NCBI RefSeq assembly: GCF_031583025.1
Contig: NZ_CP134062.1
Location: 1,426,001 to 1,490,000 of the forward strand
Source of the DNA: Mycobacterium sp. Z3061
GTDB lineage: Bacteria > Actinomycetota > Actinomycetes > Mycobacteriales > Mycobacteriaceae
Direction of reading: 5' to 3'
DNA: 64,000 nucleotides
Part shown: positions 1 to 64,000 of the stretch, in pieces
How positions within the stretch are numbered: position 1 is the stretch's first letter
Layout of the letters: each line of letters opens with the position of its first letter
Position numbers and translations under genes: made by a program
The notes under the pieces: generated by a model
The model's database searches: none
Seen by the model: the letters and a program-made list of their open reading frames with translations, nothing else
What the model was told of the DNA's origin: nothing

Positions 1-1
1 C

Positions 2-2440
2 ATGGCCACCTCCGGCACTCTGCGTCTGGCCGCGGCGCGGGCCGACGTGATACCGACCATCACCAGATACATGTCGGCGCTCGACGTCGCCCTGCTGGCC
101 AGCTCCACCGGCCGCGATGTCGAAGGCGCCAAGAAGAACTTCTCGGCCCGCAAGTACGAGTTGCAGACCCGGCTGGCCGACACCGACGTGATCCCCGACG
201 TGCGCTCCGGGGTCAACACGCTGCTCAACGGCGGGCAGTCGCTGCTGGACAAGGTGCTGGACAACAGCATCGGCCTGCGCGACCGGATCACCACCTACGC
301 CCCGCTGCTGCTGACCGCCGAGGACGCGATCAACGCGTCGGTGCACGTCGACAGCGAGCAGATCCGGGCGCAGGTGGAAGGCCTGAGCCGGGCGGTCGGG
401 GCACGCGGGCAGATGACCATGCAGGAGATCCTGGTGACCAGGGGCGCCGACCTGCCCGAGCCGCAGCTGCGCACCGCGATGATCACCCTGGCCGGCACCG
501 AGCCGTCCACCCTGTTCGGGATGAGTGAGGTGCTGGGCACCGGCTCACCGGACGCCAAGAATCTGCAGCAGCAGATGGTGGCCCGGATGGCGATCATGTC
601 CGACCCGGACAGTTCGCTGGTGGACAACGCCGACCTGCTGCGCTCGATTCACACCACCCAGGGCATCGCCGAGCAGATCATCAACGACGCCACGGCGTCG
701 GTGACCAACTCGGTGCAGAGCCAGGCCACGGCGCGACGCGACGCGGCCGTCCGCGACGCCGTGCTGGTGCTGGTCGCCATCGGGCTGGCGCTGGCGGTGG
801 TGCTGCTGGTGGCGCGGGCCCTGATCAAGCCGCTGCGGGTGCTGCGCGACGGCGCTCTGAAGGTCGCGCACACCGACCTCGAGGGCGAGATCGACCGGAT
901 CCGGGGCGGCGCCGAGCCCATTCCGCAGCCGCTGGCGGTGTACACCACCGAGGAGATCGGGCAGGTCGCGCACGCCGTCGATGAACTGCACACCCAGGCC
1001 TTGCTGCTGGCCGGCGACGAGGCGCGGCTGCGGCTGCTGGTCAACGACATGTTCGAGACGATGTCGCGCCGCAGCCGGTCGCTGGTCGACCAGCAGCTCT
1101 CGTTGATCGACCGGCTCGAGCGCAACGAAGAAGACCCCGAGCGGCTGGACAACCTTTTCCGGCTGGACCACCTGGCGGCCCGGCTGCGCCGCAACAGCGC
1201 CAACCTGCTCGTCCTCGCCGGCGCTCAGATCGGGCGTGACCAGCGCGAACCCGTCCCGCTCGCGACGGTGATCAACGCGGCGGTCTCGGAGGTCGAGGAC
1301 TACCGACGGGTCGAGATCGCGGCGGTCGCGGACTGCACGGTGCTCGGTGGGGCGGCCGGCGGCATCATCCACCTGCTTGCCGAGCTGATCGACAACGCGC
1401 TGCGCTATTCGCCGCCGACCACCGCCGTCAAGGTGTCCGCCGTGCGCGGCAGCGAGGGCGGCGTGCTGCTCCGCATCGCCGACGCCGGGCTCGGCATGAC
1501 CGAGTCCGACCGGCGGATGGCGAACATGCGGCTGCAGGCCGGCGGTGAGGTCACCCCGGAGAATGCGCGGCACATGGGTCTGTTCGTGGTGGGCCGACTG
1601 GCCGCGCGGCACGGGCTGCGGGTCGGGCTGCGGGGACCGGCGACGGGCGAGGCCGGCAGCGGTACGACGGCGGAGGTCTACCTCCCGCTCGCCGTGCTGG
1701 TCGAGGGCCAACAACAGCAGCAACAGCCGCCCCAGCGTCAGTTCTTCGCGGTGAAGCCGCCCGAGCCCGAACCGGCCGGGGTGCCGATGCAGACCGGCGA
1801 GACCGGCACGTCGGTGACGTCCCTGCCCCGGCGCAGCCCCGGGTCCAGCGGTATCACCGAGGCCCCGGCGGCGGAGGTCCCGCCCGAGGCGCAGCCCAAG
1901 CGTCCGTTGCCCACGCCGTGGTGGGAGAAGGGATCCGCGCAGCCAACGGCGCCCGCACCGGAGCCCGCGCAGTCCGGGGCCGGGACGGCGTCGGACACCT
2001 CGGCGTTCTTCGCCCGGCGCCCGGCCCCCGCCCCAGCGCCCGCAGCCCGACCCGAGCCGCCCGACCTCACCCCGTCGGGCCCGCAGGACGACGACGTGAT
2101 CTACCAGCGCATGTTGTCGGAGATCATGGGCGACCAAGACCCCCATCAGCTGGTCGACAGCCCCGACCTGGACTGGCAGACGGTGTGGGACCGCGGCTGG
2201 TCGGCGGCCGCCGAAGCCGAGAACAAGCCGGTGGAGTCGCGCACCGAGCACGGGTTGCCGATGCGCACGCCGGGAGCCCGCCTGGTGCCCGGCGCCGCGG
2301 AGGCCGACGAGCCGGTTGTCTCCAACGGCGGATTTCAAGCCCGCGACCCCAACGCCGTCCGTACCTCGATCGGCAGCCATTTCAGCGGTGTGCGCTCCGC
2401 CCGGTCACACGCGCGCGATACCCGGGAAGGCGAGCAATGA
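2..2440 (+). CDS. Nitrate/nitrite-sensing-type sensor histidine kinase-like ATPase (Rv3365c-like, CvnA type), 5' end cut by window
   Basis: Membrane sensor of a conservon operon; the family pairs an extracellular sensing domain with a cytoplasmic GHKL ATPase. The readable protein is 812 residues. An extracellular helical region (about 1-245) is followed by a membrane segment (about 250-272), a HAMP-like linker, a degenerate dimerisation helix ([12 protein letters not shown]) and a HATPase domain with N box ([11 protein letters not shown]), G1 box (DAGLGMT) and a C-terminal GSGTTAEV segment. A long Pro/Ala/Gln-rich tail follows. The first transmembrane helix expected for this architecture is missing, so the true start probably lies before base 1. 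The stop overlaps the next start as ATGA, which implies translational coupling. No ordinary phospho-acceptor His box is evident, so classical kinase activity is uncertain. Confidence 0.85.
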
Positions 2441-2868
2441 CGGTCCAATCGTCGTACAGCCCACTGGACTGGCTGGTGTCGAAATTCGTGCGAGAGGTGC
2501 CCGGGGTGGCGCACGCGTTGCTGGTATCGGTCGACGGGCTGCCGGTCGCGGCCAGCGAACACCTGCCGCGCGAGCGCGCCGACCAGTTGGCCGCGGTGGC
2601 ATCCGGGCTGGCCAGCCTGGCCAGCGGCGCGGCTCAGCTGTTCGAGGGCGGACAGGTGCTGCAGTCGGTGGTCGAGATGCAGAACGGGTTCCTGCTGCTG
2701 ATGCGCGTCGGTGACGGCTCGCATCTGGCCACGCTGGCGATGCCGTCGTGCGATATCGGTCAGATCGGGTACGAGATGGCCATCCTTGTCGAACAGGTGG
2801 GCAACGTGGTGCAGTCCGCCCGCCGCGCCGAGTCCGGACCGCAATGGACGAACGCGAGCCGCCGGTAA
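2437..2868 (+). CDS. Roadblock/LC7 domain protein (Rv3364c-like, CvnB type)
   Basis: A 143-residue single-domain Roadblock/LC7 protein. In this family it acts as a regulator or scaffold for the small GTPase encoded two genes downstream. Typical features are the N-terminal [21 protein letters not shown] strand-helix region shown in part by [18 protein letters not shown] and the central [15 protein letters not shown] helix. The ATG start overlaps the upstream stop (ATGA at 2437-2440), which fixes the start; the internal frame opens far upstream only as a shadow. The C-terminus overlaps the DUF742 start by 25 bases, so the operon is tightly coupled. No transmembrane segment is seen, so it should be cytosolic. 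Confidence 0.9.
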
Positions 2869-3218
2869 CCGCCGGCGGGCCAAACCTGGTCCGGCCGTAC
2901 ACTTTGACGGCCGGGCGGACCGGAACCGACGTCGACCTACCGCTGGAGGCGCCGGTGCAGACCCTGCAGGCGGGGCTGGTTCACCAGTGGCCGGCCGGGG
3001 ACACCCGCGGCAAGATCCTGCAGTTGTGCACCGCGAGCCCGTCGGTCGCCGAAATCTCGGCCCGGTTGGATTTACCGGTCGGTGTTGCGCGCGTCTTGGT
3101 CGGCGATCTGGTGACGGCCGGTTACCTTCGGGTGCACAGGACCTTGACCGACCGTTCGACCCGCGATGAGCGGCACGAGCTCATAGGAAGGACCCTGCGT
3201 GGCTTACGAGCACTCTGA
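2844..3218 (+). CDS. DUF742 domain protein (Rv3363c-like, CvnC type)
   Basis: A 124-residue DUF742 protein, the third standard member of conservon operons. Diagnostic features are the early [11 protein letters not shown] segment and a winged-helix-like region ([31 protein letters not shown], abbreviated here as the segment around residues 65-95). The ATG at 2844 lies inside the Roadblock gene, and the 3' end overlaps the GTPase start by 20 bases. Its biochemical role is not established; in the family it co-occurs with the sensor ATPase, Roadblock and GTPase and probably links them. No alternative assignment fits better. Confidence 0.88.
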
Positions 3219-3786
3219 AGGGGCTCCTGTGCAGCAGGACACCGCCTCGACGAAGATCGTCATCGCGGGCGGTTTCGGCGCGGGCAAGACCACTTTCGTC
3301 GGCGCGGTGTCGGAGATCATGCCGTTGCGGACCGAAGCGATGGTCACCGACGCCTCAGCCGGTGTGGACATGATCGAGGCCACCCCGGACAAGCGCACCA
3401 CAACGGTCGCGATGGATTTCGGCCGCATCACCCTGGCCGAGGATCTGGTGCTCTACCTGTTCGGCACGCCGGGCCAGCGCCGGTTCTGGTTCATGTGGGA
3501 CGACCTGGTGCGGGGCGCGATCGGCGCGATCGTGCTGGTCGACGTCCGGCGGCTGCAGGACAGCTTCGCGGCGGTGGACTTCTTCGAACACCGCCGGCTG
3601 CCGTTCGTGGTCGCGGTCAACGAGTTCGACGGCGCGCCGCGGTATCCGGTCGGTGAGGTGCGCAAGGCGCTGACCCTGCCGGACCACATCCCGGTGATCA
3701 GCGTCGACGCCCGCAACCGGCACTCGGCGCGCGACGCGCTGATCGCGGTGAGTGAGTACGCGCTGGCCAGCCTGGCGAGCCACTGA
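3199..3786 (+). CDS. mfpB: Conservon small GTPase (Rv3362c-like, CvnD/MfpB type)
   Basis: A 195-residue Ras-like GTPase with P-loop GGFGAGKT (residues 24-31), a TPGQRRF switch II motif and NEFD in place of NKxD for guanine recognition. The GTG start at 3199 follows the Shine-Dalgarno AGGAAG at 3185-3190; a later GTG at 3229 is possible. In mycobacteria the equivalent GTPase (MfpB) is reported to act with the gyrase-binding pentapeptide protein MfpA, whose gene starts 5 bases downstream here. The upstream sensor, Roadblock and DUF742 genes complete the module. The product is predicted cytosolic and possibly peripheral to the sensor. Confidence 0.9.
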   Translation: MAYEHSEGAPVQQDTASTKIVIAGGFGAGKTTFVGAVSEIMPLRTEAMVTDASAGVDMIEATPDKRTTTVAMDFGRITLAEDLVLYLFGTPGQRRFWFMWDDLVRGAIGAIVLVDVRRLQDSFAAVDFFEHRRLPFVVAVNEFDGAPRYPVGEVRKALTLPDHIPVISVDARNRHSARDALIAVSEYALASLASH

Positions 3787-3791
3787 CCGCC

Positions 3792-4337
3792 TTGGAGTGG
3801 ACCGACCGCGAGTTCACCGGTGACGACTTCCGGGACGAGGATTTCAGCCGGCTGCAGACCGAACGGGTCGTGTTCACCGAGTGTGACTTCAGCGGGGTGA
3901 ACCTGGCCGAGTCCCGGCACCGCGGATCGGCCTTCCGCAACTGTGTGTTCACTCGAACTACGCTGTGGCACAGCAGTTTTGCGCAGTGCAGCATGCTCGG
4001 CTCGGTCTTCGCACAGTGCCGTCTGCGGCCGGCGACGTTCGACGAGGTGGACTTCACGCTGGCGGTGTTGGGCGGTAACGACCTGCGCGGGGTCGACCTC
4101 AGCGGGTGCCGGCTGCGCGAAACCAGCTTGGTGGAGACCGACCTGCGCAAGAGTGTGTTGCGCGGCGCCGATCTGCGCGGCGCCCGCACCACGGGTACCC
4201 GGCTGGATGACGCCGACCTGCGGGGCGCCAGCGCCGACCCGGCCTTGTGGACCACCGCGTCGTTGACGGGGGCCCGCATCGACGTGCCGCAGGCATTGGC
4301 GTTCGCGCTGGCGCACGGCCTCCGCCTGGACGCCTGA
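3792..4337 (+). CDS. mfpA: Pentapeptide-repeat gyrase-protecting protein MfpA
   Basis: A 181-residue right-handed quadrilateral beta-helix protein built from A(D/N)LxX-type pentapeptides, for example NDLRG, VDLSG, TDLRK, ADLRG and ADLRG. MfpA of M. tuberculosis (183 residues, recalled) mimics B-form DNA, binds DNA gyrase and lowers fluoroquinolone susceptibility. The start is TTG at 3792, five bases after the GTPase stop. The size and the position as fifth gene of the conservon operon agree with Rv3361c. The C-terminal hydrophobic part (QALAFALAHGL) corresponds to the dimer interface of the family. The weak TTG start may keep expression low. Confidence 0.92.
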   Translation: MEWTDREFTGDDFRDEDFSRLQTERVVFTECDFSGVNLAESRHRGSAFRNCVFTRTTLWHSSFAQCSMLGSVFAQCRLRPATFDEVDFTLAVLGGNDLRGVDLSGCRLRETSLVETDLRKSVLRGADLRGARTTGTRLDDADLRGASADPALWTTASLTGARIDVPQALAFALAHGLRLDA

Positions 4338-4347
4338 GAGGTGGCGC

Positions 4348-4403
4348 GAGCAGACGCAAAATCGCACTCCGCGAAGCGGATTCGTGCGATTTTGCGTCTG
4401 CTC
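4348..4403. terminator. Long perfect hairpin between convergent genes
   Basis: Arms 4348-4366 and 4385-4403 are perfect 19-bp reverse complements (core CAGACGCAAAATCGCA), with a C-G pair extending to 4367/4384. A second stem TCCGC/GCGGA (4368-4372 and 4376-4380) sits inside, closed by a GAA loop. It lies 10 bases after the mfpA stop and 28 bases before the 3' end of the opposing transporter gene, so a bidirectional terminator role is plausible. There is no U-tract, so it may instead be a dispersed mycobacterial palindrome. Confidence 0.6.
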
Positions 4404-4431
4404 ACCCCACTGGGTGCCCGCGCAACCTCAC

Positions 4432-6780
4432 TCAGCGGCGCAGGCGGATTCGCCACCACACCAGGCCGGAGTAGACCGCGGCCAATACCGCGAGCATCGC
4501 CATGTCGAGCAGCCAGGCCCCCGTCGAGTGGTTCCAGTGGCTGTCCTTCGGGCTGAACTCGCTGGGCTGTACCTGGTTCAGGTCGATGGTCGACGCGCAG
4601 GCCGCGAAACCCCACCGCGCCGGGGTCAGCCAGGACAGCTGGTCGATCACCGCCCGGTCGGTCACCGGGATCACCCCGCTGGAGAACACCAGCTGCGCCA
4701 TGATGGCCACCACAAGCAGCGGCAGGATGTGGTCGCTGGTGCGGGCCACCGCCGACAGCAGCATCCCGATGATCGCCGCGACGATGCACGTCGCGGCCAC
4801 CGCGACGTACAACTCGAGGGTGGGACTGCCCAGCAGCACCGCCCCGTGTTTCGGGGTGCCCTTGCCGATCACTGTGATGGTGGTGGCGATCACCGTCTGG
4901 GCGATCGCGAACGCGCAGAACACGCCGATCTTGGCCAGCAGGTACGCCTTGGTCGAGAGCCCGAACGCCTGTTCCCGGTGGAAGATGGGACGCTCGCCGA
5001 CCAGGTCGCGGATGGTCAGCGCGGTGCCCATGAAGACAGCGCCCATGCAGAGCAGGACCAGAATCTGTGCCGGTTCGGCCGGGCTCTTGCCATGCGGGTC
5101 GGCCAGGCCGAACCCGCTCTGCCCGGGCACCGTCAGCGTGAGCAAACCGATGAGAAACGGCAGCACCGCGAGGAACACCGTGTACCAGCGGTCGGACACC
5201 ACCAGCCGAACCTGCCGGCGCGCGAGGGTCCAGAGCTGACGCCGCACCTGGATGTGCACCGGCTCGCCCAGGTCCCGCGGCTGGGCGGCGGGCGATTCCG
5301 GCTCCGGCCGGCGCTGGGCCAGAAAGCGCTGCTTGGCTTCGTCGGGATCGGCGCCCACCTTAATGAAGATCTCGGCCCAATTGGTGGTGCCCATGACGGG
5401 TGCGACGCCGTCGGGTGGGCCGAAGTAGGCCGTCTTGCCGCCGGGGGCCAGCAGTAGCAGCTGGTCGCACAGGTCGAGGTGGGCCACCGAGTGCGTCACA
5501 ACCAACACCGTGCGACCGGCGTCGGCGAGCTGTCGCAGCATCATCATCACCTGGGAATCCAGCGCCGGGTCCAGGCCGGTGGTCGGTTCATCCAGGATCA
5601 GCAGCGACGGGCCGGTGAGCAGCTCCAGGGCGACCGACGCGCGTTTGCGCTGGCCGCCGGAAAGCTTGTCCACCCTGGTGTCGGCATGCTCGGTGAGGTT
5701 CAACTCATCGAGCACCCGGGCGACCGCCGCGGTGCGGTCGGCCGGGCTGGTGTCCGGTGGCAGGCGCAGCTCAGCGGCGTAGCCCAGGGCCTGGTTGACC
5801 GTGAGCTGGCGGTGCACGACGTCGTCCTGCGGCACCATCCCGATGCGGGTTCGCAGCGTCGCGTACTGGGCGTGGATGTCGTGTCCCTCGAAGGTCACCG
5901 AGCCGGAACTCGGGCGGGTGTATCCGGCGAGCAGCCTGGCCAGCGTGGTCTTGCCCGCACCGGAGCCGCCGATGATGGCGGTCAGGGTGCCGGGCCGGGC
6001 GCTCAGCGAGATGGTGTCGAGCAACTCCTTGCCGTCGGCGCTGAACTGGACGCCGTTGACTTCCAGGCCGCCGGTGCCGCCGGCGGACTGCGGGACCAGG
6101 GTCTCGCCGGTGAAGTCCAGGTCGACGTTGCCGACGGTGACGACGTCCCCCCGGCGCAGGGTCGCGGACCCGACCCGCACGCCGTTGACGAACGTCCCGT
6201 TGACGCTGCGGGAGTCCCGTATCTCGGTACCGAGGTGGGTCGGCACCAGGAAGGCGTGATGGCGCGAGGCCAGCACGTCGGGCACGACGATGTCGTTGTC
6301 GCCGGCCCGCCCGATCGTCGCGCAGTGGTCGCCGGCCGGGATGGGCTGCGGTCGCGGGGCCGGCCGGCTCGGTGGGGCCGGCAGCGGGGACTGCGGAACG
6401 GTGGGCGGGTCCGCCGGGCGTCGCTGATGCATGGTGGGCAGGGGAGCGGTCGTCGGCGCCGCGCCGTCAAATGACCGCCCGACGCCGAAGGTCAGGCAAG
6501 GCCCGTCCGGGTTGCCGACGTTGATGCGCTGGCCGTCGCAGATGTCGATGACCCGGGCCCGGCGCCGCGCAACGAATGTGCCCTGCCGCGAGGAGTTGTC
6601 GATGGCCCGCCACCGCCCGTTGCCGAAGCGCAGCAGTAGGTGCCGGCGCGAGATCAGCGGGTGGCTGACCCGCACGTCAGCGCGCAGATCACTTCCGACA
6701 ATAACGTCGTGACCTGCGGTGAAAGTATGTTCCGCCCCGTTGGCCCGCACTGTGAGCACCGGCGGCGCCGCCGCATTCAT
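4432..6780 (-). CDS. Double-FHA ABC transporter, ATPase-permease fusion (Rv1747-like), copy C
   Basis: A 782-residue half-transporter of the ABCG/Rv1747 type. FHA domain 1 occupies about residues 15-90 (GSDLRADVRVSHPLISRRH), a short Pro-rich linker follows, and FHA domain 2 is about 150-225 (IGRAGDNDIVV, SRHHAF). The ABC ATPase has its Walker A GGSGAGKT near residue 270, signature LSGGQRKR and Walker B LLILDEPTTGLDP. A C-terminal permease of about six helices runs from about 515 to 782. FHA domains bind phosphothreonine; Rv1747 is a substrate of kinase PknF and is linked to cell-envelope lipid export. This is the last gene of a three-copy minus-strand operon, 87 bases after copy B. The substrate is unknown. 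Confidence 0.88.
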   Translation of the reverse strand: MNAAAPPVLTVRANGAEHTFTAGHDVIVGSDLRADVRVSHPLISRRHLLLRFGNGRWRAIDNSSRQGTFVARRRARVIDICDGQRINVGNPDGPCLTFGVGRSFDGAAPTTAPLPTMHQRRPADPPTVPQSPLPAPPSRPAPRPQPIPAGDHCATIGRAGDNDIVVPDVLASRHHAFLVPTHLGTEIRDSRSVNGTFVNGVRVGSATLRRGDVVTVGNVDLDFTGETLVPQSAGGTGGLEVNGVQFSADGKELLDTISLSARPGTLTAIIGGSGAGKTTLARLLAGYTRPSSGSVTFEGHDIHAQYATLRTRIGMVPQDDVVHRQLTVNQALGYAAELRLPPDTSPADRTAAVARVLDELNLTEHADTRVDKLSGGQRKRASVALELLTGPSLLILDEPTTGLDPALDSQVMMMLRQLADAGRTVLVVTHSVAHLDLCDQLLLLAPGGKTAYFGPPDGVAPVMGTTNWAEIFIKVGADPDEAKQRFLAQRRPEPESPAAQPRDLGEPVHIQVRRQLWTLARRQVRLVVSDRWYTVFLAVLPFLIGLLTLTVPGQSGFGLADPHGKSPAEPAQILVLLCMGAVFMGTALTIRDLVGERPIFHREQAFGLSTKAYLLAKIGVFCAFAIAQTVIATTITVIGKGTPKHGAVLLGSPTLELYVAVAATCIVAAIIGMLLSAVARTSDHILPLLVVAIMAQLVFSSGVIPVTDRAVIDQLSWLTPARWGFAACASTIDLNQVQPSEFSPKDSHWNHSTGAWLLDMAMLAVLAAVYSGLVWWRIRLRR

Positions 6781-6867
6781 CCCTGTGAGAGTTAGCCGCC
6801 GGCGCCGGGGCCAAACATATGAAAACCCCCAGCGCCTCCCCGGAGACCGTTGGCGACAGCACGCCCG

Positions 6868-9342
6868 TCACCGCCGCTTGAGCCGGATCCTCCACCACAC
6901 GACGAGGCTGTAGATCACCGACAGAACGGCCAGCATTGCCATGTCGAACAGCCAGGCCGGGCGGGAGTGGGTCCAGTGGCTGTCCTCCGGGCTCAGTGAA
7001 CCGGGCACCAGTTCGCGCAGGTTGACCGTGGCCGCCGAGGCTGCGTACCCCCACCGCGCGGGTATCGCCCACGACATCTGGTCCAGACCGACCCGGTCGG
7101 TCACCGGGATCATGCCGCCGGCGAGCACCAGCTGCAGCATCAGCGACACCACCAGCAGCGGCATGATCTGTTCGTTGGACCGGGCGACCGACGACAGCAG
7201 CAACCCGACGACCGCCGAGGCGACACAGGTGGCGGCGACCGTGGTGAACAGCTCGAAACTGGGATTGCCCAGCACCAGCGCCTTCTGGGTGGGAGCGCCC
7301 TTGCCCACGATCACGATGGCGGTGGCGATCGCGGCCTGCAGGACCGCGAACACGATGAACACCGTGAGCTTGGCGCCCAGATACGCCCAGGTGGACAGGC
7401 CGACCGCTTGTTCGCGCTGGAAGATCGGGCGCTCCCCGATCAGGTCGCGGATGGTCAGCGCGGTGCCCATGAAGACGGCGGCGATGGAGAGCAGCGTCAG
7501 GATCTGGGCGGCCTCGTCGGGGGTATTGCTGGTTGGCGAGGCCATCCCGAACCCGGTGTTGCCGGGCACGGTCAGCGCCAGGCCTCCCAGGATGAACGGC
7601 AGCACCGCCAGGAAGATGAAGTAGGCGCGGTCGTTGACCACCAGCCGGACCTGGCGGCGGGTGATCGTGGAGAACTGGCGTCGCACGCTGGTGTGGGCGG
7701 GAGCGCCGAGGTCGCCCGGCGCGGCTGCCGCGGGGGTCGGCGGCGGTTGCTTCTGGGCCAGGAACCGCCGGTTCGCCTCGTCGGGGTCCGCGCCGACCTT
7801 GGCGAAGATGTGCGCCCAGTTGGTGGTGCCCATCACGTCGCCGATCTGGCCCGGCGGCCCCAGATACGCCGTCTTGCCGCCGGGCGCCATCAGCAGCACC
7901 TGGTCGCAGACGTCCAGGTAGGTCAGCGAGTGGGTGACCACCAGCACCACCCGGCCGGCGTCGGCGAGTTGTCGCAGCATCGTCATGACCTGCAGGTCTA
8001 GCGCGGGGTCCAGGCCCGACGTGGGTTCGTCGAGGATCAGCAGGGACGGCCCGGTGAGCAGCTCCAGTGCCACCGATGCGCGCTTGCGCTGGCCACCTGA
8101 GAGGTTGTCGACCCGGGTTTCGGCGTGCTTGGTCAGCCCGAGCTCGTCGAGGACCTGTGCCACCACCTGCTCGCGGTCCTCTTTGCTGGTGTCGGGGGGC
8201 AGGCGCAGCTCGGCCGCGTAGCTGAGAGCCTGGTTGACCGTCAGCTGCCGGTGCACGACGTCGTCCTGCGGGACCATCCCGATCCGGCTGCGCAGCGACG
8301 CGTACTGCTGGTGAATGTCGTGGCCCTCGAAGGTAACCGCGCCCGAGCTGGGGGTGGTGTTACCTGCGATGAGCCGCGAAAGGGTGCTCTTTCCGGCGCC
8401 GGAACCGCCGATGATCGCGGTCAGCGTGCCTGGCCGGGCCGTCATCGACACGTTGTCCAGCAGCCGGTTGTTGTTGATCGAGAAGATGATGTCGCGGACC
8501 TCGAGGCCGCCGGTGCGGGTCGCGGCCTCGGTGCGCCGCACCAGGATGCCGCCGACGAACGCGAGGTCGACGTTGCCGATGGTGACCACGTCGCCCTCGG
8601 TCAGGATCGCCGAGCCGACCCGGATGCCGTTGACGAAGGTTCCGTTGATGCTGTTCAGGTCGCGGATCTGGGCACCGGCCGGGCTGGGGGACAGCTGCGC
8701 GTGGTAGCGCGATGCCAGCACGTCGGGGATGACGATGTCGTTGTCGGAGGCCCGGCCGATACGGGCGGCCGCGGTCGGGGCGGCCGTGCCCGTCGCCTGG
8801 TTCGGAACCCGGACCGTGCCGGCCTGCGACTGCGACACCGTGTCGTCCTGGGCCGGCGGCTGCGCGGGCGGCTGCAGGTTGGGCTGCGCCGCCCGGGTGG
8901 GTGGCTGCAGGTTGGGCTGGGCGGCCCGGGTGGGCGGCTGCGAAATCGTGGGGATGGCGGTGGTACGCGTGACGTCATCCAGGGCCAGCACCGGCACGCG
9001 TTCGGTCGGCGGTAACGCACCCACGTCGCCTCGGTAATGCCCGACTTCGAACGTGATGCGCGGACCGTCCGGCTGGCCCAGGTTGATGGTCTGGCCATCG
9101 CGGATGTCGAGTCCCGGCACCCGCTTGCCGTTGACGAAGATGCCGCTCTGCGAATTGTTGTCGATGGCCAGCCACCGGCCCTGGTGGAAGCGCAGTAGCA
9201 GGTGGGCTCGGGAGATCAGGGGATGCGCGACGCGCAGGTCGGCGCGCAGGTCGCTGCCCACGACCACATCGGGTCCCGCCGCGAACTCGCGGTGTGAACG
9301 GTCTGATCGGACTGTCAGCACCGGCGCGGCGGTTGTATTCAT
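6868..9342 (-). CDS. Double-FHA ABC transporter, ATPase-permease fusion (Rv1747-like), copy B
   Basis: An 824-residue paralogue with the same order: FHA1 (GSDLRADLRVAHPLISRAH), linker, FHA2 (IGRASDNDIVIPDVLASRYH), ABC ATPase (GGSGAGKS near residue 310, LSGGQRKR, DEPTSGLDP) and a C-terminal permease ending in WWRIRLKRR. The linker contains an 11-residue unit (QPPTRAAQPNL) in tandem, encoded by the 33-bp repeat at 8871-8936, with Thr residues that could be phospho-sites. The start MNTTAAPVLTVR aligns with both sister copies. It lies 29 bases after the end of copy A, so the two are co-transcribed. Membrane-embedded exporter; substrate not predictable from sequence. Confidence 0.88.
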   Translation of the reverse strand: MNTTAAPVLTVRSDRSHREFAAGPDVVVGSDLRADLRVAHPLISRAHLLLRFHQGRWLAIDNNSQSGIFVNGKRVPGLDIRDGQTINLGQPDGPRITFEVGHYRGDVGALPPTERVPVLALDDVTRTTAIPTISQPPTRAAQPNLQPPTRAAQPNLQPPAQPPAQDDTVSQSQAGTVRVPNQATGTAAPTAAARIGRASDNDIVIPDVLASRYHAQLSPSPAGAQIRDLNSINGTFVNGIRVGSAILTEGDVVTIGNVDLAFVGGILVRRTEAATRTGGLEVRDIIFSINNNRLLDNVSMTARPGTLTAIIGGSGAGKSTLSRLIAGNTTPSSGAVTFEGHDIHQQYASLRSRIGMVPQDDVVHRQLTVNQALSYAAELRLPPDTSKEDREQVVAQVLDELGLTKHAETRVDNLSGGQRKRASVALELLTGPSLLILDEPTSGLDPALDLQVMTMLRQLADAGRVVLVVTHSLTYLDVCDQVLLMAPGGKTAYLGPPGQIGDVMGTTNWAHIFAKVGADPDEANRRFLAQKQPPPTPAAAAPGDLGAPAHTSVRRQFSTITRRQVRLVVNDRAYFIFLAVLPFILGGLALTVPGNTGFGMASPTSNTPDEAAQILTLLSIAAVFMGTALTIRDLIGERPIFQREQAVGLSTWAYLGAKLTVFIVFAVLQAAIATAIVIVGKGAPTQKALVLGNPSFELFTTVAATCVASAVVGLLLSSVARSNEQIMPLLVVSLMLQLVLAGGMIPVTDRVGLDQMSWAIPARWGYAASAATVNLRELVPGSLSPEDSHWTHSRPAWLFDMAMLAVLSVIYSLVVWWRIRLKRR
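8871..8936. repeat. 33-bp tandem repeat in transporter linker
   Basis: Two 33-bp units (8871-8903 and 8904-8936) differ at only a few bases, and a partial third begins at 8937. They encode the Pro/Gln/Thr-rich linker between the two FHA domains of copy B. The unit length keeps the frame, so unit number can change without disrupting the gene. Confidence 0.85.
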
Positions 9343-9371
9343 CCGGACAGATTAAGCGGCGAATGCCCGGA

Positions 9372-12029
9372 CTAACGGCGCTTCAGCCGGATCTTCCACC
9401 ACACGATGCTGCTGTAGATGATGCACAACACCGCGAGCATGGCCATGTCGAACAACCAGGCGCTCGCCGTGTGATTCCAGTGCTGGTCTTTCGGGTCGGT
9501 CGGCCCGGGGGTGAGGCGGTGGGTGTCGATGGTCGACGACGCCGCCGCGTAACCCCATCTCGCCGGTGTGGCCCACGACAGCTGGTCCAGGCCGGTCCGG
9601 TTGGTCACCCAGATCATGCCGCCGGAGAACACCAGCTGGGACATGATCGCGGTGACCAGCAGCGGCATGATCTGGTCCTGGGACTTGGCGATCGCGGACA
9701 ACGCCATGCCCAGGATCGCCGATGCCACACAGGTGGCGGCGACGGTGACGAACAGCTCGAATCGCACGTCACCCAGCAGCACCGCACCCGAGAGCGGCTT
9801 GCCCCAACCGACCACCGCGATGGTGGTCGCGATGAAGGCCTGCATGATGGCGAACGCGCAGAACACCACGATCTTGGCCGCCAGGTACGCACCGGTGGAC
9901 AGGCCGACGGCCTGCTCGCGCTTGAAGATCGGCCGTTCGCCGACCAGGTCGCGAATGGTCAGCGCGGTTCCCATGAACACCGCGCCGACGTTGAGCATGA
10001 CCAGGATCTGCCCGGGCTGGTTGGGCGCACTGCTGAGTGGATCGGCCATGCCGAACCCGGTCTTGCCGCGAACCGTCAGCGTCAGCACGCCGATCAAGAA
10101 CGGCAGCAACGCCAGGAACACCGTGTAACCACGGTCGGAGACCACCAGCCGGACCTGGCGGCGCGCGATGGTGGAGAACTGCCGGAACCCGTTGTTGTGC
10201 ACCGGCTCGCCGAGGTCGGCGGCGGGGCTGGTCTGCGACGGACGCTCCGGCTCCCGGTTGCCTTCCCGGAAGCGGCGGTTGGCCTCGTCGGGGTCGGCGC
10301 CCACCTTGGTGAAGATGTCGGCCCAGTTGGTGGTGCCCATCGCCTCGCCGATCTGGTCCGGCGTACCCAGGAATGCGGTCTTGCCGCCGGGCGCCAGCAA
10401 CAGGATCTGGTCGCACACGTCGAGGTAGGACACCGAGTGGGTGACCACCAGCACCACGCGGCCGGCATCGGCCAACTGGCGCAGCATCATCATCACCTGC
10501 CGGTCCAGTGCCGGGTCCAACCCGGACGTCGGCTCGTCCAGGATCAGCAGCGACGGTCCGGTGAGCAGCTCGAGGGCAACCGACGCCCGCTTGCGCTGGC
10601 CGCCGGACAGCTTGTCCACCCTGGTCTCGGCGTGCTTGGTCAGCTCCAGTTCCTCGAGGACCTGAGCGACCACCTGTGCGCGGTCGGCCTTGCTGGTGTC
10701 GGGGGGCAGTCGCAACTCGGCGGCGTAGCCCAGCGCCTGGCTGACGGTCAGCTGCCGGTGCACCACGTCGTCCTGCGGGACCATGCCGACCCGGCTGCGC
10801 AGCGAGGCGTATTCGGCGTGGATGTCGTGGCCCTCGAAGGTCACGTTGCCGGTGGTGGGACTGGTGTAGCCGGCGATCAGGCGCGACAGCGTGGACTTGC
10901 CCGCGCCCGACCCGCCGATGATCGCGGTCAGCGTGCCCGGCCGGGCGGTCAGCGAAATGTGGTCGAGCAGTTGCTTGCCGCCCTCGACGGTGAACGTCAC
11001 CGAGTTGACTTCCAGGCCGCCGGTTCGCGACGCCACGGCGGTGCGGCGTGCCAGCGTGCCCCCGGTGAACGTCAGGTCGACGTTGCCGATGGTGACCAGG
11101 TCGCCTTCGGTGAGGATCGCCGACCCGACCCGCACCCCGTTGACGAACGTGCCGTTGACGCTGTTGTTGTCGCGGATCTCCGCACCCAGCGGCGTCAGCG
11201 TGAGGAACGCGTGGTGCCGCGAGGCGAGCACGTCCTGGATGACGATGTCGTTGTCGGTGGAGCGGCCGATGGTGACCGAACCGACTGGCTTCTCGTGGGT
11301 GCCCGTGCCCAGCAGGGCCTGGAACATCTTGGTGGCGATGTTGCCCTGTTCGGGCGGCTTCGCCCCGACCGGCGGGCCCGGTAGACGGCCCGGCGGCCGG
11401 AATGGTGCCTGCGGAGTCGGCGGCGGATGCGGGATGTGCGAAGACGACGCCGGGTGCGGTGGTGGCCCGCTCGACGGGTAGCCGGGCGGCGCCCACGGAG
11501 CCCCGCTGCTCGGATACATCGGTTGACCCGGCGGCGGCGGTGGGGGACCCCCGGAACCCTGCCGTCCCGGCAGCGGTCCCACCCAGGTGGCCTGTCGACC
11601 GCTCGGCGGTGGGGGATGCCCCGGCCCGCCGGGTGGCACGGGACCGGAAGGTCCGGCCGGTCCTGACGGCTGCAGGATCGGCAGCGATTCGGTTTGCGGG
11701 GGGCGCCCGGCCGGGCCGCGGTGCCGTCCGACTTCGAAGATGAGCAGCGGCCCGTCCGGGTTGCCGATGTTGACCGTCTGGCCGTCGCTGATGTCGACCA
11801 CCGGCACCCGCCGCCCGTTGGCGTAGGTGCCGTTGAGCGAGTTGTTGTCGATAGCCAGCCAGCGGCCCTGGTCGAAGCGCAGCAGCAAATGGGCGCGCGA
11901 AATCAAGGGATGGGTTATGCGCATGTCGGCGCGCAGGTCGCGGCCGACGACCACGTCGTGGCCCGCCGCGAACGTGCGCTCCGACCCGTCGTATCGAACG
12001 GTCAGCGCCGGCGGGGCGGGTGGAGGCAT
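9372..12029 (-). CDS. Double-FHA ABC transporter, ATPase-permease fusion (Rv1747-like), copy A
   Basis: An 885-residue first gene of the operon. FHA1 (GRDLRADMRITHPLISRAH), FHA2 (IGRSTDNDIVIQDVLASRHH), ABC ATPase (GGSGAGKS near residue 372, LSGGQRKR, DEPTSGLDP) and a permease domain are all intact. The inter-FHA linker is much longer than in the sister copies (about 130 residues) and very rich in Pro/Gly. The reading frame stays open to 12086, but the ATG at 12029 gives MPPPAPPALTVRYDG, which aligns with the N-termini of copies B and C, so it is preferred. A possible Shine-Dalgarno AGGAG lies 14 bases upstream. Its promoter should lie in 12030-12339, shared divergently with the PPE gene. Confidence 0.87.
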   Translation of the reverse strand: MPPPAPPALTVRYDGSERTFAAGHDVVVGRDLRADMRITHPLISRAHLLLRFDQGRWLAIDNNSLNGTYANGRRVPVVDISDGQTVNIGNPDGPLLIFEVGRHRGPAGRPPQTESLPILQPSGPAGPSGPVPPGGPGHPPPPSGRQATWVGPLPGRQGSGGPPPPPPGQPMYPSSGAPWAPPGYPSSGPPPHPASSSHIPHPPPTPQAPFRPPGRLPGPPVGAKPPEQGNIATKMFQALLGTGTHEKPVGSVTIGRSTDNDIVIQDVLASRHHAFLTLTPLGAEIRDNNSVNGTFVNGVRVGSAILTEGDLVTIGNVDLTFTGGTLARRTAVASRTGGLEVNSVTFTVEGGKQLLDHISLTARPGTLTAIIGGSGAGKSTLSRLIAGYTSPTTGNVTFEGHDIHAEYASLRSRVGMVPQDDVVHRQLTVSQALGYAAELRLPPDTSKADRAQVVAQVLEELELTKHAETRVDKLSGGQRKRASVALELLTGPSLLILDEPTSGLDPALDRQVMMMLRQLADAGRVVLVVTHSVSYLDVCDQILLLAPGGKTAFLGTPDQIGEAMGTTNWADIFTKVGADPDEANRRFREGNREPERPSQTSPAADLGEPVHNNGFRQFSTIARRQVRLVVSDRGYTVFLALLPFLIGVLTLTVRGKTGFGMADPLSSAPNQPGQILVMLNVGAVFMGTALTIRDLVGERPIFKREQAVGLSTGAYLAAKIVVFCAFAIMQAFIATTIAVVGWGKPLSGAVLLGDVRFELFVTVAATCVASAILGMALSAIAKSQDQIMPLLVTAIMSQLVFSGGMIWVTNRTGLDQLSWATPARWGYAAASSTIDTHRLTPGPTDPKDQHWNHTASAWLFDMAMLAVLCIIYSSIVWWKIRLKRR

Positions 12030-12339
12030 CGCACCAACTTTAGCTCCTGGGAATCCCGCGCAGCCGACCACGGCAAGCCGGAGCACGACCGCGGGATGGC
12101 GGGACGGTCCCGGGGTTTCCCGGCCCCTTGTGCACTTTGCACAGTCTCCACGAATTCAATTGGTTATTCCGCCCTTGAGTCGCGGGGACGGAGCCGGGAA
12201 TTATGTACGCCCTTGGCCGCCGAAGGACTCGGGCATCGACCGTGGCCGAAATTGGACAGGCCGATTGTCGAAAGCATCCGCACCTAGGGGCCGGTAATGA
12301 GACCATGATCTTCGCGAATGACGAGGGGAGGTCGACCCG
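12030..12339. promoter_or_regulatory. Divergent intergenic region with small inverted repeat
   Basis: 310 bases without a gene, between the transporter operon and the PPE gene, so promoters for both should be here. A 6-bp inverted repeat TGTGCA-CTT-TGCACA lies at 12129-12143 and could be an operator; this is inference. A strong Shine-Dalgarno GAGGGGAGG at 12323-12331 precedes the PPE TTG start. No convincing -10/-35 pair could be fixed by eye. Confidence 0.4.
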
Positions 12340-15300
12340 TTGAATTTCCAACTGTTGCCTCCCGAGATCAATTCTTTATTGATGCGGGCGGGTGCGGGAT
12401 CGGCACCGTTATTGGCGGCCGCCACGGCATGGGACGGTCTGGCGGCGGAGTTGGGTTCGGCGGCGGCTTCCTTCGCGTCGGTGACCTCCGGATTGGTGAG
12501 CGGGGCATGGCAGGGCCCGGCGTCGACGGCGATGGCCGCGGCGGCGGCACCGTATGCGGGGTGGTTGACCGAGGTCGCGGCGCAGGCGTCCGTCGTGGCA
12601 GGGCAGGCACGCGGGGCGGCGTCGATTTACGAGGCGGCACTGACGGCGCTGGTGGATCCGCTCACGATCGCCGTCAACAGGATTCAGCGCACGGCGCTGG
12701 CCATGACGAATATTTTCGGGCAGAACACCCCGGCCATCGCGGCCGCCGAGGCGGCCTATGAATTGATGTGGGCCCAGGATGTGGCCACCATGGCGGGCTA
12801 CCACGCCGGTGCGGCCGCGGTGGTGTCGGCGCTGCCCGCGTTCACCGATCTGGTCGGTAGCGCCAACGCATTCGTCAACGCCGTTCTGGCGGACCCGTCG
12901 AAGGTGCTCAGCCTGAACGCCGGACTGGCGCATGTCGGCAACTACAACGTCGGACTGGGCGACGTCGGCGCGTTCAACCTCGGCGCGGCCAATGCCGGGG
13001 TGCGCAACCTCGGTTTCGGAAACGCCGGTGACGGCAATTTCGGCCTGGGAAATGCCGGGACCGCCAATTGGGGATTAGGAAACTCCGGATTGATGGCGGG
13101 CACGGCCGGCCTGGGCAATGTCGGGTTCGGAAATTCCGGCGGCGGCAATGTCGGGCTCGCAAACATGGGTGTCGGCAATATCGGCATCGGCAATACCGGG
13201 AACAACAATATCGGTATCGGGTTGACCGGCGACAATCTGACCGGTTTCGGCGGCCTGAATTCAGGTAGCGGCAACATCGGGCTGTTCAACTCCGGGACCG
13301 GCAACGTGGGGTTCTTCAACAGCGGTACCGGCAACTTCGGGCTGTTCAACTCGGGCAGTCACAGCACCGGTGTGGGCAACGCGGGTACAGCTTCTACCGG
13401 GCTTTTCAATATCGGCAATTTCAATACCGGCCTGGCCAATGTCGGTCATTACAACACGGGCAGCTTCAACGTCGGAAACACCAACACCGGGGATTTCAAC
13501 CCCGGCAACCTCAACACCGGATGGTTCAACACCGGCGACGTCAACACGGGCATGGCGAACCCCGGCAACGTCAACACCGGCGCCTTCATCTCGGGCAACT
13601 ACAGCAACGGCATCTTGTGGCGGGGAGATTTCCAGGGCCTCTTCGGCTTTGCCGCCGGATCGTCGATACCGGCAATTCCCATCGGCATCGGCATCAACGG
13701 CGGCGTCGGCCCGATCACGCTGTTGCCCATCCCGATCATTCCCGCCATCCCGCTGAACATCCACTACACCTTCAATATCCCGCCGCTGGCCGTTCCCGAC
13801 ATCACGATCCCTTCATTCTCGGTCGGCACCGGCATACCGATCAGCATCGGACCGCTCACGGTTTCGTCGATCACGTTGGTGGCCAAACAGCAATTCCCCG
13901 CGATCGATTTCTCGGCCGGCCCCTTCAACGCTCTGGGGATTGTCACGATACCGGCGACCACCGCCTCGGACGGGTCGGTGACCGGTCCAATTCATATCGA
14001 TACGCGAATTCCCGTCCTGAATTTCCACGTCAACTGGAATACGCCGGAGGTGAAGCTCTTCCCGAATGCCATCAGCATCCCGGACAACCCACTGGCGCTG
14101 CTCACCAATCTGTCGTTGGGGACCCCCGGCTTCACCATCCCGGGGTTCAGCATTCCGGGACAACCGATTCCATTCACGATCGACATCGACGGCCAGATCG
14201 ACGGGTTCACCACGCCGGCGATCACCATCGACCGTATTCCGCTGGACGTGGGCGCCGGCATCCGGATCGGCCCCATCCCGATCCAGGGCGTCAACATCCC
14301 GGCGACGCCGGGTTTCGGGAACACGACGACCGCGCCGTCGTCGGGCTTCTTCAACAGCGGCGCGGGCGGAGTGTCGGGTTTCGGCAACTTCGGAACCGGC
14401 GTATCGGGCTGGTGGAACCAGGCCTCCGGCGCCCTGCTCGGGACGAGCTCGGGCTACCTCAACGCCGCGTCGTTGGCCTCGGGTGTGCTCAACGTCGGTT
14501 CGGGTGTGTCGGGGTTGTACAACACCGCGGCGGTGGGGGTGCCGGCGCTGGTCTCCGGTGTGGGCAACGTCGGTCAGCAGGTGGCGGGGTTGCTGACGGC
14601 CGGGGACGGGGTGAGCCGGACGCTGATCGCCAATGTGGGTCTGGCTGATGTGGGCAACTTCAACGTCGGGTGGGGCAATGTCGGGGATCTGAACCTGGGT
14701 CTGGGCAATGCCGGATTGGCGAACCTGGGCCTGGGCAACCTCGGGGATCACAATGTCGGGTTGGCCAATATCGGGGACGGCAACTTCGGGTTCGGCAATG
14801 GCGGAATGTCTGCGGGTCTGGCCGGGATGGGCAATATCGGGTTGAGCAACGCCGGCAGCCTCAATGTCGGGTTGGCCAATGCGGGCCTGGGCAATATCGG
14901 ACTGGCCAACACCGGCACCAATAACCTGGGTATCGGGCTGACCGGGGACAACCTGACCGGGATCGGGGCGCTGAACTCCGGTTCGGGCAACCTCGGGTTG
15001 TTCAACTCCGGCACCGGCAATGTCGGATTCTTCAACACCGGGATCGGGAACTTCGGGTTGTTCAACTCCGGCAGTTACAACACCGGTATCGGCAATTCAG
15101 GGACGGCCTCGACGGGTCTGTTCAATGCCGGGAATTTCAACACCGGTCTGGGCAATGCCGGGCACTACAACTCGGGCAGCTTCAACGCCGGCAACGTCAA
15201 CACCGGCGACTTCAACCCGGGCAACACCAACAGCGGATGGTTCAACACCGGGCACGCCAGCACCGGCATCGCCAACGCCGGCGACACCGACACCGGCGCG

Positions 15301-18300
15301 TTCATGACCGCCAACTACAGCAACGGCATCCTGTGGCGCGGCAACTACGAAGGGCTGGTCGGCGCCTACTTCGCGCCGACGATTTCCCGGTTCCCGGTAA
15401 CGCTGCACGCGGCCGGATTGGTCGGGCCCATCCATGTGGCGCCCATCCCGGTCCCCGCGGTCCACGTCGCCGTCACCAATGCGGCGATCGGTCTGGGGCC
15501 GATCAACTTTGCGCCCATCACCGTGCCGGCGATACCCATCGACGCGCTGGGTTCGGTTGACCTGGCGGCCAATTCGATCGCCCCGATCCGGCTTCTCAAC
15601 CAGCTCAGCGGCGCCGTTTCGGCCCGCATCGACCCCTTCAGATTCAACGACCCCTTCATCGCAATCGACCAGTTCGGCAATCCGAACGGGTTCTTCTTGT
15701 CGAATCTGTCACTCGCCGGCGTGCAGATCAGCGGTCCCACTTCTGGCAGCACCATTCCGTTGAGCCTCAACTTCGTCAGCGACGCGCTGACCCTGCTCCC
15801 GAACGGCTTCACCATTCCCGGACAGACGGTGGCGACCGTCAATGTGTCCGGCGGCAACGACGCCTTCACCTTCTTCCCGAACGGTCTCACGATTCCGAAA
15901 GCGTCCGCCGGGGTCGCGAACCTGTTCGGCGGTATCGACGCCTTCACCCTGCTGCCCAACGGCTTCACCATGAACATCCCGGCAAGCGTCGACGGGGTCG
16001 CCTACGTCGGGGATATCCCGATCCCGATCATCAATTTGCCCGCGAATCCGGGGTTCGGCAACGCGACCACCACGGCGTCCTCGGGCTTCTTCAACACCGG
16101 ACCGGGCGGCGGATCCGGCTGGGGCAACTCCGGTGTCGGCATGTCGGGCTGGTGGAACCAGGCGCAGAACGCGCTTGCGGGTTCGGGGTCGGGGCTCGCC
16201 AACTTCGGTGGCCCGGGATCGGGTCTGTTGAATGCGGGCTCGGGTGTGTCGGGTTTCCTCAATACCGCCGCGCTGGGGTCGCCCGCACTGGTCTCGGGTC
16301 TCGGCAATGTCGGCCACCACCTGTCCGGCCTCTTCGCCGCGGGAACCACGCTCAATGCCGGCAGCAGCATCGCGAACATCGGGTGGGCCGACGTCGGCCT
16401 GGGCAACGTCGGGTTCGGCAACGTCGGCGATCTGAATCTGGGCGCGGCCAACATCGGCGCCCAGAACCTGGGCCTGGGCAACATCGGCAGCGGCAACTTC
16501 GGGTTCGGCAACACCGGCGCCGCCAACTACGGTTTCGGCAACTCCGGCCTCGCGGGGCTGCCCGGCATCGGCAATGTGGGATTCGGCAATGCCGGCAGCG
16601 GCAACTTCGGCCTGGCCAACCTCGGCTCGAGCAACATCGGCTTCGCCAACAGCGGTACCAACAACATCGGGATCGGGCTGGTCGGGGACAACCTGACGGG
16701 CTTCGGTGGGTTCAACTCCGGGGCCGGCAATATCGGGCTGTTCAACTCTGGCACCGACAATGTCGGGTTCTTCAACACCGGTACCGGCAACTTCGGATTG
16801 TTCAACTCCGGCAGCTACAACACCGGCATCGGCAATAGCGGAACGGCCAGTACCGGGCTCTTTAATGCCGGCAACTTCAACACCGGACTGGCCAACACCG
16901 GCCACTACAACTCCGGCAGCTTCAACGCCGGCAACACCAACACCGGCGACTTCAACCCCGGCAACCTCAACACAGGCTGGCTCAACACCGGCCACTCCAA
17001 CACGGGCCTGCTGAACTCGGGCAGTCTGAACACCGGTGCGTTCATCTCCGGCTACGGCAACAACGGTCTGTTCTGGCGGGGCAACTACGAAGGGCTGGTC
17101 AGCCTTTACTACGGCATCACCATCCCCGAGTTCCCGATCCACATCGTCACCACCGGCGGCGTCGGCCCCATCGTCATCCCGGACATCGACATCCTGCCGC
17201 CGCTGCACATCGATCTCGCTGGAGCGGCGAACTACGGGTTCACGTTGCCCGACATCCCGATACCCGCGATCCACATCGGGTTCGGCGGGGGCGCCAACGT
17301 CAATTTCACCGCGCCGGCCACCACGTTGCTCTCCGCCGTCAACGTCGACGGAAACTTCACCGCGGGCCCCCTCACCGCCTCGAACATCAAAGTCAACCCG
17401 TTCAAGATCAACCTGGCCATGCCGCAGGTCCTTCAGGATCCGCCGTTCAACCTGCCGCCGTCGATCGGGATCGAACTCGAAGCGCCGCTGATCCTTGATT
17501 TCATCACACTCGCCGGATTGTCGCTGCCGATCAAACAGGCCATGGATCCGATTGCGCTACAAGCGATTTCATTCACCCAAGCGATACCGATCGACATCCC
17601 GCCGATCGATATCCCGGCGCAGACGGTCAAGGGCATCTCGATGGGCGACATCCTGCCGCTCAACTACTCGCTGGACACCCCGGCCATCTCCATGACGGGA
17701 ATGACGATTCCGGCGATCCCGCTGAATTTCGACATCCCGCTGACCGCGGGACCGCTGCACATCTCGATCATCGACCTCAAGCCGGTGCCGGGCTTCGGAA
17801 ACTCGAGCACCGCGCCGTCCTCGGGCTTCTTCAACTCCGGCGCCGGCGGGGGATCGGGCTTCTTCAACGCGGGCTCGGCTATCTCCGGTGTGTTGAACCA
17901 GGCCGCCAAGGAATCGATGCTGGGCACCCTCTCGGGCCTGGGCAACACCGGCGGCCTGTCGTCGGGACTGCTGAATTCCGGCACCGCCATTTCGGGCTTC
18001 TTCAACGTCACCGGGTTGGACTTCAACACCCCCGCATTCGTCTCCGGGTTCAGCAACCTCGGCGACCATCTGTCCGGGCTCTCCTACAAGGGCCTGTACG
18101 CGATGCTCACCTATCCCACCGGGCCCAGCGCCATCTCGCAACTCATCGACAACGCCATCGCCGAGCTGCAGCACCTGGACGTCCGCAATGCGCTCAACCT
18201 CGGCAACGTCGGCGGCGTCAACGTCGGCTTCGGCAACCTCGGCGACCTCAACCTGGGTGCGGGCAACTCCGGCAGTGCCAACTTCGGTGGGGGCAACCTG

Positions 18301-21300
18301 GGCTCCCAGAACTTCGGCTTCGGAAACATCGGCGACGGCAACTTCGGGTTCGGCAACATCGGTGACGGCAACCTCGGCTTCGGTAATTCCGGTCTGGCGG
18401 CGGGCTTGGCGGGCCTGGGCAACGTCGGCTTCGGCAACGCCGGCAACGCCAACACCGGTTTCGCGAACGTCGGCCTGGGCAACATCGGCCTCGCCAACAG
18501 CGGTAACAACAACATCGGGATCGGTCTCACCGGCGACAACCTCACCGGCATCGGCGCCCTGAACACCGGTGGCGGGAACATCGGCCTGTTCAACTCGGGG
18601 ACCGGAAACGTCGGCTTCTTCAACACCGGGACCGGCAACTTCGGGCTGTTCAACTCCGGGAGCTACAACACCGGTGTCGGCAACAGCGGAACGGCCAGTA
18701 CTGGGCTCTTTAATGCCGGCAATTTCAACACCGGGCTGGCCAATGCCGGTCACTACAACACCGGCAGCTTCAACGTCGGTAATGCCAACACCGGCGACTT
18801 CAACCCAGGCGACGTCAACACCGGCTGGTTCAACGTCGGAAACACCAACACCGGCCTGTTCAACACCGGCAATGTCAACACCGGCCTGTTCAACTCCGGC
18901 AACTTCAACAACGGGGTGCTGTGGACCGGGGACTGGCACGGCACCTTCGGCTTCCGGTACGACCTGCAAATACCCGGCAGCACCATTTTCGACTTCAACC
19001 AGACCTTCGATTTCGGCCCAATCAAAATCAGCGATCCCATCCACATTGCGGGAATGTCCCTGTTCGACATCCACCAGGTGGTCAATGTCGGGCCCTACGT
19101 CATTCCGCAGATCGACGTCCCGGCGTTCGAGCTGGATATTCACCAGACCCTGGAGATCCCGCCCATCGTCTTCCTGCAGGGCATGACGCTCGGCGGACAG
19201 ACCTACACCACGCCGTTCAACAACCCGCCCGGGCTCGCCTCCGAGTTCACGCTGCCGATCATCAAGGTGCGGATACCGCTGATCAGCAACTTCGTCTGGA
19301 CGATCGGCCAACCCAACGGCCTGGGATTCATGGGCAACGAGAACTGGGCCCAGGAGCCGGTCAAAGGCATCACCTTGTACACCGGCACCGGTTTCGCCAC
19401 GTCCGGCTATAACTCGATCACCATTCCGGTCATCAACATCCCGACGATCATGACCGACGCCATTCCGCTGAATATCGATATCAGCGGTGGTCTACCCGCC
19501 TTCACTTTGTTCCCGGGCGGACTCAACATTCCGCAGAACGCCATTCCATTCAATATCGATGCCACCGGAATCCTCGACCCGATCACCATCTTCCCGAACG
19601 GTCTCACAATCGATTCGCTGCCCCTGCACGCGGCGCTGAATGTCACCATGCCGCAGAGCAGCGTCACGCTGATCGACATCCCGCGGACCGCGGGCTTCGG
19701 CAACACCTCGCCGACGCCGTCGTCCGGCTTCTTCAACAGCGGCGCAGGCGGGGTGTCGGGCTTCGGCAACTTCGGCGCGGGGGTGTCGGGATGGTGGAAC
19801 CAGGCATCGAGCGCGCTGGCCGGGTCGGCGTCCGGCGTGCTCAACGTGGGCTCGCTGCATTCGGGACTGATGAACTTCGGCTCGGGTGTCTCCGGCCTGT
19901 TCAACACCAGCACGCTGCCGCTCGGCACGCCCGCGGAGCTCTCGGGTATCGGCAATGTCGGCCAGCACCTGGCCGGGTTGTTCACCGCCGGGACGACAGG
20001 CGCCCAGAGCCCGATCGTCAACCTCGGGCTGGCCGACCTGGGCAACCTCAACGCGGGGCTGGGCAACATCGGCACGCTGAACATCGGCGCGGCCAACATC
20101 GGCCTGCAGAACCTGGGCTTCGGCAACGTCGGTGACGGCAACTTCGGGCTGGGCAACATCGGCACCAGCAACTTCGGCTTCGCCAACGCCGGTGTGTCGG
20201 TGGGTCTGCCCGGCATCGGCAACGTGGGATTCGCCAACGCAGGCAGCGGCAACTTCGGCCTGGCCAATGTGGGCCTGAGCAACATCGGCTTCGCCAACAG
20301 CGGCAACAACAACATCGGCATCGGGCTGGTCGGCGACAACCTGACGGGCATCGGTGGGCTCAACTCCGGGGCCGGCAATATCGGGCTGTTCAACTCCGGC
20401 ACCAACAATGTCGGGTTCTTCAACACCGGTACCGGAAACTTCGGGCTGTTCAACTCCGGCAACTACAACACCGGCGTCGGCAACTCCGGCATCGCCAGTA
20501 CTGGGCTGTTTAATGCGGGCAATTTCAACACCGGCCTGGCCAACCCCGGTCACTACAACACCGGCAGCTTCAACGCCGGCGACACCAACACCGGCGACTT
20601 CAACCCGGGCAACCTCAACACCGGTTGGTTCAACACCGGCGACTCCAACACCGGATTCGTCAACACCGGCAACGTCGGCACCGGCGCATTCATGTCGGGC
20701 AACTACAGCAACGGCCTGTTCTGGCGCGGCGAGTATCAGGGCCTGTTCGGCATGCACTACGACTACCCGCTGCCCAAGATCGCGCTGCTCGAGATCCACG
20801 GCAGCGGCGAGTTCGGTCCCGTCGTCATCCCGCCGATCCCGATCCCGGCCACTCACCTGCAACTGGGCGGGAACGTCGCGATGGGGTCGTTCACCATTCC
20901 GCAGATCGACATCCCCGCGCTCAACCCCGACATCCTCGGCAGCATCGGTTTCGGTCCCATCCACGTCCCGTCCGTCCACATCCCCGGCATCGACGCCATC
21001 AACGTCGTCATGCACACCGACCCGGTGCGGGGACCGAACACCGCCACCAGTCCCTTCCTGATCTGGACGGCAGGCGACACGTCAGGCATCTATCTCGGCC
21101 CGACCTACTACTCGATCGGCGGATCGGGAGGCAACCCGTTCTCGACCGGCAACATCACCGCCAACGGTGGTTTCGCCGGAGAAGCCAACACTTTTATCAA
21201 GATCATCAGCGAAGGCTTCGACACCCCCGAACTCAACATCGGACGCATCCCGGCGGGTTTCCACGTGCCCGGCTTCGTCGACCCGATCACCGTCTTCCCG

Positions 21301-23511
21301 GGCGGCGTGACGTTCCCGGCGGCGAACCTGATCAACCTCGGCATCAATGCGGGCAACCTGGGCGTCGACATTCCGGCGATCACCTTCCCGCAGATCCTGG
21401 GCAACGTCGACGGCACCGTATATGTGATTTCCAGCAACATCCCGTTCGTCAACATCCCGGCGACACCGGGCTTCGGCAACACGACGACCGTTCCGTCGTC
21501 GGGCTTCTTCAACAGCGGGGCCGGTGGGGGATCGGGTTGGGGCAACTTCGGTGCCGGGATGTCGGGTTGGTGGAACCAGGCCCACGACGCATTGCTGGGG
21601 ACGGGCTCGGGTTACTTCAACGTCGGCACCCTGAACTCCGGCCTCCTGAACTTCGGGTCCGGGGTGTCGGGGTTGTACAACACCGCGGCGCTGGGGGCAC
21701 CGGCGTTGGTGTCCGGTGTGGGCAATGTGGGCCACCACGTGGCGGGGTTGTTGACGGCCGGGAACGGGGTGAGCCGGACGCTACTGGCCAACATTGGTCT
21801 GGCCGACGTGGGCAACTTCAACCTCGGCCTGGGCAATGTCGGGGACCTCAACCTGGGATTGGGCAACCTCGGGCTGCAGAACCTGGGCCTGGGCAATATC
21901 GGCGACCACAATGTCGGGTTCGCCAATATCGGCGACGGCAACATCGGGTTCGGCAATGGCGGCTTGTCGGCGGGCCTGGCGGGCATCGGCAACAACGGGT
22001 TCGCCAACTCCGGCAGCTTCAACGCCGGGCTGGCCAATGTGGGGCTGGGCAATATCGGGTTGGCCAATAGCGGCAACAACAACCTGGGCATCGGGCTGGT
22101 CGGGGACAACCTGACCGGGATCGGGGCGCTGAACTCCGGGTCGGGCAACCTGGGGCTGTTCAACTCCGGCACCGGCAATGTCGGGTTCTTCAACACCGGT
22201 ACCGGAAACTTCGGGTTGTTCAACTCCGGTAGCTACAACACCGGCATCGGCAACAGCGGAACGGCCTCGACCGGCTTGTTCAACGCCGGGAACTTCAACA
22301 CCGGGCTGGGCAATGCCGGGCACTACAACTCGGGCAGCTTCAACGCCGGCAACGTCAACACCGGCGACTTCAATCCGGGCAACACCAACAGCGGATGGTT
22401 CAACACGGGGCACTCCAGCACCGGCATCGCCAACGCCGGCAACGTCGACACCGGCGCCTTCATGTCCGGCAACTACAGCAACGGCATCCTGTGGCGCGGC
22501 AACTTCCAGGGCCTGGCAGGGTTCGCGCTCGGCTACACCGTGCCGCAATTCCCTGCGGTCGGCGGGGACCTGCTGGGTGGCGTCGGGCCGATAACGGTGC
22601 TGCCGCCGATCCACATACCGTCAATCCCGTTGTACATCAACACATCCGGCGGTATCGGCCCGGTGAGCATCCCGTCGATCCCGATCCCGTCGATCCACCT
22701 GGGCGTCAACCCGACAATCGACGCCGGCCCGGTCAACGTCGGCCCATTCACCATCAGCACGCCGAACTTCACCGTCAACTACAGCACCGCACCCAGTACC
22801 TCGGTGTCCGGCGGCAGCTCGGACCTCTACGTGGTGGCCAGCTACGCACTGGTGATTCCGGGACCGATCAAGATCTCGGGCAGTCCCGCCGGGGTCCAGG
22901 TCACGTCGCCGGGATTCGTCGTGAATCCCATCTCGATCCTGGCCGGAACCGCGACGTTCCCCGGGTTCACCATTCCGCTCGAACCCATCCACGTCGGATT
23001 GCCGCTGTCCCTGACCATTCCGGGCTCCGGCATCCCGGGCGGGGGGATCCCCAACATCCCGCTGAACTTCGGGTTGAACTTCGCCACTCCCGCCTTCGGG
23101 CTCCCGACGGCCGTCATCGACCGGATACCGCTGGAGTTGCACGTGGCCTCCACCCTGGGCCCGATCGAGATTCCGATCCTCGGCTTCGGCGGAACGCCGG
23201 GCTTCTCGAACACGACCCTGCTGCCGTCCTCAGGCTTTTTCAACATCGGCGGCGGCGGCGGTTCGGGCTTCTGGAACTCAGGGTCAGGCTTGTCAGGGTT
23301 CCTGAACGCGATCTCGGACCCGCTGCTGGGCTCGGCCTCGGGCGCCCTCAACTTCGGCACCCAGCTCTCCGGCCTGCTCAACCGCGGCGCCGGCATGTCG
23401 GGGGTGTTCAACACCAGCACGCTCGACCTGATCACCCAGGCCTTCAACTCGGGCTGGATGAACGTCGGCCAGCGGCTATCCGGCCTGATCTACACCGGCA
23501 CGGGGCCCTAG
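12340..23511 (+). CDS. Giant PPE-MPTR family protein
   Basis: A 3723-residue PPE protein, about the size of PPE56 of M. tuberculosis (3716, recalled). The N-terminal ~180-residue PPE domain has P7-P8-E9 and the W57 of the WxG-type turn (SGAWQGPAS); such proteins pair with PE partners and leave through an ESX (type VII) system to the cell surface. The rest is MPTR pentapeptides (NxGxGNxG) alternating with Ile/Pro-rich beta-type segments, arranged as six super-repeats. The start is TTG at 12340, eight bases after Shine-Dalgarno GAGGGGAGG. No PE or ESX gene is adjacent. The 3' end overlaps the opposing oxidoreductase stop in a shared CTAG. The frame is intact over 11.2 kb; function is unknown. 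Confidence 0.93.
12900..23500 (+). repeat. Six ~1.8 kb super-repeats inside the PPE gene
   Basis: Each module holds an MPTR block ([18 protein letters not shown] type), a landmark W(R/T)GxxxG segment, about 300 residues of Ile/Pro-rich sequence, and a closing block with GFGNxxxxPSSGFFN and SGWWNQ or a variant. The W(R/T)G landmarks fall near 13616, 15331, 17073, 18919, 20719 and 22492, so spacing is about 1.71-1.85 kb. MPTR blocks of modules 2 and 6, and of 3 and 5, look more alike than neighbours do, which suggests internal recombination or conversion. Confidence 0.85.
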
Positions 23512-24698
23512 TCCGGCGCCCCGGTCACCACGCAGTGGGTGCGACTGTAGATGGTCGGCATGCACTTGTTGCAGTGTGTGCAGGCCGACCGGACGCTCGC
23601 CCCGTCGCGGGCGATCCGGTTGATCAGGTCCGGCTCCGCCAGCAGCGCGCGACCCATCGCGACGAAGTCGAACCCCTCGGCCATCGCCAGGTCCATCGTC
23701 TCCCGGTTGGTGATGCCGCCCAGCAGAATCAGCGGCAGCTTCAACTCGGCGCGGAACAGCTTGGCCTCTTTGAGCAGGTAAGCCTCTTGGTAGGGATATT
23801 CGCGCAGGAACTTGGTGCCCGTCATCCGCATGCCCCAGCGCAGCGGCGGCTTGAAGGCGCCGGCGAACTCCTTCAGCGGCGCGTCGCCGCGGAACAGGTA
23901 CATCGGATTGACCAGCGAGCTGCCCGCCGTCAGTTCGATGGCGTCCAGCCCGCCGTCCTCCTCCAGCCACCTGGCCGTGATCAGCGACTCCTCGTTGGAG
24001 ATGCCGCCGCGCACGCCGTCGGACATGTTGAGCTTGGCGGTGACGGCGATCTGCCGCGGGCCCTGGTCGACGGCCCGGCGCACCGCCATCACCAGCCCGC
24101 GAGCGACCTTGGCCCGGTTGGCCAGCGAACCTCCGAACTCGTCGGTGCGGCGGTTGATCAGGGGGGACAGGAACGCACTCGCCAGATAGTTGTGCCCCAA
24201 ATGGATTTCGACGGCGTCGAAACCGGCCTCCACCGCGAATCGGGCTGCCTTGGCGTGATCGGCGAGCACCTCGTCGATGTCGTCAGCGCTTGCCTTCTTG
24301 GCAAACCGCATACCGATCGGGTTGAAGAACCGCACCGGGGCCAGCGCGGTGGCTCCGTTGCTGCGGGCGTTGGCGACCGGGCCGGCGTGGCCGATCTGTG
24401 CGCTGACGGCGGCGCCTTCGGCGTGGATTGCGTCGGTGAGCCGCCGGAAGCCCGGTACCGCCTCGGGTCGCATCCAGATCCCGTTGCCCTCGGTGCGCCC
24501 GCCCTGGGAGACGGCGCAGTACGCGACGGTCGTCATCCCGACCCCGCCGGCGGCGGGCTTGCGGTGGTACTCGATCAGGTCATCGGTCACCAGCGCATTC
24601 GGGGTGCGGGCTTCGAATGTCGCCGACTTGATGGTCCGGTTTCGGAGGGTCAACGGACCGAGTTTGGCGGGGCTCAGAACGTCTGGGGCTGCAGACAT
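23508..24698 (-). CDS. NADH:flavin oxidoreductase, Old Yellow Enzyme family (Rv3359-like)
   Basis: A 396-residue FMN-dependent TIM-barrel oxidoreductase. Family motifs include [15 protein letters not shown] at the N-terminus, [11 protein letters not shown], and the substrate-pocket region [19 protein letters not shown] with [12 protein letters not shown]-terminal cluster [17 protein letters not shown] resembles the 4Fe-4S ligands of 2,4-dienoyl-CoA reductase-like members, but the second FAD/NAD domain of those enzymes is absent. The substrate is unknown. It is divergent from folD with 63 bases between starts, and convergent with the PPE gene, sharing CTAG at 23508-23511. Expected cytosolic. 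Confidence 0.85.
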
Positions 24699-24761
24699 AT
24701 AGGCAGCCTAACGGCTCGGGCGGGAGTCGCCGCCACCCCCGGCCATGCCAGACTGTCTGGC

Positions 24762-25607
24762 GTGGGCGCAATCACGCTGGACGGCAAGGCCACCCGTGAC
24801 GAAATCTTCGTCGACCTGACCAAGCGAGTGGCGGCCCTGACGGCCGCGGGCCGCACCCCAGGCCTGGGCACCATCCTGGTCGGTGACGACCCAGGCTCGC
24901 AGGCCTACGTCCGCGGCAAGCACGCCGACTGCGCCAAGGTGGGCATCACCTCGATCCGCCGAGACCTGCCCGCCGACATCTCGACCGAAACGCTCAACGA
25001 GACCATCGACGAGCTCAATGCCAACCCCGAGTGCACCGGGTACATCGTCCAGTTGCCGCTGCCGAAGCATCTCAATGAGAACGCAGCACTGGAGCGCGTC
25101 GACCCCGACAAGGACGCCGACGGCCTGCACCCCACCAACCTGGGCCGGCTGGTGCTGAACATGCCGGCGCCGCTGCCGTGCACCCCGCGCGGCATCGTCC
25201 ATCTGCTGCGCCGCTACGACGTGCCGATCGCCGGCGCGCACGTAGTGGTCATCGGCCGCGGTGTGACGGTGGGCCGTCCACTCGGGCTGCTGCTCACCCG
25301 GCGTTCGGAGAACGCAACAGTCACCTTGTGCCACACCGGAACTCGCGATCTGCCCGCGCTGACCAGGCAGGCCGACATCATCGTAGCCGGGGTCGGGGTG
25401 CCGCACATGCTGACCGCGGACATGGTCCGCCCCGGTGCTGCCGTCGTCGACGTCGGTGTCAGCCGGGTGGACGGCAAGCTCACCGGGGACGTGCATCCCG
25501 ACGTGTGGGAGGTTGCCGGTCACATCTCACCCAACCCCGGTGGCGTCGGTCCGCTGACCCGTGCGTTCCTGCTGACCAACGTCGTCGAGCTGGCCGAACG
25601 GCAGTGA
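24762..25607 (+). CDS. folD: Bifunctional methylenetetrahydrofolate dehydrogenase/cyclohydrolase FolD
   Basis: A 281-residue FolD that interconverts 5,10-methylene-THF, 5,10-methenyl-THF and 10-formyl-THF with NADP, feeding purine and formyl-Met synthesis. The catalytic YVRGK motif (Tyr and Lys), the substrate segment [20 protein letters not shown], and the Rossmann segment [14 protein letters not shown] are all present. The GTG start at 24762 ([16 protein letters not shown]) gives the length recalled for the M. tuberculosis enzyme; the open frame extends far upstream only because it runs antisense to the oxidoreductase. The next gene follows after 7 bases. Confidence 0.95.
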
Positions 25608-25614
25608 CTATCCG

Positions 25615-25908
25615 ATGACGGTCCGGGCCATTCTGGGGCGCGCGGTGCGCGCCCAATGGCCGATCCTGCTCGTGGGGCTCATCTTCCTGGTGGCGTTCGT
25701 GCTGGCCGGCGCCAACTTCTGGCGCCGCGGCTCGCTGCTGATCGGCATCGGTGTCGGGGTTGCCGCCGTGTTGCGGCTGGCCCTGCCCGACGAGCGGGCC
25801 GGCCTGCTGGTGGTGCGCAGCCGGGGGACCGACTTCCTCACCACCGCGTCGGTGGGGGCCGCGATGGTCTACGTCGCGTGGACCATCGACCCGCTGGGGA
25901 CGGGTTAG
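25615..25908 (+). CDS. DUF3017 small membrane protein (Rv3355c-like)
   Basis: A 97-residue integral membrane protein with about three helices: WPILLVGLIFLVAFVLAGANF, SLLIGIGVGVAAVLRLAL, and a C-terminal TASVGAAMVYVAWTID segment (first helix approximate). The family is DUF3017, which in actinobacteria follows folD; seven bases separate the genes here, so they probably form one transcript. No catalytic motif is visible and the function is unknown. Confidence 0.85.
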   Translation: MTVRAILGRAVRAQWPILLVGLIFLVAFVLAGANFWRRGSLLIGIGVGVAAVLRLALPDERAGLLVVRSRGTDFLTTASVGAAMVYVAWTIDPLGTG

Positions 25909-25914
25909 ACCGTC

Positions 25915-26346
25915 TCAGGACCCCGGCATCCCCGGAATCCCGGCCAGGCCCGGAATGCTGCCGACGCCCGGGATCTGCTGCAGTGCGCCCGGCACCTTGC
26001 CGGCGGCGACGTCGGCCATCACCGACGGGCAGTACATCTGGATCGCGATGGTGGTGAACATCCCGGCCATCTCGGGCGACATGCCGCTCTGGCTGGCGAA
26101 CACGCGGGAAGCGGCCGTGTTGAACGACCCACCGGGCTGGGCCAGGATCGGACAGACCGACTTGCCCAGGTTCTCGGCGTTGATCGGGTCGCCGTAGTTG
26201 ACGCCGGCATTGCTCAGCGCGGTGATGAATGCGTCGTCGACGGGGCTGGCCTCGGCCGGGGCGGCGAACGCCGCGCCCGCGGTCAGCAGGCAGGCGGTTC
26301 CGGCCAATAGCCGGACGGTCAGGGGTTGGTGACGCCATGGCTGCAT
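25915..26346 (-). CDS. Secreted DUF732 protein (Rv3354-like)
   Basis: A 143-residue exported protein. A signal peptide (LLAGTACLLTAGAAFAAPAEA, cleavage probably after AFA or AEA, segment approximate) precedes a DUF732 domain with the family pattern DDAFITALSNAGVNY and two Cys (in KSVCPIL and QMYCPSV) likely to form a disulphide. A Pro/Gly tail follows. DUF732 proteins are mycobacterial secreted proteins of unknown function. It is convergent with the DUF3017 gene, with 6 bases between stops. The gene has its own promoter in 26347-26523, which was not resolved. Confidence 0.85.
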   Translation of the reverse strand: MQPWRHQPLTVRLLAGTACLLTAGAAFAAPAEASPVDDAFITALSNAGVNYGDPINAENLGKSVCPILAQPGGSFNTAASRVFASQSGMSPEMAGMFTTIAIQMYCPSVMADVAAGKVPGALQQIPGVGSIPGLAGIPGMPGS

Positions 26347-26574
26347 GGTGGGGCTCCCTCAGGATTGTTGGAGAGCACCCTCTGGCGGCACTCAAGCGAC
26401 CTCTCGAACCTTCGTCCTTCACAGTCTCATTCGGGACACGATGGCGTAAAGGTTTGGCAGGACCGGCGTTTTGCGACCGCGGCGGGGCGGCCAGGCCGGC
26501 TGGGGACACAATAGCGTCACGCTGTGCCGCGACACGTTGACGGAGGGTCGCTTCCGGTGCCGCGGCGAAGAACA

Positions 26575-28044
26575 ATGCGGCTCATGATTTCTCGCCAGGC
26601 ATTTCTTCGGGGGGCCGCCGGAGCGTTGGCGGGCTCGGCACTGTACGGAATTTCCCCTGGGATTCGAGGGCCGCGGGCCTGGGCGGAACCGACCGGTGCG
26701 TGGAGCAGCCTGGCCTCCTCAATCGGTGGCAAGGTATTGCTGCCCGCCGACGGAGCCTCTTTCACCACCGCCAAGCAGGTCTTCAACTCCAACTACAACG
26801 CCGCCACCCCGGCGGCGGTCGTGGTGGTGACCTCACCGTCGGATGTCGCGAAGGCGGTCGCGTTCGCGGCCGCCAATAAGCTCAAGATCGCCCCGCGCGG
26901 CGGCGGGCACTCCTACACCGGTGCCTCGACCGCCAACGGCGCCATGGTCCTGGACCTGCGCGGGCTGCCCGGCGGGGTGAACGTCGACAGCGCCGCCGGC
27001 ACGGTCACGGTGCCCGCCGCGACAAACCTGTATGCGGTGCAGCAGGCGCTGGCGTCTGCCGGGCGGGCGATTCCCACCGGCAGTTGCCCCACCGTCGGGA
27101 CCGCCGGGCTGACGCTGGGCGGTGGGATGGGTGCGGACTCCCGCCACGCCGGGTTGGCGTGCGACGCGTTGCGGTCGGCCACGGTGGTGTTGCCCAGCGG
27201 GGAAACCGTCACCGCGTCCGCCGAGGACCACCCCGACCTGTTCTGGGCATTGCGCGGCGGAGGCGGCGGCAACTTCGGGGTGACCACGTCTCTGACGTTC
27301 TCCACCTTCCCGGTCGCCGACTCCGACGTGGTGCGGGTCGACTTCGCCCCGGCCGCGGGCGCGCAGGTGCTCACCGGCTGGCAGACCTGGCTGGCGGCCG
27401 CCGACCGCAACACCTGGGGGCTGGTCGATCTGTCGGTCACGGGGACCACGGGCTCGGCAAAAGGAGATTGCCATGTGCTGGCCACCTGCCCCGCCGGCTC
27501 GGGCCAGGCCGTGGCTCAAGCGATCACGAACGCGGTGGGCGCGCAGCCCACCGCGACCGAGCGCAAGACGATGACGCATCTGGACCTGGTGATGTACCTG
27601 GCCGGCGGGAGCGCGACGAGCTCCCCGCGTGGCTTCGTGGCCGGGTCCGACGTGATTGGCACCATGAATTCGACTGCAGCACAAGCGATTGTCGCGGCAC
27701 TCGGAAAGTGGCCGCCGGCCGGCGGACGGGCGTCGGTGATCGTCGACACGCTGAGCGGCGCGGTCGGCGACGTCGAGCCGGCCGACTCGGCCTTTCCATG
27801 GCGCCGGCACGCCGCCGTCGCGCAGTGGTACGTCGAGAACGGCAGCGGACAAACCTCGACCGCCAGCACCTGGGTGGCCACCGCGCACACGACGGTGCAG
27901 CAGGTTTCGGCCGGCGGGTACGTCAACTACCTGGAGCCCAATACACCGGCGTCACGGTACTTCGGTGCCAATCTGGCGCGGCTGGCCTCAGTGCGGCAAC
28001 AGTATGACCCGAACGGGCTGATGTATTCGGGGCTTTCCTTCTGA
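26575..28044 (+). CDS. FAD-linked oxidase, berberine-bridge-enzyme type (Rv3351c-Rv3353c region)
   Basis: An intact ~489-residue flavoprotein oxidase. The FAD domain includes RGGGHSYTGAS, with the His used for covalent flavin attachment, and GSCPTVGTAGLTLGGG, with the Cys used for the second bond, so bicovalent FAD is predicted. The C-terminal BBE motif YVNYLEP and the ending YDPNGLMY are typical. The N-terminus (SRQAFLRGAAGALAGSALYG) looks like an export signal, but the Tat twin-Arg is SRQ rather than SRR; an RRR lies a few residues upstream if the GTG at 26524 is used. The start is therefore uncertain (26524, 26575 or 26584). In H37Rv this locus is annotated as short oxidoreductase fragments (recalled), so this may be the ancestral form. 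Confidence 0.85.
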   Translation: MRLMISRQAFLRGAAGALAGSALYGISPGIRGPRAWAEPTGAWSSLASSIGGKVLLPADGASFTTAKQVFNSNYNAATPAAVVVVTSPSDVAKAVAFAAANKLKIAPRGGGHSYTGASTANGAMVLDLRGLPGGVNVDSAAGTVTVPAATNLYAVQQALASAGRAIPTGSCPTVGTAGLTLGGGMGADSRHAGLACDALRSATVVLPSGETVTASAEDHPDLFWALRGGGGGNFGVTTSLTFSTFPVADSDVVRVDFAPAAGAQVLTGWQTWLAAADRNTWGLVDLSVTGTTGSAKGDCHVLATCPAGSGQAVAQAITNAVGAQPTATERKTMTHLDLVMYLAGGSATSSPRGFVAGSDVIGTMNSTAAQAIVAALGKWPPAGGRASVIVDTLSGAVGDVEPADSAFPWRRHAAVAQWYVENGSGQTSTASTWVATAHTTVQQVSAGGYVNYLEPNTPASRYFGANLARLASVRQQYDPNGLMYSGLSF

Positions 28045-28147
28045 GTTGTCGGCTCCATCGCGCGATTTCCCCACCTCGACGCACGTCGGCCCGGTTCAAT
28101 GGCGGTAGCCCACCGCAGTCGAGGGAGGCGGAAGGAGGGCGCGTCGG

Positions 28148-31100
28148 TTGGAAGCGAGCGAATTCGGTCGATACCAACTGTTCGAGCTGATCGGCCAGGG
28201 CGCCATGGGCGAGGTGTACAAGGCCCACGACACCGTCATGGGACGCGACGTGGCCATCAAGATCCTGCCTGGCGAGCGGAGCCGCGTTCCGGGGTTTCGC
28301 GAGCGATTCAGCCGGGAGGCGCTGATCTCGGCGCGGTTGACCGAACCGCACATCATCCCCATTCACGACACCGGCGAAATCGACGGACGTCTCTATCTGG
28401 TGATGCCGATCATCCGTGGGCTCGATGTGGACGCCGCGTTGCGGCGCGACGGTCCGATGGCTCCGGCGCGAGCCGTGCGGGTCGTCGAACAGATCGCCGC
28501 CGCCCTGGATGCGGCGCACGCCCATGGTCTGGTCCACCGCGACGTCAAGCCGTCCAACGCCCTGATGACCGACCACGACTTCGTCTACCTGATCGATTTC
28601 GGTATCGCTCAAGACAATTCGGCTTCCAAATTGACCACCGCGAGCCGCACCGTCGGCACCTGGGCCTACATGGCGCCGGAACGATTGATGAGCGACGTCG
28701 CCGATGCGCGCACCGATGTCTACGCGTTGGCCTGCGTGCTCTACGAATGCCTGACCGGCGACCGGCCGTTCCCCGGAGAGCTTGTGGCACAACAGATGAC
28801 GGCGCACCTGACCACCCCGCCCCCGCGGCCGAGCGAGCGCCGGCCCGGAGTGCCGGTCGGGTTCGACGACGTCGTCGCCCGCGGAATGGCGAAGGACCCC
28901 GCCGACCGTTACCAGAGCGCCGGTGATCTGGCGGTGGCCGCGGCCGCCGCTTTGGCGACGCCGCGGCGCGGGGAAGCCGGCGACAGCCTCGACCCCGTCG
29001 AGGTGGGCGCGCGCGTCGAGTCACCGCGCAGCGGCGCCGCCCCGTTCGCTGGACTGGCCAACACGCTGCAGAGCGGCATCGGCGCGGCGTCATTCCCGTG
29101 GCCACCGCCCTCGGAGCCGGACCGGCCGCCCTATCGCGGATGGGAGCAATTCCAGCCGGTCGACGCCGGGGTGTTTTTCGGTCGCGACGCCGAGTTGGTG
29201 CGGGCCATGGACGCACTGCACGGGATGCGGGGCAGCGACGAGGCGCTGTTCGTCGTGCTGGGGGCATCCGGAGCGGGCAAGTCGTGTTTTCTGCGCGCGG
29301 GCATCGTGCCCCGGCTGCAGAGAATCAAGCGCAGCTATCTCGTGCTGGACATCGTCCGGCCCGAGCTCAGGGCGCTGACCGGGGCGTGTGGCCTGGCGCA
29401 GGCGATTTGCGCCACCCGGCAGCGAGTCGGCCTGCACGAGCCGCCGTTGGGCGACATCAAGGATGCCTGCACCCGCGGCGACGCCGCGGCGCTGCGGACC
29501 TGGCTGCTGGAATGCCGGGACGCCGGGGGCTCGCCCGATGCGGCTGCCGAGCGCGAAGCGCCGACCGTCGTGCTGCCGCTGGATCAGGCCGAAGAGCTGT
29601 TCACCGCCGACAGCGGCGGCGAGGCCGCCGGTTTCCTGGCGCTGATCCGAGATCTGGCGCTCGCCGGGGACGGCGAGGACCGGCTGCCGTTCATCGTGGC
29701 GGCGACCGTCCGCACCGACCGCTACGAGGTGATGCAGACCGCGCCGCAGCTTTCCGGGCTGCAGACCCGACAGTTCGACCTGCGGCCGATGGACGCGACC
29801 CAGTTCCACAGCGTGATTACTGGCCCGGCGCAGCGATCCACCGACGGTGGGCGTCCGCTGTACCTCGACGAGGATCTGGTGCGCCGCCTGCTGGCCGACG
29901 CCACCGCCGGCGCCGACACGCTTCCGTTGCTGTCGCTGACCCTGGCCTGGCTGTACCGCGACTACGGGTCGACGGGCCGGCTGACCGCCAAGCCCTATGA
30001 CGAGCGGGGCGGTATCGACGGCGTCGTGCAAGCTGAGATCCACGAGCTGCTGGCATCGGAACCCGGTGAGCGCGCCGAGCAGCTGCACCGGCTGCGGTCC
30101 GCCTTCATTCCGTGGTTGGCCACCGTCAATCCCGACAACGACCAGCCGATGCGACGGCTGGCGCGCTGGGACGACCTGCCTGCTGACAGTCATCCGCTGC
30201 TGGAGCGTTTCATCGAGCGCCGGTTGCTGATGAAAGACCTGCGCGACGGGGTGGTGGTTGTCGAGGTCGCGCTGGAAAGCCTGCTGCGGCTGTGGGAAGA
30301 GCTGGCCGGTTGGCTGACGGAGGAGAGCGAAGACCTCAAGGCCGCTGACGCTCTGGAGCGCAGTGCCGCCGAGTGGCGCAAGAAGCAGCGTGAGGACGCC
30401 TGGCTGCTGCACGGCCCCCGGCTGACCGCAGCCGAAAACCTGGCCGCCAAGCCAGGATTCTGTGACCGCCTGAACAACGTCCGTGACTACCTGCTCGCCT
30501 CGCGCCAGCATGAGAACGAACAGGCGGCGCTGGAAAAGCAGCGCCAGGTCGCCGAACTCGAGGCCGCCAAGAAGCTCGCCGCCGCGGAAACCCAAGCGCG
30601 CGAACAGGTTCAGGAGAGCGCCGCGGCCCTACGCCAGCGGAGCCGGATCCTGCGCGCGGTCCTCGCCGGAACGTCCGTCATCGCCGTCATCGCCGTCGTC
30701 GGCGCGGTGGTGGCTGTGATCATGTTCAAGCAGGCCACCCGCGAAGCGCGCAACGCGCTGGCCGCGGAACTCGATGCCCAGGCCGCCGCGGTGTTCTCCG
30801 GAACCATCACGGACAGCAACATTCGCGCGCTGACCGCCACCCTGGCCGCGCAACGGTTGCGTTCGGACCCCGCGGCCGGACTCGGCGCGCTCTACACCGC
30901 TGCCACGGTGCTGAATACCACGCGCATCATCATCTCCACCCCGGCCCCGGTCGCCACGGTGGCGATGAGCCCGGACGGACGCGTCATGGCTTCCGGTGGC
31001 GGCGACGCAGTCGTGCGTCTGTGGAACGTCAGCGAGCCGGCACACCCGCGCCCACTGGGTTCACTGGGTGCACTGGGGCAGGGCGCCGCGGTGGCCAGTG

Positions 31101-32932
31101 TCGCGTTCAGTCCCGATGGGCGCCTGCTGGCCTCCGGTAGCGCTGATGGCGCGGTGCGGTTGTGGGACGTCGCCGACCCAGGGCATGCGGGTCCGCTGGG
31201 CGAACCTCTGCAGGGCCAGGGAGCTGGGGTGGCCAGCGTGGCGTTCAGCCCCGGCGGACGCGTGCTGGCCTCCGGCGGCGGTGATGGCACGGTGCGGTTG
31301 TGGGACGTCGCCGACCCGCGGCATGCGGGTTTGCTGGGAGCGCCCCTGCTGGGCCAGGGCAAAGGTCTTGCCAGTCTGGCGTTCAGTCCCGACGGGCACG
31401 TCTTGGCCACCGGTGGCAGCGACGGCAGGGTGCGAATGTGGAATCTCGCCGACCCGGCACGTCCGGCCCCGCTGGCCGAACCTCTGTCGGGTCACACCCG
31501 TTTCGTGCAGGACCTGGCCTTCAGCCCGGACGGGCGGGTGCTGGCTTCCGGCAGCGGTGACGGCGACATCCAGTTGTGGGATTTCGCCGACCCGGCACAC
31601 CCGAGGCCACTGGGTGAGCCGCTGCTGGGACACACCGGGATTGTGCAAAGTCTGGCCTTCAGCCCGGACGGACACGTCCTGGCCTCCGGTAGCGACGACG
31701 ACACCGTGCGACTGTGGGACGTCTCAGATCCGGGACACGCCGGCCCGCTGGGCGGGCCCTTGGCCGGTCACAGCGGAAATGTGCCCAGCATCGCGTTCAC
31801 CCCGGACGGACGCACACTGGCCTCGGGGAGTCAGGACGGCAACATCCAGCTGTGGAACCTGGACACCGCGCTGCCGCTCCAAACGCAGGCCGGCGCCGTG
31901 CACAGTGTGGTGTTCAGTCCGGACGGGCACACCCTGGCCTCGGGAAACGAAGACGCAACCGTCCGGTTGTGGGATGTCGCGGACCCGGTACACCCGCGAG
32001 TGCTGGGTCAGCCGCTGCGGGGTCACACCGGCGCCGTTGAAAGTGTGGAGTTCAGTCCCGACGGGCACACCCTGGCTTCCGGTGGTGACGATGGCACCGT
32101 CCGGTTGTGGGATGTCGCGGACGTGGCGCATCCGGTTCCGTTGGGTGGGCCGCTCACGGGTGGCGGCGCACCGGTTCGCAGCGTCGCGTTCAGCCGCGAC
32201 GGGCACACCGTGGCCTCCGGTGGCGACGATGCCACCGTCCGGTTGTGGAATGTCGCGGACTCAGCGCATCCGGTTCCGCTGGGCGCGCCGCTCACCGGTC
32301 ATAGCGCGCCCGTGCGCAGTGTCGCCTTCAGTCCCGACGGGCGCACCCTGGCCTCCGCTGGCGACGATGCCACCATCCGGTTGTGGAACGTCACTGACCA
32401 TGCGGTGCCGCTGAGTCAGCCGTTTCGCCGGTATATGACCGCGGTTTACAGCGTGGCCTTCAGCCCCGACGGACGCACCCTCGCTTCCGGCAGTGGCGAT
32501 GACACCGTCTTGCTGTGGAACGTCACCGACCCGGCGCGCCCGAGCTCGCTGGGCCGTCCGCTGCACGGAAACACCGGTTACGTCTATCAAGTGGCGTTCA
32601 GTCCGGACGGTCACACATTGGCGGCGGGCAGCGCCGATCACGATGTGCAGCTGTGGGACCTGGAAGATCCGGCCCACGCGCACCCGCTGGGCCAACCCCT
32701 GATGAGCGATACCGACTCCGTCCTGAGTGTCGCGTTCAGTCCCGACGGTCGGAGCCTGGCTTCGGGTAGTGCCGACACCACCGTGCGACTTTCACCCACC
32801 CCGCTTGACGCGACCGCCAAGCTGCTGTGTTCGAAGCTGACGTCGAACGTCAGTCACGAGGACTGGCAGCAGTGGATCTCGCCGAAGGTCGGGTACATCA
32901 CGCTGTGTCCGGAGTTGCCGGTCGCGCAGTAG
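28148..32932 (+). CDS. Ser/Thr protein kinase with STAND-type NTPase, membrane segment and 14 WD40 repeats
   Basis: A 1594-residue signalling protein. The kinase domain (about 8-265) has GQGAMGEVYKA, catalytic Lys38, HRDVKPSN (Asp132), DFG and a PERL activation segment. An nSTAND-like NTPase has its P-loop GASGAGKS at about 372-379 and an acidic LPLDQAEELF Walker B. A coiled-coil stretch (about 780-830) precedes one transmembrane helix (about 834-860), and 14 WD40 repeats (about 935-1570) follow, enough for two seven-bladed propellers. If kinase and NTPase are cytosolic, the propellers are outside the membrane. The TTG start at 28148 sits 8 bases after AGGAGG. Similar fusions occur in actinobacteria; ligand and targets are unknown. 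Confidence 0.9.
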   Translation: MEASEFGRYQLFELIGQGAMGEVYKAHDTVMGRDVAIKILPGERSRVPGFRERFSREALISARLTEPHIIPIHDTGEIDGRLYLVMPIIRGLDVDAALRRDGPMAPARAVRVVEQIAAALDAAHAHGLVHRDVKPSNALMTDHDFVYLIDFGIAQDNSASKLTTASRTVGTWAYMAPERLMSDVADARTDVYALACVLYECLTGDRPFPGELVAQQMTAHLTTPPPRPSERRPGVPVGFDDVVARGMAKDPADRYQSAGDLAVAAAAALATPRRGEAGDSLDPVEVGARVESPRSGAAPFAGLANTLQSGIGAASFPWPPPSEPDRPPYRGWEQFQPVDAGVFFGRDAELVRAMDALHGMRGSDEALFVVLGASGAGKSCFLRAGIVPRLQRIKRSYLVLDIVRPELRALTGACGLAQAICATRQRVGLHEPPLGDIKDACTRGDAAALRTWLLECRDAGGSPDAAAEREAPTVVLPLDQAEELFTADSGGEAAGFLALIRDLALAGDGEDRLPFIVAATVRTDRYEVMQTAPQLSGLQTRQFDLRPMDATQFHSVITGPAQRSTDGGRPLYLDEDLVRRLLADATAGADTLPLLSLTLAWLYRDYGSTGRLTAKPYDERGGIDGVVQAEIHELLASEPGERAEQLHRLRSAFIPWLATVNPDNDQPMRRLARWDDLPADSHPLLERFIERRLLMKDLRDGVVVVEVALESLLRLWEELAGWLTEESEDLKAADALERSAAEWRKKQREDAWLLHGPRLTAAENLAAKPGFCDRLNNVRDYLLASRQHENEQAALEKQRQVAELEAAKKLAAAETQAREQVQESAAALRQRSRILRAVLAGTSVIAVIAVVGAVVAVIMFKQATREARNALAAELDAQAAAVFSGTITDSNIRALTATLAAQRLRSDPAAGLGALYTAATVLNTTRIIISTPAPVATVAMSPDGRVMASGGGDAVVRLWNVSEPAHPRPLGSLGALGQGAAVASVAFSPDGRLLASGSADGAVRLWDVADPGHAGPLGEPLQGQGAGVASVAFSPGGRVLASGGGDGTVRLWDVADPRHAGLLGAPLLGQGKGLASLAFSPDGHVLATGGSDGRVRMWNLADPARPAPLAEPLSGHTRFVQDLAFSPDGRVLASGSGDGDIQLWDFADPAHPRPLGEPLLGHTGIVQSLAFSPDGHVLASGSDDDTVRLWDVSDPGHAGPLGGPLAGHSGNVPSIAFTPDGRTLASGSQDGNIQLWNLDTALPLQTQAGAVHSVVFSPDGHTLASGNEDATVRLWDVADPVHPRVLGQPLRGHTGAVESVEFSPDGHTLASGGDDGTVRLWDVADVAHPVPLGGPLTGGGAPVRSVAFSRDGHTVASGGDDATVRLWNVADSAHPVPLGAPLTGHSAPVRSVAFSPDGRTLASAGDDATIRLWNVTDHAVPLSQPFRRYMTAVYSVAFSPDGRTLASGSGDDTVLLWNVTDPARPSSLGRPLHGNTGYVYQVAFSPDGHTLAAGSADHDVQLWDLEDPAHAHPLGQPLMSDTDSVLSVAFSPDGRSLASGSADTTVRLSPTPLDATAKLLCSKLTSNVSHEDWQQWISPKVGYITLCPELPVAQ

Positions 32933-33099
32933 TGGTTTTCGGGCCGGCTCGATTTGACTATCACATCCGTCACTTGCGTACCCGGAGGTGGGTGGCACCC
33001 GTCCCGGGAAAGCGCTATCGCCGGTGATATCACTCCGGTTCTCGTCACATCGGTGGCTCGTCGTTCGTCGTCATAGCGGAAAGGGGGAATACCACCGCA

Positions 33100-33405
33100 A
33101 TGACCGACATCACCGAACTGCGCCGGGCACTCGTCGCCCGCATCCTCGGCAGCGATGCACAGACTCCAATCGAGCTGCGCCGCGCCGCATTCGAGAACGC
33201 TGCTACCGGCGACCCGCTCCGAAAGTTGATCGACAAAGTCGCGCACCACTCCCACCAGGTGACCGACGACGACGTCGCCGCCGCCAGGGACGCGGGTTTC
33301 AGCGAAGACGAGATCTTCGAGATCGCGGTCTGCGCCGCCGTCGGGCAAGCCGGCCGTGACTACGACAGCGCACTGGCCGCTCTCGTAGAGGTGACGGGTC
33401 GATGA
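33100..33405 (+). CDS. Small AhpD-like-fold protein lacking CxxC
   Basis: A 101-residue cytosolic protein. The C-terminal half (VTDDDVAAARDAGFSEDEIFEIAV, shown as its first and last parts) resembles the helical part of carboxymuconolactone decarboxylase/AhpD proteins, but the CxxC pair is missing. Shine-Dalgarno-like GGGGGA lies upstream of the ATG at 33100. The stop overlaps the next start (ATGA at 33402), so it is translationally coupled to a true AhpD-like protein and may be its partner subunit. Function is inferred only from the pairing. Confidence 0.75.
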   Translation: MTDITELRRALVARILGSDAQTPIELRRAAFENAATGDPLRKLIDKVAHHSHQVTDDDVAAARDAGFSEDEIFEIAVCAAVGQAGRDYDSALAALVEVTGR

Positions 33406-33962
33406 GGCTCGCAGTCCTGGAACGCGGCCATTCCCTCCCGACCAAGGCGCTGTTCGCGGTCATCCGGCTGATGACCCGCCAGCCCGTGGTCGACGCCGTC
33501 AAGCTCGCCCTCTACCGCACCGACTTCTACGGAGCCGGGCCATTGACGCACGAGGCCATGCGCGGACCCTCGCAATGGTCCGTCGGCGACCGCGAGTTGA
33601 TGGCCGCCGTTGTCTCCCAGGCCAACCGCTGCCCATTCTGCGTCGCCGCGCATTCCGCCACGTCCAGCCAGTGGTACGGCGACCCGGCAAAGGTGGATGC
33701 CGTCCTCGCAGAGGTGGACACCGCACCCGTCGGCGAGCCGCTGCGAGCCACCTTGCGCATGTTGGCCAAGCCATGCACCGCGGACGACATCCGTGCCGTG
33801 CTCGCCAAAGGCGTTACCCCGCAACAGATCACCGACGCGCTCAATGTCGCCCTGGTCTTCGGTATCACCAACCGGCTGGCCAACGCCTTCGATTTCGACG
33901 TTGCCGGACCGGAGGCCATGAACGCCGGAGCCAAGCATCTGCTCAGGCGCGGCTACCGGTGA
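33402..33962 (+). CDS. Carboxymuconolactone decarboxylase / AhpD-like alkylhydroperoxidase family protein
   Basis: A 186-residue CMD/AhpD-family protein with the redox motif ANRCPFCVAAHSA (CxxC plus His). Members reduce peroxides or carry out related thiol-based redox steps. The C-terminal helices (VTPQQITDALNVALVFGITNRLANAF, cited in part) match the family core. It forms a two-gene operon with the preceding CxxC-less paralogue, overlapping by 4 bases. It converges with the methyltransferase, only 3 bases between stops. Substrate unknown; cytosolic. Confidence 0.85.
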   Translation: MRLAVLERGHSLPTKALFAVIRLMTRQPVVDAVKLALYRTDFYGAGPLTHEAMRGPSQWSVGDRELMAAVVSQANRCPFCVAAHSATSSQWYGDPAKVDAVLAEVDTAPVGEPLRATLRMLAKPCTADDIRAVLAKGVTPQQITDALNVALVFGITNRLANAFDFDVAGPEAMNAGAKHLLRRGYR

Positions 33963-33965
33963 GAT

Positions 33966-34697
33966 TCAGGACAGGGTGGCCCGCACGCACACCGTGACGT
34001 ACGGCAGCGCCAGCCCCGCGGAATTCGCCAGCGCCGGGTGGGTGGCCAGCAGTTCGCGGACCTTGTCGAGGGTCTTGGTCCGTACCTCGGCCGGCGAGTT
34101 GATGCAGTAGGTCCGCGACGCGACCAGATCGATAAGTGCTTGCGGCGTCAGGTAATTCGTCCACTCCACCTGGTGGCGTTCCACCTCGCCGAACGGCTCG
34201 GGCAGCGTGGCACGGTCGCGCAGCGGGTCGTCGTCACGACCGATGATCTCGCCCAGCGCGCGCACCCAGCCCAGCCGTTCGTCCCGGGTGTTCCACACCA
34301 GACCCAGCCGGCCGCCCGGCCGCAGCACCCGGGCCACCTCCGGAATCGCGCGGGCGGGGTCCACCCAGTGCCACGCCTGAGCCACCAGCACCGCGTCAAC
34401 GCTGTTGTCCGGCAACGGAATCTCTTCCGCCGTGCCCAACAGCGCGCGAGTGTCGGGCAGCGAGGCGGTCAGCACTTCCAGCATCTCGGGAACCGGATCG
34501 ACGGCCACCACGTCCAGCCCGCGCTCGACGAGCCGGGTGGTGAGCTTGCCCGTCCCGGCACCCAGGTCCAGCACCTGGCGTGCGCCACCGGGCAGCAGCC
34601 AGTCGATGGCATCCGGGGGATAGGTCGGGCGTCCCCGCTCGTAGGCGGCCGCCGCCGAGCCGAACGACAGGGAGCGGTCACGCCTGGAGCGGGTCAC
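33966..34697 (-). CDS. Class I SAM-dependent methyltransferase (Rv3342-like)
   Basis: A 243-residue methyltransferase. Motif [12 protein letters not shown] lies at about 42-52, the acidic ribose-binding [11 protein letters not shown] follows, and AQAWHWVDP and [16 protein letters not shown] are typical of the methyltransferase type 11 family. The GTG at 34697 overlaps the metX stop as GTGA, giving MTRSRRDRS and the 243 residues recalled for Rv3342; the open frame extends upstream but the longer form would run inside metX. It is the third gene of the riboswitch-controlled methionine operon. Substrate unknown. Confidence 0.87.
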
Positions 34698-35833
34698 CGC
34701 GAACACGCGCCTTGTGCGAGCGCCAGGTCGAGGGTCTCGCGGATCAGGACACCGACGGCGTCGGATTCGACCAGGAAGCCGTCGTGCCCGCAGACGGACT
34801 TGACCACCCGCACGCCGCCGCAACCGGGCAGCAACTCGGCCAACTCGTCCTGCAACCGCAACGGGTAGAGCCGGTCGGAGGTGACCCCGCCGACCACGGC
34901 GGGCACCGGGCACCTGGTGAGCGCCGCGTGCAGACCACCGCGACCGCGCCCGACGTCGTGACTGTTGAGCGCCTCGGTCAGGGCCACGTAACTGCCCGCG
35001 TCGAACCGCGACAGCAGCTTGTCGCCCTGGTGCTCCAGGTAGCTCTGCACGGCATAGCGTCCGCCGGCCGTCGGGTCCTCGCCGTCCTGGGCGTCGTTCC
35101 CGAAGCGCCGGTCGAGTTCGACCTCGCCGCGGTAGGTCAGGTGCGCGATGCGGCGCGCGATCCGCAGGCCGTCATCGGGGGACCGGCCGGTTTCGTAGTA
35201 GTCGCCGCCCTGCCAGTTCGGATCCGCCTTGATGGCCGCGATCTGGGTCGTCTGGGTGCCGAGCTGGTCGCCGGTGGCGCGCGCCCCGACCGCCAGCAGC
35301 AGCCCGGCCCGCACCCGTTCCGGGTGACCGACCATCCACTCCAAAGCCCGGGCACCGCCCATGGATCCGCCAACGACCGCGGCCACCTGAGTTATTCCCA
35401 GCGCAGCCAGCGCGGCCAGGTCCGCCTCCACCTGGTCGCGCACCGAGATCTGCGGAAACCTTGAGCCGTAAGGCTTTCCGTCTCGGGCCAGCGAACTCGG
35501 GCCGGTGGAGCCACGGCACCCGCCGAGCACGTTGGTGGCCACCGCGCACCAGCGGTCGGTGTCGATCGGCGCACCCGGCCCGGCCACCCCGTCCCACCAC
35601 CCGGGGGTCGGATGCCCGGGTCCGGCGGGCCCGGTGATGTGTGAGTCGCCGGTCAGCGCATGCAACACCATGACGACGTTGTCCCGCGCCGGTGACAGCT
35701 CACCCCAGCGCTGAACTGCGATGTGGACATCGTCGATCACCGCGCCGCTCTCCAGCCGCAGCGAGCCGATGTCGACGACGCCGGTCTCGCCTTCGGCGGG
35801 CAGCGTCTGGGTAGGCACGTCGGAGATCGTCAT
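34694..35833 (-). CDS. metX: Homoserine O-acetyltransferase MetX
   Basis: A 379-residue alpha/beta-hydrolase-fold enzyme that acetylates L-homoserine with acetyl-CoA, the first committed step to methionine. The nucleophile elbow GGSMGG has Ser157; the downstream VTSDRLYPL (Asp) and [10 protein letters not shown] (His) complete the triad. The active-site loop HALTGDSH and [12 protein letters not shown] are characteristic. It is named metA in M. tuberculosis (Rv3341). It follows metZ by 11 bases and overlaps the methyltransferase by 4, so all three share the SAM-IV leader. Confidence 0.95.
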
Positions 35834-35844
35834 GTCAGGTCTCC

Positions 35845-37206
35845 TCAGAAGGCCGCCACGGTCTGCGGGTCGCTGCCGGTCTTAGAGGCGCTATATACCC
35901 CGGCGGCAGCAAATCCACGCTCCAGGTCGGCCAGGATGTCATCAATGCCCTCGATGCCGACGGCCAGGCGCACCAGACCGGGGGTGACGCCGGTGGCCAG
36001 CTGCTCGGCGGCGCTGAGCTGGGCGTGGGTGGTCGACGCCGGGTGGATCACCAGCGAACGAACGTCGCCGATGTTGGCGACGTGGCTGTGCAGCTGCAGC
36101 GCGTCGACGAAAGCCTTGCCGGCCTCCGCGCCGCCGGCCAGCTCGAAGGCCAGGACCGCGCCGGTGCCCTTGGGCGCCAGCCTCTTTGCCCGTTCGTGCC
36201 ACGGCGAACTCGGCAGTCCCGCGTAGTTGACCGACAGCACGTCGTCGCGGGCTTCCAGGAACTCGGCGACCCGCTGGGCGTTGGCGACGTGCCGCTCGAT
36301 GCGCAGGCTCAACGTCTCCAGACCCTGGGCCACCAGGAACGCGTTGAACGGCGACGCGGCGGAGCCGAGGTCGCGCAGCAGCTGCACGCGGGCCTTCAGG
36401 GCGAAGGCCGGCGGCCCCAGCTCGGCGTAGACCACGCCGTGATAGCTGGGGTCGGGGGTGGTGAAGCCGGGGAAGCGGCCCTGGGTCCAGTCGAAGGTTC
36501 CGCCGTCGACGATCACCCCGGCGATCGCCGAGCCGTGCCCGCCCAGGTATTTGGTGGCCGAGTGGACCACCACGTCGGCGCCCTGGGCCAGCGGCTGGAT
36601 CAGGTAGGGCGTGGCGATGGTGTTGTCGACGATCAGCGGCACCCCGTTGCGATGCGCGACCTCGGCGACCGCCGGGGTGTCCAGGATGTCGATCTGCGGG
36701 TTGGAGATGGTCTCGGCGAAGAACGCCTTGGTGTTCGGCCGGACCTCGGCCTGCCAGGCGTCCAGGTCGTCGGGATCGGAGACGAAGCTGACCTCGATAC
36801 CGAGCTTGGCCAGCGAGTAATGGAACAGGTTGTAGGTGCCGCCGTAGAGCCGGGGGCTGGACACGATGTGATCGCCGGCACCGGCGACATTGAGGATCGC
36901 GAACGTCTCCGCCGCCTGCCCGGAGGACAGGAACAGCGCTGCGACGCCTCCCTCGAGGGCGGCGATGCGCTGCTCGACCACGTCGGTGGTCGGATTACCG
37001 ATGCGGGTGTAGATGTTGCCCGGCTCAGCCAGCGAGAAGAGTGCGGCGGCGTGTGCGACGTTGTCGAAGGTGTACGACGTGGTCTGGTAGATCGGCAGGG
37101 CGCGCGCGTTCGTCGTCGGGTCCGGCCGCTGGCCGGCGTGAATCTGCTTGGTCTCGAAGGACCACTGCGCGGTCGGGTCCGTCTCGGTGGTGCCGTCAGT
37201 GCTCAT
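35845..37206 (-). CDS. metZ: O-acetylhomoserine (thiol)-lyase, PLP-dependent (Rv3340 metC/metZ)
   Basis: A 453-residue Cys/Met-metabolism PLP enzyme of fold type I that condenses O-acetylhomoserine with sulfide to homocysteine. The PLP lysine is Lys219 in [13 protein letters not shown]; the [17 protein letters not shown] and [10 protein letters not shown] segments fit the O-acetylhomoserine sulfhydrylase group. The ATG at 37206 is preceded by Shine-Dalgarno AGGGGAG seven bases upstream, which is itself in a hairpin of the SAM-IV leader. It is named metC in H37Rv; metY would also fit. First gene of the operon metZ-metX-methyltransferase. Confidence 0.94.
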
Positions 37207-37213
37207 GAGAATG

Positions 37214-37252
37214 CTCCCCTGTCTGGCTCAGGGGTCCGATCACGACGGACCC
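37214..37252 (-). promoter_or_regulatory. Expression platform: mutually exclusive hairpins controlling the metZ Shine-Dalgarno
   Basis: In the transcript, CCCCTG (37234-37229) can pair with CAGGGG (37221-37216), burying the AGGGGAG Shine-Dalgarno (37220-37214). A competing 7-bp stem GGGTCCG/CGGACCC (37252-37246 with 37238-37232) shares three bases with that hairpin and also uses the 3' end of the aptamer. Ligand binding would hold the aptamer end, free the sequestering hairpin and shut translation. The pairing is seen; the switching is inferred. Confidence 0.75.
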
Positions 37253-37366
37253 GCGCTTGCCGCGTAGCCGTTCCGGCTACTCAACCTGGTCATCACCCGG
37301 GGCACCCCACCGCGGTTGGAGGGTTGCCGGCCAGCAAGCCGGGGCTAAACGCTGGCACTCATGACC
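37248..37366 (-). promoter_or_regulatory. SAM-IV riboswitch aptamer
   Basis: The 119-base minus-strand segment begins GGTCATGAGTGCCAGCG, contains GCCGGCAACCCTCCA and GGTGATGACC, then the GTAGCCG-CGGCTAC stem, and ends AAGCGCGGGTC. This matches the SAM-IV class known upstream of the homologous M. tuberculosis gene Rv3340, including its 119-nt length (recalled). P1 is GGTCAT/ATGACC; the 3' end supplies the pseudoknot strand. It binds S-adenosylmethionine and represses the methionine genes downstream. Confidence 0.95.
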
Positions 37367-37378
37367 GATTCGCAGCTT

Positions 37379-37404
37379 ATCGTATGGCTGCTGTGTCCTG
37401 CCAA
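37379..37404 (-). promoter_or_regulatory. Candidate promoter of the SAM-IV / metZ operon
   Basis: On the minus strand a TACGAT -10 (37384-37379) lies just upstream of the aptamer start, with TTGGCA (37404-37399) as a -35 at a short 14-base spacing. Transcription would begin near 37372, close to the first aptamer base. It sits in the 56-base gap after the upstream hydrolase gene. The spacing is suboptimal, so the -35 is tentative. Confidence 0.5.
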
Positions 37405-37422
37405 ATCGACAGGCGAGGCGGC

Positions 37423-38307
37423 TCAGCCGGCCGGCGGTTCGAGGGCGCGAACGGGCGGCGACACTTCTTCCAGGAACTCCAGGATCACCTCGGTGACGCG
37501 GCCCGGCGCCTCGAACATCGGTACATGTCCGACGTTTTCGAGCACGGTGAACTGGTGGTCGTCGGGCAGGTGGTGACGGAAGTGCTTGCTGAACCTGGGA
37601 GAGGGGACGATGCGGTCCTTGGTGCAGATCACCAGGTGTGCCGGCACGGCGTTCTCGGCCAGTTCCTGCAGACCGGGCATCAGCAATGCCTTGAGCAGGA
37701 GCTGGAAGTAGGCCGGGCAGTGCGCGACGTCGTCGATGATGACGCTGAGCTCGCGCTCGCTGACGCCTTCGGGTTTCGCGCTGATCGCGTACGTGGCCAG
37801 CTGACGACTGAACGGCACGCGCATGACGTTCGGGCCGAACAGCCAGGCGAACACCAGCAGCGGAATGCCCAGGATGAACTTGGCGATCACCTCGAACTTG
37901 GCCAGGCTCCAGCGCGTCCAGCCGCCGGCCGGGGCGATGCCGGTGACGCTGCGGGCGCGGCCGCGCCGCTCCAGTTCGAACGCGACCCAGCCGCCCAGCG
38001 AGTTGCCGACGATGTGAGCGGTCTCCCAGCCGAGCTCGTCCATCTGACGTTCGACGTGGTCGGCCAGGACCTGCGAGGACAGGAACCAGGTGCCGGCGCG
38101 GGGGCCTCCGTTGTGGGCGGCCATGGTGGGTGCGAACACCTCGTAGCTGCCGGTGTCGGCCAATTGCTGGGCGACGACTTCCCACACCGTCTGGGACATC
38201 AGGAACGGGTGCAGCAGCAGGATCGGCTCCGCGGAGCCGTCCGTGGGTCCGAGGTGGATGGGCTGCCGGGTGGCGCCCGCCGATGACGGTCTACGCAGAC
38301 GGAGCAT
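37423..38307 (-). CDS. Alpha/beta hydrolase (Rv3337/Rv3338 region)
   Basis: A 294-residue alpha/beta hydrolase. The nucleophile elbow is IVGNSLGGW (Ser103), the oxyanion region LLLHPFLMSQTVWE (in place of HG), an acidic ICTKDRIVP segment and a C-terminal NVGHVPMFEAP supplying the His. The substrate is unknown. The M. tuberculosis locus is annotated as two shorter genes (recalled), whereas this frame is intact. It is upstream of, but separate from, the riboswitch operon on the same strand; its promoter should lie in 38308-38460, shared divergently with trpS. The icd1 gene found at this place in H37Rv is absent. Confidence 0.85.
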   Translation of the reverse strand: MLRLRRPSSAGATRQPIHLGPTDGSAEPILLLHPFLMSQTVWEVVAQQLADTGSYEVFAPTMAAHNGGPRAGTWFLSSQVLADHVERQMDELGWETAHIVGNSLGGWVAFELERRGRARSVTGIAPAGGWTRWSLAKFEVIAKFILGIPLLVFAWLFGPNVMRVPFSRQLATYAISAKPEGVSERELSVIIDDVAHCPAYFQLLLKALLMPGLQELAENAVPAHLVICTKDRIVPSPRFSKHFRHHLPDDHQFTVLENVGHVPMFEAPGRVTEVILEFLEEVSPPVRALEPPAG

Positions 38308-38376
38308 AAATCCGACAGTAAATGCGGTACCGCCGGTACCGCAAGCCGCCCCCCGGGCCCCCGGTCGTCGCCCAGA

Positions 38377-38422
38377 GTGAAGCTGTCTTCACGCTCGACG
38401 CCGAGCGTGAAGACAGCTTCAC
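38377..38422. repeat. Perfect 21-bp inverted repeat upstream of trpS
   Basis: Arms 38377-38397 and 38402-38422 are perfect reverse complements around a 4-base ACGC loop (core AGCTGTCTTCACGCTCG). It lies between divergent genes, 38 bases before the trpS ATG, so it is not an ordinary terminator. It could be a dispersed palindromic element, a protein-binding site or a leader hairpin for trpS. Confidence 0.85.
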
Positions 38423-38445
38423 GTTCGGCGCTCGAGGACCCGTGA

Positions 38446-39480
<1,035 letters not shown>

Positions 39481-39481
39481 A

Positions 39482-40363
39482 TTGACCGTCGATCAGCAGA
39501 CCGGGCCAGGGCTCCTGGATCGGCTCCGGGCGCGGTATGGCTGGCTGGACCATCTCATCCGCGCCTTTCTGCACTTCAGAGCGTGCAATGGCAACCTCTT
39601 CGCGGCGGGTCTCACCTACTACACGCTGATCGCGCTGTTTCCTTTGCTGATGATCGCTTTCGCGGTGGGCGGCTTCGCATTGTCGCGGCGTCCCCAACTG
39701 GTCGACGCGATCGACGATCGCACCCGGTCCTGGGTGTCGCCCGAGCTGGGTCAGCAACTGGTCACGTTGATGAATTCGGCGATCAAGGCACACACCTCCG
39801 TTGGCGTGATCGGGCTGGTCTTCGCGGCGTGGATGGGCCAGACCTGGATGTACCGGCTGCGGGAAGCGTTGTGCAGGATCTGGGGCCATCAGCCCGACAG
39901 GCTGGGCTTCGCGCGCACCATCGTGTCCGATCTGGCCGCCGTGCTGGGCACCTTCGCGGTGGTGGTGGCCACCATGACGCTCGCCGCGCTGGCCCATGCT
40001 GAGCCGACGAAGATGGTGCTGAATCTGCTTGGCATACCTGAACTCTCGGTATTCCACTGGGTATTCCGCACCATGTCGGTGGTGATATCTTTCCTGGTGT
40101 CGTGGCTGGTTTTCAGCTGGGTCATCGTTCGATTACCGCGGGAGTCGGTTGGTGTGGCCACCTCGATGCGGGCCGGTCTGATGGCGGCCGTCGGGTTCGA
40201 GTTGTTCAAATGGGTGGGCTCGCTGTACCTGCGGATGGTGCTGCGCAGCGTCGCGGGGGCGACGTTCGGGCCACTGTTGGGCCTTCTGATATTCGCCTAT
40301 GTCACCTGGGTTTTGGTGCTGTACAGCACCGCCTGGGCCGCGACCGCGCCGGGGGCGTCGTGA
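39482..40363 (+). CDS. YihY/BrkB family inner-membrane protein (Rv3335c-like)
   Basis: A 293-residue YihY/virulence factor BrkB family protein with about six transmembrane helices. Family landmarks are the early AAGLTYYTLIALFPLLMIAF region, a central VIGLVFAAWMGQTWMYRLREAL (cited in part) and the C-terminal SLYLRMV and YSTAWAATAP. The start appears to be TTG at 39482. The family was once called ribonuclease BN but is now regarded as a membrane protein of unclear, perhaps transport, function. It is coupled to trpS upstream and overlaps its own paralogue downstream. Confidence 0.88.
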   Translation: MTVDQQTGPGLLDRLRARYGWLDHLIRAFLHFRACNGNLFAAGLTYYTLIALFPLLMIAFAVGGFALSRRPQLVDAIDDRTRSWVSPELGQQLVTLMNSAIKAHTSVGVIGLVFAAWMGQTWMYRLREALCRIWGHQPDRLGFARTIVSDLAAVLGTFAVVVATMTLAALAHAEPTKMVLNLLGIPELSVFHWVFRTMSVVISFLVSWLVFSWVIVRLPRESVGVATSMRAGLMAAVGFELFKWVGSLYLRMVLRSVAGATFGPLLGLLIFAYVTWVLVLYSTAWAATAPGAS

Positions 40364-41391
40364 CCGAGCCGACTGACAAGCCCGGGTTTTTGCAGCGGCT
40401 GCGCACCCGCCACCCGCGGTTGGACCATATCCTGCGGGCCTACCAGCGCTTCGCCAAGCAGAAGGGCACCTTCTTCGCGGCGGGCCTGACGTACTACACC
40501 ATCTTCGCGCTGTTCCCGTTGCTGATGGTGGGTTTCGCAGCGGCGGGCTACGTGCTGGCGGGCCGGCCGCAGTTGTTGCAGACGATCGACGGCCGGATCC
40601 GGTCCGCGGTGTCCGGCGAATTGGGCCAGCAGATGGTCGATCTGATCAACTCGGCGATCGATGCGCGCGCATCGGTCGGGTTGATCGGTCTGGCCACGGC
40701 GGCCTGGGCCGGGCTCGGCTGGATGTGGCATCTGCGCGAGGCGCTCAGCGAGATGTGGGAACAACACATCGAACCGGATGGCTATGTGCGCACCAAGCTT
40801 TCCGATCTGGCCGCGATGGTGGGTACCTTCCTGGTGATCATGGTCACGGTCGCGCTGAGCGCGCTCGGGCAGAAGAGACCGATGGCGGCTGTCCTGAGAT
40901 GGCTTCACATTCCTGACTATTCGGTGTTCGACGAGATCTTCCGCGGTGTTTCCGTACTGGTTTCGGTGCTGGTGACGTGGCTTCTCTTCACCTGGATGAT
41001 CGCCAGGCTGCCTCGGGAGTCGGTGCGTTTCACCACCTCGGTGCGGGCCGGGCTGATGGCGGCGCTGGGTTTCGAGGTGTTCAAACAGGTGGGTTCGCTC
41101 TACCTGCAGACGGTGGTGCGCAGCCCGGCGGGAGCGGCGTTCGGTCCGGTTCTGGGGTTGATGGTGTTCGCGTTCGTGACGTGGTCGCTGCTGTTGTTCA
41201 GTACCGCGTGGGCGGCCACGGCGACGCCTGAGGACCCGCGGGACCGACACGTCGACCCGCCACCCCCGGCGGTCATCAGTCCGCGGATCCTGGTTGAAGA
41301 GGGTTTGCGCCCGCGGCAGACTGTTGCGGCCATGGCGGCGGGAGCCGTTGGCGCGCTGACACTCTCGCGGGTGTTCAGGCGCCGTCGCTGA
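40360..41391 (+). CDS. YihY/BrkB family inner-membrane protein, second copy
   Basis: A 343-residue paralogue of the preceding gene, clearly related over the whole core: AAGLTYYTIFALFPLLMVGF, LGQQMVDLINSAIDARASVG, and FSTAWAATATPEDP. It carries a longer cytosolic tail ending in a positively charged RVFRRRR. The GTG at 40360 overlaps the upstream stop (GTGA), which fixes the start even though the frame is open further back. The stop overlaps the opposing SnoaL-like remnant by 17 bases. Tandem duplication of Rv3335c-type genes is the simplest explanation. Confidence 0.87.
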   Translation: MTEPTDKPGFLQRLRTRHPRLDHILRAYQRFAKQKGTFFAAGLTYYTIFALFPLLMVGFAAAGYVLAGRPQLLQTIDGRIRSAVSGELGQQMVDLINSAIDARASVGLIGLATAAWAGLGWMWHLREALSEMWEQHIEPDGYVRTKLSDLAAMVGTFLVIMVTVALSALGQKRPMAAVLRWLHIPDYSVFDEIFRGVSVLVSVLVTWLLFTWMIARLPRESVRFTTSVRAGLMAALGFEVFKQVGSLYLQTVVRSPAGAAFGPVLGLMVFAFVTWSLLLFSTAWAATATPEDPRDRHVDPPPPAVISPRILVEEGLRPRQTVAAMAAGAVGALTLSRVFRRRR

Positions 41392-41668
41392 GTTCGGTGC
41401 GCATCCTGGCAGCGAACGCGGCAACGGCTTTGAGCGGACGCATCATCACGGTGATCTCATCGACCAGTCCGTCGTCGTCGGTGTGCAGGAAATCGCAGCC
41501 CTGGATGTCCAGTCCGTCGACGGTCGCTCTGAACATGAGCGCGCCGTCCAACTCCCGCTCGAACCGGAAGTCGTCGAGCACCTTGGCGACGGTACCGACC
41601 ACCATCGCGATCACGGCACGGCCGCGGTAGGGCCGCTTCGCGATGGGTCGTAAACCAGGTGTAGCCAT
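41375..41668 (-). pseudogene. N-terminally truncated SnoaL/NTF2-like protein
   Basis: The readable sequence from about RPYRGRAVIAMVVGTVAKVL to MRPLKAVAAFAARMRTEL matches the C-terminal two thirds of a nuclear-transport-factor-2-like/SnoaL protein. The usual first ~40-50 residues are missing; the frame instead continues into DNA antisense to another gene. An ATG at 41668 could still start a ~97-residue product. It sits exactly where recognisable M. tuberculosis synteny ends, so it is probably a gene broken by the rearrangement that introduced the accessory DNA. Confidence 0.65.
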
Positions 41669-41675
41669 CCCTGTC

Positions 41676-41822
41676 ATGCCGAAATCCCTAGCGAGGCATA
41701 CGAAGGCGGCACTGGTCGTAGCCGGTGCAATATTGGCGGCTGGAGTCGGCTTGGGTCTGCCCGCCCAGGCTCGTGCCGAAAGCCCGTTAGCGGCCTTCTG
41801 CGCTGACAATGCAGCTCACTAG
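41676..41822 (+). pseudogene. Short secreted-protein remnant (signal peptide only)
   Basis: The ATG at 41676 opens a 48-residue frame: a charged N-terminus (MPKSLARHTK), a hydrophobic stretch (AALVVAGAILAAGVGLGL), an AQARA cleavage site, then only about 15 residues before TAG. This looks like the beginning of a secreted protein whose body has been lost, although a tiny exported peptide cannot be excluded. It starts 7 bases from the truncated SnoaL-like remnant on the other strand. Confidence 0.5.
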
Positions 41823-42085
41823 CAAGTCTGCCGTGCGCCGCCAACTGTTGGCAGTTCTAGAACTGCACGGCCGTGGCTTACACGCCATTGAAGGCAAGGG
41901 AACCGCCGTAGGCAACCATTCTTCGTCGCGTCAACGAAGACTTGGTGCGAATACCGAATCGCTACCCGTTTGTCGGTCAGTCCATTTGGTACCTCCCAAC
42001 CGTGAGCATCAGACCGTTCATCGGGATCGTAGGCGCGGTGCTCGTGATGGGGGCTTAGTGCTTCTACACCTCGCCGCGTTACCTT

Positions 42086-42331
42086 ATGGCGATGCGTTGG
42101 TTTGCCCGTCCCGAAAACGACCCCCACCAACTCAGGGCGGTGCCACGGCTGGCTTCGTGGAACAAGGCCGGCGATCCAGACAAAGTTCGTCTGCGGGCGT
42201 ATCTGAATGACACCGGAGCGCTTCTCACTGTCTCACGCATCGACGGCCCATGGTCGCTCCGACTCGACGTTGGGCTCCCCAAGACACGGGATTTACTCCA
42301 CGAGGTGGCCAGAACTGACATGCCTACGTAA
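42086..42331 (+). CDS. Small hypothetical protein
   Basis: An 81-residue frame (MAMRWFARPENDPHQ...) with balanced composition and no signal peptide or membrane helix. No domain was recognised. It lies between a broken gene and the serine hydrolase in low-synteny DNA. An opposing frame covers almost the same bases, so the coding strand is uncertain. A second possible start is the ATG at 42092. Confidence 0.4.
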   Translation: MAMRWFARPENDPHQLRAVPRLASWNKAGDPDKVRLRAYLNDTGALLTVSRIDGPWSLRLDVGLPKTRDLLHEVARTDMPT

Positions 42332-42400
42332 TGAAGACGGTGCTTTCTTGCATTCCCGCTGTGTCAGACTGCTGCGTGGCCAAAGACGGCAATCAGTGCC

Positions 42401-43390
42401 ATGCCTGATCGATCGGCGCAGAAGCAGCAACGCGGCGGACGCCATCGCGATGACACCGCTGCCGGCAGGCACTTCCCGACCCCCCATCACCGCGTGGTAT
42501 TGGCAAGCCTAAGTGCCGGTGTCGTTGTCATGGCTGGCTACTGCGCGGTAGCAACCGATGCAACCAAAGGTCATGGCGGTGACCGCGTCGCACAGTCGGC
42601 CACGACATCACCCGGCGGCGCCTTGGCGCCGCAACCGACGCCCGTCCCGCAAGCATCCGCCCCCGCCTCCACCGACACTCTGGAAACCGACTTCGCCCAA
42701 TTGCGAGAAAGGATGCGCGGCAAGGTAGCGATCGCGATTAGCGCCGTGGGGGCAGATGCAAAAGCCAGGGTCCTCGGCGATTGGCCAGCAGGGCCGGCCT
42801 GGTCGACGATCAAAGTGCCATTAGCCATCGCCGTGCTGCGGGAAACAAACCAAACGGAAGTCAGCCAGAACATGGTCGCGGCGATCACCGACTCGGACAA
42901 CGCGGCAGCTGAATCGTTGTGGAGCAGCCTCGGCGAACCGTCGGTCGCTGCACAAAAAGTCGAGGCAGTCCTTCGCGAAACTGGGGATCAGACCGCGGTT
43001 CAATCGCGCAGAGTTCGACCGCCGTTTACTGCATTCGGCCAGACTATCTGGTCTCTGACCGCGCAGACTCGGTTCATATCTTCTGCAGTGTGCGATACCC
43101 GGAACGGGACGATCTTCGCGTTGATGGGACGCATTACTCCGGATCAGAGCTGGGGCCTCGGCAACATTTCAGGAGCCCGCTTCAAAGGTGGTTGGGGGCC
43201 GAAACCAACAGGCGAATACCTCGTCAGACAGATAGGCGTGATACCCACACCCGGGGGGATGACTGCCGTCTCGATGGCTGTTGAGCCTGCGTCGGGATCC
43301 CTGGCCCAAGGTACCGAGGAACTCAGCGACGTCGCCAGTTGGCTATTCGCTCACCGTGCACAGTTGCCCACCGGGGAGTGCAGCACCTGA
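42401..43390 (+). CDS. Membrane-anchored serine hydrolase of the beta-lactamase/PBP fold
   Basis: A 329-residue protein with an N-terminal membrane anchor (about 31-50, VVLASLSAGVVVMAGYCAVA) and a Pro/Ala/Thr-rich linker, then a periplasmic catalytic domain. Motifs of penicillin-recognising enzymes are visible: SxxK as STIK (Ser135-Lys138), SDN at 165-167, and KGGW as the third box. The acyl-serine mechanism is inferred from these. It could be a beta-lactamase-like hydrolase, an LppW-type protein or a D,D-peptidase relative; substrate is unknown. No clear Shine-Dalgarno precedes the ATG at 42401. It is convergent with the DUF2510 gene. Confidence 0.7.
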   Translation: MPDRSAQKQQRGGRHRDDTAAGRHFPTPHHRVVLASLSAGVVVMAGYCAVATDATKGHGGDRVAQSATTSPGGALAPQPTPVPQASAPASTDTLETDFAQLRERMRGKVAIAISAVGADAKARVLGDWPAGPAWSTIKVPLAIAVLRETNQTEVSQNMVAAITDSDNAAAESLWSSLGEPSVAAQKVEAVLRETGDQTAVQSRRVRPPFTAFGQTIWSLTAQTRFISSAVCDTRNGTIFALMGRITPDQSWGLGNISGARFKGGWGPKPTGEYLVRQIGVIPTPGGMTAVSMAVEPASGSLAQGTEELSDVASWLFAHRAQLPTGECST

Positions 43391-43406
43391 ATTGGGCGCC
43401 GGGACG

Positions 43407-44501
43407 TCAATAGCTAGGGCCCGGCGGGCCAAAACTTGGATTGCTCGCCTGTGCCCGCCCCTGGATAAACGCGGCGAAGATTGCAGCCCCTGTCAAAACC
43501 AACGACAACACACAGGCGCCGATCAAGCCCACTCCTGGCGAAAAATCGTTGTGCGCTAGGCCGGGCGGATCGCCGAAGGTCCCCGCGACATCAACGATGT
43601 GGCTGGTGCAAATCAACCCTGTGACTCCGCCGAGAACCGCCACCGTAACAGCTATCAGCATGCGTTGCCTCACCCACAGGTAGGCGATCCCCGCGAGAAT
43701 CGCGATGATGCCCAATAGGAGCGCAATCCAGCCGGGATTTGTATTTTGTAGCGCATTAAGTTCGGGGGTCTCGATTTTGCCACTCATCGACGTTCCGTCG
43801 CCAGAAATTCTGACTGTCATGCTCGGTTTTCCAAGGCCGGGAAACGCTAAGGTTCTCGAACCGTACAGACCGTCATCGAATCTGCCGGCCGCACTTACCC
43901 GGCCCCACGGCAGGAACGAAGCAATGACCAAGGCGGCGCCGCACGCCGCGGTGACCAGTCCCACCACTCGGTCAGCGCCCTGCGCGATCCCGGCCCAAAG
44001 CCGCGGCGGTCGACCTGGCTGGTGTGGTGCCGCGAAGGCCCCGGAGGAGACCGGCGCAGCGGGAGTGCCGGCGGATCCATAGAGATGCGACGGGCCAGAA
44101 GGAGCGCCACCGGCCCCGGATGGATCGTAAGGTCCGTAGGCAGGGTAAGGGACGCTCGTTGGCGAGCTGAAACCGTACGGGTCCACGGGGGACGCCGTGT
44201 ACGGATACCCGGTTGCGTACTGGTCTGGGAAACCGGCACTTCCAGCCGAGGCAGCGGGGTAGGGGGCAGGGTAGCCGCTCGCGGGCTGCCCGAATGAGGT
44301 GTCATTGTCGGCATAGCTGGAAGACTGGGAATCTGCCGGTCCGGGCGAGTGAGGCCCGGTCGCGTCAGGCGAGGGACCACGCCCGGTGGGCGAGGAAGAC
44401 TTTCGCCGACGCTGCGGAGTCCAACCATTGCCGTCGAAGAACCGTTCAGCGCCTGAGCCATCTGGGTCGTCGTACCACCCTGGTGAGTGCGGCGTCGTCA
44501 T
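43407..44501 (-). CDS. DUF2510 membrane protein with four helices
   Basis: A 364-residue protein. The N-terminus (SPGWYDDPDGSGAERFFDGNGW) is a DUF2510 motif. A long Pro/Ser/Gly/Tyr-rich region follows, then four membrane helices, including VVGLVTAACGAALVIASFLPWG, ALLLGIIAILAGIAYLWV and ACVLSLVLTGAAIFAAFI (first cited approximately). The ATG at 44501 is chosen because GGGAGGG lies about 8 bases upstream and DUF2510 normally begins at residue 5-10; the frame itself is open to 44714. It is divergent from the VWA-PP2C-kinase operon and may be functionally linked to it. Confidence 0.8.
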   Translation of the reverse strand: MTTPHSPGWYDDPDGSGAERFFDGNGWTPQRRRKSSSPTGRGPSPDATGPHSPGPADSQSSSYADNDTSFGQPASGYPAPYPAASAGSAGFPDQYATGYPYTASPVDPYGFSSPTSVPYPAYGPYDPSGAGGAPSGPSHLYGSAGTPAAPVSSGAFAAPHQPGRPPRLWAGIAQGADRVVGLVTAACGAALVIASFLPWGRVSAAGRFDDGLYGSRTLAFPGLGKPSMTVRISGDGTSMSGKIETPELNALQNTNPGWIALLLGIIAILAGIAYLWVRQRMLIAVTVAVLGGVTGLICTSHIVDVAGTFGDPPGLAHNDFSPGVGLIGACVLSLVLTGAAIFAAFIQGRAQASNPSFGPPGPSY

Positions 44502-44830
44502 CGCAGATCCCTCCCTACCTGGCCCGCACCCCGATGAACGGAGAATAGCGCGCATCCGACCCGCTGGTAACACCTGCTGAGCAACGACTTCGCTGCACGC
44601 GCACGGGGCCCCCGTGCCGTATGTGGCGTTTGCTGCCGCTAGGTCCATCGGAGGCAGCAACCGGGGCGGTGCCGTGAACGAGAGACCTCCATTTGAGGCG
44701 GATGGGTAAACCAATTCCTACCCCACAGCCGCGGCTCAGTGTTAGCCTGACCCGAGGTTAGCGGATCCGGCGACTCACGAGAATGCCTCCGCAGGCTAAG
44801 CGTTCAACGTGTCATCACGGGGGTTGGAAA
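44502..44830. promoter_or_regulatory. Divergent intergenic region between DUF2510 gene and VWA operon
   Basis: About 330 bases with no convincing gene. Promoters for both directions are expected. A TAGCCT hexamer near 44743-44748 could serve as a -10 for the VWA operon, without a clear -35. The ATG at 44783 is an alternative upstream start for the VWA gene. Confidence 0.3.
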
Positions 44831-45496
44831 GTGGAGCCAAAAGGGTCGATCCTGCTCGTCTACTTCGTTGCCGACGAATCGGGATCGATGGGCAACAACA
44901 TCGGCGAACTGAACGAGGGGCTCGTCACACTCCAAGACGCGCTACAAAGACAACCGTTTGCTGCCGCTCGGGTGCGCTTCTCGGTGATCGGGTTCTCCGA
45001 TACAGCCTTCACCCACCTGGAAGCTGCAGACCTGCGAGAGACGACATGGTTGCCGTCTCTGGGTGCCAACGGGCTGACCTCCTACGCAGCTGCATTCCAA
45101 GAGCTCGAGTACCGTATATCCGTAGACATTCCCCACCTGAAGGCCAGCGGATACACCGTCCATCGGCCCGCCGTGTTCTTCCTGACCGACGGCCAACCGA
45201 ACTCGCGCGATAACTGGCGCGCAGCCCGGGAACGCTTGCTAGCACAACCCGCGGCGCCGAACATCATTGCTTTTGGAATCGGCGACGCCGATGCCGACAC
45301 CGTCGCCCAACTCGCCACCAAACAGCATTACGCCTTCAAATCGGCGCGTGGAGTGGACACCGGTGCCGCACTGTCAGAGTTCCTCACATCCTTGACGCAA
45401 TCAGTCATCAGCTCGGGACAGGCGTTCGCTGCTGGCAACGCAGAGCTGCAGTTTGACCGCCCAGAAGGCTTCACCCTGGCCGTCGACGTCGTCTAG
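44831..45496 (+). CDS. TerY-type von Willebrand factor A domain protein
   Basis: A 221-residue single VWA domain with a complete metal-ion-dependent adhesion site: DESGS (Asp15, Ser17, Ser19), the Thr in NGLTSY and the Asp in FFLTDGQPN. TerY-like VWA proteins act with a PP2C phosphatase and a Ser/Thr kinase in the TerY-P triad; exactly these two genes follow, the first after 5 bases. The GTG at 44831 places the first strand (ILLVYFVADES) at the normal position; an ATG at 44783 would add 16 residues. No signal peptide is present, so it is cytosolic. Confidence 0.85.
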   Translation: MEPKGSILLVYFVADESGSMGNNIGELNEGLVTLQDALQRQPFAAARVRFSVIGFSDTAFTHLEAADLRETTWLPSLGANGLTSYAAAFQELEYRISVDIPHLKASGYTVHRPAVFFLTDGQPNSRDNWRAARERLLAQPAAPNIIAFGIGDADADTVAQLATKQHYAFKSARGVDTGAALSEFLTSLTQSVISSGQAFAAGNAELQFDRPEGFTLAVDVV

Positions 45497-45501
45497 GGCT
45501 C

Positions 45502-46638
45502 ATGGCACGCTTTCGACGGGTCCGGCACCGCGTTGAGCCCGCGCACCAGGATTCGCTAACGAACGACTCACTCTCCGACGATCCGACTCAGCCGCTCGAC
45601 CTTCCTCAGAGCACGCCGGTCGACTCGCCGTTGGTCCAACAGTTCACCATCGCCAAGAGATCCGAAGCAGCAACCGTAGCGGAAGTCATCGGACCCCTCG
45701 CGATACCACAAATCACGGTAGGACCACCGTCTCCCTGCACAGAGCCGGAACCAATTGGTGCGCAATACCGTTCCTTCCCGTTCCGCCCGGATGTGGTCAT
45801 TGACGGGTGGTCAACCGATTCGATCACCGTTCGCGGTGTCTCCCAACGAGGACACCTACACCGCTACAACGGTGCACCACGTCAAGACGACTTCGCCATC
45901 CACCACGCATCAGGCGGTCGAGTCGTCATCCTTGTCGCAGATGGAATTTCGGGGGCGCGCCAATCACACATCGGCGCAAGCGCAGCCATCAAGCAGGCTG
46001 CGCGGTGGCTACAGGAACATCTCAATGACGATTCCGCACAGACCGATTGGCTGACACTGTTCAAGAACGTCGCCTGGGAACTCACCGAGCAGGCACAAAG
46101 CCTTCTGCAGCTCGCCGAACCTGACCCTCTGCGCGCTGAGCAAGAAATGGCCACCACTTTGGTATGCGGGATCATCGAGCCACGAGACCCGGGGCGGTCG
46201 CGTGCCTATGTTGTGGGCGTCGGCGACTCAAGCGCATGGCTACTTTCGCGGGGAGCATTCCGTCACCTCCTAGGTGGAAAACCCCTGCAAGACAGCGCCA
46301 TTACTACCTCATCGGTGGCCGGATTGCCTCGTCTGCCTGCTGAACTGACGCCGGTAGTTGTCGAATTCACCGACCGCGATGTGTTACTCATCGGCACCGA
46401 CGGCATCGGGGACCCCCTTGGTACCGGGCAAGGCGGAGTGGGGAACCTATTGCGAGCCGTGCTGAGCACCTCATCTCCGCCCTCGCTCATCGAGTTCGCC
46501 CACGCCGTCGACTTCAGCCGCGAAATGTTTGACGACGATAGGACTTTAGTAGCGGTTTGGTCAAAGCGACCCCCACCAGCGGTACCGTCACCGCAACGAC
46601 CAGGTGCTGACAGGAGGGTCGATGGCGCGTGCGGTTAA
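45502..46638 (+). CDS. PP2C-family protein phosphatase of the TerY-P triad
   Basis: A 378-residue PPM/PP2C phosphatase. A ~95-residue low-complexity N-terminal extension is followed by the catalytic domain with metal-binding acidic motifs: RQDDFA, VADGISG, GTDGIGDP and the C-terminal DDDRTLVAVW. The GVGDSSAWLL strand is also typical. It should remove phosphate from the partner kinase or its targets. Its 3' end overlaps the kinase start by 17 bases, so the two are translationally coupled. No membrane segment. Confidence 0.85.
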   Translation: MARFRRVRHRVEPAHQDSLTNDSLSDDPTQPLDLPQSTPVDSPLVQQFTIAKRSEAATVAEVIGPLAIPQITVGPPSPCTEPEPIGAQYRSFPFRPDVVIDGWSTDSITVRGVSQRGHLHRYNGAPRQDDFAIHHASGGRVVILVADGISGARQSHIGASAAIKQAARWLQEHLNDDSAQTDWLTLFKNVAWELTEQAQSLLQLAEPDPLRAEQEMATTLVCGIIEPRDPGRSRAYVVGVGDSSAWLLSRGAFRHLLGGKPLQDSAITTSSVAGLPRLPAELTPVVVEFTDRDVLLIGTDGIGDPLGTGQGGVGNLLRAVLSTSSPPSLIEFAHAVDFSREMFDDDRTLVAVWSKRPPPAVPSPQRPGADRRVDGACG

Positions 46639-48181
46639 GCAAGTCAGCGAACTGGGCGAACTGACCAAGATCGGTCAAGGTGGCCAGGGGGTGGTGTACC
46701 GAGCGCCGAACCTCAAGACCAAATTCACGTCATCCATGGTCTACAAGCAGTACAAGGCCAAGGCTCGCAACGAGATCGATTTCAGTGCCCTGGCTGCAAT
46801 GCCGGAACTCGTGGAGAAGTCTCTGACGTCTGACGATGGCGAACGACTCATCTCACTCGCGGCCTGGCCCTGCGAGCTCGTCGAAGAGAACGGGGCCCAA
46901 ACGGGTTTCGTTATGCCCGAAATTCCAGACGAATTCTTCATCCCGCTGACGACCCTCAAAGGGGTATCGAGAAACCTCGCCGAATTCCAGCACTTACTGA
47001 ACGCCGAATCGATCCTGCAGGCACGAGGCATCGACATCGATGACGTGCAACGCTACACACTGCTGCGCGAAGTAGCCTCCGGGCTCACCTTTCTGCACAG
47101 TAACGGCGTGTGCGTCGGTGACATCTCACCCAAAAACCTGCTGTTCTGTCTAGCGCCGCGAGCGAAGATCTACTTCATCGATTGTGACGCCATGCGGATT
47201 AACGGGGTATCGGCCCTACCGCAAGTCGAAACACCGGGCTGGGAAATTCCTTCGGGGGAGGAACCGGCCACTGTCTACTCCGACACCTACAAACTCGGCC
47301 TACTCGCGCTGCGACTGCTTGTCGGCGACCAGGATGTCAGGACGCCTCAACACATTCCGGCCACAGCGCCCAAAGTGCTTCGTGGCCTGATCACCGACAC
47401 CCTGGAACGCCCTACACACAAGCGACCGCTACCCGAGTCGTGGACCTACATTCTCGGACACGCCATCGAAGAAGCGCAGCACCGAAAGAAGACCGCCGCG
47501 CCTCCGAAACTGCCTCCTGTCGCCCAAACCCCGCCCCCACCCCAGCCTCCGCCTCACCGAGTGCCACAACAGTGGAACACCGCGGGAAGGCCCACTACAA
47601 GCGGACAGATGTCGCCTGCGGCTAAGGGTTCGATTCTGGCCGTCGTCGGCGGCCTTGCGATAGTTGTCGTCGCCCTGCTGGCGATCGGCAGCCAACGCGG
47701 GACCGACTCGGGGTCGCAGGCGCCCTCGAGTTCATATGCCTATCCCACCACGAGATACGGAGATTACGGCGGGTCCACGTCCTTTGCCCTATCGACTCCG
47801 TCGACCCGTCCCTCGCTTCCCTTGGGCACTCCGCCAGACGTACTGCACGGCGCCGACGGCAGCGGAGACTATGCCTGCAGCGGTGGGCATAGCCTTTACA
47901 CCAACGGCAGGTCCTACCTGGTCGCGCCCGCCACTCCCCGTGGGCCCCATTACACGTCCTGCGGGTTTGCCATCGCGGTAGGGCAGACCTACCTAGCGAC
48001 GGTCAATGATTGGCAATACCCGACGCAAATCAGCGTTCAAAGCCCGAAAGCGAACTGCACCAACACCCAGTGCGATGGCACCAAGTTCGTCATGCAATGC
48101 CGAATGGACGGCCCTTACGCCGCCATGTGGATTGAGTGCCGCGGCGGCAACGATGCGGTCGTCTACATTTTCGGCGGCTAA
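46622..48181 (+). CDS. Membrane Ser/Thr kinase of the TerY-P triad with extracellular Cys-rich domain
   Basis: A 519-residue divergent protein kinase. The glycine loop is GQGGQGVVYR, the ATP lysine is likely Lys42 (MVYKQYK), the catalytic loop is GDISPKN (Asp167) instead of HRDxKxxN, and the metal site is DCD (Asp187-Asp189) instead of DFG. These changes are typical of the TerY-P kinase group. A Pro-rich linker, one transmembrane helix (ILAVVGGLAIVVVALLAI) and a ~140-residue external domain with several Cys follow. The ATG at 46622 is preferred because AGGAGG lies just upstream; 46604 is the outer frame limit. The external domain suggests sensing at the envelope. Confidence 0.85.
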   Translation: MARAVKQVSELGELTKIGQGGQGVVYRAPNLKTKFTSSMVYKQYKAKARNEIDFSALAAMPELVEKSLTSDDGERLISLAAWPCELVEENGAQTGFVMPEIPDEFFIPLTTLKGVSRNLAEFQHLLNAESILQARGIDIDDVQRYTLLREVASGLTFLHSNGVCVGDISPKNLLFCLAPRAKIYFIDCDAMRINGVSALPQVETPGWEIPSGEEPATVYSDTYKLGLLALRLLVGDQDVRTPQHIPATAPKVLRGLITDTLERPTHKRPLPESWTYILGHAIEEAQHRKKTAAPPKLPPVAQTPPPPQPPPHRVPQQWNTAGRPTTSGQMSPAAKGSILAVVGGLAIVVVALLAIGSQRGTDSGSQAPSSSYAYPTTRYGDYGGSTSFALSTPSTRPSLPLGTPPDVLHGADGSGDYACSGGHSLYTNGRSYLVAPATPRGPHYTSCGFAIAVGQTYLATVNDWQYPTQISVQSPKANCTNTQCDGTKFVMQCRMDGPYAAMWIECRGGNDAVVYIFGG

Positions 48182-48329
48182 GCAGTCGGCGTCCGCGGCG
48201 AACGAGAAGGGTCGTCAAACCTGTTCGGCGGGCACCCCAGATTACTGCTCGAGCGCCCGGCGGAGCCGTGCGGTTGCGGGGGCTTATGCGGAGGACCGTG
48301 AGTTGTAGCGTGCAACGTTCTGCGTTAAC

Positions 48330-48815
48330 TCAGCGCATGGGTACTGGTATTGCACCAGGGCCAGCCGGATAAGGGAGAGGCACCAGGCCGTCGTTCCGGA
48401 GGGGGCTCAGCGCATACCCTGAATCCCCGGGAGCGTAGAACACAACCGGAACGCCGTTAGACGTTCGAGCAGATGTGAAGGTGCCGCCGCCTCCAAAAGT
48501 GCGCCACAAATTGCCCACGTCATTCATTGCCGCAGACTGTGTTGCGAATGTAGCAGCAAAGACGTTAGCCCCATTCGTCCGTGCGAAACAGGTACCAACC
48601 GCGGTCGCGTTCGGCGTGAACGAGTTAGAACCGAAGTGGTCAGAATAGGTTCCTGGCTGGCATACCAACGACGTCCAGTATTCGACTGAATCGGCGTACG
48701 CCGCCGGGACCCACCCCACAGTCAGTGGGACGGCCGTAATTACTGTCAACGATAAGGCCGCTCGCGCGACCGTCGCTACGCAAGTCCGCGACTTAGTTAC
48801 GGCAGCCCAGTGCAT
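48330..48815 (-). CDS. Small secreted protein of unknown function
   Basis: A 161-residue exported protein. The signal peptide (ARAALSLTVITAVPLTVGW, cleavage near AAYA) precedes a domain with Cys in SLVCQPG and GTCFART and a Gly/Thr-rich middle. The ATG at 48815 is chosen because GGAGG lies 8 bases upstream; the frame is open to 49181 but the longer form would bury the signal peptide. The C-terminus is Pro-rich. No family recognised. It faces away from the PE_PGRS gene and converges with the kinase gene. Confidence 0.7.
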   Translation of the reverse strand: MHWAAVTKSRTCVATVARAALSLTVITAVPLTVGWVPAAYADSVEYWTSLVCQPGTYSDHFGSNSFTPNATAVGTCFARTNGANVFAATFATQSAAMNDVGNLWRTFGGGGTFTSARTSNGVPVVFYAPGDSGYALSPLRNDGLVPLPYPAGPGAIPVPMR

Positions 48816-49498
48816 TGCGCGCACCTCCATGTCGATGCAGATAATTGTGGTCGCATCGCACTGGCAGGGCAACACGCCTCTGAGATGCAACGATGAACCG
48901 AGTGCTCGACCGACCAGCTGGCGTTCGCCGACGATCATGACGCTGTCGTTTTGAGAACTCGTCGTCGGACGCTGTGTGGAGCGGCCAGCTGGATCCACTG
49001 AAAGTCTGGCCGGAGGGACGAGTCGGGTCCCACTCCGCAGCCCGACAAACGACGCCATCGCAGCGCTGACAGCAACAATGACGCTCGGAGCGAGAACCCT
49101 TCGCTCCCAGGCTATTTCCCGCGCTAGGCACCGTTGGTAGGTGCGTGACGTGCGATCAACCTGGCCAACGCCGCTGGTCATTTACCGACCCCTCTCCACG
49201 ACATGGGAGACACATCGTGGCGTCCACAGTCGAGGTCGTCGTCCGGCTCAAAGACCGGGATGGATGAGGGGATGCACCTGCGCCCGGATGGACCGGCGGC
49301 CATTGGTTATTGAGTGCGATGTGGACGTGAACCTTTGAATTCTCGAGTAGTAGCAGTAACTTTCACCCATGCGTTTGACATTCGGGTAGCATTCCGCGGT
49401 TGGGCGCGTGTCCAAGTATCGCCATTCAAGCGGCGTACGCCGCAGGAAGAGGGACCGACTCGTGGTCTGACACGTCCCGGTCTAGTTGGGGGAACTCA
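48816..49498. other. Non-coding stretch upstream of PE_PGRS gene
   Basis: About 680 bases between divergent genes. Frames on both strands exist but none has a recognisable domain or credible start. A TTGACA hexamer at 49375-49380 has no properly spaced -10, although TAGCAT follows six bases later. Promoters of the PE_PGRS gene and the secreted protein must lie here. Confidence 0.4.
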
Positions 49499-51790
49499 AT
49501 GTCCTACGTCTACGCATTCCCAGACTCCTTTGCTGCCGCGGCAGCCAACGTATCGAGAATTGGCTCCTCGTTGAGCACCGCAAACCAAGCTGCTGCAAAC
49601 ACCACCGCCCAGGTGGTTTCCGCGGCAGCTGATGAAGTATCGGAGGCGGTCGCCGCGCTTTTTTCTCGGCATGGCCAGGCATATCAGTCGTTGTGTATCG
49701 ACGCGGCGGCGTTTCATGAACGTTTCCTGCATACGCTGAACAGCAGCGCATCGGCGTACGCCGGTGCCGAGGCCGCTAGCGTCGAGCAACTCCTTCTCGA
49801 CGTGATCAACGCGCCGACCAACGCACTGTTAGGCCGTCCGCTGATCGGCGACGGTGTCAACGGAGCACCCGGTTCGGGCGCCAACGGCGGCGCGGGTGGA
49901 ATTCTGTGGGGCAATGGCGGCAATGGCGGGTCCGGGGCGCCTGGTCAGGCGGGCGGTCGCGGTGGCGACGCCGGCCTTTTCGGCAATGGTGGCAACGGGG
50001 GTGTGGGCGGCACGGGCGTGACGGGTGCGTCAGGTATGCGCGGCGGCGACGGCGGTATCGGTGGTGTCGGCGGCAAGGGCGGGTGGTTGCTCGGCAGCGG
50101 TGGGGCAGGGGGAGTTGGCGGGGCCGGTGGCATCGGGGGCGTGGGGGTGGCCGATGTCGGCGCGGGCGCCGGTTCTGGTGGAAACGGCGGCGACGGCGGT
50201 AGAGGGGGCAGCGGCGGGCTTGGCTCTCCGTTCGGTCAAGTGGGGGCCACCGGGGCCGGTGGCGCCGGTGGTGCCGGTGGAGTCGGTGGGGCGAGCCCCA
50301 TCGGTGTTGGTGGAACCGGAGGTACTGGCGGCAATGGGTACGCCGGCGGCAACGGGTTCACCAGCGGTGCCGGCGGTGTGGGCGGCGATGGAGGCATGGG
50401 GTTGACCGGCGGCACTGGAGGCGATGGAGGTGCGGCCCTCGAGGCTGGACCCGGCAACGCTGTCGCCGGCAACGGCGGTGCCGGCGGCAGAGGTGTGATC
50501 GGCGGCGTCGGAGGGGCCGGCGGCACGGCGGTGACCCAGGGCGGCGGGACAGCTTATGGAGGTGCCGGCGGAGCTGGCGGCCTTGGCAGCGGCCAGAACA
50601 TTCCCGGCTACGGCGGTATTGGGGGCGACGCCTACGCCTACGGAAGCGGTGACGCCCTTGGCGGTGCCGGAGGACTAGGGAAGACCGGTGGTATCGGCGG
50701 GGCTGGTTATACCTACGGAAGCGGGAACGCATCAGGTGGAACGGGAGGGTCGGGTAACGGCGAACTCGTCGGGGGTGCGAACTCGGGTGTCGGCGGCAAG
50801 GGCGGCGCCGCCTATGCCCATGGCAGTGGAAACGCAGGCGGCGGCCAGGGCGGTACCGGCGGAGGCACAGGTGGTATGGGCGGGACCGGCTCGACCTTTG
50901 GGCAGGGAACCGCGACTGGCGGGATCGGCGGTAGCGGCCACAATTTCGCAAACGGCGACGGGGGGGATGCCATCGCATACGGCAGCGGAAATGCCCGCGG
51001 CGGCAACGCCACTGGCGGTGCGGACGGCGGAGATGCCTATAACTACGGAACCGGTAATGCCACGGGTGGCAATGGCGGTGACGGTGGCGGCAGGGGCGGC
51101 GGTGATGGCGGAAATGCGTTCGTCGCTAAAGACAGCTCAATGACCTCTGGTGGTCCGGGCAACGCCATCGGAGGAAACGGCGGCAGCGGCTCCTTTAACG
51201 GCGGGAAGGGTGGCAGCGGGTACGCCGCCGGTGCTGGTGATGCGACCGGCGGCAACGGCGGCAACGCTAGAGTCGCGGGCGCCGGCGGTGAGGCACGCAA
51301 CTCCGGAACGGGCAACGCCACCGGTGGGACGGGCGGTAACGGCACCACCGTTTTCAGCGCTGGCAATGGCGGCAACGGAGGGAATGCCTACGTCGCTACG
51401 GACGGATCATTCACCTCCGGCGGTCCCGGCAACGCCATCGGCGGTGCGGGCGGTACGGGCACCAATATCGGCGGCAACGGGGGTGACGCAATCACCGCAG
51501 GCACCGGCAACGCCCACGGCGGCGCGGGCGGCGCGGGTGTCGATGGCCTTACAGGCAGCAACGGAGGGTCCGGCGGTACGGGGACTGCCTTCGGAGGGGG
51601 AAAGGGTGTCGGTGGCAACGGCGGCAACGGCGGCAACGGCGCGACCGGCAGAGGCGGCGATGGTGGCGACGGCGGCAACGCCGCTGCCCTTGATCTGATC
51701 AATGCCACTGCCGGTAAGGGCGGTAGCCGCGGCATCGGCGCACCAGATGGGCTGCCCGGCGCTGACGGGACAGCATCGACAGTCCCCTGA
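49499..51790 (+). CDS. PE_PGRS family protein
   Basis: A 763-residue PE_PGRS protein. The PE domain (about 1-95) begins [22 protein letters not shown], so the usual Pro-Glu is Pro-Asp; the type VII secretion signal YxxxE is present as YAGAE. A linker with [16 protein letters not shown] precedes a long Gly-Gly-X PGRS domain with interspersed GxGNAxGG units. Such proteins are exported through ESX-5 and exposed at the surface. The ATG at 49499 follows TTGGGGGA and gives the canonical N-terminus; the frame is open back to 49400. The PPE partner is not adjacent. Confidence 0.93.
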
Positions 51791-52106
51791 CGACTATCGG
51801 CACCCAGCCACGTGGCCGATCCAGCAAATCGGATGGGCGCCATATAGAAACGGCACCATGCACTCTCGCGCAACGCGATAGAGGGGAGGGAACGGTTGTC
51901 CCGCGAGCAACCAGAGCCGAGCCGAAGACGCGCCGGCCGCCGAACGCACCACCAATGCCGAGGCGTCGTTTCCGGCGCGGGCGAAAGGTTCGCCCCCGAC
52001 CCTTCCCCTCGGACTCATTGGTAAGCCGCCACCGAAGCCATCAAATCCAGACCAGTGTCGCGGAATGATGCTGAACCTCGCTCGTACGGAGAAGTGGGGG
52101 TTCGTG
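51791..52106. other. Intergenic region with no gene seen
   Basis: 316 bases between the PE_PGRS gene and a convergent hypothetical gene. Nothing convincing was found on either strand; no clear terminator hairpin could be picked out by eye. Confidence 0.4.
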
Positions 52107-52472
52107 TCACGTCTTGGGCACGCGGATTGTCTTGTGCTGGTACCGCTTTAGGGAGGGCAGTTCATAGTTCAGGTCTGCGGCGCCTTTGGGAGTGAAGGGC
52201 TTAGTGCCATCAAGTCTTTGCGCGAGCTTCTCCGCCTGCGAACGACCTCCCGTGATTCCGCGCTCATGGCTGACTTCACGCAACACCGAGCCGTCTCGGC
52301 GTATCAGCCAGAAGCGACCCTCGTCGGAAGCAATCACCGCGACCTTCCGCGTGCCCTTCCAATCGTTGTTAGTGACTGCCCACAACCGCAGGGCGTCGAA
52401 ATCATCGGACTCCGCGAATGCCGGGCATGTGGCAACTGCTCCGTGGTCCTCGTATAACCGGTATGTCACCAA
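52107..52472 (-). CDS. Hypothetical protein, 121 residues
   Basis: A cytosolic-looking protein without signal peptide or membrane helix, with a basic C-terminus (LKRYQHKTIRVPKT). The central VAVIASDEGRFWLIRRDGS looks like a pair of beta strands with a turn. No domain was recognised. The start is TTG at 52472 or GTG at 52469; GAAGG lies 6 bases before the TTG. Stand-alone gene in the accessory region. Confidence 0.55.
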   Translation of the reverse strand: MVTYRLYEDHGAVATCPAFAESDDFDALRLWAVTNNDWKGTRKVAVIASDEGRFWLIRRDGSVLREVSHERGITGGRSQAEKLAQRLDGTKPFTPKGAADLNYELPSLKRYQHKTIRVPKT

Positions 52473-52774
52473 CGCGTACCTTCTTTCGCATCGTCTGTGG
52501 TGTCTGTCAATTCGTGCCTACACAAGTCAACTTGCGGCAGCAAGCAATCCGACGAAAGGCACACGACGCCGATCTTGGTGTGCTGGCCTACCCGGCCCAC
52601 GACCAGGATGACGCCGTGGCCCACTCGGCAGGGCCCTGGGTGACCGCCGGCCGTCCGTCGCCGCACGACGACCAAACACCGGTGGGAGTACCAATACGTG
52701 TGGGGTCGTGGTAGACCTCAACGGAAGTGCGAGGGCGGTCCTTTCGGCGGCCCTGCAGCCCAACGGCCAGAAGG

Positions 52775-52963
52775 GTGACCATCGCGGCAAAATTTGAATT
52801 CACCAAAGACAAAGCTGGCGAGTATCGCTTTCACCTCAAGGCAGCCAATGGCGAAATCATCGCCGCCAGCCAAGGTTATGAGAGCAAAGCCGGCGCCACG
52901 AAAGGGATCGAATCGGTAAAGGCGAACGCTGCGGGCGCCGCAGTTGTCGACCTCACGGAATGA
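52775..52963 (+). CDS. YegP family protein (DUF1508)
   Basis: A 62-residue DUF1508/YegP protein: KFEFTKDKAGEYRFHLKA, then ANGEIIAASQGYESKAGA, then GIESVKANA match the family consensus, one repeat long. The role is unknown. The GTG at 52775 is chosen because it starts just before the conserved sequence, but the AGAAGG Shine-Dalgarno abuts it with almost no spacing, so the true initiation codon is uncertain. It is isolated between unrelated genes. Confidence 0.8.
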   Translation: MTIAAKFEFTKDKAGEYRFHLKAANGEIIAASQGYESKAGATKGIESVKANAAGAAVVDLTE

Positions 52964-53487
52964 ATCTTGAGGCCGGGAATCGCGGGTGAAGCCTCGCCGT
53001 GGCTGGCTCACTGCAACTCGCCTAATGACCTCGCGTCAGCACCGCGGGGGGCGAGCTCCCTTCCACGCCGGCTGACGCAGCAGGCCGCTAAACTCGCGGT
53101 ACTCCATTACGCCGACCAGTCGTGGCTGGACCTATTGAAGAAACCTGGCGATACCGCCGTGGGGGGGTAGGGCAACAGTCGCCGGCTTCAATCCGCGAAG
53201 CTGCTCGTACAGGGTGCGCCCGCCCTTCGCGTGCAGGCCTGAACGCACCGCTCCGCAAATGGGTGAGGCTTCCGCGATTGTCGTAGGCGGCCAGCGCAAG
53301 CGCACCGACAGCCCCAGCGCGGCCACTGACCCACCCCGCGACTCTGAGGTGAGCTTTGCGGTGCACCACTGTCTTGACCCAGGACCTCGAGCGGCGGCCC
53401 GGCTGTTGGGTCGAATCAATGCGTTCACCACCACGCCTTCCACCGCGAGATCGCGAGTCGCGACGAGCAGGACCTGCCCATCCAGAC
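52964..53487. other. Region without a recognisable gene
   Basis: About 520 bases. Overlapping frames exist on both strands (for example minus-strand sequence reading LSLDGQVLLVATRDLAVEG) but none has a domain, start signal or composition strong enough to call. It may be decayed coding sequence. Confidence 0.35.
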
Positions 53488-55191
53488 TCAGCACGTTGGT
53501 TTGTACTGTGGGCCAGCACCCGGGACTGAGGTGACATATGCGACTGCCGATTCCAACTCGTAGGGACCGCGGGCGTCTGCGAAAGCAAGGGTTTGAAAAG
53601 TTCTTTGTTGACCGGTTTGAACGCAATCCACGACTACATCGGACACAACGGTGCCGGCCGACGTTTTCACAAGTGCTACGACGATCACGTTGAGCGGCCC
53701 GTCCCTATCAAGGGTTAGGCGTCCGGTCGCGGATGGGCCAGAAAAGCCGGTGTCGGCCCGGACGGCCGCATCGGTCAAAGCCACCTGTGGTGGATTCACG
53801 GTGTCCCACTGCAGCCATTTTCCAAGAATTGTCAGTTGGACTGAGCCGACGGTCTTTCCATCCGGCACGATGACGCCGGCCAGTCCGTATTCGCCGCCGG
53901 GTGGAAGTTGGTAGATGGTGCTGGCCATTGCACCCGGTAGGCCTCCTTGCCCCTCGGTGCCCAACAGCGCACCATGTTCATCGAGAATCGCCAACTCGAA
54001 CGGGGATCGAACCAATCCCACTTCGGTATTGGGATTTCGGAACCGTACGTCCAAAAAGCGACCAACTTGGGTGAAGCTGACGACAACGTCGTGTGAGGCT
54101 CCCGGCGCGGCGCTGGCGGACGTCCGCGGGCTGCCAGTATGCGGGGCGATGGTCAGGTTCGAACGGCCGCTACTGGGCATTGGCTGTTTGGACTCATCTC
54201 GGGGAATTGCGGTGTTGCGCAGAAAAAGCACCAAACAGAGAACGGCAACAGTCGCGGTGATCCCGGCAGCCCAAATGACCCGTTTGCCCTTTTGCGACCA
54301 TCTTGATGGGACTGCAACGTTTTCGGCCGCTGGCGCAGGGGCAGTCGGGGCAGCATAGGTTCCGAAAGGCGTGGTGGGTTGGCCCAAAGCGCCTCGTGCG
54401 GCAGCGGCGAGTTCTTTGGCGCTCGAGTAGCGCCCATTGACGTCTTTCGCCATGCCTTTCGCGACGACCTCGTCGAAGGCTGGATTGATGTCTGGTTGGG
54501 CAATTGACGGGCGCGGCGGCGGATCGGCGAGATGCGCAGCGGCTTGGCTTTCTAGGGTGTCTCCGGGAAAGGGGCGGTTGCCTGTCAAGCACTCATAGAG
54601 GACGCAGGCTAGTGCATAGATGTCCGCGCGGTGGTCGACTTCCCCGGCGCGGAATCGTTCCGGGGCCATGTAATGCCAGGATCCGATCATTGTCCCGGAT
54701 TGGGTCAAGCTGGTCTGTTCGGCGCCGACGGCGAGACCGAAGTCAATCAGGTAGGCATCATCGTCCTCATCGAGCAATATGTTGGACGGTTTGACGTCGC
54801 GGTGCACCAAACCAGCCTTGTGAGCGGCCTGCAAGGCTTTAGCGACCTGCTCGATGATCCGCACTGCCCGCTCGACTGGCAATCGGCCACCGGCAAGGAC
54901 GGCTTGCAAATCCCGACCCTCGATCAGCCGCATATCCACGTACAGCTGGCCGTCAATCTCACCGTAGTTGTGGATTGGGATGACATGCTTGTTACTCAAC
55001 TGCGCCGCGGTGTCTGCCTCGCGGCGGAACCTCTGCACGAAAGAGTCATTCCCAGCCAAGTGGGCGGGGAGCAGTTTGATTGCGACAACGCGGTGGTTAG
55101 CTGCCGAGTCATAGGCGCGCCAGACTTCCCCCATACCGCCACGCCCCAGCAACTCGATAAGGCGGTACCGGCCGAATGGCTTCCCTTCCAT
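53488..55191 (-). CDS. Transmembrane Ser/Thr protein kinase (PknD/PknF type N-terminus)
   Basis: A 567-residue mycobacterial-type STPK. The kinase domain (about 8-270) has GRGGMGEVWRA, Lys39, HRDVKPSN (Asp132), DFGLA and a PERF activation segment with SGTMIGSWHYMAPERF. A Pro-rich juxtamembrane part, a single membrane helix (about 307-326) and a ~240-residue external domain of unknown fold follow, with Cys near the C-terminus. The external domain is not an NHL propeller, so it is not PknD itself. The ATG at 55191 gives MEGKPFGRYRLIELLG, the normal family start. Neighbours give no obvious substrate. Confidence 0.9.
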   Translation of the reverse strand: MEGKPFGRYRLIELLGRGGMGEVWRAYDSAANHRVVAIKLLPAHLAGNDSFVQRFRREADTAAQLSNKHVIPIHNYGEIDGQLYVDMRLIEGRDLQAVLAGGRLPVERAVRIIEQVAKALQAAHKAGLVHRDVKPSNILLDEDDDAYLIDFGLAVGAEQTSLTQSGTMIGSWHYMAPERFRAGEVDHRADIYALACVLYECLTGNRPFPGDTLESQAAAHLADPPPRPSIAQPDINPAFDEVVAKGMAKDVNGRYSSAKELAAAARGALGQPTTPFGTYAAPTAPAPAAENVAVPSRWSQKGKRVIWAAGITATVAVLCLVLFLRNTAIPRDESKQPMPSSGRSNLTIAPHTGSPRTSASAAPGASHDVVVSFTQVGRFLDVRFRNPNTEVGLVRSPFELAILDEHGALLGTEGQGGLPGAMASTIYQLPPGGEYGLAGVIVPDGKTVGSVQLTILGKWLQWDTVNPPQVALTDAAVRADTGFSGPSATGRLTLDRDGPLNVIVVALVKTSAGTVVSDVVVDCVQTGQQRTFQTLAFADARGPYELESAVAYVTSVPGAGPQYKPTC

Positions 55192-55652
55192 CGACCAACC
55201 ATAAGCAGCCGACCGAAACCTACCTTGCACCAGCCCCGCACCGGTCTCGCGCTGGCACGGGATTAATGACGGATGCTTCGCGGTAACGAAATGCGATACA
55301 CGCGTCGGTATACGTACGCGCTGAGCCTCGAACGGCGGCTTCGACTTTCACACCCCTCCGCACATATACAGTCAGCCGTTTGGCTCAACGGCCGCAGCCT
55401 CGCTGACTAGATGTGCGCTTCGTTTGTGCACAGTGCACCGCTGTTGGTGTGATTGGTGTTGGCCCGTTGCCGCCGGGAGCATCCCACCCCGGCGGCCATC
55501 CTCAGGTTTCACCAAAAGCGCACTTCCTTGAGGAACATTCGGATTGCGTGTTGTAGTGCCCTACTCCAGGCGGTGAACGCGAGGGCCCGCTTGGCGTTGG
55601 CGGTGAAAGAGAACACCTGGCGGGGGCGCAGCTCAGTGCGCGCTTCTCGGCG
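55192..55652. other. Intergenic region, no gene called
   Basis: About 460 bases upstream of the kinase. A plus-strand frame (55453-55731) overlaps the next gene and has no recognisable domain, so it was not called. The kinase promoter must lie near 55192-55300. Confidence 0.35.
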
Positions 55653-56015
55653 TTACTCGGTGAAGGCGTTGCCGGTGTTGCTACACATCAACCGTGCGGC
55701 CGCGACACTAGCCGGTGTGCCGTCACTGTAGATGGACACGATCGCCGCCTTCTGCTTGATTTGCTCATCCCTGTCGAGGATGCACCGGCGTTTCAAGCCG
55801 TCGACGTTCTGGAAATCTTTTTGACTGTAATCAGCTTCGGCGCCCGAACACATGCCCTTGCCAGGCACTCTGAGGTTGTAAACCTGCACGTAGTAGGGCC
55901 CGCCCTGGTAGGTGGTGAACCGGCAGTAATAGGTGTTAGCGGGGTCGGCCGAGGCGATACCGCCGCAACTCGTGAAAAACATCAACGCCGTGAGGACCGA
56001 CATCAAAAACCGCAT
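55653..56015 (-). CDS. Small secreted protein, 120 residues
   Basis: A signal peptide (MRFLMSVLTALMFFTSCGGI, cleavage near ASA) is followed by a ~95-residue domain with four Cys (YYCRF, GMCSG, RRCIL, LMCSN), probably two disulphides. The Cys in TSCGG could alternatively be a lipobox, which would make it a lipoprotein, though the fit is poor. No family recognised. The ATG at 56015 fits the signal peptide. It is divergent from the decayed PGRS region. Confidence 0.65.
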   Translation of the reverse strand: MRFLMSVLTALMFFTSCGGIASADPANTYYCRFTTYQGGPYYVQVYNLRVPGKGMCSGAEADYSQKDFQNVDGLKRRCILDRDEQIKQKAAIVSIYSDGTPASVAAARLMCSNTGNAFTE

Positions 56016-56047
56016 AGGCGGCCGGTTACCCCAACAGTGCCCTTTTC

Positions 56048-56545
56048 AAAATCGGGGGGCTCAGAACGCGGATGCCGATCGCGGAATCGTCTGGGGCAAC
56101 GCTGGTTGCGGCGCTCCGGGCCAAGCGGGCGGTCGCGGGAGGCGCGAGTATTCGACAATGAGGTATGGGAGGAGCCGGCGGAACCGGGGCGCCCCCGCAC
56201 TTGTCGGCGTTCGTTGGGGCACTGTGCGGGCCGGCGGCACCGGTGGGCTGCTGTTCGGCAGCGGAGGGGTAGGACGGGCGGTCGAGGAGACGTTGGCTGC
56301 GTCGGCATCACCAGCAATGGGGGTGATGGTGGCACCGGTGGCGGGGGTGGATCCCGCAGCCAAATCGCGATGATATGGATATTCGGTCTGCGCGCCGACG
56401 GCAACGGTGGTCGCGGGAGCTGGCGGCGACGACGATTCGGCTCATTCACAGACTAGGAGGCAACTGTGGTCACGGTGGCAACGGCGGCGACGGCGCCGTT
56501 ATGGGCAATGGCGGCGCTGGCGGCCAGCGCGGCGCTGGGGCCTCT
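56048..56545 (+). pseudogene. Decayed PGRS-repeat fragment
   Basis: Fragments of a PGRS domain appear in different plus-strand frames: [19 protein letters not shown] near 56080-56140, GGTGGLLFGSGG near 56235-56270, NGGDGGTGGGGGS near 56320-56355 and NCGHGGNGGDGAVMGNGGAG near 56462-56530. The first matches the [20 protein letters not shown] stretch of the intact PE_PGRS gene at 49499. A lost base near 56158 breaks the frame. No PE domain precedes it. Confidence 0.75.
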
Positions 56546-56690
56546 CGTAGCAGATTCGTTTCAACGCACAGACCTGTTTGGTGTTTCGCACTAGGGACAT
56601 TGAGACCCGCAGCTCCCCACCCCGTGCGCCTTTTCAAATCAGCAGCGCTCACTCTGTCGGTTGCAAGGCGGATCTACCTACACTTCGTTT

Positions 56691-57335
56691 GTGAATCCCG
56701 ACGTTACGCAGGATGACACATCAGCTACCCGGCTCCAGCGCAAGCTCGCCCTCGACGAGGACATCAGAAGTTGCCGGCGTTGCGAGGGCATGAATATCCC
56801 ACGACTCACTGCATCCGCACCCGGCTACGGCAGTTTGAGCTCACCGGTGGCGCTGGTCGGGCAGAGCCTGTGCGAGAAGTGCATGGAAAGCCAGATCCCG
56901 TTCACCGGCGGCAGCGGCGATTTGATTGATGAAAGCATCGAGCGCGCCGGCCAGCGCAAGAGCAACATTTTCATCAGCAATGCGGTGCATTGTCATCCGC
57001 CGAAAAATCGCGCGTCCCGTGAGTACGAGATCGTGAACTGCTCTCCGCACCTTCACCGGGAGCTCGAGATAGTGCGGCCACTGCTAGTGATCACTCTGGG
57101 CCGCGACGCGCAAAGGGTGTTGAGTTTCTTGTATCCACGGGCGCGAATAGTGAATCTGCCCTTCGTGATTCCTGGTAAGGGAAGTCGAAATGGCTTACCG
57201 CACGTATTTCATGCGAAGCACCCGTCGTGGATCCGGCGGCAGCACAACAACGAGCTCGAAGACGAATACATGTCTTCGCTTGCAGCCGCCATCCGCTGGA
57301 GCTTCGACTGCTCAGGCACGACCGAACGTGACTGA
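56691..57335 (+). CDS. Uracil-DNA glycosylase superfamily protein (4Fe-4S type)
   Basis: A ~214-residue UDG-superfamily protein. Four Cys (28 and 31 in CRRC, 101 in AVHCHPP, 117 in NCSPH) fit the iron-sulfur ligands of family 4/5 enzymes. The motif VGQSLCEKC replaces the normal GEAPG, IPFTGGSGDLID fits the next segment, and HPSWIRRQ the C-terminal HPS box. Family members remove uracil or other damaged bases from DNA; activity here is uncertain because the catalytic motif is altered. The GTG at 56691 is preferred over a TTG at 56661. The HNH nuclease follows. Confidence 0.7.
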   Translation: MNPDVTQDDTSATRLQRKLALDEDIRSCRRCEGMNIPRLTASAPGYGSLSSPVALVGQSLCEKCMESQIPFTGGSGDLIDESIERAGQRKSNIFISNAVHCHPPKNRASREYEIVNCSPHLHRELEIVRPLLVITLGRDAQRVLSFLYPRARIVNLPFVIPGKGSRNGLPHVFHAKHPSWIRRQHNNELEDEYMSSLAAAIRWSFDCSGTTERD

Positions 57336-57416
57336 AAGTCGCAGCACGGCCATGGGATTGAAGCCGGTTGATACTAGTTTCAGCGAGCCTGATCGGTGTG
57401 GCGTTGTTGATCGGCT

Positions 57417-58250
57417 TTGTGCGGCCATGACGATGGCACCCATGTGCCCCCTCCGGGGGCTGCTCTGGCGAGGCTGCCCGCGCCAACGTCAGTCGACCCG
57501 CCGCCACACGTCCAGCCTGGCGATGCTTCCTCAGGTCTGGCGAAACTCGCCACACTGCCGATCAAGGGGCGCGCGTCGAAGACGGGGTATGACAGCAGCT
57601 TATTCGGTCCTGCGTGGAGCGACGACGTCTCTGTGGCCGGCGGGCACAATGCCTGCGACACCCGTAACGACATCCTGCGGCGTGACCTCGAGGAGGTGGA
57701 GATCAAAACGGGGTCGAACGGCTGTACCGTGCTCGTCGGCGTGTTACACGATCTCTACAGCGGCGCCACCACTGCGTTCCAACGCGGCCAGGACACGTCC
57801 TCGGAAATCCACGTCGACCATATCGTCGCGCACATCGTCGCGTTAGCGGACGCATGGCAGAAAGGGGCGCAACAGTGGGACCCGATTCAACGGCGAAATT
57901 TCGCTAACGATCCAATCAATCTGCAGGCAACCACCGCGTCCATCAATGAGCAGAAGAGCGATGGAGACGCCGCAACATGGTTGCCGCCCAACAAGTCCTA
58001 TCGGTGCACCTACGTTTCCCGCATCATCGACGTGAAGGCCACGTATGCGCTCTGGGTCACTCAGGCCGAGCACGACGCGATCGCCGGGATACTCATCACC
58101 TGCGGTCGGGTTGTTCTCGGCGAGCTGGGCAGCCGCGGCGCTCGCAGAGGCCTTCGCTGGTGTGTGGTTACCTGCCCATCGAGGTCACGGAACGCTTCGG
58201 CCTGGAACCCACGATGTGATCGAGAACGGTCTTCTTACGATCCGCACTGA
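57417..58250 (+). pseudogene. Secreted-type HNH endonuclease (DUF1524/GmrSD-like), probably frameshifted
   Basis: The core from LATLPIKGRASKTGYD through HNACDTRNDILRRDL, VDHIVA and ATWLPPNKSYRCTYV to WVTQAEHDAIAGILITC matches secreted HNH family nucleases of actinobacteria. Two oddities are visible. A hydrophobic signal-like segment (LILVSASLIGVALLIGFV from 57368) is in another frame and ends in TGA, so a +1 shift separates it from the domain. Also, a 12-bp unit is duplicated in-frame at 57819-57842, doubling HIVA beside the catalytic His. Beyond the last conserved Cys the frame runs on for about 47 unrelated residues. It may still yield a cytosolic product. Confidence 0.65.
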
Positions 58251-58525
58251 GTTCAGCGTGGGCGCCGACCTGCTGGTTGTCCTCAGCTATTGCCTGCGTC
58301 AGAACGGTGGTCGCGGGAGGTGAACTGAGCACGAACCAGGCAGGCGGTTCGGGCGTGTAACTCGGGTCCGCGATCTTCAGGTCGAGGGACGCCTCCAGAC
58401 GTTCGCACGTGGTAATTAGTTCGTCGACTTCGGTGGAGAGCAGTTAGGCTGCCAACCCGTACGCCGCCTGGAGCTCGCTCGAAAGGACAGCTCAATACGG
58501 CCTGCCCGCAGCGCAGTCGTAGCAA

Positions 58526-58921
58526 ATGAAGTTCTCTAGCCAGTTTCGAACTGTTGCGCTTCAGGCCCAATCATCCCGATTCCGCGCCGCACTGTGGTCC
58601 TTCTTTGCTCTCACGCAGAGTCCGCTAGCGAAGCCAGAAGGCTCGCACTCGCCAATCAACCCCAGCAAAGTTGAGCGCCATCTGAATTACTTGAACGACG
58701 AACTCGGCGATCGGCTCGACTCACTACGTCGGCAGATCGGCCGCAAAGGTGGCAAACCAAAGCTTCCCGACAAAATCCATCTCGATGTACCCGCCTCCGT
58801 CGGAACCGTCGCCCGCGCATTCGATGTCCGCCTCGTTGAGCAGACCGACGGGATCCAAAACGAAGTACCTGGGAGGTCGAGATCTGGGATCTGGCCGCGT
58901 CAGTGGCCGACGCTACGCTGA
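58526..58921 (+). CDS. Hypothetical protein, 131 residues
   Basis: An open frame with a plausible helical, charged middle (ERHLNYLNDELGDRLDSLRR). No domain recognised. Its end lies 4 bases before the next start. It overlaps an in-frame upstream extension of the neighbouring gene in another frame. The bases 58251-58525 before it hold no gene. Low confidence; it could be a gene remnant. Confidence 0.3.
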   Translation: MKFSSQFRTVALQAQSSRFRAALWSFFALTQSPLAKPEGSHSPINPSKVERHLNYLNDELGDRLDSLRRQIGRKGGKPKLPDKIHLDVPASVGTVARAFDVRLVEQTDGIQNEVPGRSRSGIWPRQWPTLR

Positions 58922-58925
58922 CCGC

Positions 58926-60893
58926 ATGTCTGCTGAAATAACCGTTCGTGGTTCGTTCGCGGCGTCTCGGCCGCCCGAGCGAGGTACTGTTCATGCCTTT
59001 ATCAGCTACGAGGGTCCGTCGATGGGGCCGGTATACACGAGGGTGACACGTGACCTGGACGTCGTGCAGACGTCAGTAACCGAGCTCATGGACGGGGATG
59101 ACTCCGCGGTCACCTGGTGGTCCGCCGAGCGCTTGCGCACCTGGTCGACCCGGCCATGGAATCAGGACGGCGAACAGTTGCCGCTCGTGCATCACGCCAG
59201 GGTCGCTATTGAAGCAAAGTTCCGCGACTTCGCCGCGTTGTCCGCTTGGGTCGGTGAGCACGTCACCACCACCGAAGGATTCCACGTCACCCACATCGAG
59301 TGGGCATTGACGGTGAAACGGCGTGATGAGTTAACTCGGCAGGTCCGCGATAGGGCCGTCAAGGACGCTGTTGATCGTGCCCAGTCGTACGCAGATGCCC
59401 TTGGCCTTGGCAAAATCAGTCCCGTGGCGATCGCTGACGCAGGAATGTTGGTTGCCAACCTGCGTCCAGAGGCGGGCTCTGGGCAGGGCCGTACGGTGGC
59501 CCGGGCCGGACTGCACCAAGCCGTTCAGCAATCAGGTCTCGAGCTGGTGCCGCAGGACATTGAGGTCGCCGCCTCGGTCGATGCGCGATTTGTCGTCGAG
59601 GGATCAGGATCAACCCCCTTAAACTCTCGCGCTGAGCCTACGGAATTTACAGACGTGAGGCGCGAGCCTAACGCTGAGCCGTGGGTGAGTGAGTTCCGAG
59701 ACGACGACGCCGGCTACCTGGCATGGCTCGCCACCCATCCCAACGGCTACGTAATCAACGTCGCCCGCAGCCACAGTGCGACCCAAGCGAGGGTGCACCA
59801 CGCCGGTTGTAGGAATATCAACGGTGAGTGCCCCAACGGTGGCGCGTGGACGGGACCATACGTCAAGGTTTGCGCGGAGCATCTGGCTGAACTCGACCAG
59901 TGGGCGGTCGACCAAGTGGGGAACCCGATTGCGCCGTGCGGAACTTGCCATCCGGCCAGTGATTCCCATTCGCCCAGTTCAATCCAGCCGCCTGACCAGG
60001 CGGTGCCCGCCGCACTGCCCGACGGCCGCTGCGAAGTACATGGACCGGTGGACACTGCAGTGGTCCAGGCTTGGGCCGATGACTACATTCGGTTCGAACG
60101 CCTGCCGATCTGGCAAAAGGACCTGCGCGATGAGATTCGCAATCGCTGCGGGCAGCTTGAGCCGTCTGCAGAGCAGCTACTGCACGCCGCGTTTTTCGGT
60201 CCCAAGGTCTCCACTGCCGACGTCGAGAACGTGTTGCTCTACTACATTGACTCGTTCAGAGTCTCAGGTAAGAACGGGATTCGCTTCGAACACGGCGCCG
60301 GGGTGCCGCCGGCGCCAAACGGTAACGGATACCGGTTCTGCTACCGCTATGCGCTTGCGCCCCGGTCGGGCGCCTTCGATTCGTGGCGGCAGGAACGAAC
60401 GGTTGCCTCATTCGACTGGACTGATCTCGGAGCGTTCGCCGGCGAAAAGCAGCTGGCTCAGGTGTGGCTGGCACTCGCCCGCGGCGATGTCAAGGTATTT
60501 GCGCCCACCGCGCACGGGACCCCATTTGGCGTCAGAGTGAAGGTTCGGCCGCCGGTTAATCGCCAGCCGGTCTGGGGTGCGTTACTGAAGGGGGTCTTTG
60601 ATGGGGTGATCTGCGCATTCCAAGCTCACATCGACACCGCGATCCTGCCGGAGGTCGCAGCGCGGCTCGCAACGGTTCTTCCGGCAGATTCCGCTGAGAT
60701 TGAGGAGCGTCTGCTTGATCAACGCCGGGCAGTTTTGGGCTCAGTACACAGGCTGGTCACCCCATACCGAGAAGGCGTCAAGTGGGACCCGTGCGACCAC
60801 CTCTGCGTGGCCGGGGATTTGCTGTCTGCGGAACCGGTCAATGACCGTTGGGCAATCAAGGGCGAGGTAATCGAACTTTCCCGCGAACGCTAA
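58926..60893 (+). CDS. SIMPL (DUF541) domain protein with two extra C-terminal domains
   Basis: A 655-residue protein. Residues about 1-230 are a SIMPL/DUF541 domain (ITVRGSFAASRPPERGTVHAF, then DAVDRAQSYADALGLGKI). A middle block (about 250-360: GYLAWLATHPNGYVINVARS, HHAGCRN, CGTCHP) has Cys/His spacing that could bind zinc. A third domain (about 400-655) contains LLYYIDSFRVSGKNGIRFEHG and is unrecognised. There is no signal peptide, although SIMPL proteins are often exported, so it is probably cytosolic. The ATG at 58926 is the first that starts the SIMPL domain; the open frame extends to 58749. Confidence 0.75.
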   Translation: MSAEITVRGSFAASRPPERGTVHAFISYEGPSMGPVYTRVTRDLDVVQTSVTELMDGDDSAVTWWSAERLRTWSTRPWNQDGEQLPLVHHARVAIEAKFRDFAALSAWVGEHVTTTEGFHVTHIEWALTVKRRDELTRQVRDRAVKDAVDRAQSYADALGLGKISPVAIADAGMLVANLRPEAGSGQGRTVARAGLHQAVQQSGLELVPQDIEVAASVDARFVVEGSGSTPLNSRAEPTEFTDVRREPNAEPWVSEFRDDDAGYLAWLATHPNGYVINVARSHSATQARVHHAGCRNINGECPNGGAWTGPYVKVCAEHLAELDQWAVDQVGNPIAPCGTCHPASDSHSPSSIQPPDQAVPAALPDGRCEVHGPVDTAVVQAWADDYIRFERLPIWQKDLRDEIRNRCGQLEPSAEQLLHAAFFGPKVSTADVENVLLYYIDSFRVSGKNGIRFEHGAGVPPAPNGNGYRFCYRYALAPRSGAFDSWRQERTVASFDWTDLGAFAGEKQLAQVWLALARGDVKVFAPTAHGTPFGVRVKVRPPVNRQPVWGALLKGVFDGVICAFQAHIDTAILPEVAARLATVLPADSAEIEERLLDQRRAVLGSVHRLVTPYREGVKWDPCDHLCVAGDLLSAEPVNDRWAIKGEVIELSRER

Positions 60894-61261
60894 ACACCAA
60901 CGGCTGCAGCCGCACCGAATCCAACGCGAGGGCGAATGCATTGCAATTAAGAAACCTTTCGCCGGGATTCTTCGCTAGCGCTATGGAGACTAGGAGGTTA
61001 CAACCCCTCGCAAAAGTCATCGCCCTGCCGACAGCGGCGGTTGTCATCGACGCAAACCAGACGCTCATATCGCTAGGTGCTGAACCTATCTGAGTGCCCG
61101 AGCCCTAGGCGCCAGTCAAACTGGGTGCCGGCCGGCGAAAGGCCAACACGCACGAAGCTAAGACAAATGAGGCGACGCGGAGCAATCGGGGCACCCGCGA
61201 TCCTTCAGTCAACCAAAGAAGCCTCCCCCAGAGAGCCTAACGACATTGAGGAGAAACGACT
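60894..61261. other. Intergenic region before a DUF2510 gene
   Basis: 368 bases with no gene called. A GAGGAG Shine-Dalgarno (about 61248-61253) precedes the TTG start of the next gene. No other signal was identified. Confidence 0.4.
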
Positions 61262-61921
61262 TTGACAACACAACCCGCGGCCGGCTGGTACCCGGACCCC
61301 AACGGGTCTGGTCGCCAACGGTACTTCGATGGCGCGACCTGGACAGAGAACTACGCGCCACCTGCCGCGCAGTCGCCGGTTGTCAAGACAAGTAACAGCG
61401 GTCGAACACTCGCGATCATCTTCGGAGTGATCGGTATCGCCCTGGTGCTGATCGTCGGTGTCTCCTGTGTAGCGGCGCTGTCTCGCCACGACAGCCGCGG
61501 CAACAGCGGCGCCTCCGGGCCCGGAATTTTAAACGACCAGACAGGCGCGATCAATCAGCCCGTCAGTGACGGCAAGTTCACCTTCACCGTTACCGGCATG
61601 GATCAGATGGACTCGATCGGTCTTACAAAGCCTCGAGGCAGATTCGTAATTATTGATGTGACCGTGAAAAACACTAGCCGGGAAGCGAAATCATTCCAGG
61701 TCAACGACCAGATTCTAGTCGGTTCGAATAACGCAAAATACAAAGCCGATTGGGTTGCCGCAGGTTCGATAAACGAGGAGAACACACTCCTGCTTCAACT
61801 CGGACCCGGCTTCGACGCGAAGTACAGGTTGCCGTTCGACGTACCCAGTGATGTCTCACCCCTCAAGGTAGAGCTGCATGACTCCTCACTCTCGAGAGGC
61901 GCAACTATCAAACTGTCCTGA
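61262..61921 (+). CDS. DUF2510 membrane protein with DUF4352-type external domain
   Basis: A 219-residue protein. The N-terminal DUF2510 motif is AAGWYPDPNGSGRQRYFDGATW. One membrane helix (about 50-70, IIFGVIGIALVLIVGVSCVA) follows, then a beta-rich external domain of the DUF4352/immunoglobulin-like type: FVIIDVTVKNTSREAKSF and LPFDVPSD are typical. Topology puts DUF2510 inside and DUF4352 outside. The TTG at 61262 is chosen because it directly precedes the conserved N-terminus. Function unknown; common in actinobacteria. Confidence 0.85.
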   Translation: MTTQPAAGWYPDPNGSGRQRYFDGATWTENYAPPAAQSPVVKTSNSGRTLAIIFGVIGIALVLIVGVSCVAALSRHDSRGNSGASGPGILNDQTGAINQPVSDGKFTFTVTGMDQMDSIGLTKPRGRFVIIDVTVKNTSREAKSFQVNDQILVGSNNAKYKADWVAAGSINEENTLLLQLGPGFDAKYRLPFDVPSDVSPLKVELHDSSLSRGATIKLS

Positions 61922-62277
61922 AGTCGCGTTCTAGCAAGGCCAGTGACACAACGCGAGTATGGGTGCGAGGCGCTCAACGCGCATCGGCACGCGGGATGCA
62001 GCTTCAAGCTTCGAGATCACGAGGATCAGCGTCTGATACGCCTTAACACATCGCTGCGGCGATTGCGTGGGCGTCTGCCGGGCGTGCGGGCTCGGCCCGC
62101 CGCTGAAGCCGTTAGGTCGCAGCGACTTGCAGCCGCGCTGAGCTGAATGCCGAGGACGCGCCATCCGGCCGCTACCGCCTGCTCGAACAGATTGGTTACG
62201 AAGTGTGGCGAGGCCTATTACGCAGCGATTGGTCGCGAAGTCGTACCCGCGCTGAGGAGCACAACGCATCCCCCACG
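61922..62277. other. Intergenic region before the transposase remnant
   Basis: About 350 bases; no gene called. Frames on both strands lack recognisable domains. Part may be decayed 5' sequence of the IS481-type element that is recognisable from about 62278. Confidence 0.3.
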
Positions 62278-62538
62278 AGTTGGCCCTGAGGGAAGTAGCG
62301 TCGCCGCCCTCGCGATCGAGTGTGTACCGGATCCTGGCGCGCCACGGTGACCATCAACGGGTTGGCGTCCTCCCAGCAGCAGAACCACAAACGCAAGTAA
62401 CGGCGCTGCCAGCGCGACCCGCCGATGCAGCTGTGGCAGATGGACATCATAGGTGGGGTGTTCTTGGCCGATGGTCGTGAGTGCAAGTTGGTCACTGGTA
62501 TCGACGATCACGCCCGGTTCGTCGTGATGGCTCCGGGT
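62278..62538 (+). pseudogene. IS481-family transposase remnant
   Basis: Two frames carry fragments. SRSSVYRILARHG (about 62300-62350) matches the helix-turn-helix end of IS481-type transposases. PPMQLWQMDIIGGVFLADGR (from about 62419) continues to VTGIDDHARFVV, the start of the DDE catalytic core. They are separated by a frameshift and an in-frame TAA at 62398. The element ends abruptly near 62538, where an unrelated remnant begins. No terminal inverted repeats were found. Confidence 0.75.
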
Positions 62539-62692
62539 ACTGAAACTGGCGGCAGTCTCATACGTCTCGAGCGAACTGCCTTTCACCGGCCTCAGGTTTC
62601 CCATGGGTGTAGCGGTGGACAATGGCGATGTTTATGTCGTCGACAGCTACAACAAGCGGGTGCTGAAGCTGCCGGCGCTGTATGCGAGTTGA
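62536..62692 (+). pseudogene. NHL-repeat remnant of a PknD-type sensor domain
   Basis: From 62536 the sequence reads VLKLAAVSYVSSEL, then after one extra T in a run of four (about 62580-62583) TGLRFPMGVAVDNGDVYVVD and SYNKRVLKLPALYAS with a stop at 62690-62692. This is the terminal NHL beta-propeller blade of PknD-like kinases (VAVD..GNVYV.D..N.RV.KL). The rest of the kinase is absent. The extra base breaks the frame, so this is a dead fragment joined to the IS481 remnant. Confidence 0.7.
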
Positions 62693-62935
62693 TGGGCGGG
62701 TCATCACGACGCCGACGTCCATGCCGGTGATGCGGTTGGTCGCGTGGAGTCTGGCCCGCAGGATGGTTCTCCAAGACCGTTGCCCCGCTGACCTATTCAC
62801 CGCCCTGCTACCTTCAGGCGATCCGTCGGTGTTGCGACGTTGTCTAGAACCCACCCCGTCGCTCCTGGCCTGCGTTTGGACCGTCATCAACAGTTGTCGT
62901 TCAACATAATTCGCGCACCACGGCTACCTTGACAC

Positions 62936-63346
62936 TCACTTGCGGCGCGCCTTGAGCGTGTGATTGATTGCGAACGCCGCCCAGATCAGAGTCCACATTC
63001 CGCCCCAGAGCAGCCAACCAAATCCGAACAACGACAGGACACCTGACGCGGCATTCGAGGCGTCGATGTCCGATTGAGTTGCGTTGGGGTCAGTGGGGAC
63101 ACTGGCGGCAGAGCCAAACCAGAAGAAGCAAGGGATGGCAGTGCCGAGGAATGCGAAGACTGCGAGCAAGACAAACCCGTAGTGAATGGTGACACGACCC
63201 GGTTCAACTGGCGGCGTAGCGGCAAAATGCGCGGGGGGTGGCTGAAAGCGGCTGGTCCATTCAGTGCCATCAAACCAACGAGTGTTCGGGCTGCCGTCAG
63301 GGTCGGGATACCAACCGGCCGGCGTCGGAGGCGGTGCAGGACTCAT
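62936..63346 (-). CDS. DUF2510 membrane protein, 136 residues
   Basis: A DUF2510 N-terminus (AGWYPDPDGSPNTRWFDGTEW) is followed by a Pro-rich linker and two membrane helices, around GFVLLAVFAFLGTAIPCFFWF and FGWLLWGGMWTLIWAAFAI (segments approximate). The C-terminus is basic (HTLKARRK). The ATG at 63346 gives MSPAPPPTPAGWYPDP; a GTG at 63370 would add 8 residues, and neither has a strong Shine-Dalgarno. Function unknown. The bases between the NHL remnant and this gene's end (62693-62935) hold no gene. Confidence 0.75.
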   Translation of the reverse strand: MSPAPPPTPAGWYPDPDGSPNTRWFDGTEWTSRFQPPPAHFAATPPVEPGRVTIHYGFVLLAVFAFLGTAIPCFFWFGSAASVPTDPNATQSDIDASNAASGVLSLFGFGWLLWGGMWTLIWAAFAINHTLKARRK

Positions 63347-63664
63347 AACAACGACAATCCGACGCGGCACGACGCGAGAAATCTCACCATGGTCCCCCCG
63401 AAATCATTTCCGCTCTCAACGACAAGCTATTTCGCGAGGCCTGTCAAGGGACAACCCCCGCCATTCACACCACGAATAAGTTAACGCACCACCGCCAATG
63501 AAACCACCGTGTTCGCGCTGATTGAGCCCAACCCGTACTGGAACAATGTGGCCCGGGGGCGAGACAGAAGGCCCGCTGAAACGCATGCCTGGCCGGAAAC
63601 GGCGCCCCGCGCAGGGCATCGGAGGAAAGATTTGACCGGCGAGTTCGCCAAGTAGTCGTTGGGG
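63347..63664. other. Intergenic region, no gene seen
   Basis: 318 bases between two minus-strand genes; short frames only. The promoter of the DUF2510 gene should lie near 63347-63450. Confidence 0.35.
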
Positions 63665-64000
63665 CTAGGCGAAGGGCGCGAAGCGATACCCGCAGCGCTT
63701 GCATTTCCTTTCGTCGACCGGCATGGGTTGCGAGCAACCCGCGCATGCTTTGGTCTGTGCCTGATCCGAGGCGGCGTCCGTGACCACCTCCGAGCGATTC
63801 CGCCTAGTCAGGCGCAGCAGTACCGAGCCAATGAGGGCCGTGACCACCCCGATTCCCGCCACATGCAGAGCCATGCCGAGACGGGCCTGCGTGACACCCG
63901 GCTCGCCGCCATTCACTGGTCCGCCGGTGCCTGGTAGCACCAACAGGTGTTCCCCCGCGGCGGAAGTTGCGACTCCAACCGAAACCAGGAGACATAGGAC
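63665..64000 (-). CDS. Membrane protein with C-terminal zinc ribbon, 5' end cut by window
   Basis: The frame is open to the window edge, so the start lies beyond 64000. The visible 111 residues begin with a hydrophobic, signal-like stretch (VLCLLVSVGVATSAAG), then an external loop, a membrane helix (VAGIGVVTALIGSVLLRL) and a cytosolic tail ending in a zinc ribbon, CAGC...CKRC. A GTG at 63943 could start a shorter form but would omit the leader. Function unknown; zinc-ribbon tails often mediate protein contacts. Confidence 0.65.
   Translation of the reverse strand, partial: VLCLLVSVGVATSAAGEHLLVLPGTGGPVNGGEPGVTQARLGMALHVAGIGVVTALIGSVLLRLTRRNRSEVVTDAASDQAQTKACAGCSQPMPVDERKCKRCGYRFAPFA

Follow-up and report, generated by a model that had tools for sequence, protein, structure and literature searches.

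A TerY-type VWA, phosphatase and kinase triad in Mycobacterium sp. Z3061 whose kinase carries an exchangeable outer domain, a candidate envelope sensor

TerY-type triads are known mainly as switches linked to defence or stress, and their input is unclear. TerY of enterobacterial plasmids is part of tellurite-resistance loci, whereas the TerY-like protein described here is encoded together with a PP2C phosphatase and a kinase.

Two described systems share the three-part composition of the present locus. TerY-P systems have been reported to protect against phages (PMC7699616, PMC10889362), and the anti-phage version (Gao et al. 2020, via PMC7699616, PMC11090510 and PMC10889362) has the same three components. 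According to PMC11090510, its kinase ends in a C-terminal OB-fold and the CoCoNuT-linked kinase carries a zinc ribbon, in contrast to the transmembrane helix and outer domain found here; the same text puts forward metal sensing by TerY-P as a hypothesis. E. coli YegL-PphC(YegK)-YegI likewise consists of a VWA protein, a PP2C phosphatase and a divergent membrane kinase, in the same gene order as here. PMC13232886 describes YegI as a membrane-bound, autophosphorylating kinase that is dephosphorylated by PphC. YegI shares with our kinase the V-G-D catalytic loop and the D-x-D metal motif, but has two transmembrane segments and no clear outer domain, and it is the only kinase of its locus. Finally, mycobacterial receptor Ser/Thr protein kinases (STPKs) of the PknB/PknH type resemble the present kinase in having a single transmembrane helix and an outer domain, with PknH_C and class A outer domains (see below) occurring in both groups; they belong, however, to another kinase lineage, and the present locus has a dedicated VWA protein and PP2C alongside.

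The triad and its divergent kinase

In the window, that is, the whole 64,000-nucleotide stretch of Mycobacterium sp. Z3061 DNA analysed here, the three genes lie on the forward strand. A GTG-started gene (44831-45496, its stop ending at 45496) encodes a VWA protein of 221 aa (PF00092, E 7.8e-7) with a DESGS MIDAS motif; it is followed after 5 bases (45497-45501) by the gene of a 378-aa PP2C-type Ser/Thr phosphatase (45502-46638; PF13672, E 5.3e-18, residues 116-310), which overlaps by 17 bases (46622-46638) with that of a 519-aa kinase (46622-48181, ATG at 46622) bearing the catalytic loop GDISPKN and the metal motif DCD. Upstream, and divergent from the triad, a DUF2510 protein is encoded on the reverse strand (43407-44501; PF10708, E 3.9e-9). 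This arrangement, including both spacings, both kinase motifs and the DUF2510 neighbour, agrees with the original prediction, made from the bare sequence. DUF2510-like genes, recognised by motif pattern only, lie near several other triads.

By its sequence, the VWA protein is a homologue of TerY (30.6% identity over 92% to terY of enterobacterial plasmids, E 4e-12; one such plasmid record annotates terY and metal resistance) and also of E. coli YegL (hhalign probability 98.6). Its MIDAS residues D15, S17, S19, T83 and D120 are invariant among 17 aligned homologues, as are the acidic residues D129, D147, D242, D300, D345 and D346 of the phosphatase among 17 homologues; the N-terminus of the latter is poorly conserved. 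Similarity of the phosphatase to PphC is weak (profile-comparison probability 13.5).

The kinase scores 28.8 bits against PF00069, under the cut-off of 31.7, and was therefore rightly called divergent. Nevertheless, K42, D167, N172 and D187 are invariant over 44 alignment rows, and the AF2 model of residues 1-300 adopts a protein-kinase fold (pLDDT 96.2). The kinase domain spans residues 1-296 (46622-47509), as delimited by profile boundaries from the same-species copy L060 and by the AF2 model. It matches E. coli YegI (hhalign probability 96.5, profile positions 19-284), and in the kinase tree it falls together with YegI, a long branch, and the other triad kinases (SH-aLRT 96), with HRD kinases separate (87). 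Grouping with unrelated STPKs, named beforehand as an outcome that would speak against the triad, was thus not what the tree gave. The GDISPKN and DCD motifs and the separate branch speak against a Hanks-type HRD/DFG receptor STPK of the PknB type.

C-terminal to the kinase domain, residues 338-356 (47633-47689) form a transmembrane helix by hydropathy (mean 2.93), beyond which lie 163 residues with six Cys at positions 419-506, in keeping with the fusion to a helix and a Cys-rich domain claimed at the outset. Alignment of 20 sequences delimits a six-Cys domain at residues 400-519 (47819-48178), here called outer class A, which would face the outside of the membrane. Its AF2 model reaches a pLDDT of 80.3 and a pTM of 0.78; no match was found in Pfam at E 0.01, nor in the PDB by fold search at E 0.001 or by sequence profile search at E 0.1. 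The spanning of the membrane had been regarded as one of the unusual traits of this kinase; it does not stand alone in being attached to the membrane, since PMC13232886 describes YegI as membrane-bound too.

The complete triad, its genes adjacent, was found in 42 of 56 loci examined (L107, a weak match at E 2e-4, is excluded from the 56), in 36 of them with the same gene order. Such conservation exceeds chance and bears out the expectation that the three genes are kept together in other genomes. Within the genus, 20 of 396 genomes, own genome counted, have kinase matches with E < 1e-60, a sporadic distribution that fits the proposed accessory location. A same-species genome holds a kinase copy at 98% identity; in these comparisons the window and L060 represent one species, and L064 and L073 are both named M. 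interjectum.

Exchange of outer domains between triad kinases

This section and the next go beyond the original prediction, which covered neither the swapping of outer domains nor the association of these domains with adjacent enzymes. Hydropathy, on which all transmembrane calls rest, places a helix in 66 of 76 triad-type kinases; five of the remaining ten are fragments or lie at contig ends, and the intact kinases of L090, L105, L123 and L125 show none. Among mycobacterial triad-type kinases of at least 100 bits, 39 of 43 have the helix, the other four being fragmentary or truncated at a contig end, and 37 of the 43 have an outer domain of at least 60 aa, in 11 classes (kinases under 100 bits are excluded from this count of 43 and from the count of 33). 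Overall, 21 classes of outer domain, unrelated to one another, can be told apart, two of which are known only from kinases below 100 bits, so that 19 are left when these are set aside. Pfam identifies four of ten tested outer domains, namely PknH_C (E 1.5e-35), LppP/LprE, DUF4189 and a YNCE propeller; PknH_C is the family to which the outer domain of a mycobacterial receptor kinase belongs.

Outer domains are conserved inside each class and exchanged as units. This is clearest in tandem kinase pairs, where in five genomes the DNA of the two kinase halves is 99.1-100% identical over 936-1182 bases, and the outer halves are unrelated, at 23-32% in protein (kinase stretches of fewer than 200 residues are excluded from the kinase tree behind this comparison). 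Between genomes, the kinase halves are 92-96% identical in DNA for both copies (three genomes compared). Kinase halves that are 99-100% alike beside outer halves that are unrelated point toward gene conversion as the probable cause of this near-identity.

Outer classes and their neighbouring enzymes

Each of three outer classes tends to occur with an enzyme of its own. Class A lies beside a serine hydrolase of beta-lactamase fold in 17 of 19 loci, class B with a GH3 enzyme in seven of eight, and a PF00144 enzyme accompanies the propeller class in four of four. Among 48 loci, the hydrolase was never seen without a class A outer domain; L057, left out of the 48-locus tree, has the hydrolase 3.5 kb from a divergent triad, but there it adjoins a different gene that encodes a class A domain. 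The pair recurs on ordinary STPKs, and in 17 of 20 hand-picked hydrolase loci outside triads class A was again next to the hydrolase; these 20 come mostly from the top of the match list rather than at random, and loci in triads or previously found next to a class A gene had been set aside. Conversely, where a class A domain occurs outside a triad, no hydrolase was seen in the stretch examined at 12 of 18 loci, and the two Tsukamurella triads likewise showed none in the neighbourhood examined. The triads of Streptomyces and Micromonospora have a Crp-type regulator and other genes as neighbours instead. Tree-independent pairs for class A and the hydrolase number six, of which five or six agree and none is opposite (p 0.031-0.0625, median 0.0625); for class B and GH3 there are three only (p 0.25-0.5). 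With so few pairs and these p values, linkage by descent is still compatible with that test.

In the window, the hydrolase is encoded at 42401-43390 on the forward strand and is probably exported, having a hydrophobic N-terminal stretch. Judging from its SxxK, SDN and KxG-type motifs (S-T-I-K, S-D-N and K-G-G, kept in the family members covering them) and its match to PF13354 (E 3.3e-6; 27 bits, cut-off 22), it belongs to the penicillin-recognising fold. It falls short of the NCBIfam model for class A beta-lactamases, scoring 28.1 against a cut-off of 200 bits. We propose this hydrolase as the candidate partner of the class A outer domain.

A proposed receptor-type phosphorylation switch and its alternatives

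The explanation we favour, with somewhat better than even confidence, is a phosphorylation switch of the YegL-PphC-YegI type in which the kinase has become a receptor with exchangeable envelope sensors. The outer domain would read an envelope cue, with material of the cell wall or the condition of the partner hydrolase as the likeliest candidates, and the signal would pass through the single transmembrane helix to the cytoplasmic kinase. Once activated, the kinase would phosphorylate itself and its targets, PP2C would reset the phosphorylation, and the TerY-like VWA protein may serve as a metal-dependent scaffold or as a target. In relatives, several kinases with differing outer domains would feed a single VWA/PP2C pair, and gene conversion, by keeping the kinase halves equal, would let all inputs converge on one output. 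For a fuller version the chances seem to us evenly balanced: a multi-input receptor system in which one VWA/PP2C core is served by several kinases with gene-converted cytoplasmic halves, and outer classes each travel with their own exported cell-wall-type enzyme. The window would then hold one such combination, the six-Cys receptor with its penicillin-recognising hydrolase, a pair that would also serve ordinary STPKs.

The locus might instead be an anti-phage TerY-P with a kinase that is incidentally anchored in the membrane and detects the entry of phage, a reading we consider unlikely. The shared three components recall the phage-protective systems as PMC7699616 and PMC10889362 present them, the genes of STK_OB-type loci follow one another in the same order, and their PP2C proteins resemble ours (profile-comparison probability 80.9) more closely than their kinases (10.5, weak) or VWA proteins (21.7, weak) do. 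The sporadic distribution would also suit defence, and a search of 135 of the 143 listed neighbour proteins from 14 triad loci returned a few PADLOC matches, such as a CBASS cyclase and a 4TM effector; each of the 25 matching families listed, however, has a single member among the 135, and five flanking proteins of the window have no match at E 1e-10. The window kinase matches PADLOC STK_OB only at E 0.048, has no CxxC pair over its entire length as a zinc ribbon would call for, and gives no Pfam match in its C-terminus. The VWA protein and PP2C have no PADLOC match either, although neither do E. coli YegL and PphC, so that the library appears blind to such proteins. Nor would an anti-phage function predict that outer classes go with wall-type enzymes. 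The designation as a TerY-P triad stands in the sense of a TerY/PP2C/kinase triad (terY E 4e-12; YegL 98.6; YegI 96.5); its assignment to the published anti-phage TerY-P is not supported, neither OB-fold nor zinc ribbon having been found.

About equally improbable, in our estimation, is a stress or metal switch of the tellurite type with outer domains that act as accessory anchors rather than as sensors. It would account for the TerY homology of the VWA protein and its intact MIDAS, and is in line with the metal sensing hypothesised in PMC11090510, but anchors need not vary so much as these domains, which are conserved by class, swapped as units and include PknH_C. If the kinase were a usual mycobacterial receptor STPK that had come to lie in this operon by chance, the sharing of class A with HRD-type receptor kinases would be explained; we give this very little credence, given that the kinase half belongs with YegI and the triad kinases and that the triad is retained in so many loci.

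Under the favoured receptor switch, the input of the triad is seemingly written in the genome, as an outer domain with its likely partner enzyme beside it, and this pairing offers a direct handle on what TerY-type triads sense. The outer domains tie these triads to mycobacterial receptor kinases, and the equality of kinase halves under differing sensors is an uncommon feature, and a testable one, that points to many inputs with a single output. Together, the swapped outer halves and their apparently matching enzymes suggest a switch by which an environmental mycobacterium monitors its envelope.

Placement of the triad in the TerY family

The original prediction of a TerY-type composition for the VWA (44831-45496), PP2C phosphatase (45502-46638) and kinase (46622-48181) genes, all on the forward strand, is borne out; gene content, homology and conserved active sites are direct observations. 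The VWA protein matches terY of enterobacterial plasmids (30.6% identity over 92%, E 4e-12), with matches in 2290 of 72,556 plasmid records. Likeness to the E. coli system lies in the VWA and kinase profiles, with comparison probabilities of 98.6 for VWA against YegL and 96.5 for the kinase against YegI, but only 13.5 for PP2C against PphC. According to a passage of PMC13232886, YegI is bound to the membrane, phosphorylates itself on serine and is dephosphorylated by PphC. In a quick tree of 40 rows, where YegI and several others have long branches, YegI clusters with the triad kinases, divergent ones included (SH-aLRT 96); HRD-type STPKs, the ordinary receptor kinases, make up a separate group (87) and kinases of the STK_OB type (the PADLOC profile for OB-fold TerY-P kinases) a third (100). 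The phylogeny thus agrees with a triad kinase distinct from ordinary STPKs.

The further assignment to the published anti-phage TerY-P system is not supported. Passages of PMC11090510 ascribe a zinc ribbon or an OB-fold to canonical TerY-P kinases, and the STK_OB profile at E 1e-10 was found in 3 of 296 genomes of the phylum, with no match in this genus among them. Against the triads of three STK_OB genomes, profile comparison gave 21.7 for VWA and 10.5 for the kinase, only PP2C being more closely resembled (80.9); these scores and the tree led us to reject anti-phage TerY-P as defined. Judged by sequence relationships, the system is a TerY triad in the broad sense, with its VWA protein and kinase on the YegL-YegI branch. 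Literature background came from passages of PMC4978471, PMC11090510, PMC7699616, PMC10889362 and PMC13232886, which cite Gao et al. 2020 and Anantharaman et al. 2012.

A defence role of the triad may still apply. PADLOC gave no match for the VWA and PP2C proteins of the window and none for E. coli YegL and PphC, so this library does not settle the question; none of five proteins flanking the triad in the window had a PADLOC match at E 1e-10. A set of 135 neighbours from 14 triad loci matched 71 families at that threshold, and each of the 25 families listed, including a CBASS cyclase and a 4TM effector, matched a single neighbour. Phage integrases and DUF2510 proteins each account for 4 of the 135 neighbours, and some triad loci are situated in mobile DNA.

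Distribution and genomic setting

Kinase matches at E < 1e-60 occur in 20 of 396 genomes of the genus, that of the host (6.79 Mb) included, and at E 0.001 in 317 of 396, where most of the weaker matches listed are confined either to the generic catalytic region or to the outer domain. Across the phylum, the kinase profile at E 1e-15 was found in 5 of 396 genomes, own included. Scanning genomes of named species returned 48 loci from Mycobacterium and allied genera, Nocardia, Tsukamurella, Skermania, Streptomyces, Kitasatospora, Micromonospora, Actinospica and others, one being a Thermoanaerobacterales MAG. When 47 of these were joined by the window and eight others, the three genes stood together in 42 of the 56 loci, confirming their co-conservation, and in VWA-PP2C-kinase order on one strand in 36. 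The whole triad is present in 19 of 29 mycobacterial loci; several of the other ten are extra kinases, with the triad elsewhere in the genome, or are cut by contig ends. A Streptomyces plasmid (NZ_CP107870.1, 24934-25605) encodes a VWA protein 46.9% identical to that of the window, so plasmids may carry the triad between hosts.

Downstream of the window triad lie a 283-aa ORF without a Pfam match (48333-49181, reverse strand), a Gly-rich PE_PGRS-like protein (49499-51790, forward) and, 5 kb away, another STPK, of the ordinary receptor type and with a C-terminal part of its own (53491-55194, reverse; PF00069 E 3.7e-42). PE_PGRS-like proteins are typical of slow-growing mycobacteria. Elsewhere in the genus, loci L057 and L125 hold more divergent triads, the L125 kinase looking soluble and that of L057 carrying a different small Cys-containing outer domain. 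Triads of the Streptomyces/Micromonospora type (loci L090, L091, L093, L094, L097, L098, L099, L102 and L104) belong to a longer operon in which an unknown gene (mostly ~260 aa), a ~770-aa gene with a faint nSTAND-NTPase match and a second VWA protein of ~600 aa precede the triad, most with a Crp-type regulator nearby.

Outer domains and their exchange

Counting kinases of at least 100 bits, the hydropathy pattern includes a TM helix in 39 of 43 mycobacterial kinases, the remaining four being fragments or at a contig edge, and in 27 of 33 from other taxa, one of the remaining six being at a contig end. One TM segment is the usual number, with several in L063 and L069. An outer domain is common, with at least 60 residues in 37 of the 43 mycobacterial kinases, in 11 classes. 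Overall, 66 kinases with an outer domain fall into 21 classes, or 19 without two seen solely in kinases below 100 bits. Pfam names four of ten outer domains tested (PknH_C, DUF4189, LppP/LprE and a YNCE-like propeller), and the class of the window kinase, the six-Cys class A, matches no Pfam family.

Mapped onto a tree built from 63 kinase domains, the class labels together require 32 changes. The nine classes with at least two rows require 21, against a minimum of 8 and a shuffled mean of 31.8; classes are therefore clustered yet often exchanged. Tandem neighbours in five genomes (L061, L064, L066, L071, L073) have kinase halves 99-100% identical and outer halves 23-32% identical in protein, the near-identical DNA stretch spanning 936-1182 bases at 99.1-100%. 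Where both copies are present (L064, L066, L073), DNA identity is 99.2-99.7% within a genome versus only 92-96% between genomes; copies at L046 are less alike (95% and 79%). Recent duplications that arose separately, followed by swaps of outer halves, would explain such pairs less simply, and the simplest reading of these identities is that gene conversion sparing the outer half would have made the kinase halves nearly identical. The L046 locus (5327-14890) also holds three kinases and multiple VWA copies, complete or partial, and at some tandem-kinase loci, in genome G364 and others (L041, L073), interrupted kinase copies persist as pieces beside intact ones.

Proposed partner enzymes and mechanism

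Upstream, 42401-43390 (forward) encodes a serine hydrolase of penicillin-recognising fold (PF13354 E 3.3e-6). It has a hydrophobic stretch at the N-terminus and scores far under class A beta-lactamase cut-offs. KGG is conserved in all 14 family members, the window protein among them, and SxxK and SDN in each of the 13 that cover these motifs. With enzyme search profiles derived from members in these same loci, the hydrolase accompanies 16 of 16 mycobacterial loci with a class A kinase and 0 of 13 without (29 loci, Fisher p 1.5e-8, kinship ignored). A set of 48 loci placed on a tree includes 19 with class A, 17 with the hydrolase and 17 with both; six tree-independent pairs gave 5 or 6 concordant and 0 opposite (p 0.031-0.0625). 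Similarly, a GH3 enzyme (PF00933 E 1.5e-83) abuts seven of eight class B kinases, with only three tree-independent pairs, and a PF00144 enzyme adjoins 4/4 propeller kinases.

Irrespective of triads, the hydrolase is encoded by 198 of the 396 genus genomes. At 20 hand-picked hydrolase loci outside triads, the adjacent gene carries a class A domain in 17, on an HRD-type STPK in 16 of these, and the L057 hydrolase likewise abuts a class A gene. Use of the pair by two kinase lineages argues for function over hitchhiking. Outside triads, 6 of 18 class A genes have the hydrolase adjacent, within 1 kb; the 12 without it indicate that pairing is not obligatory. Loci L134, L135 and L147 carry class A domains on short kinase-less proteins adjoining the same hydrolase.

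From hydropathy, Cys content and kinship to PknH_C, the outer domain would be located outside, where it may sense envelope material or the partner enzyme. Kinase and PP2C would form a reversible switch, by analogy with YegI-PphC, in which the VWA protein may act as a scaffold or be a target; the kinases at one locus may all feed a common output.
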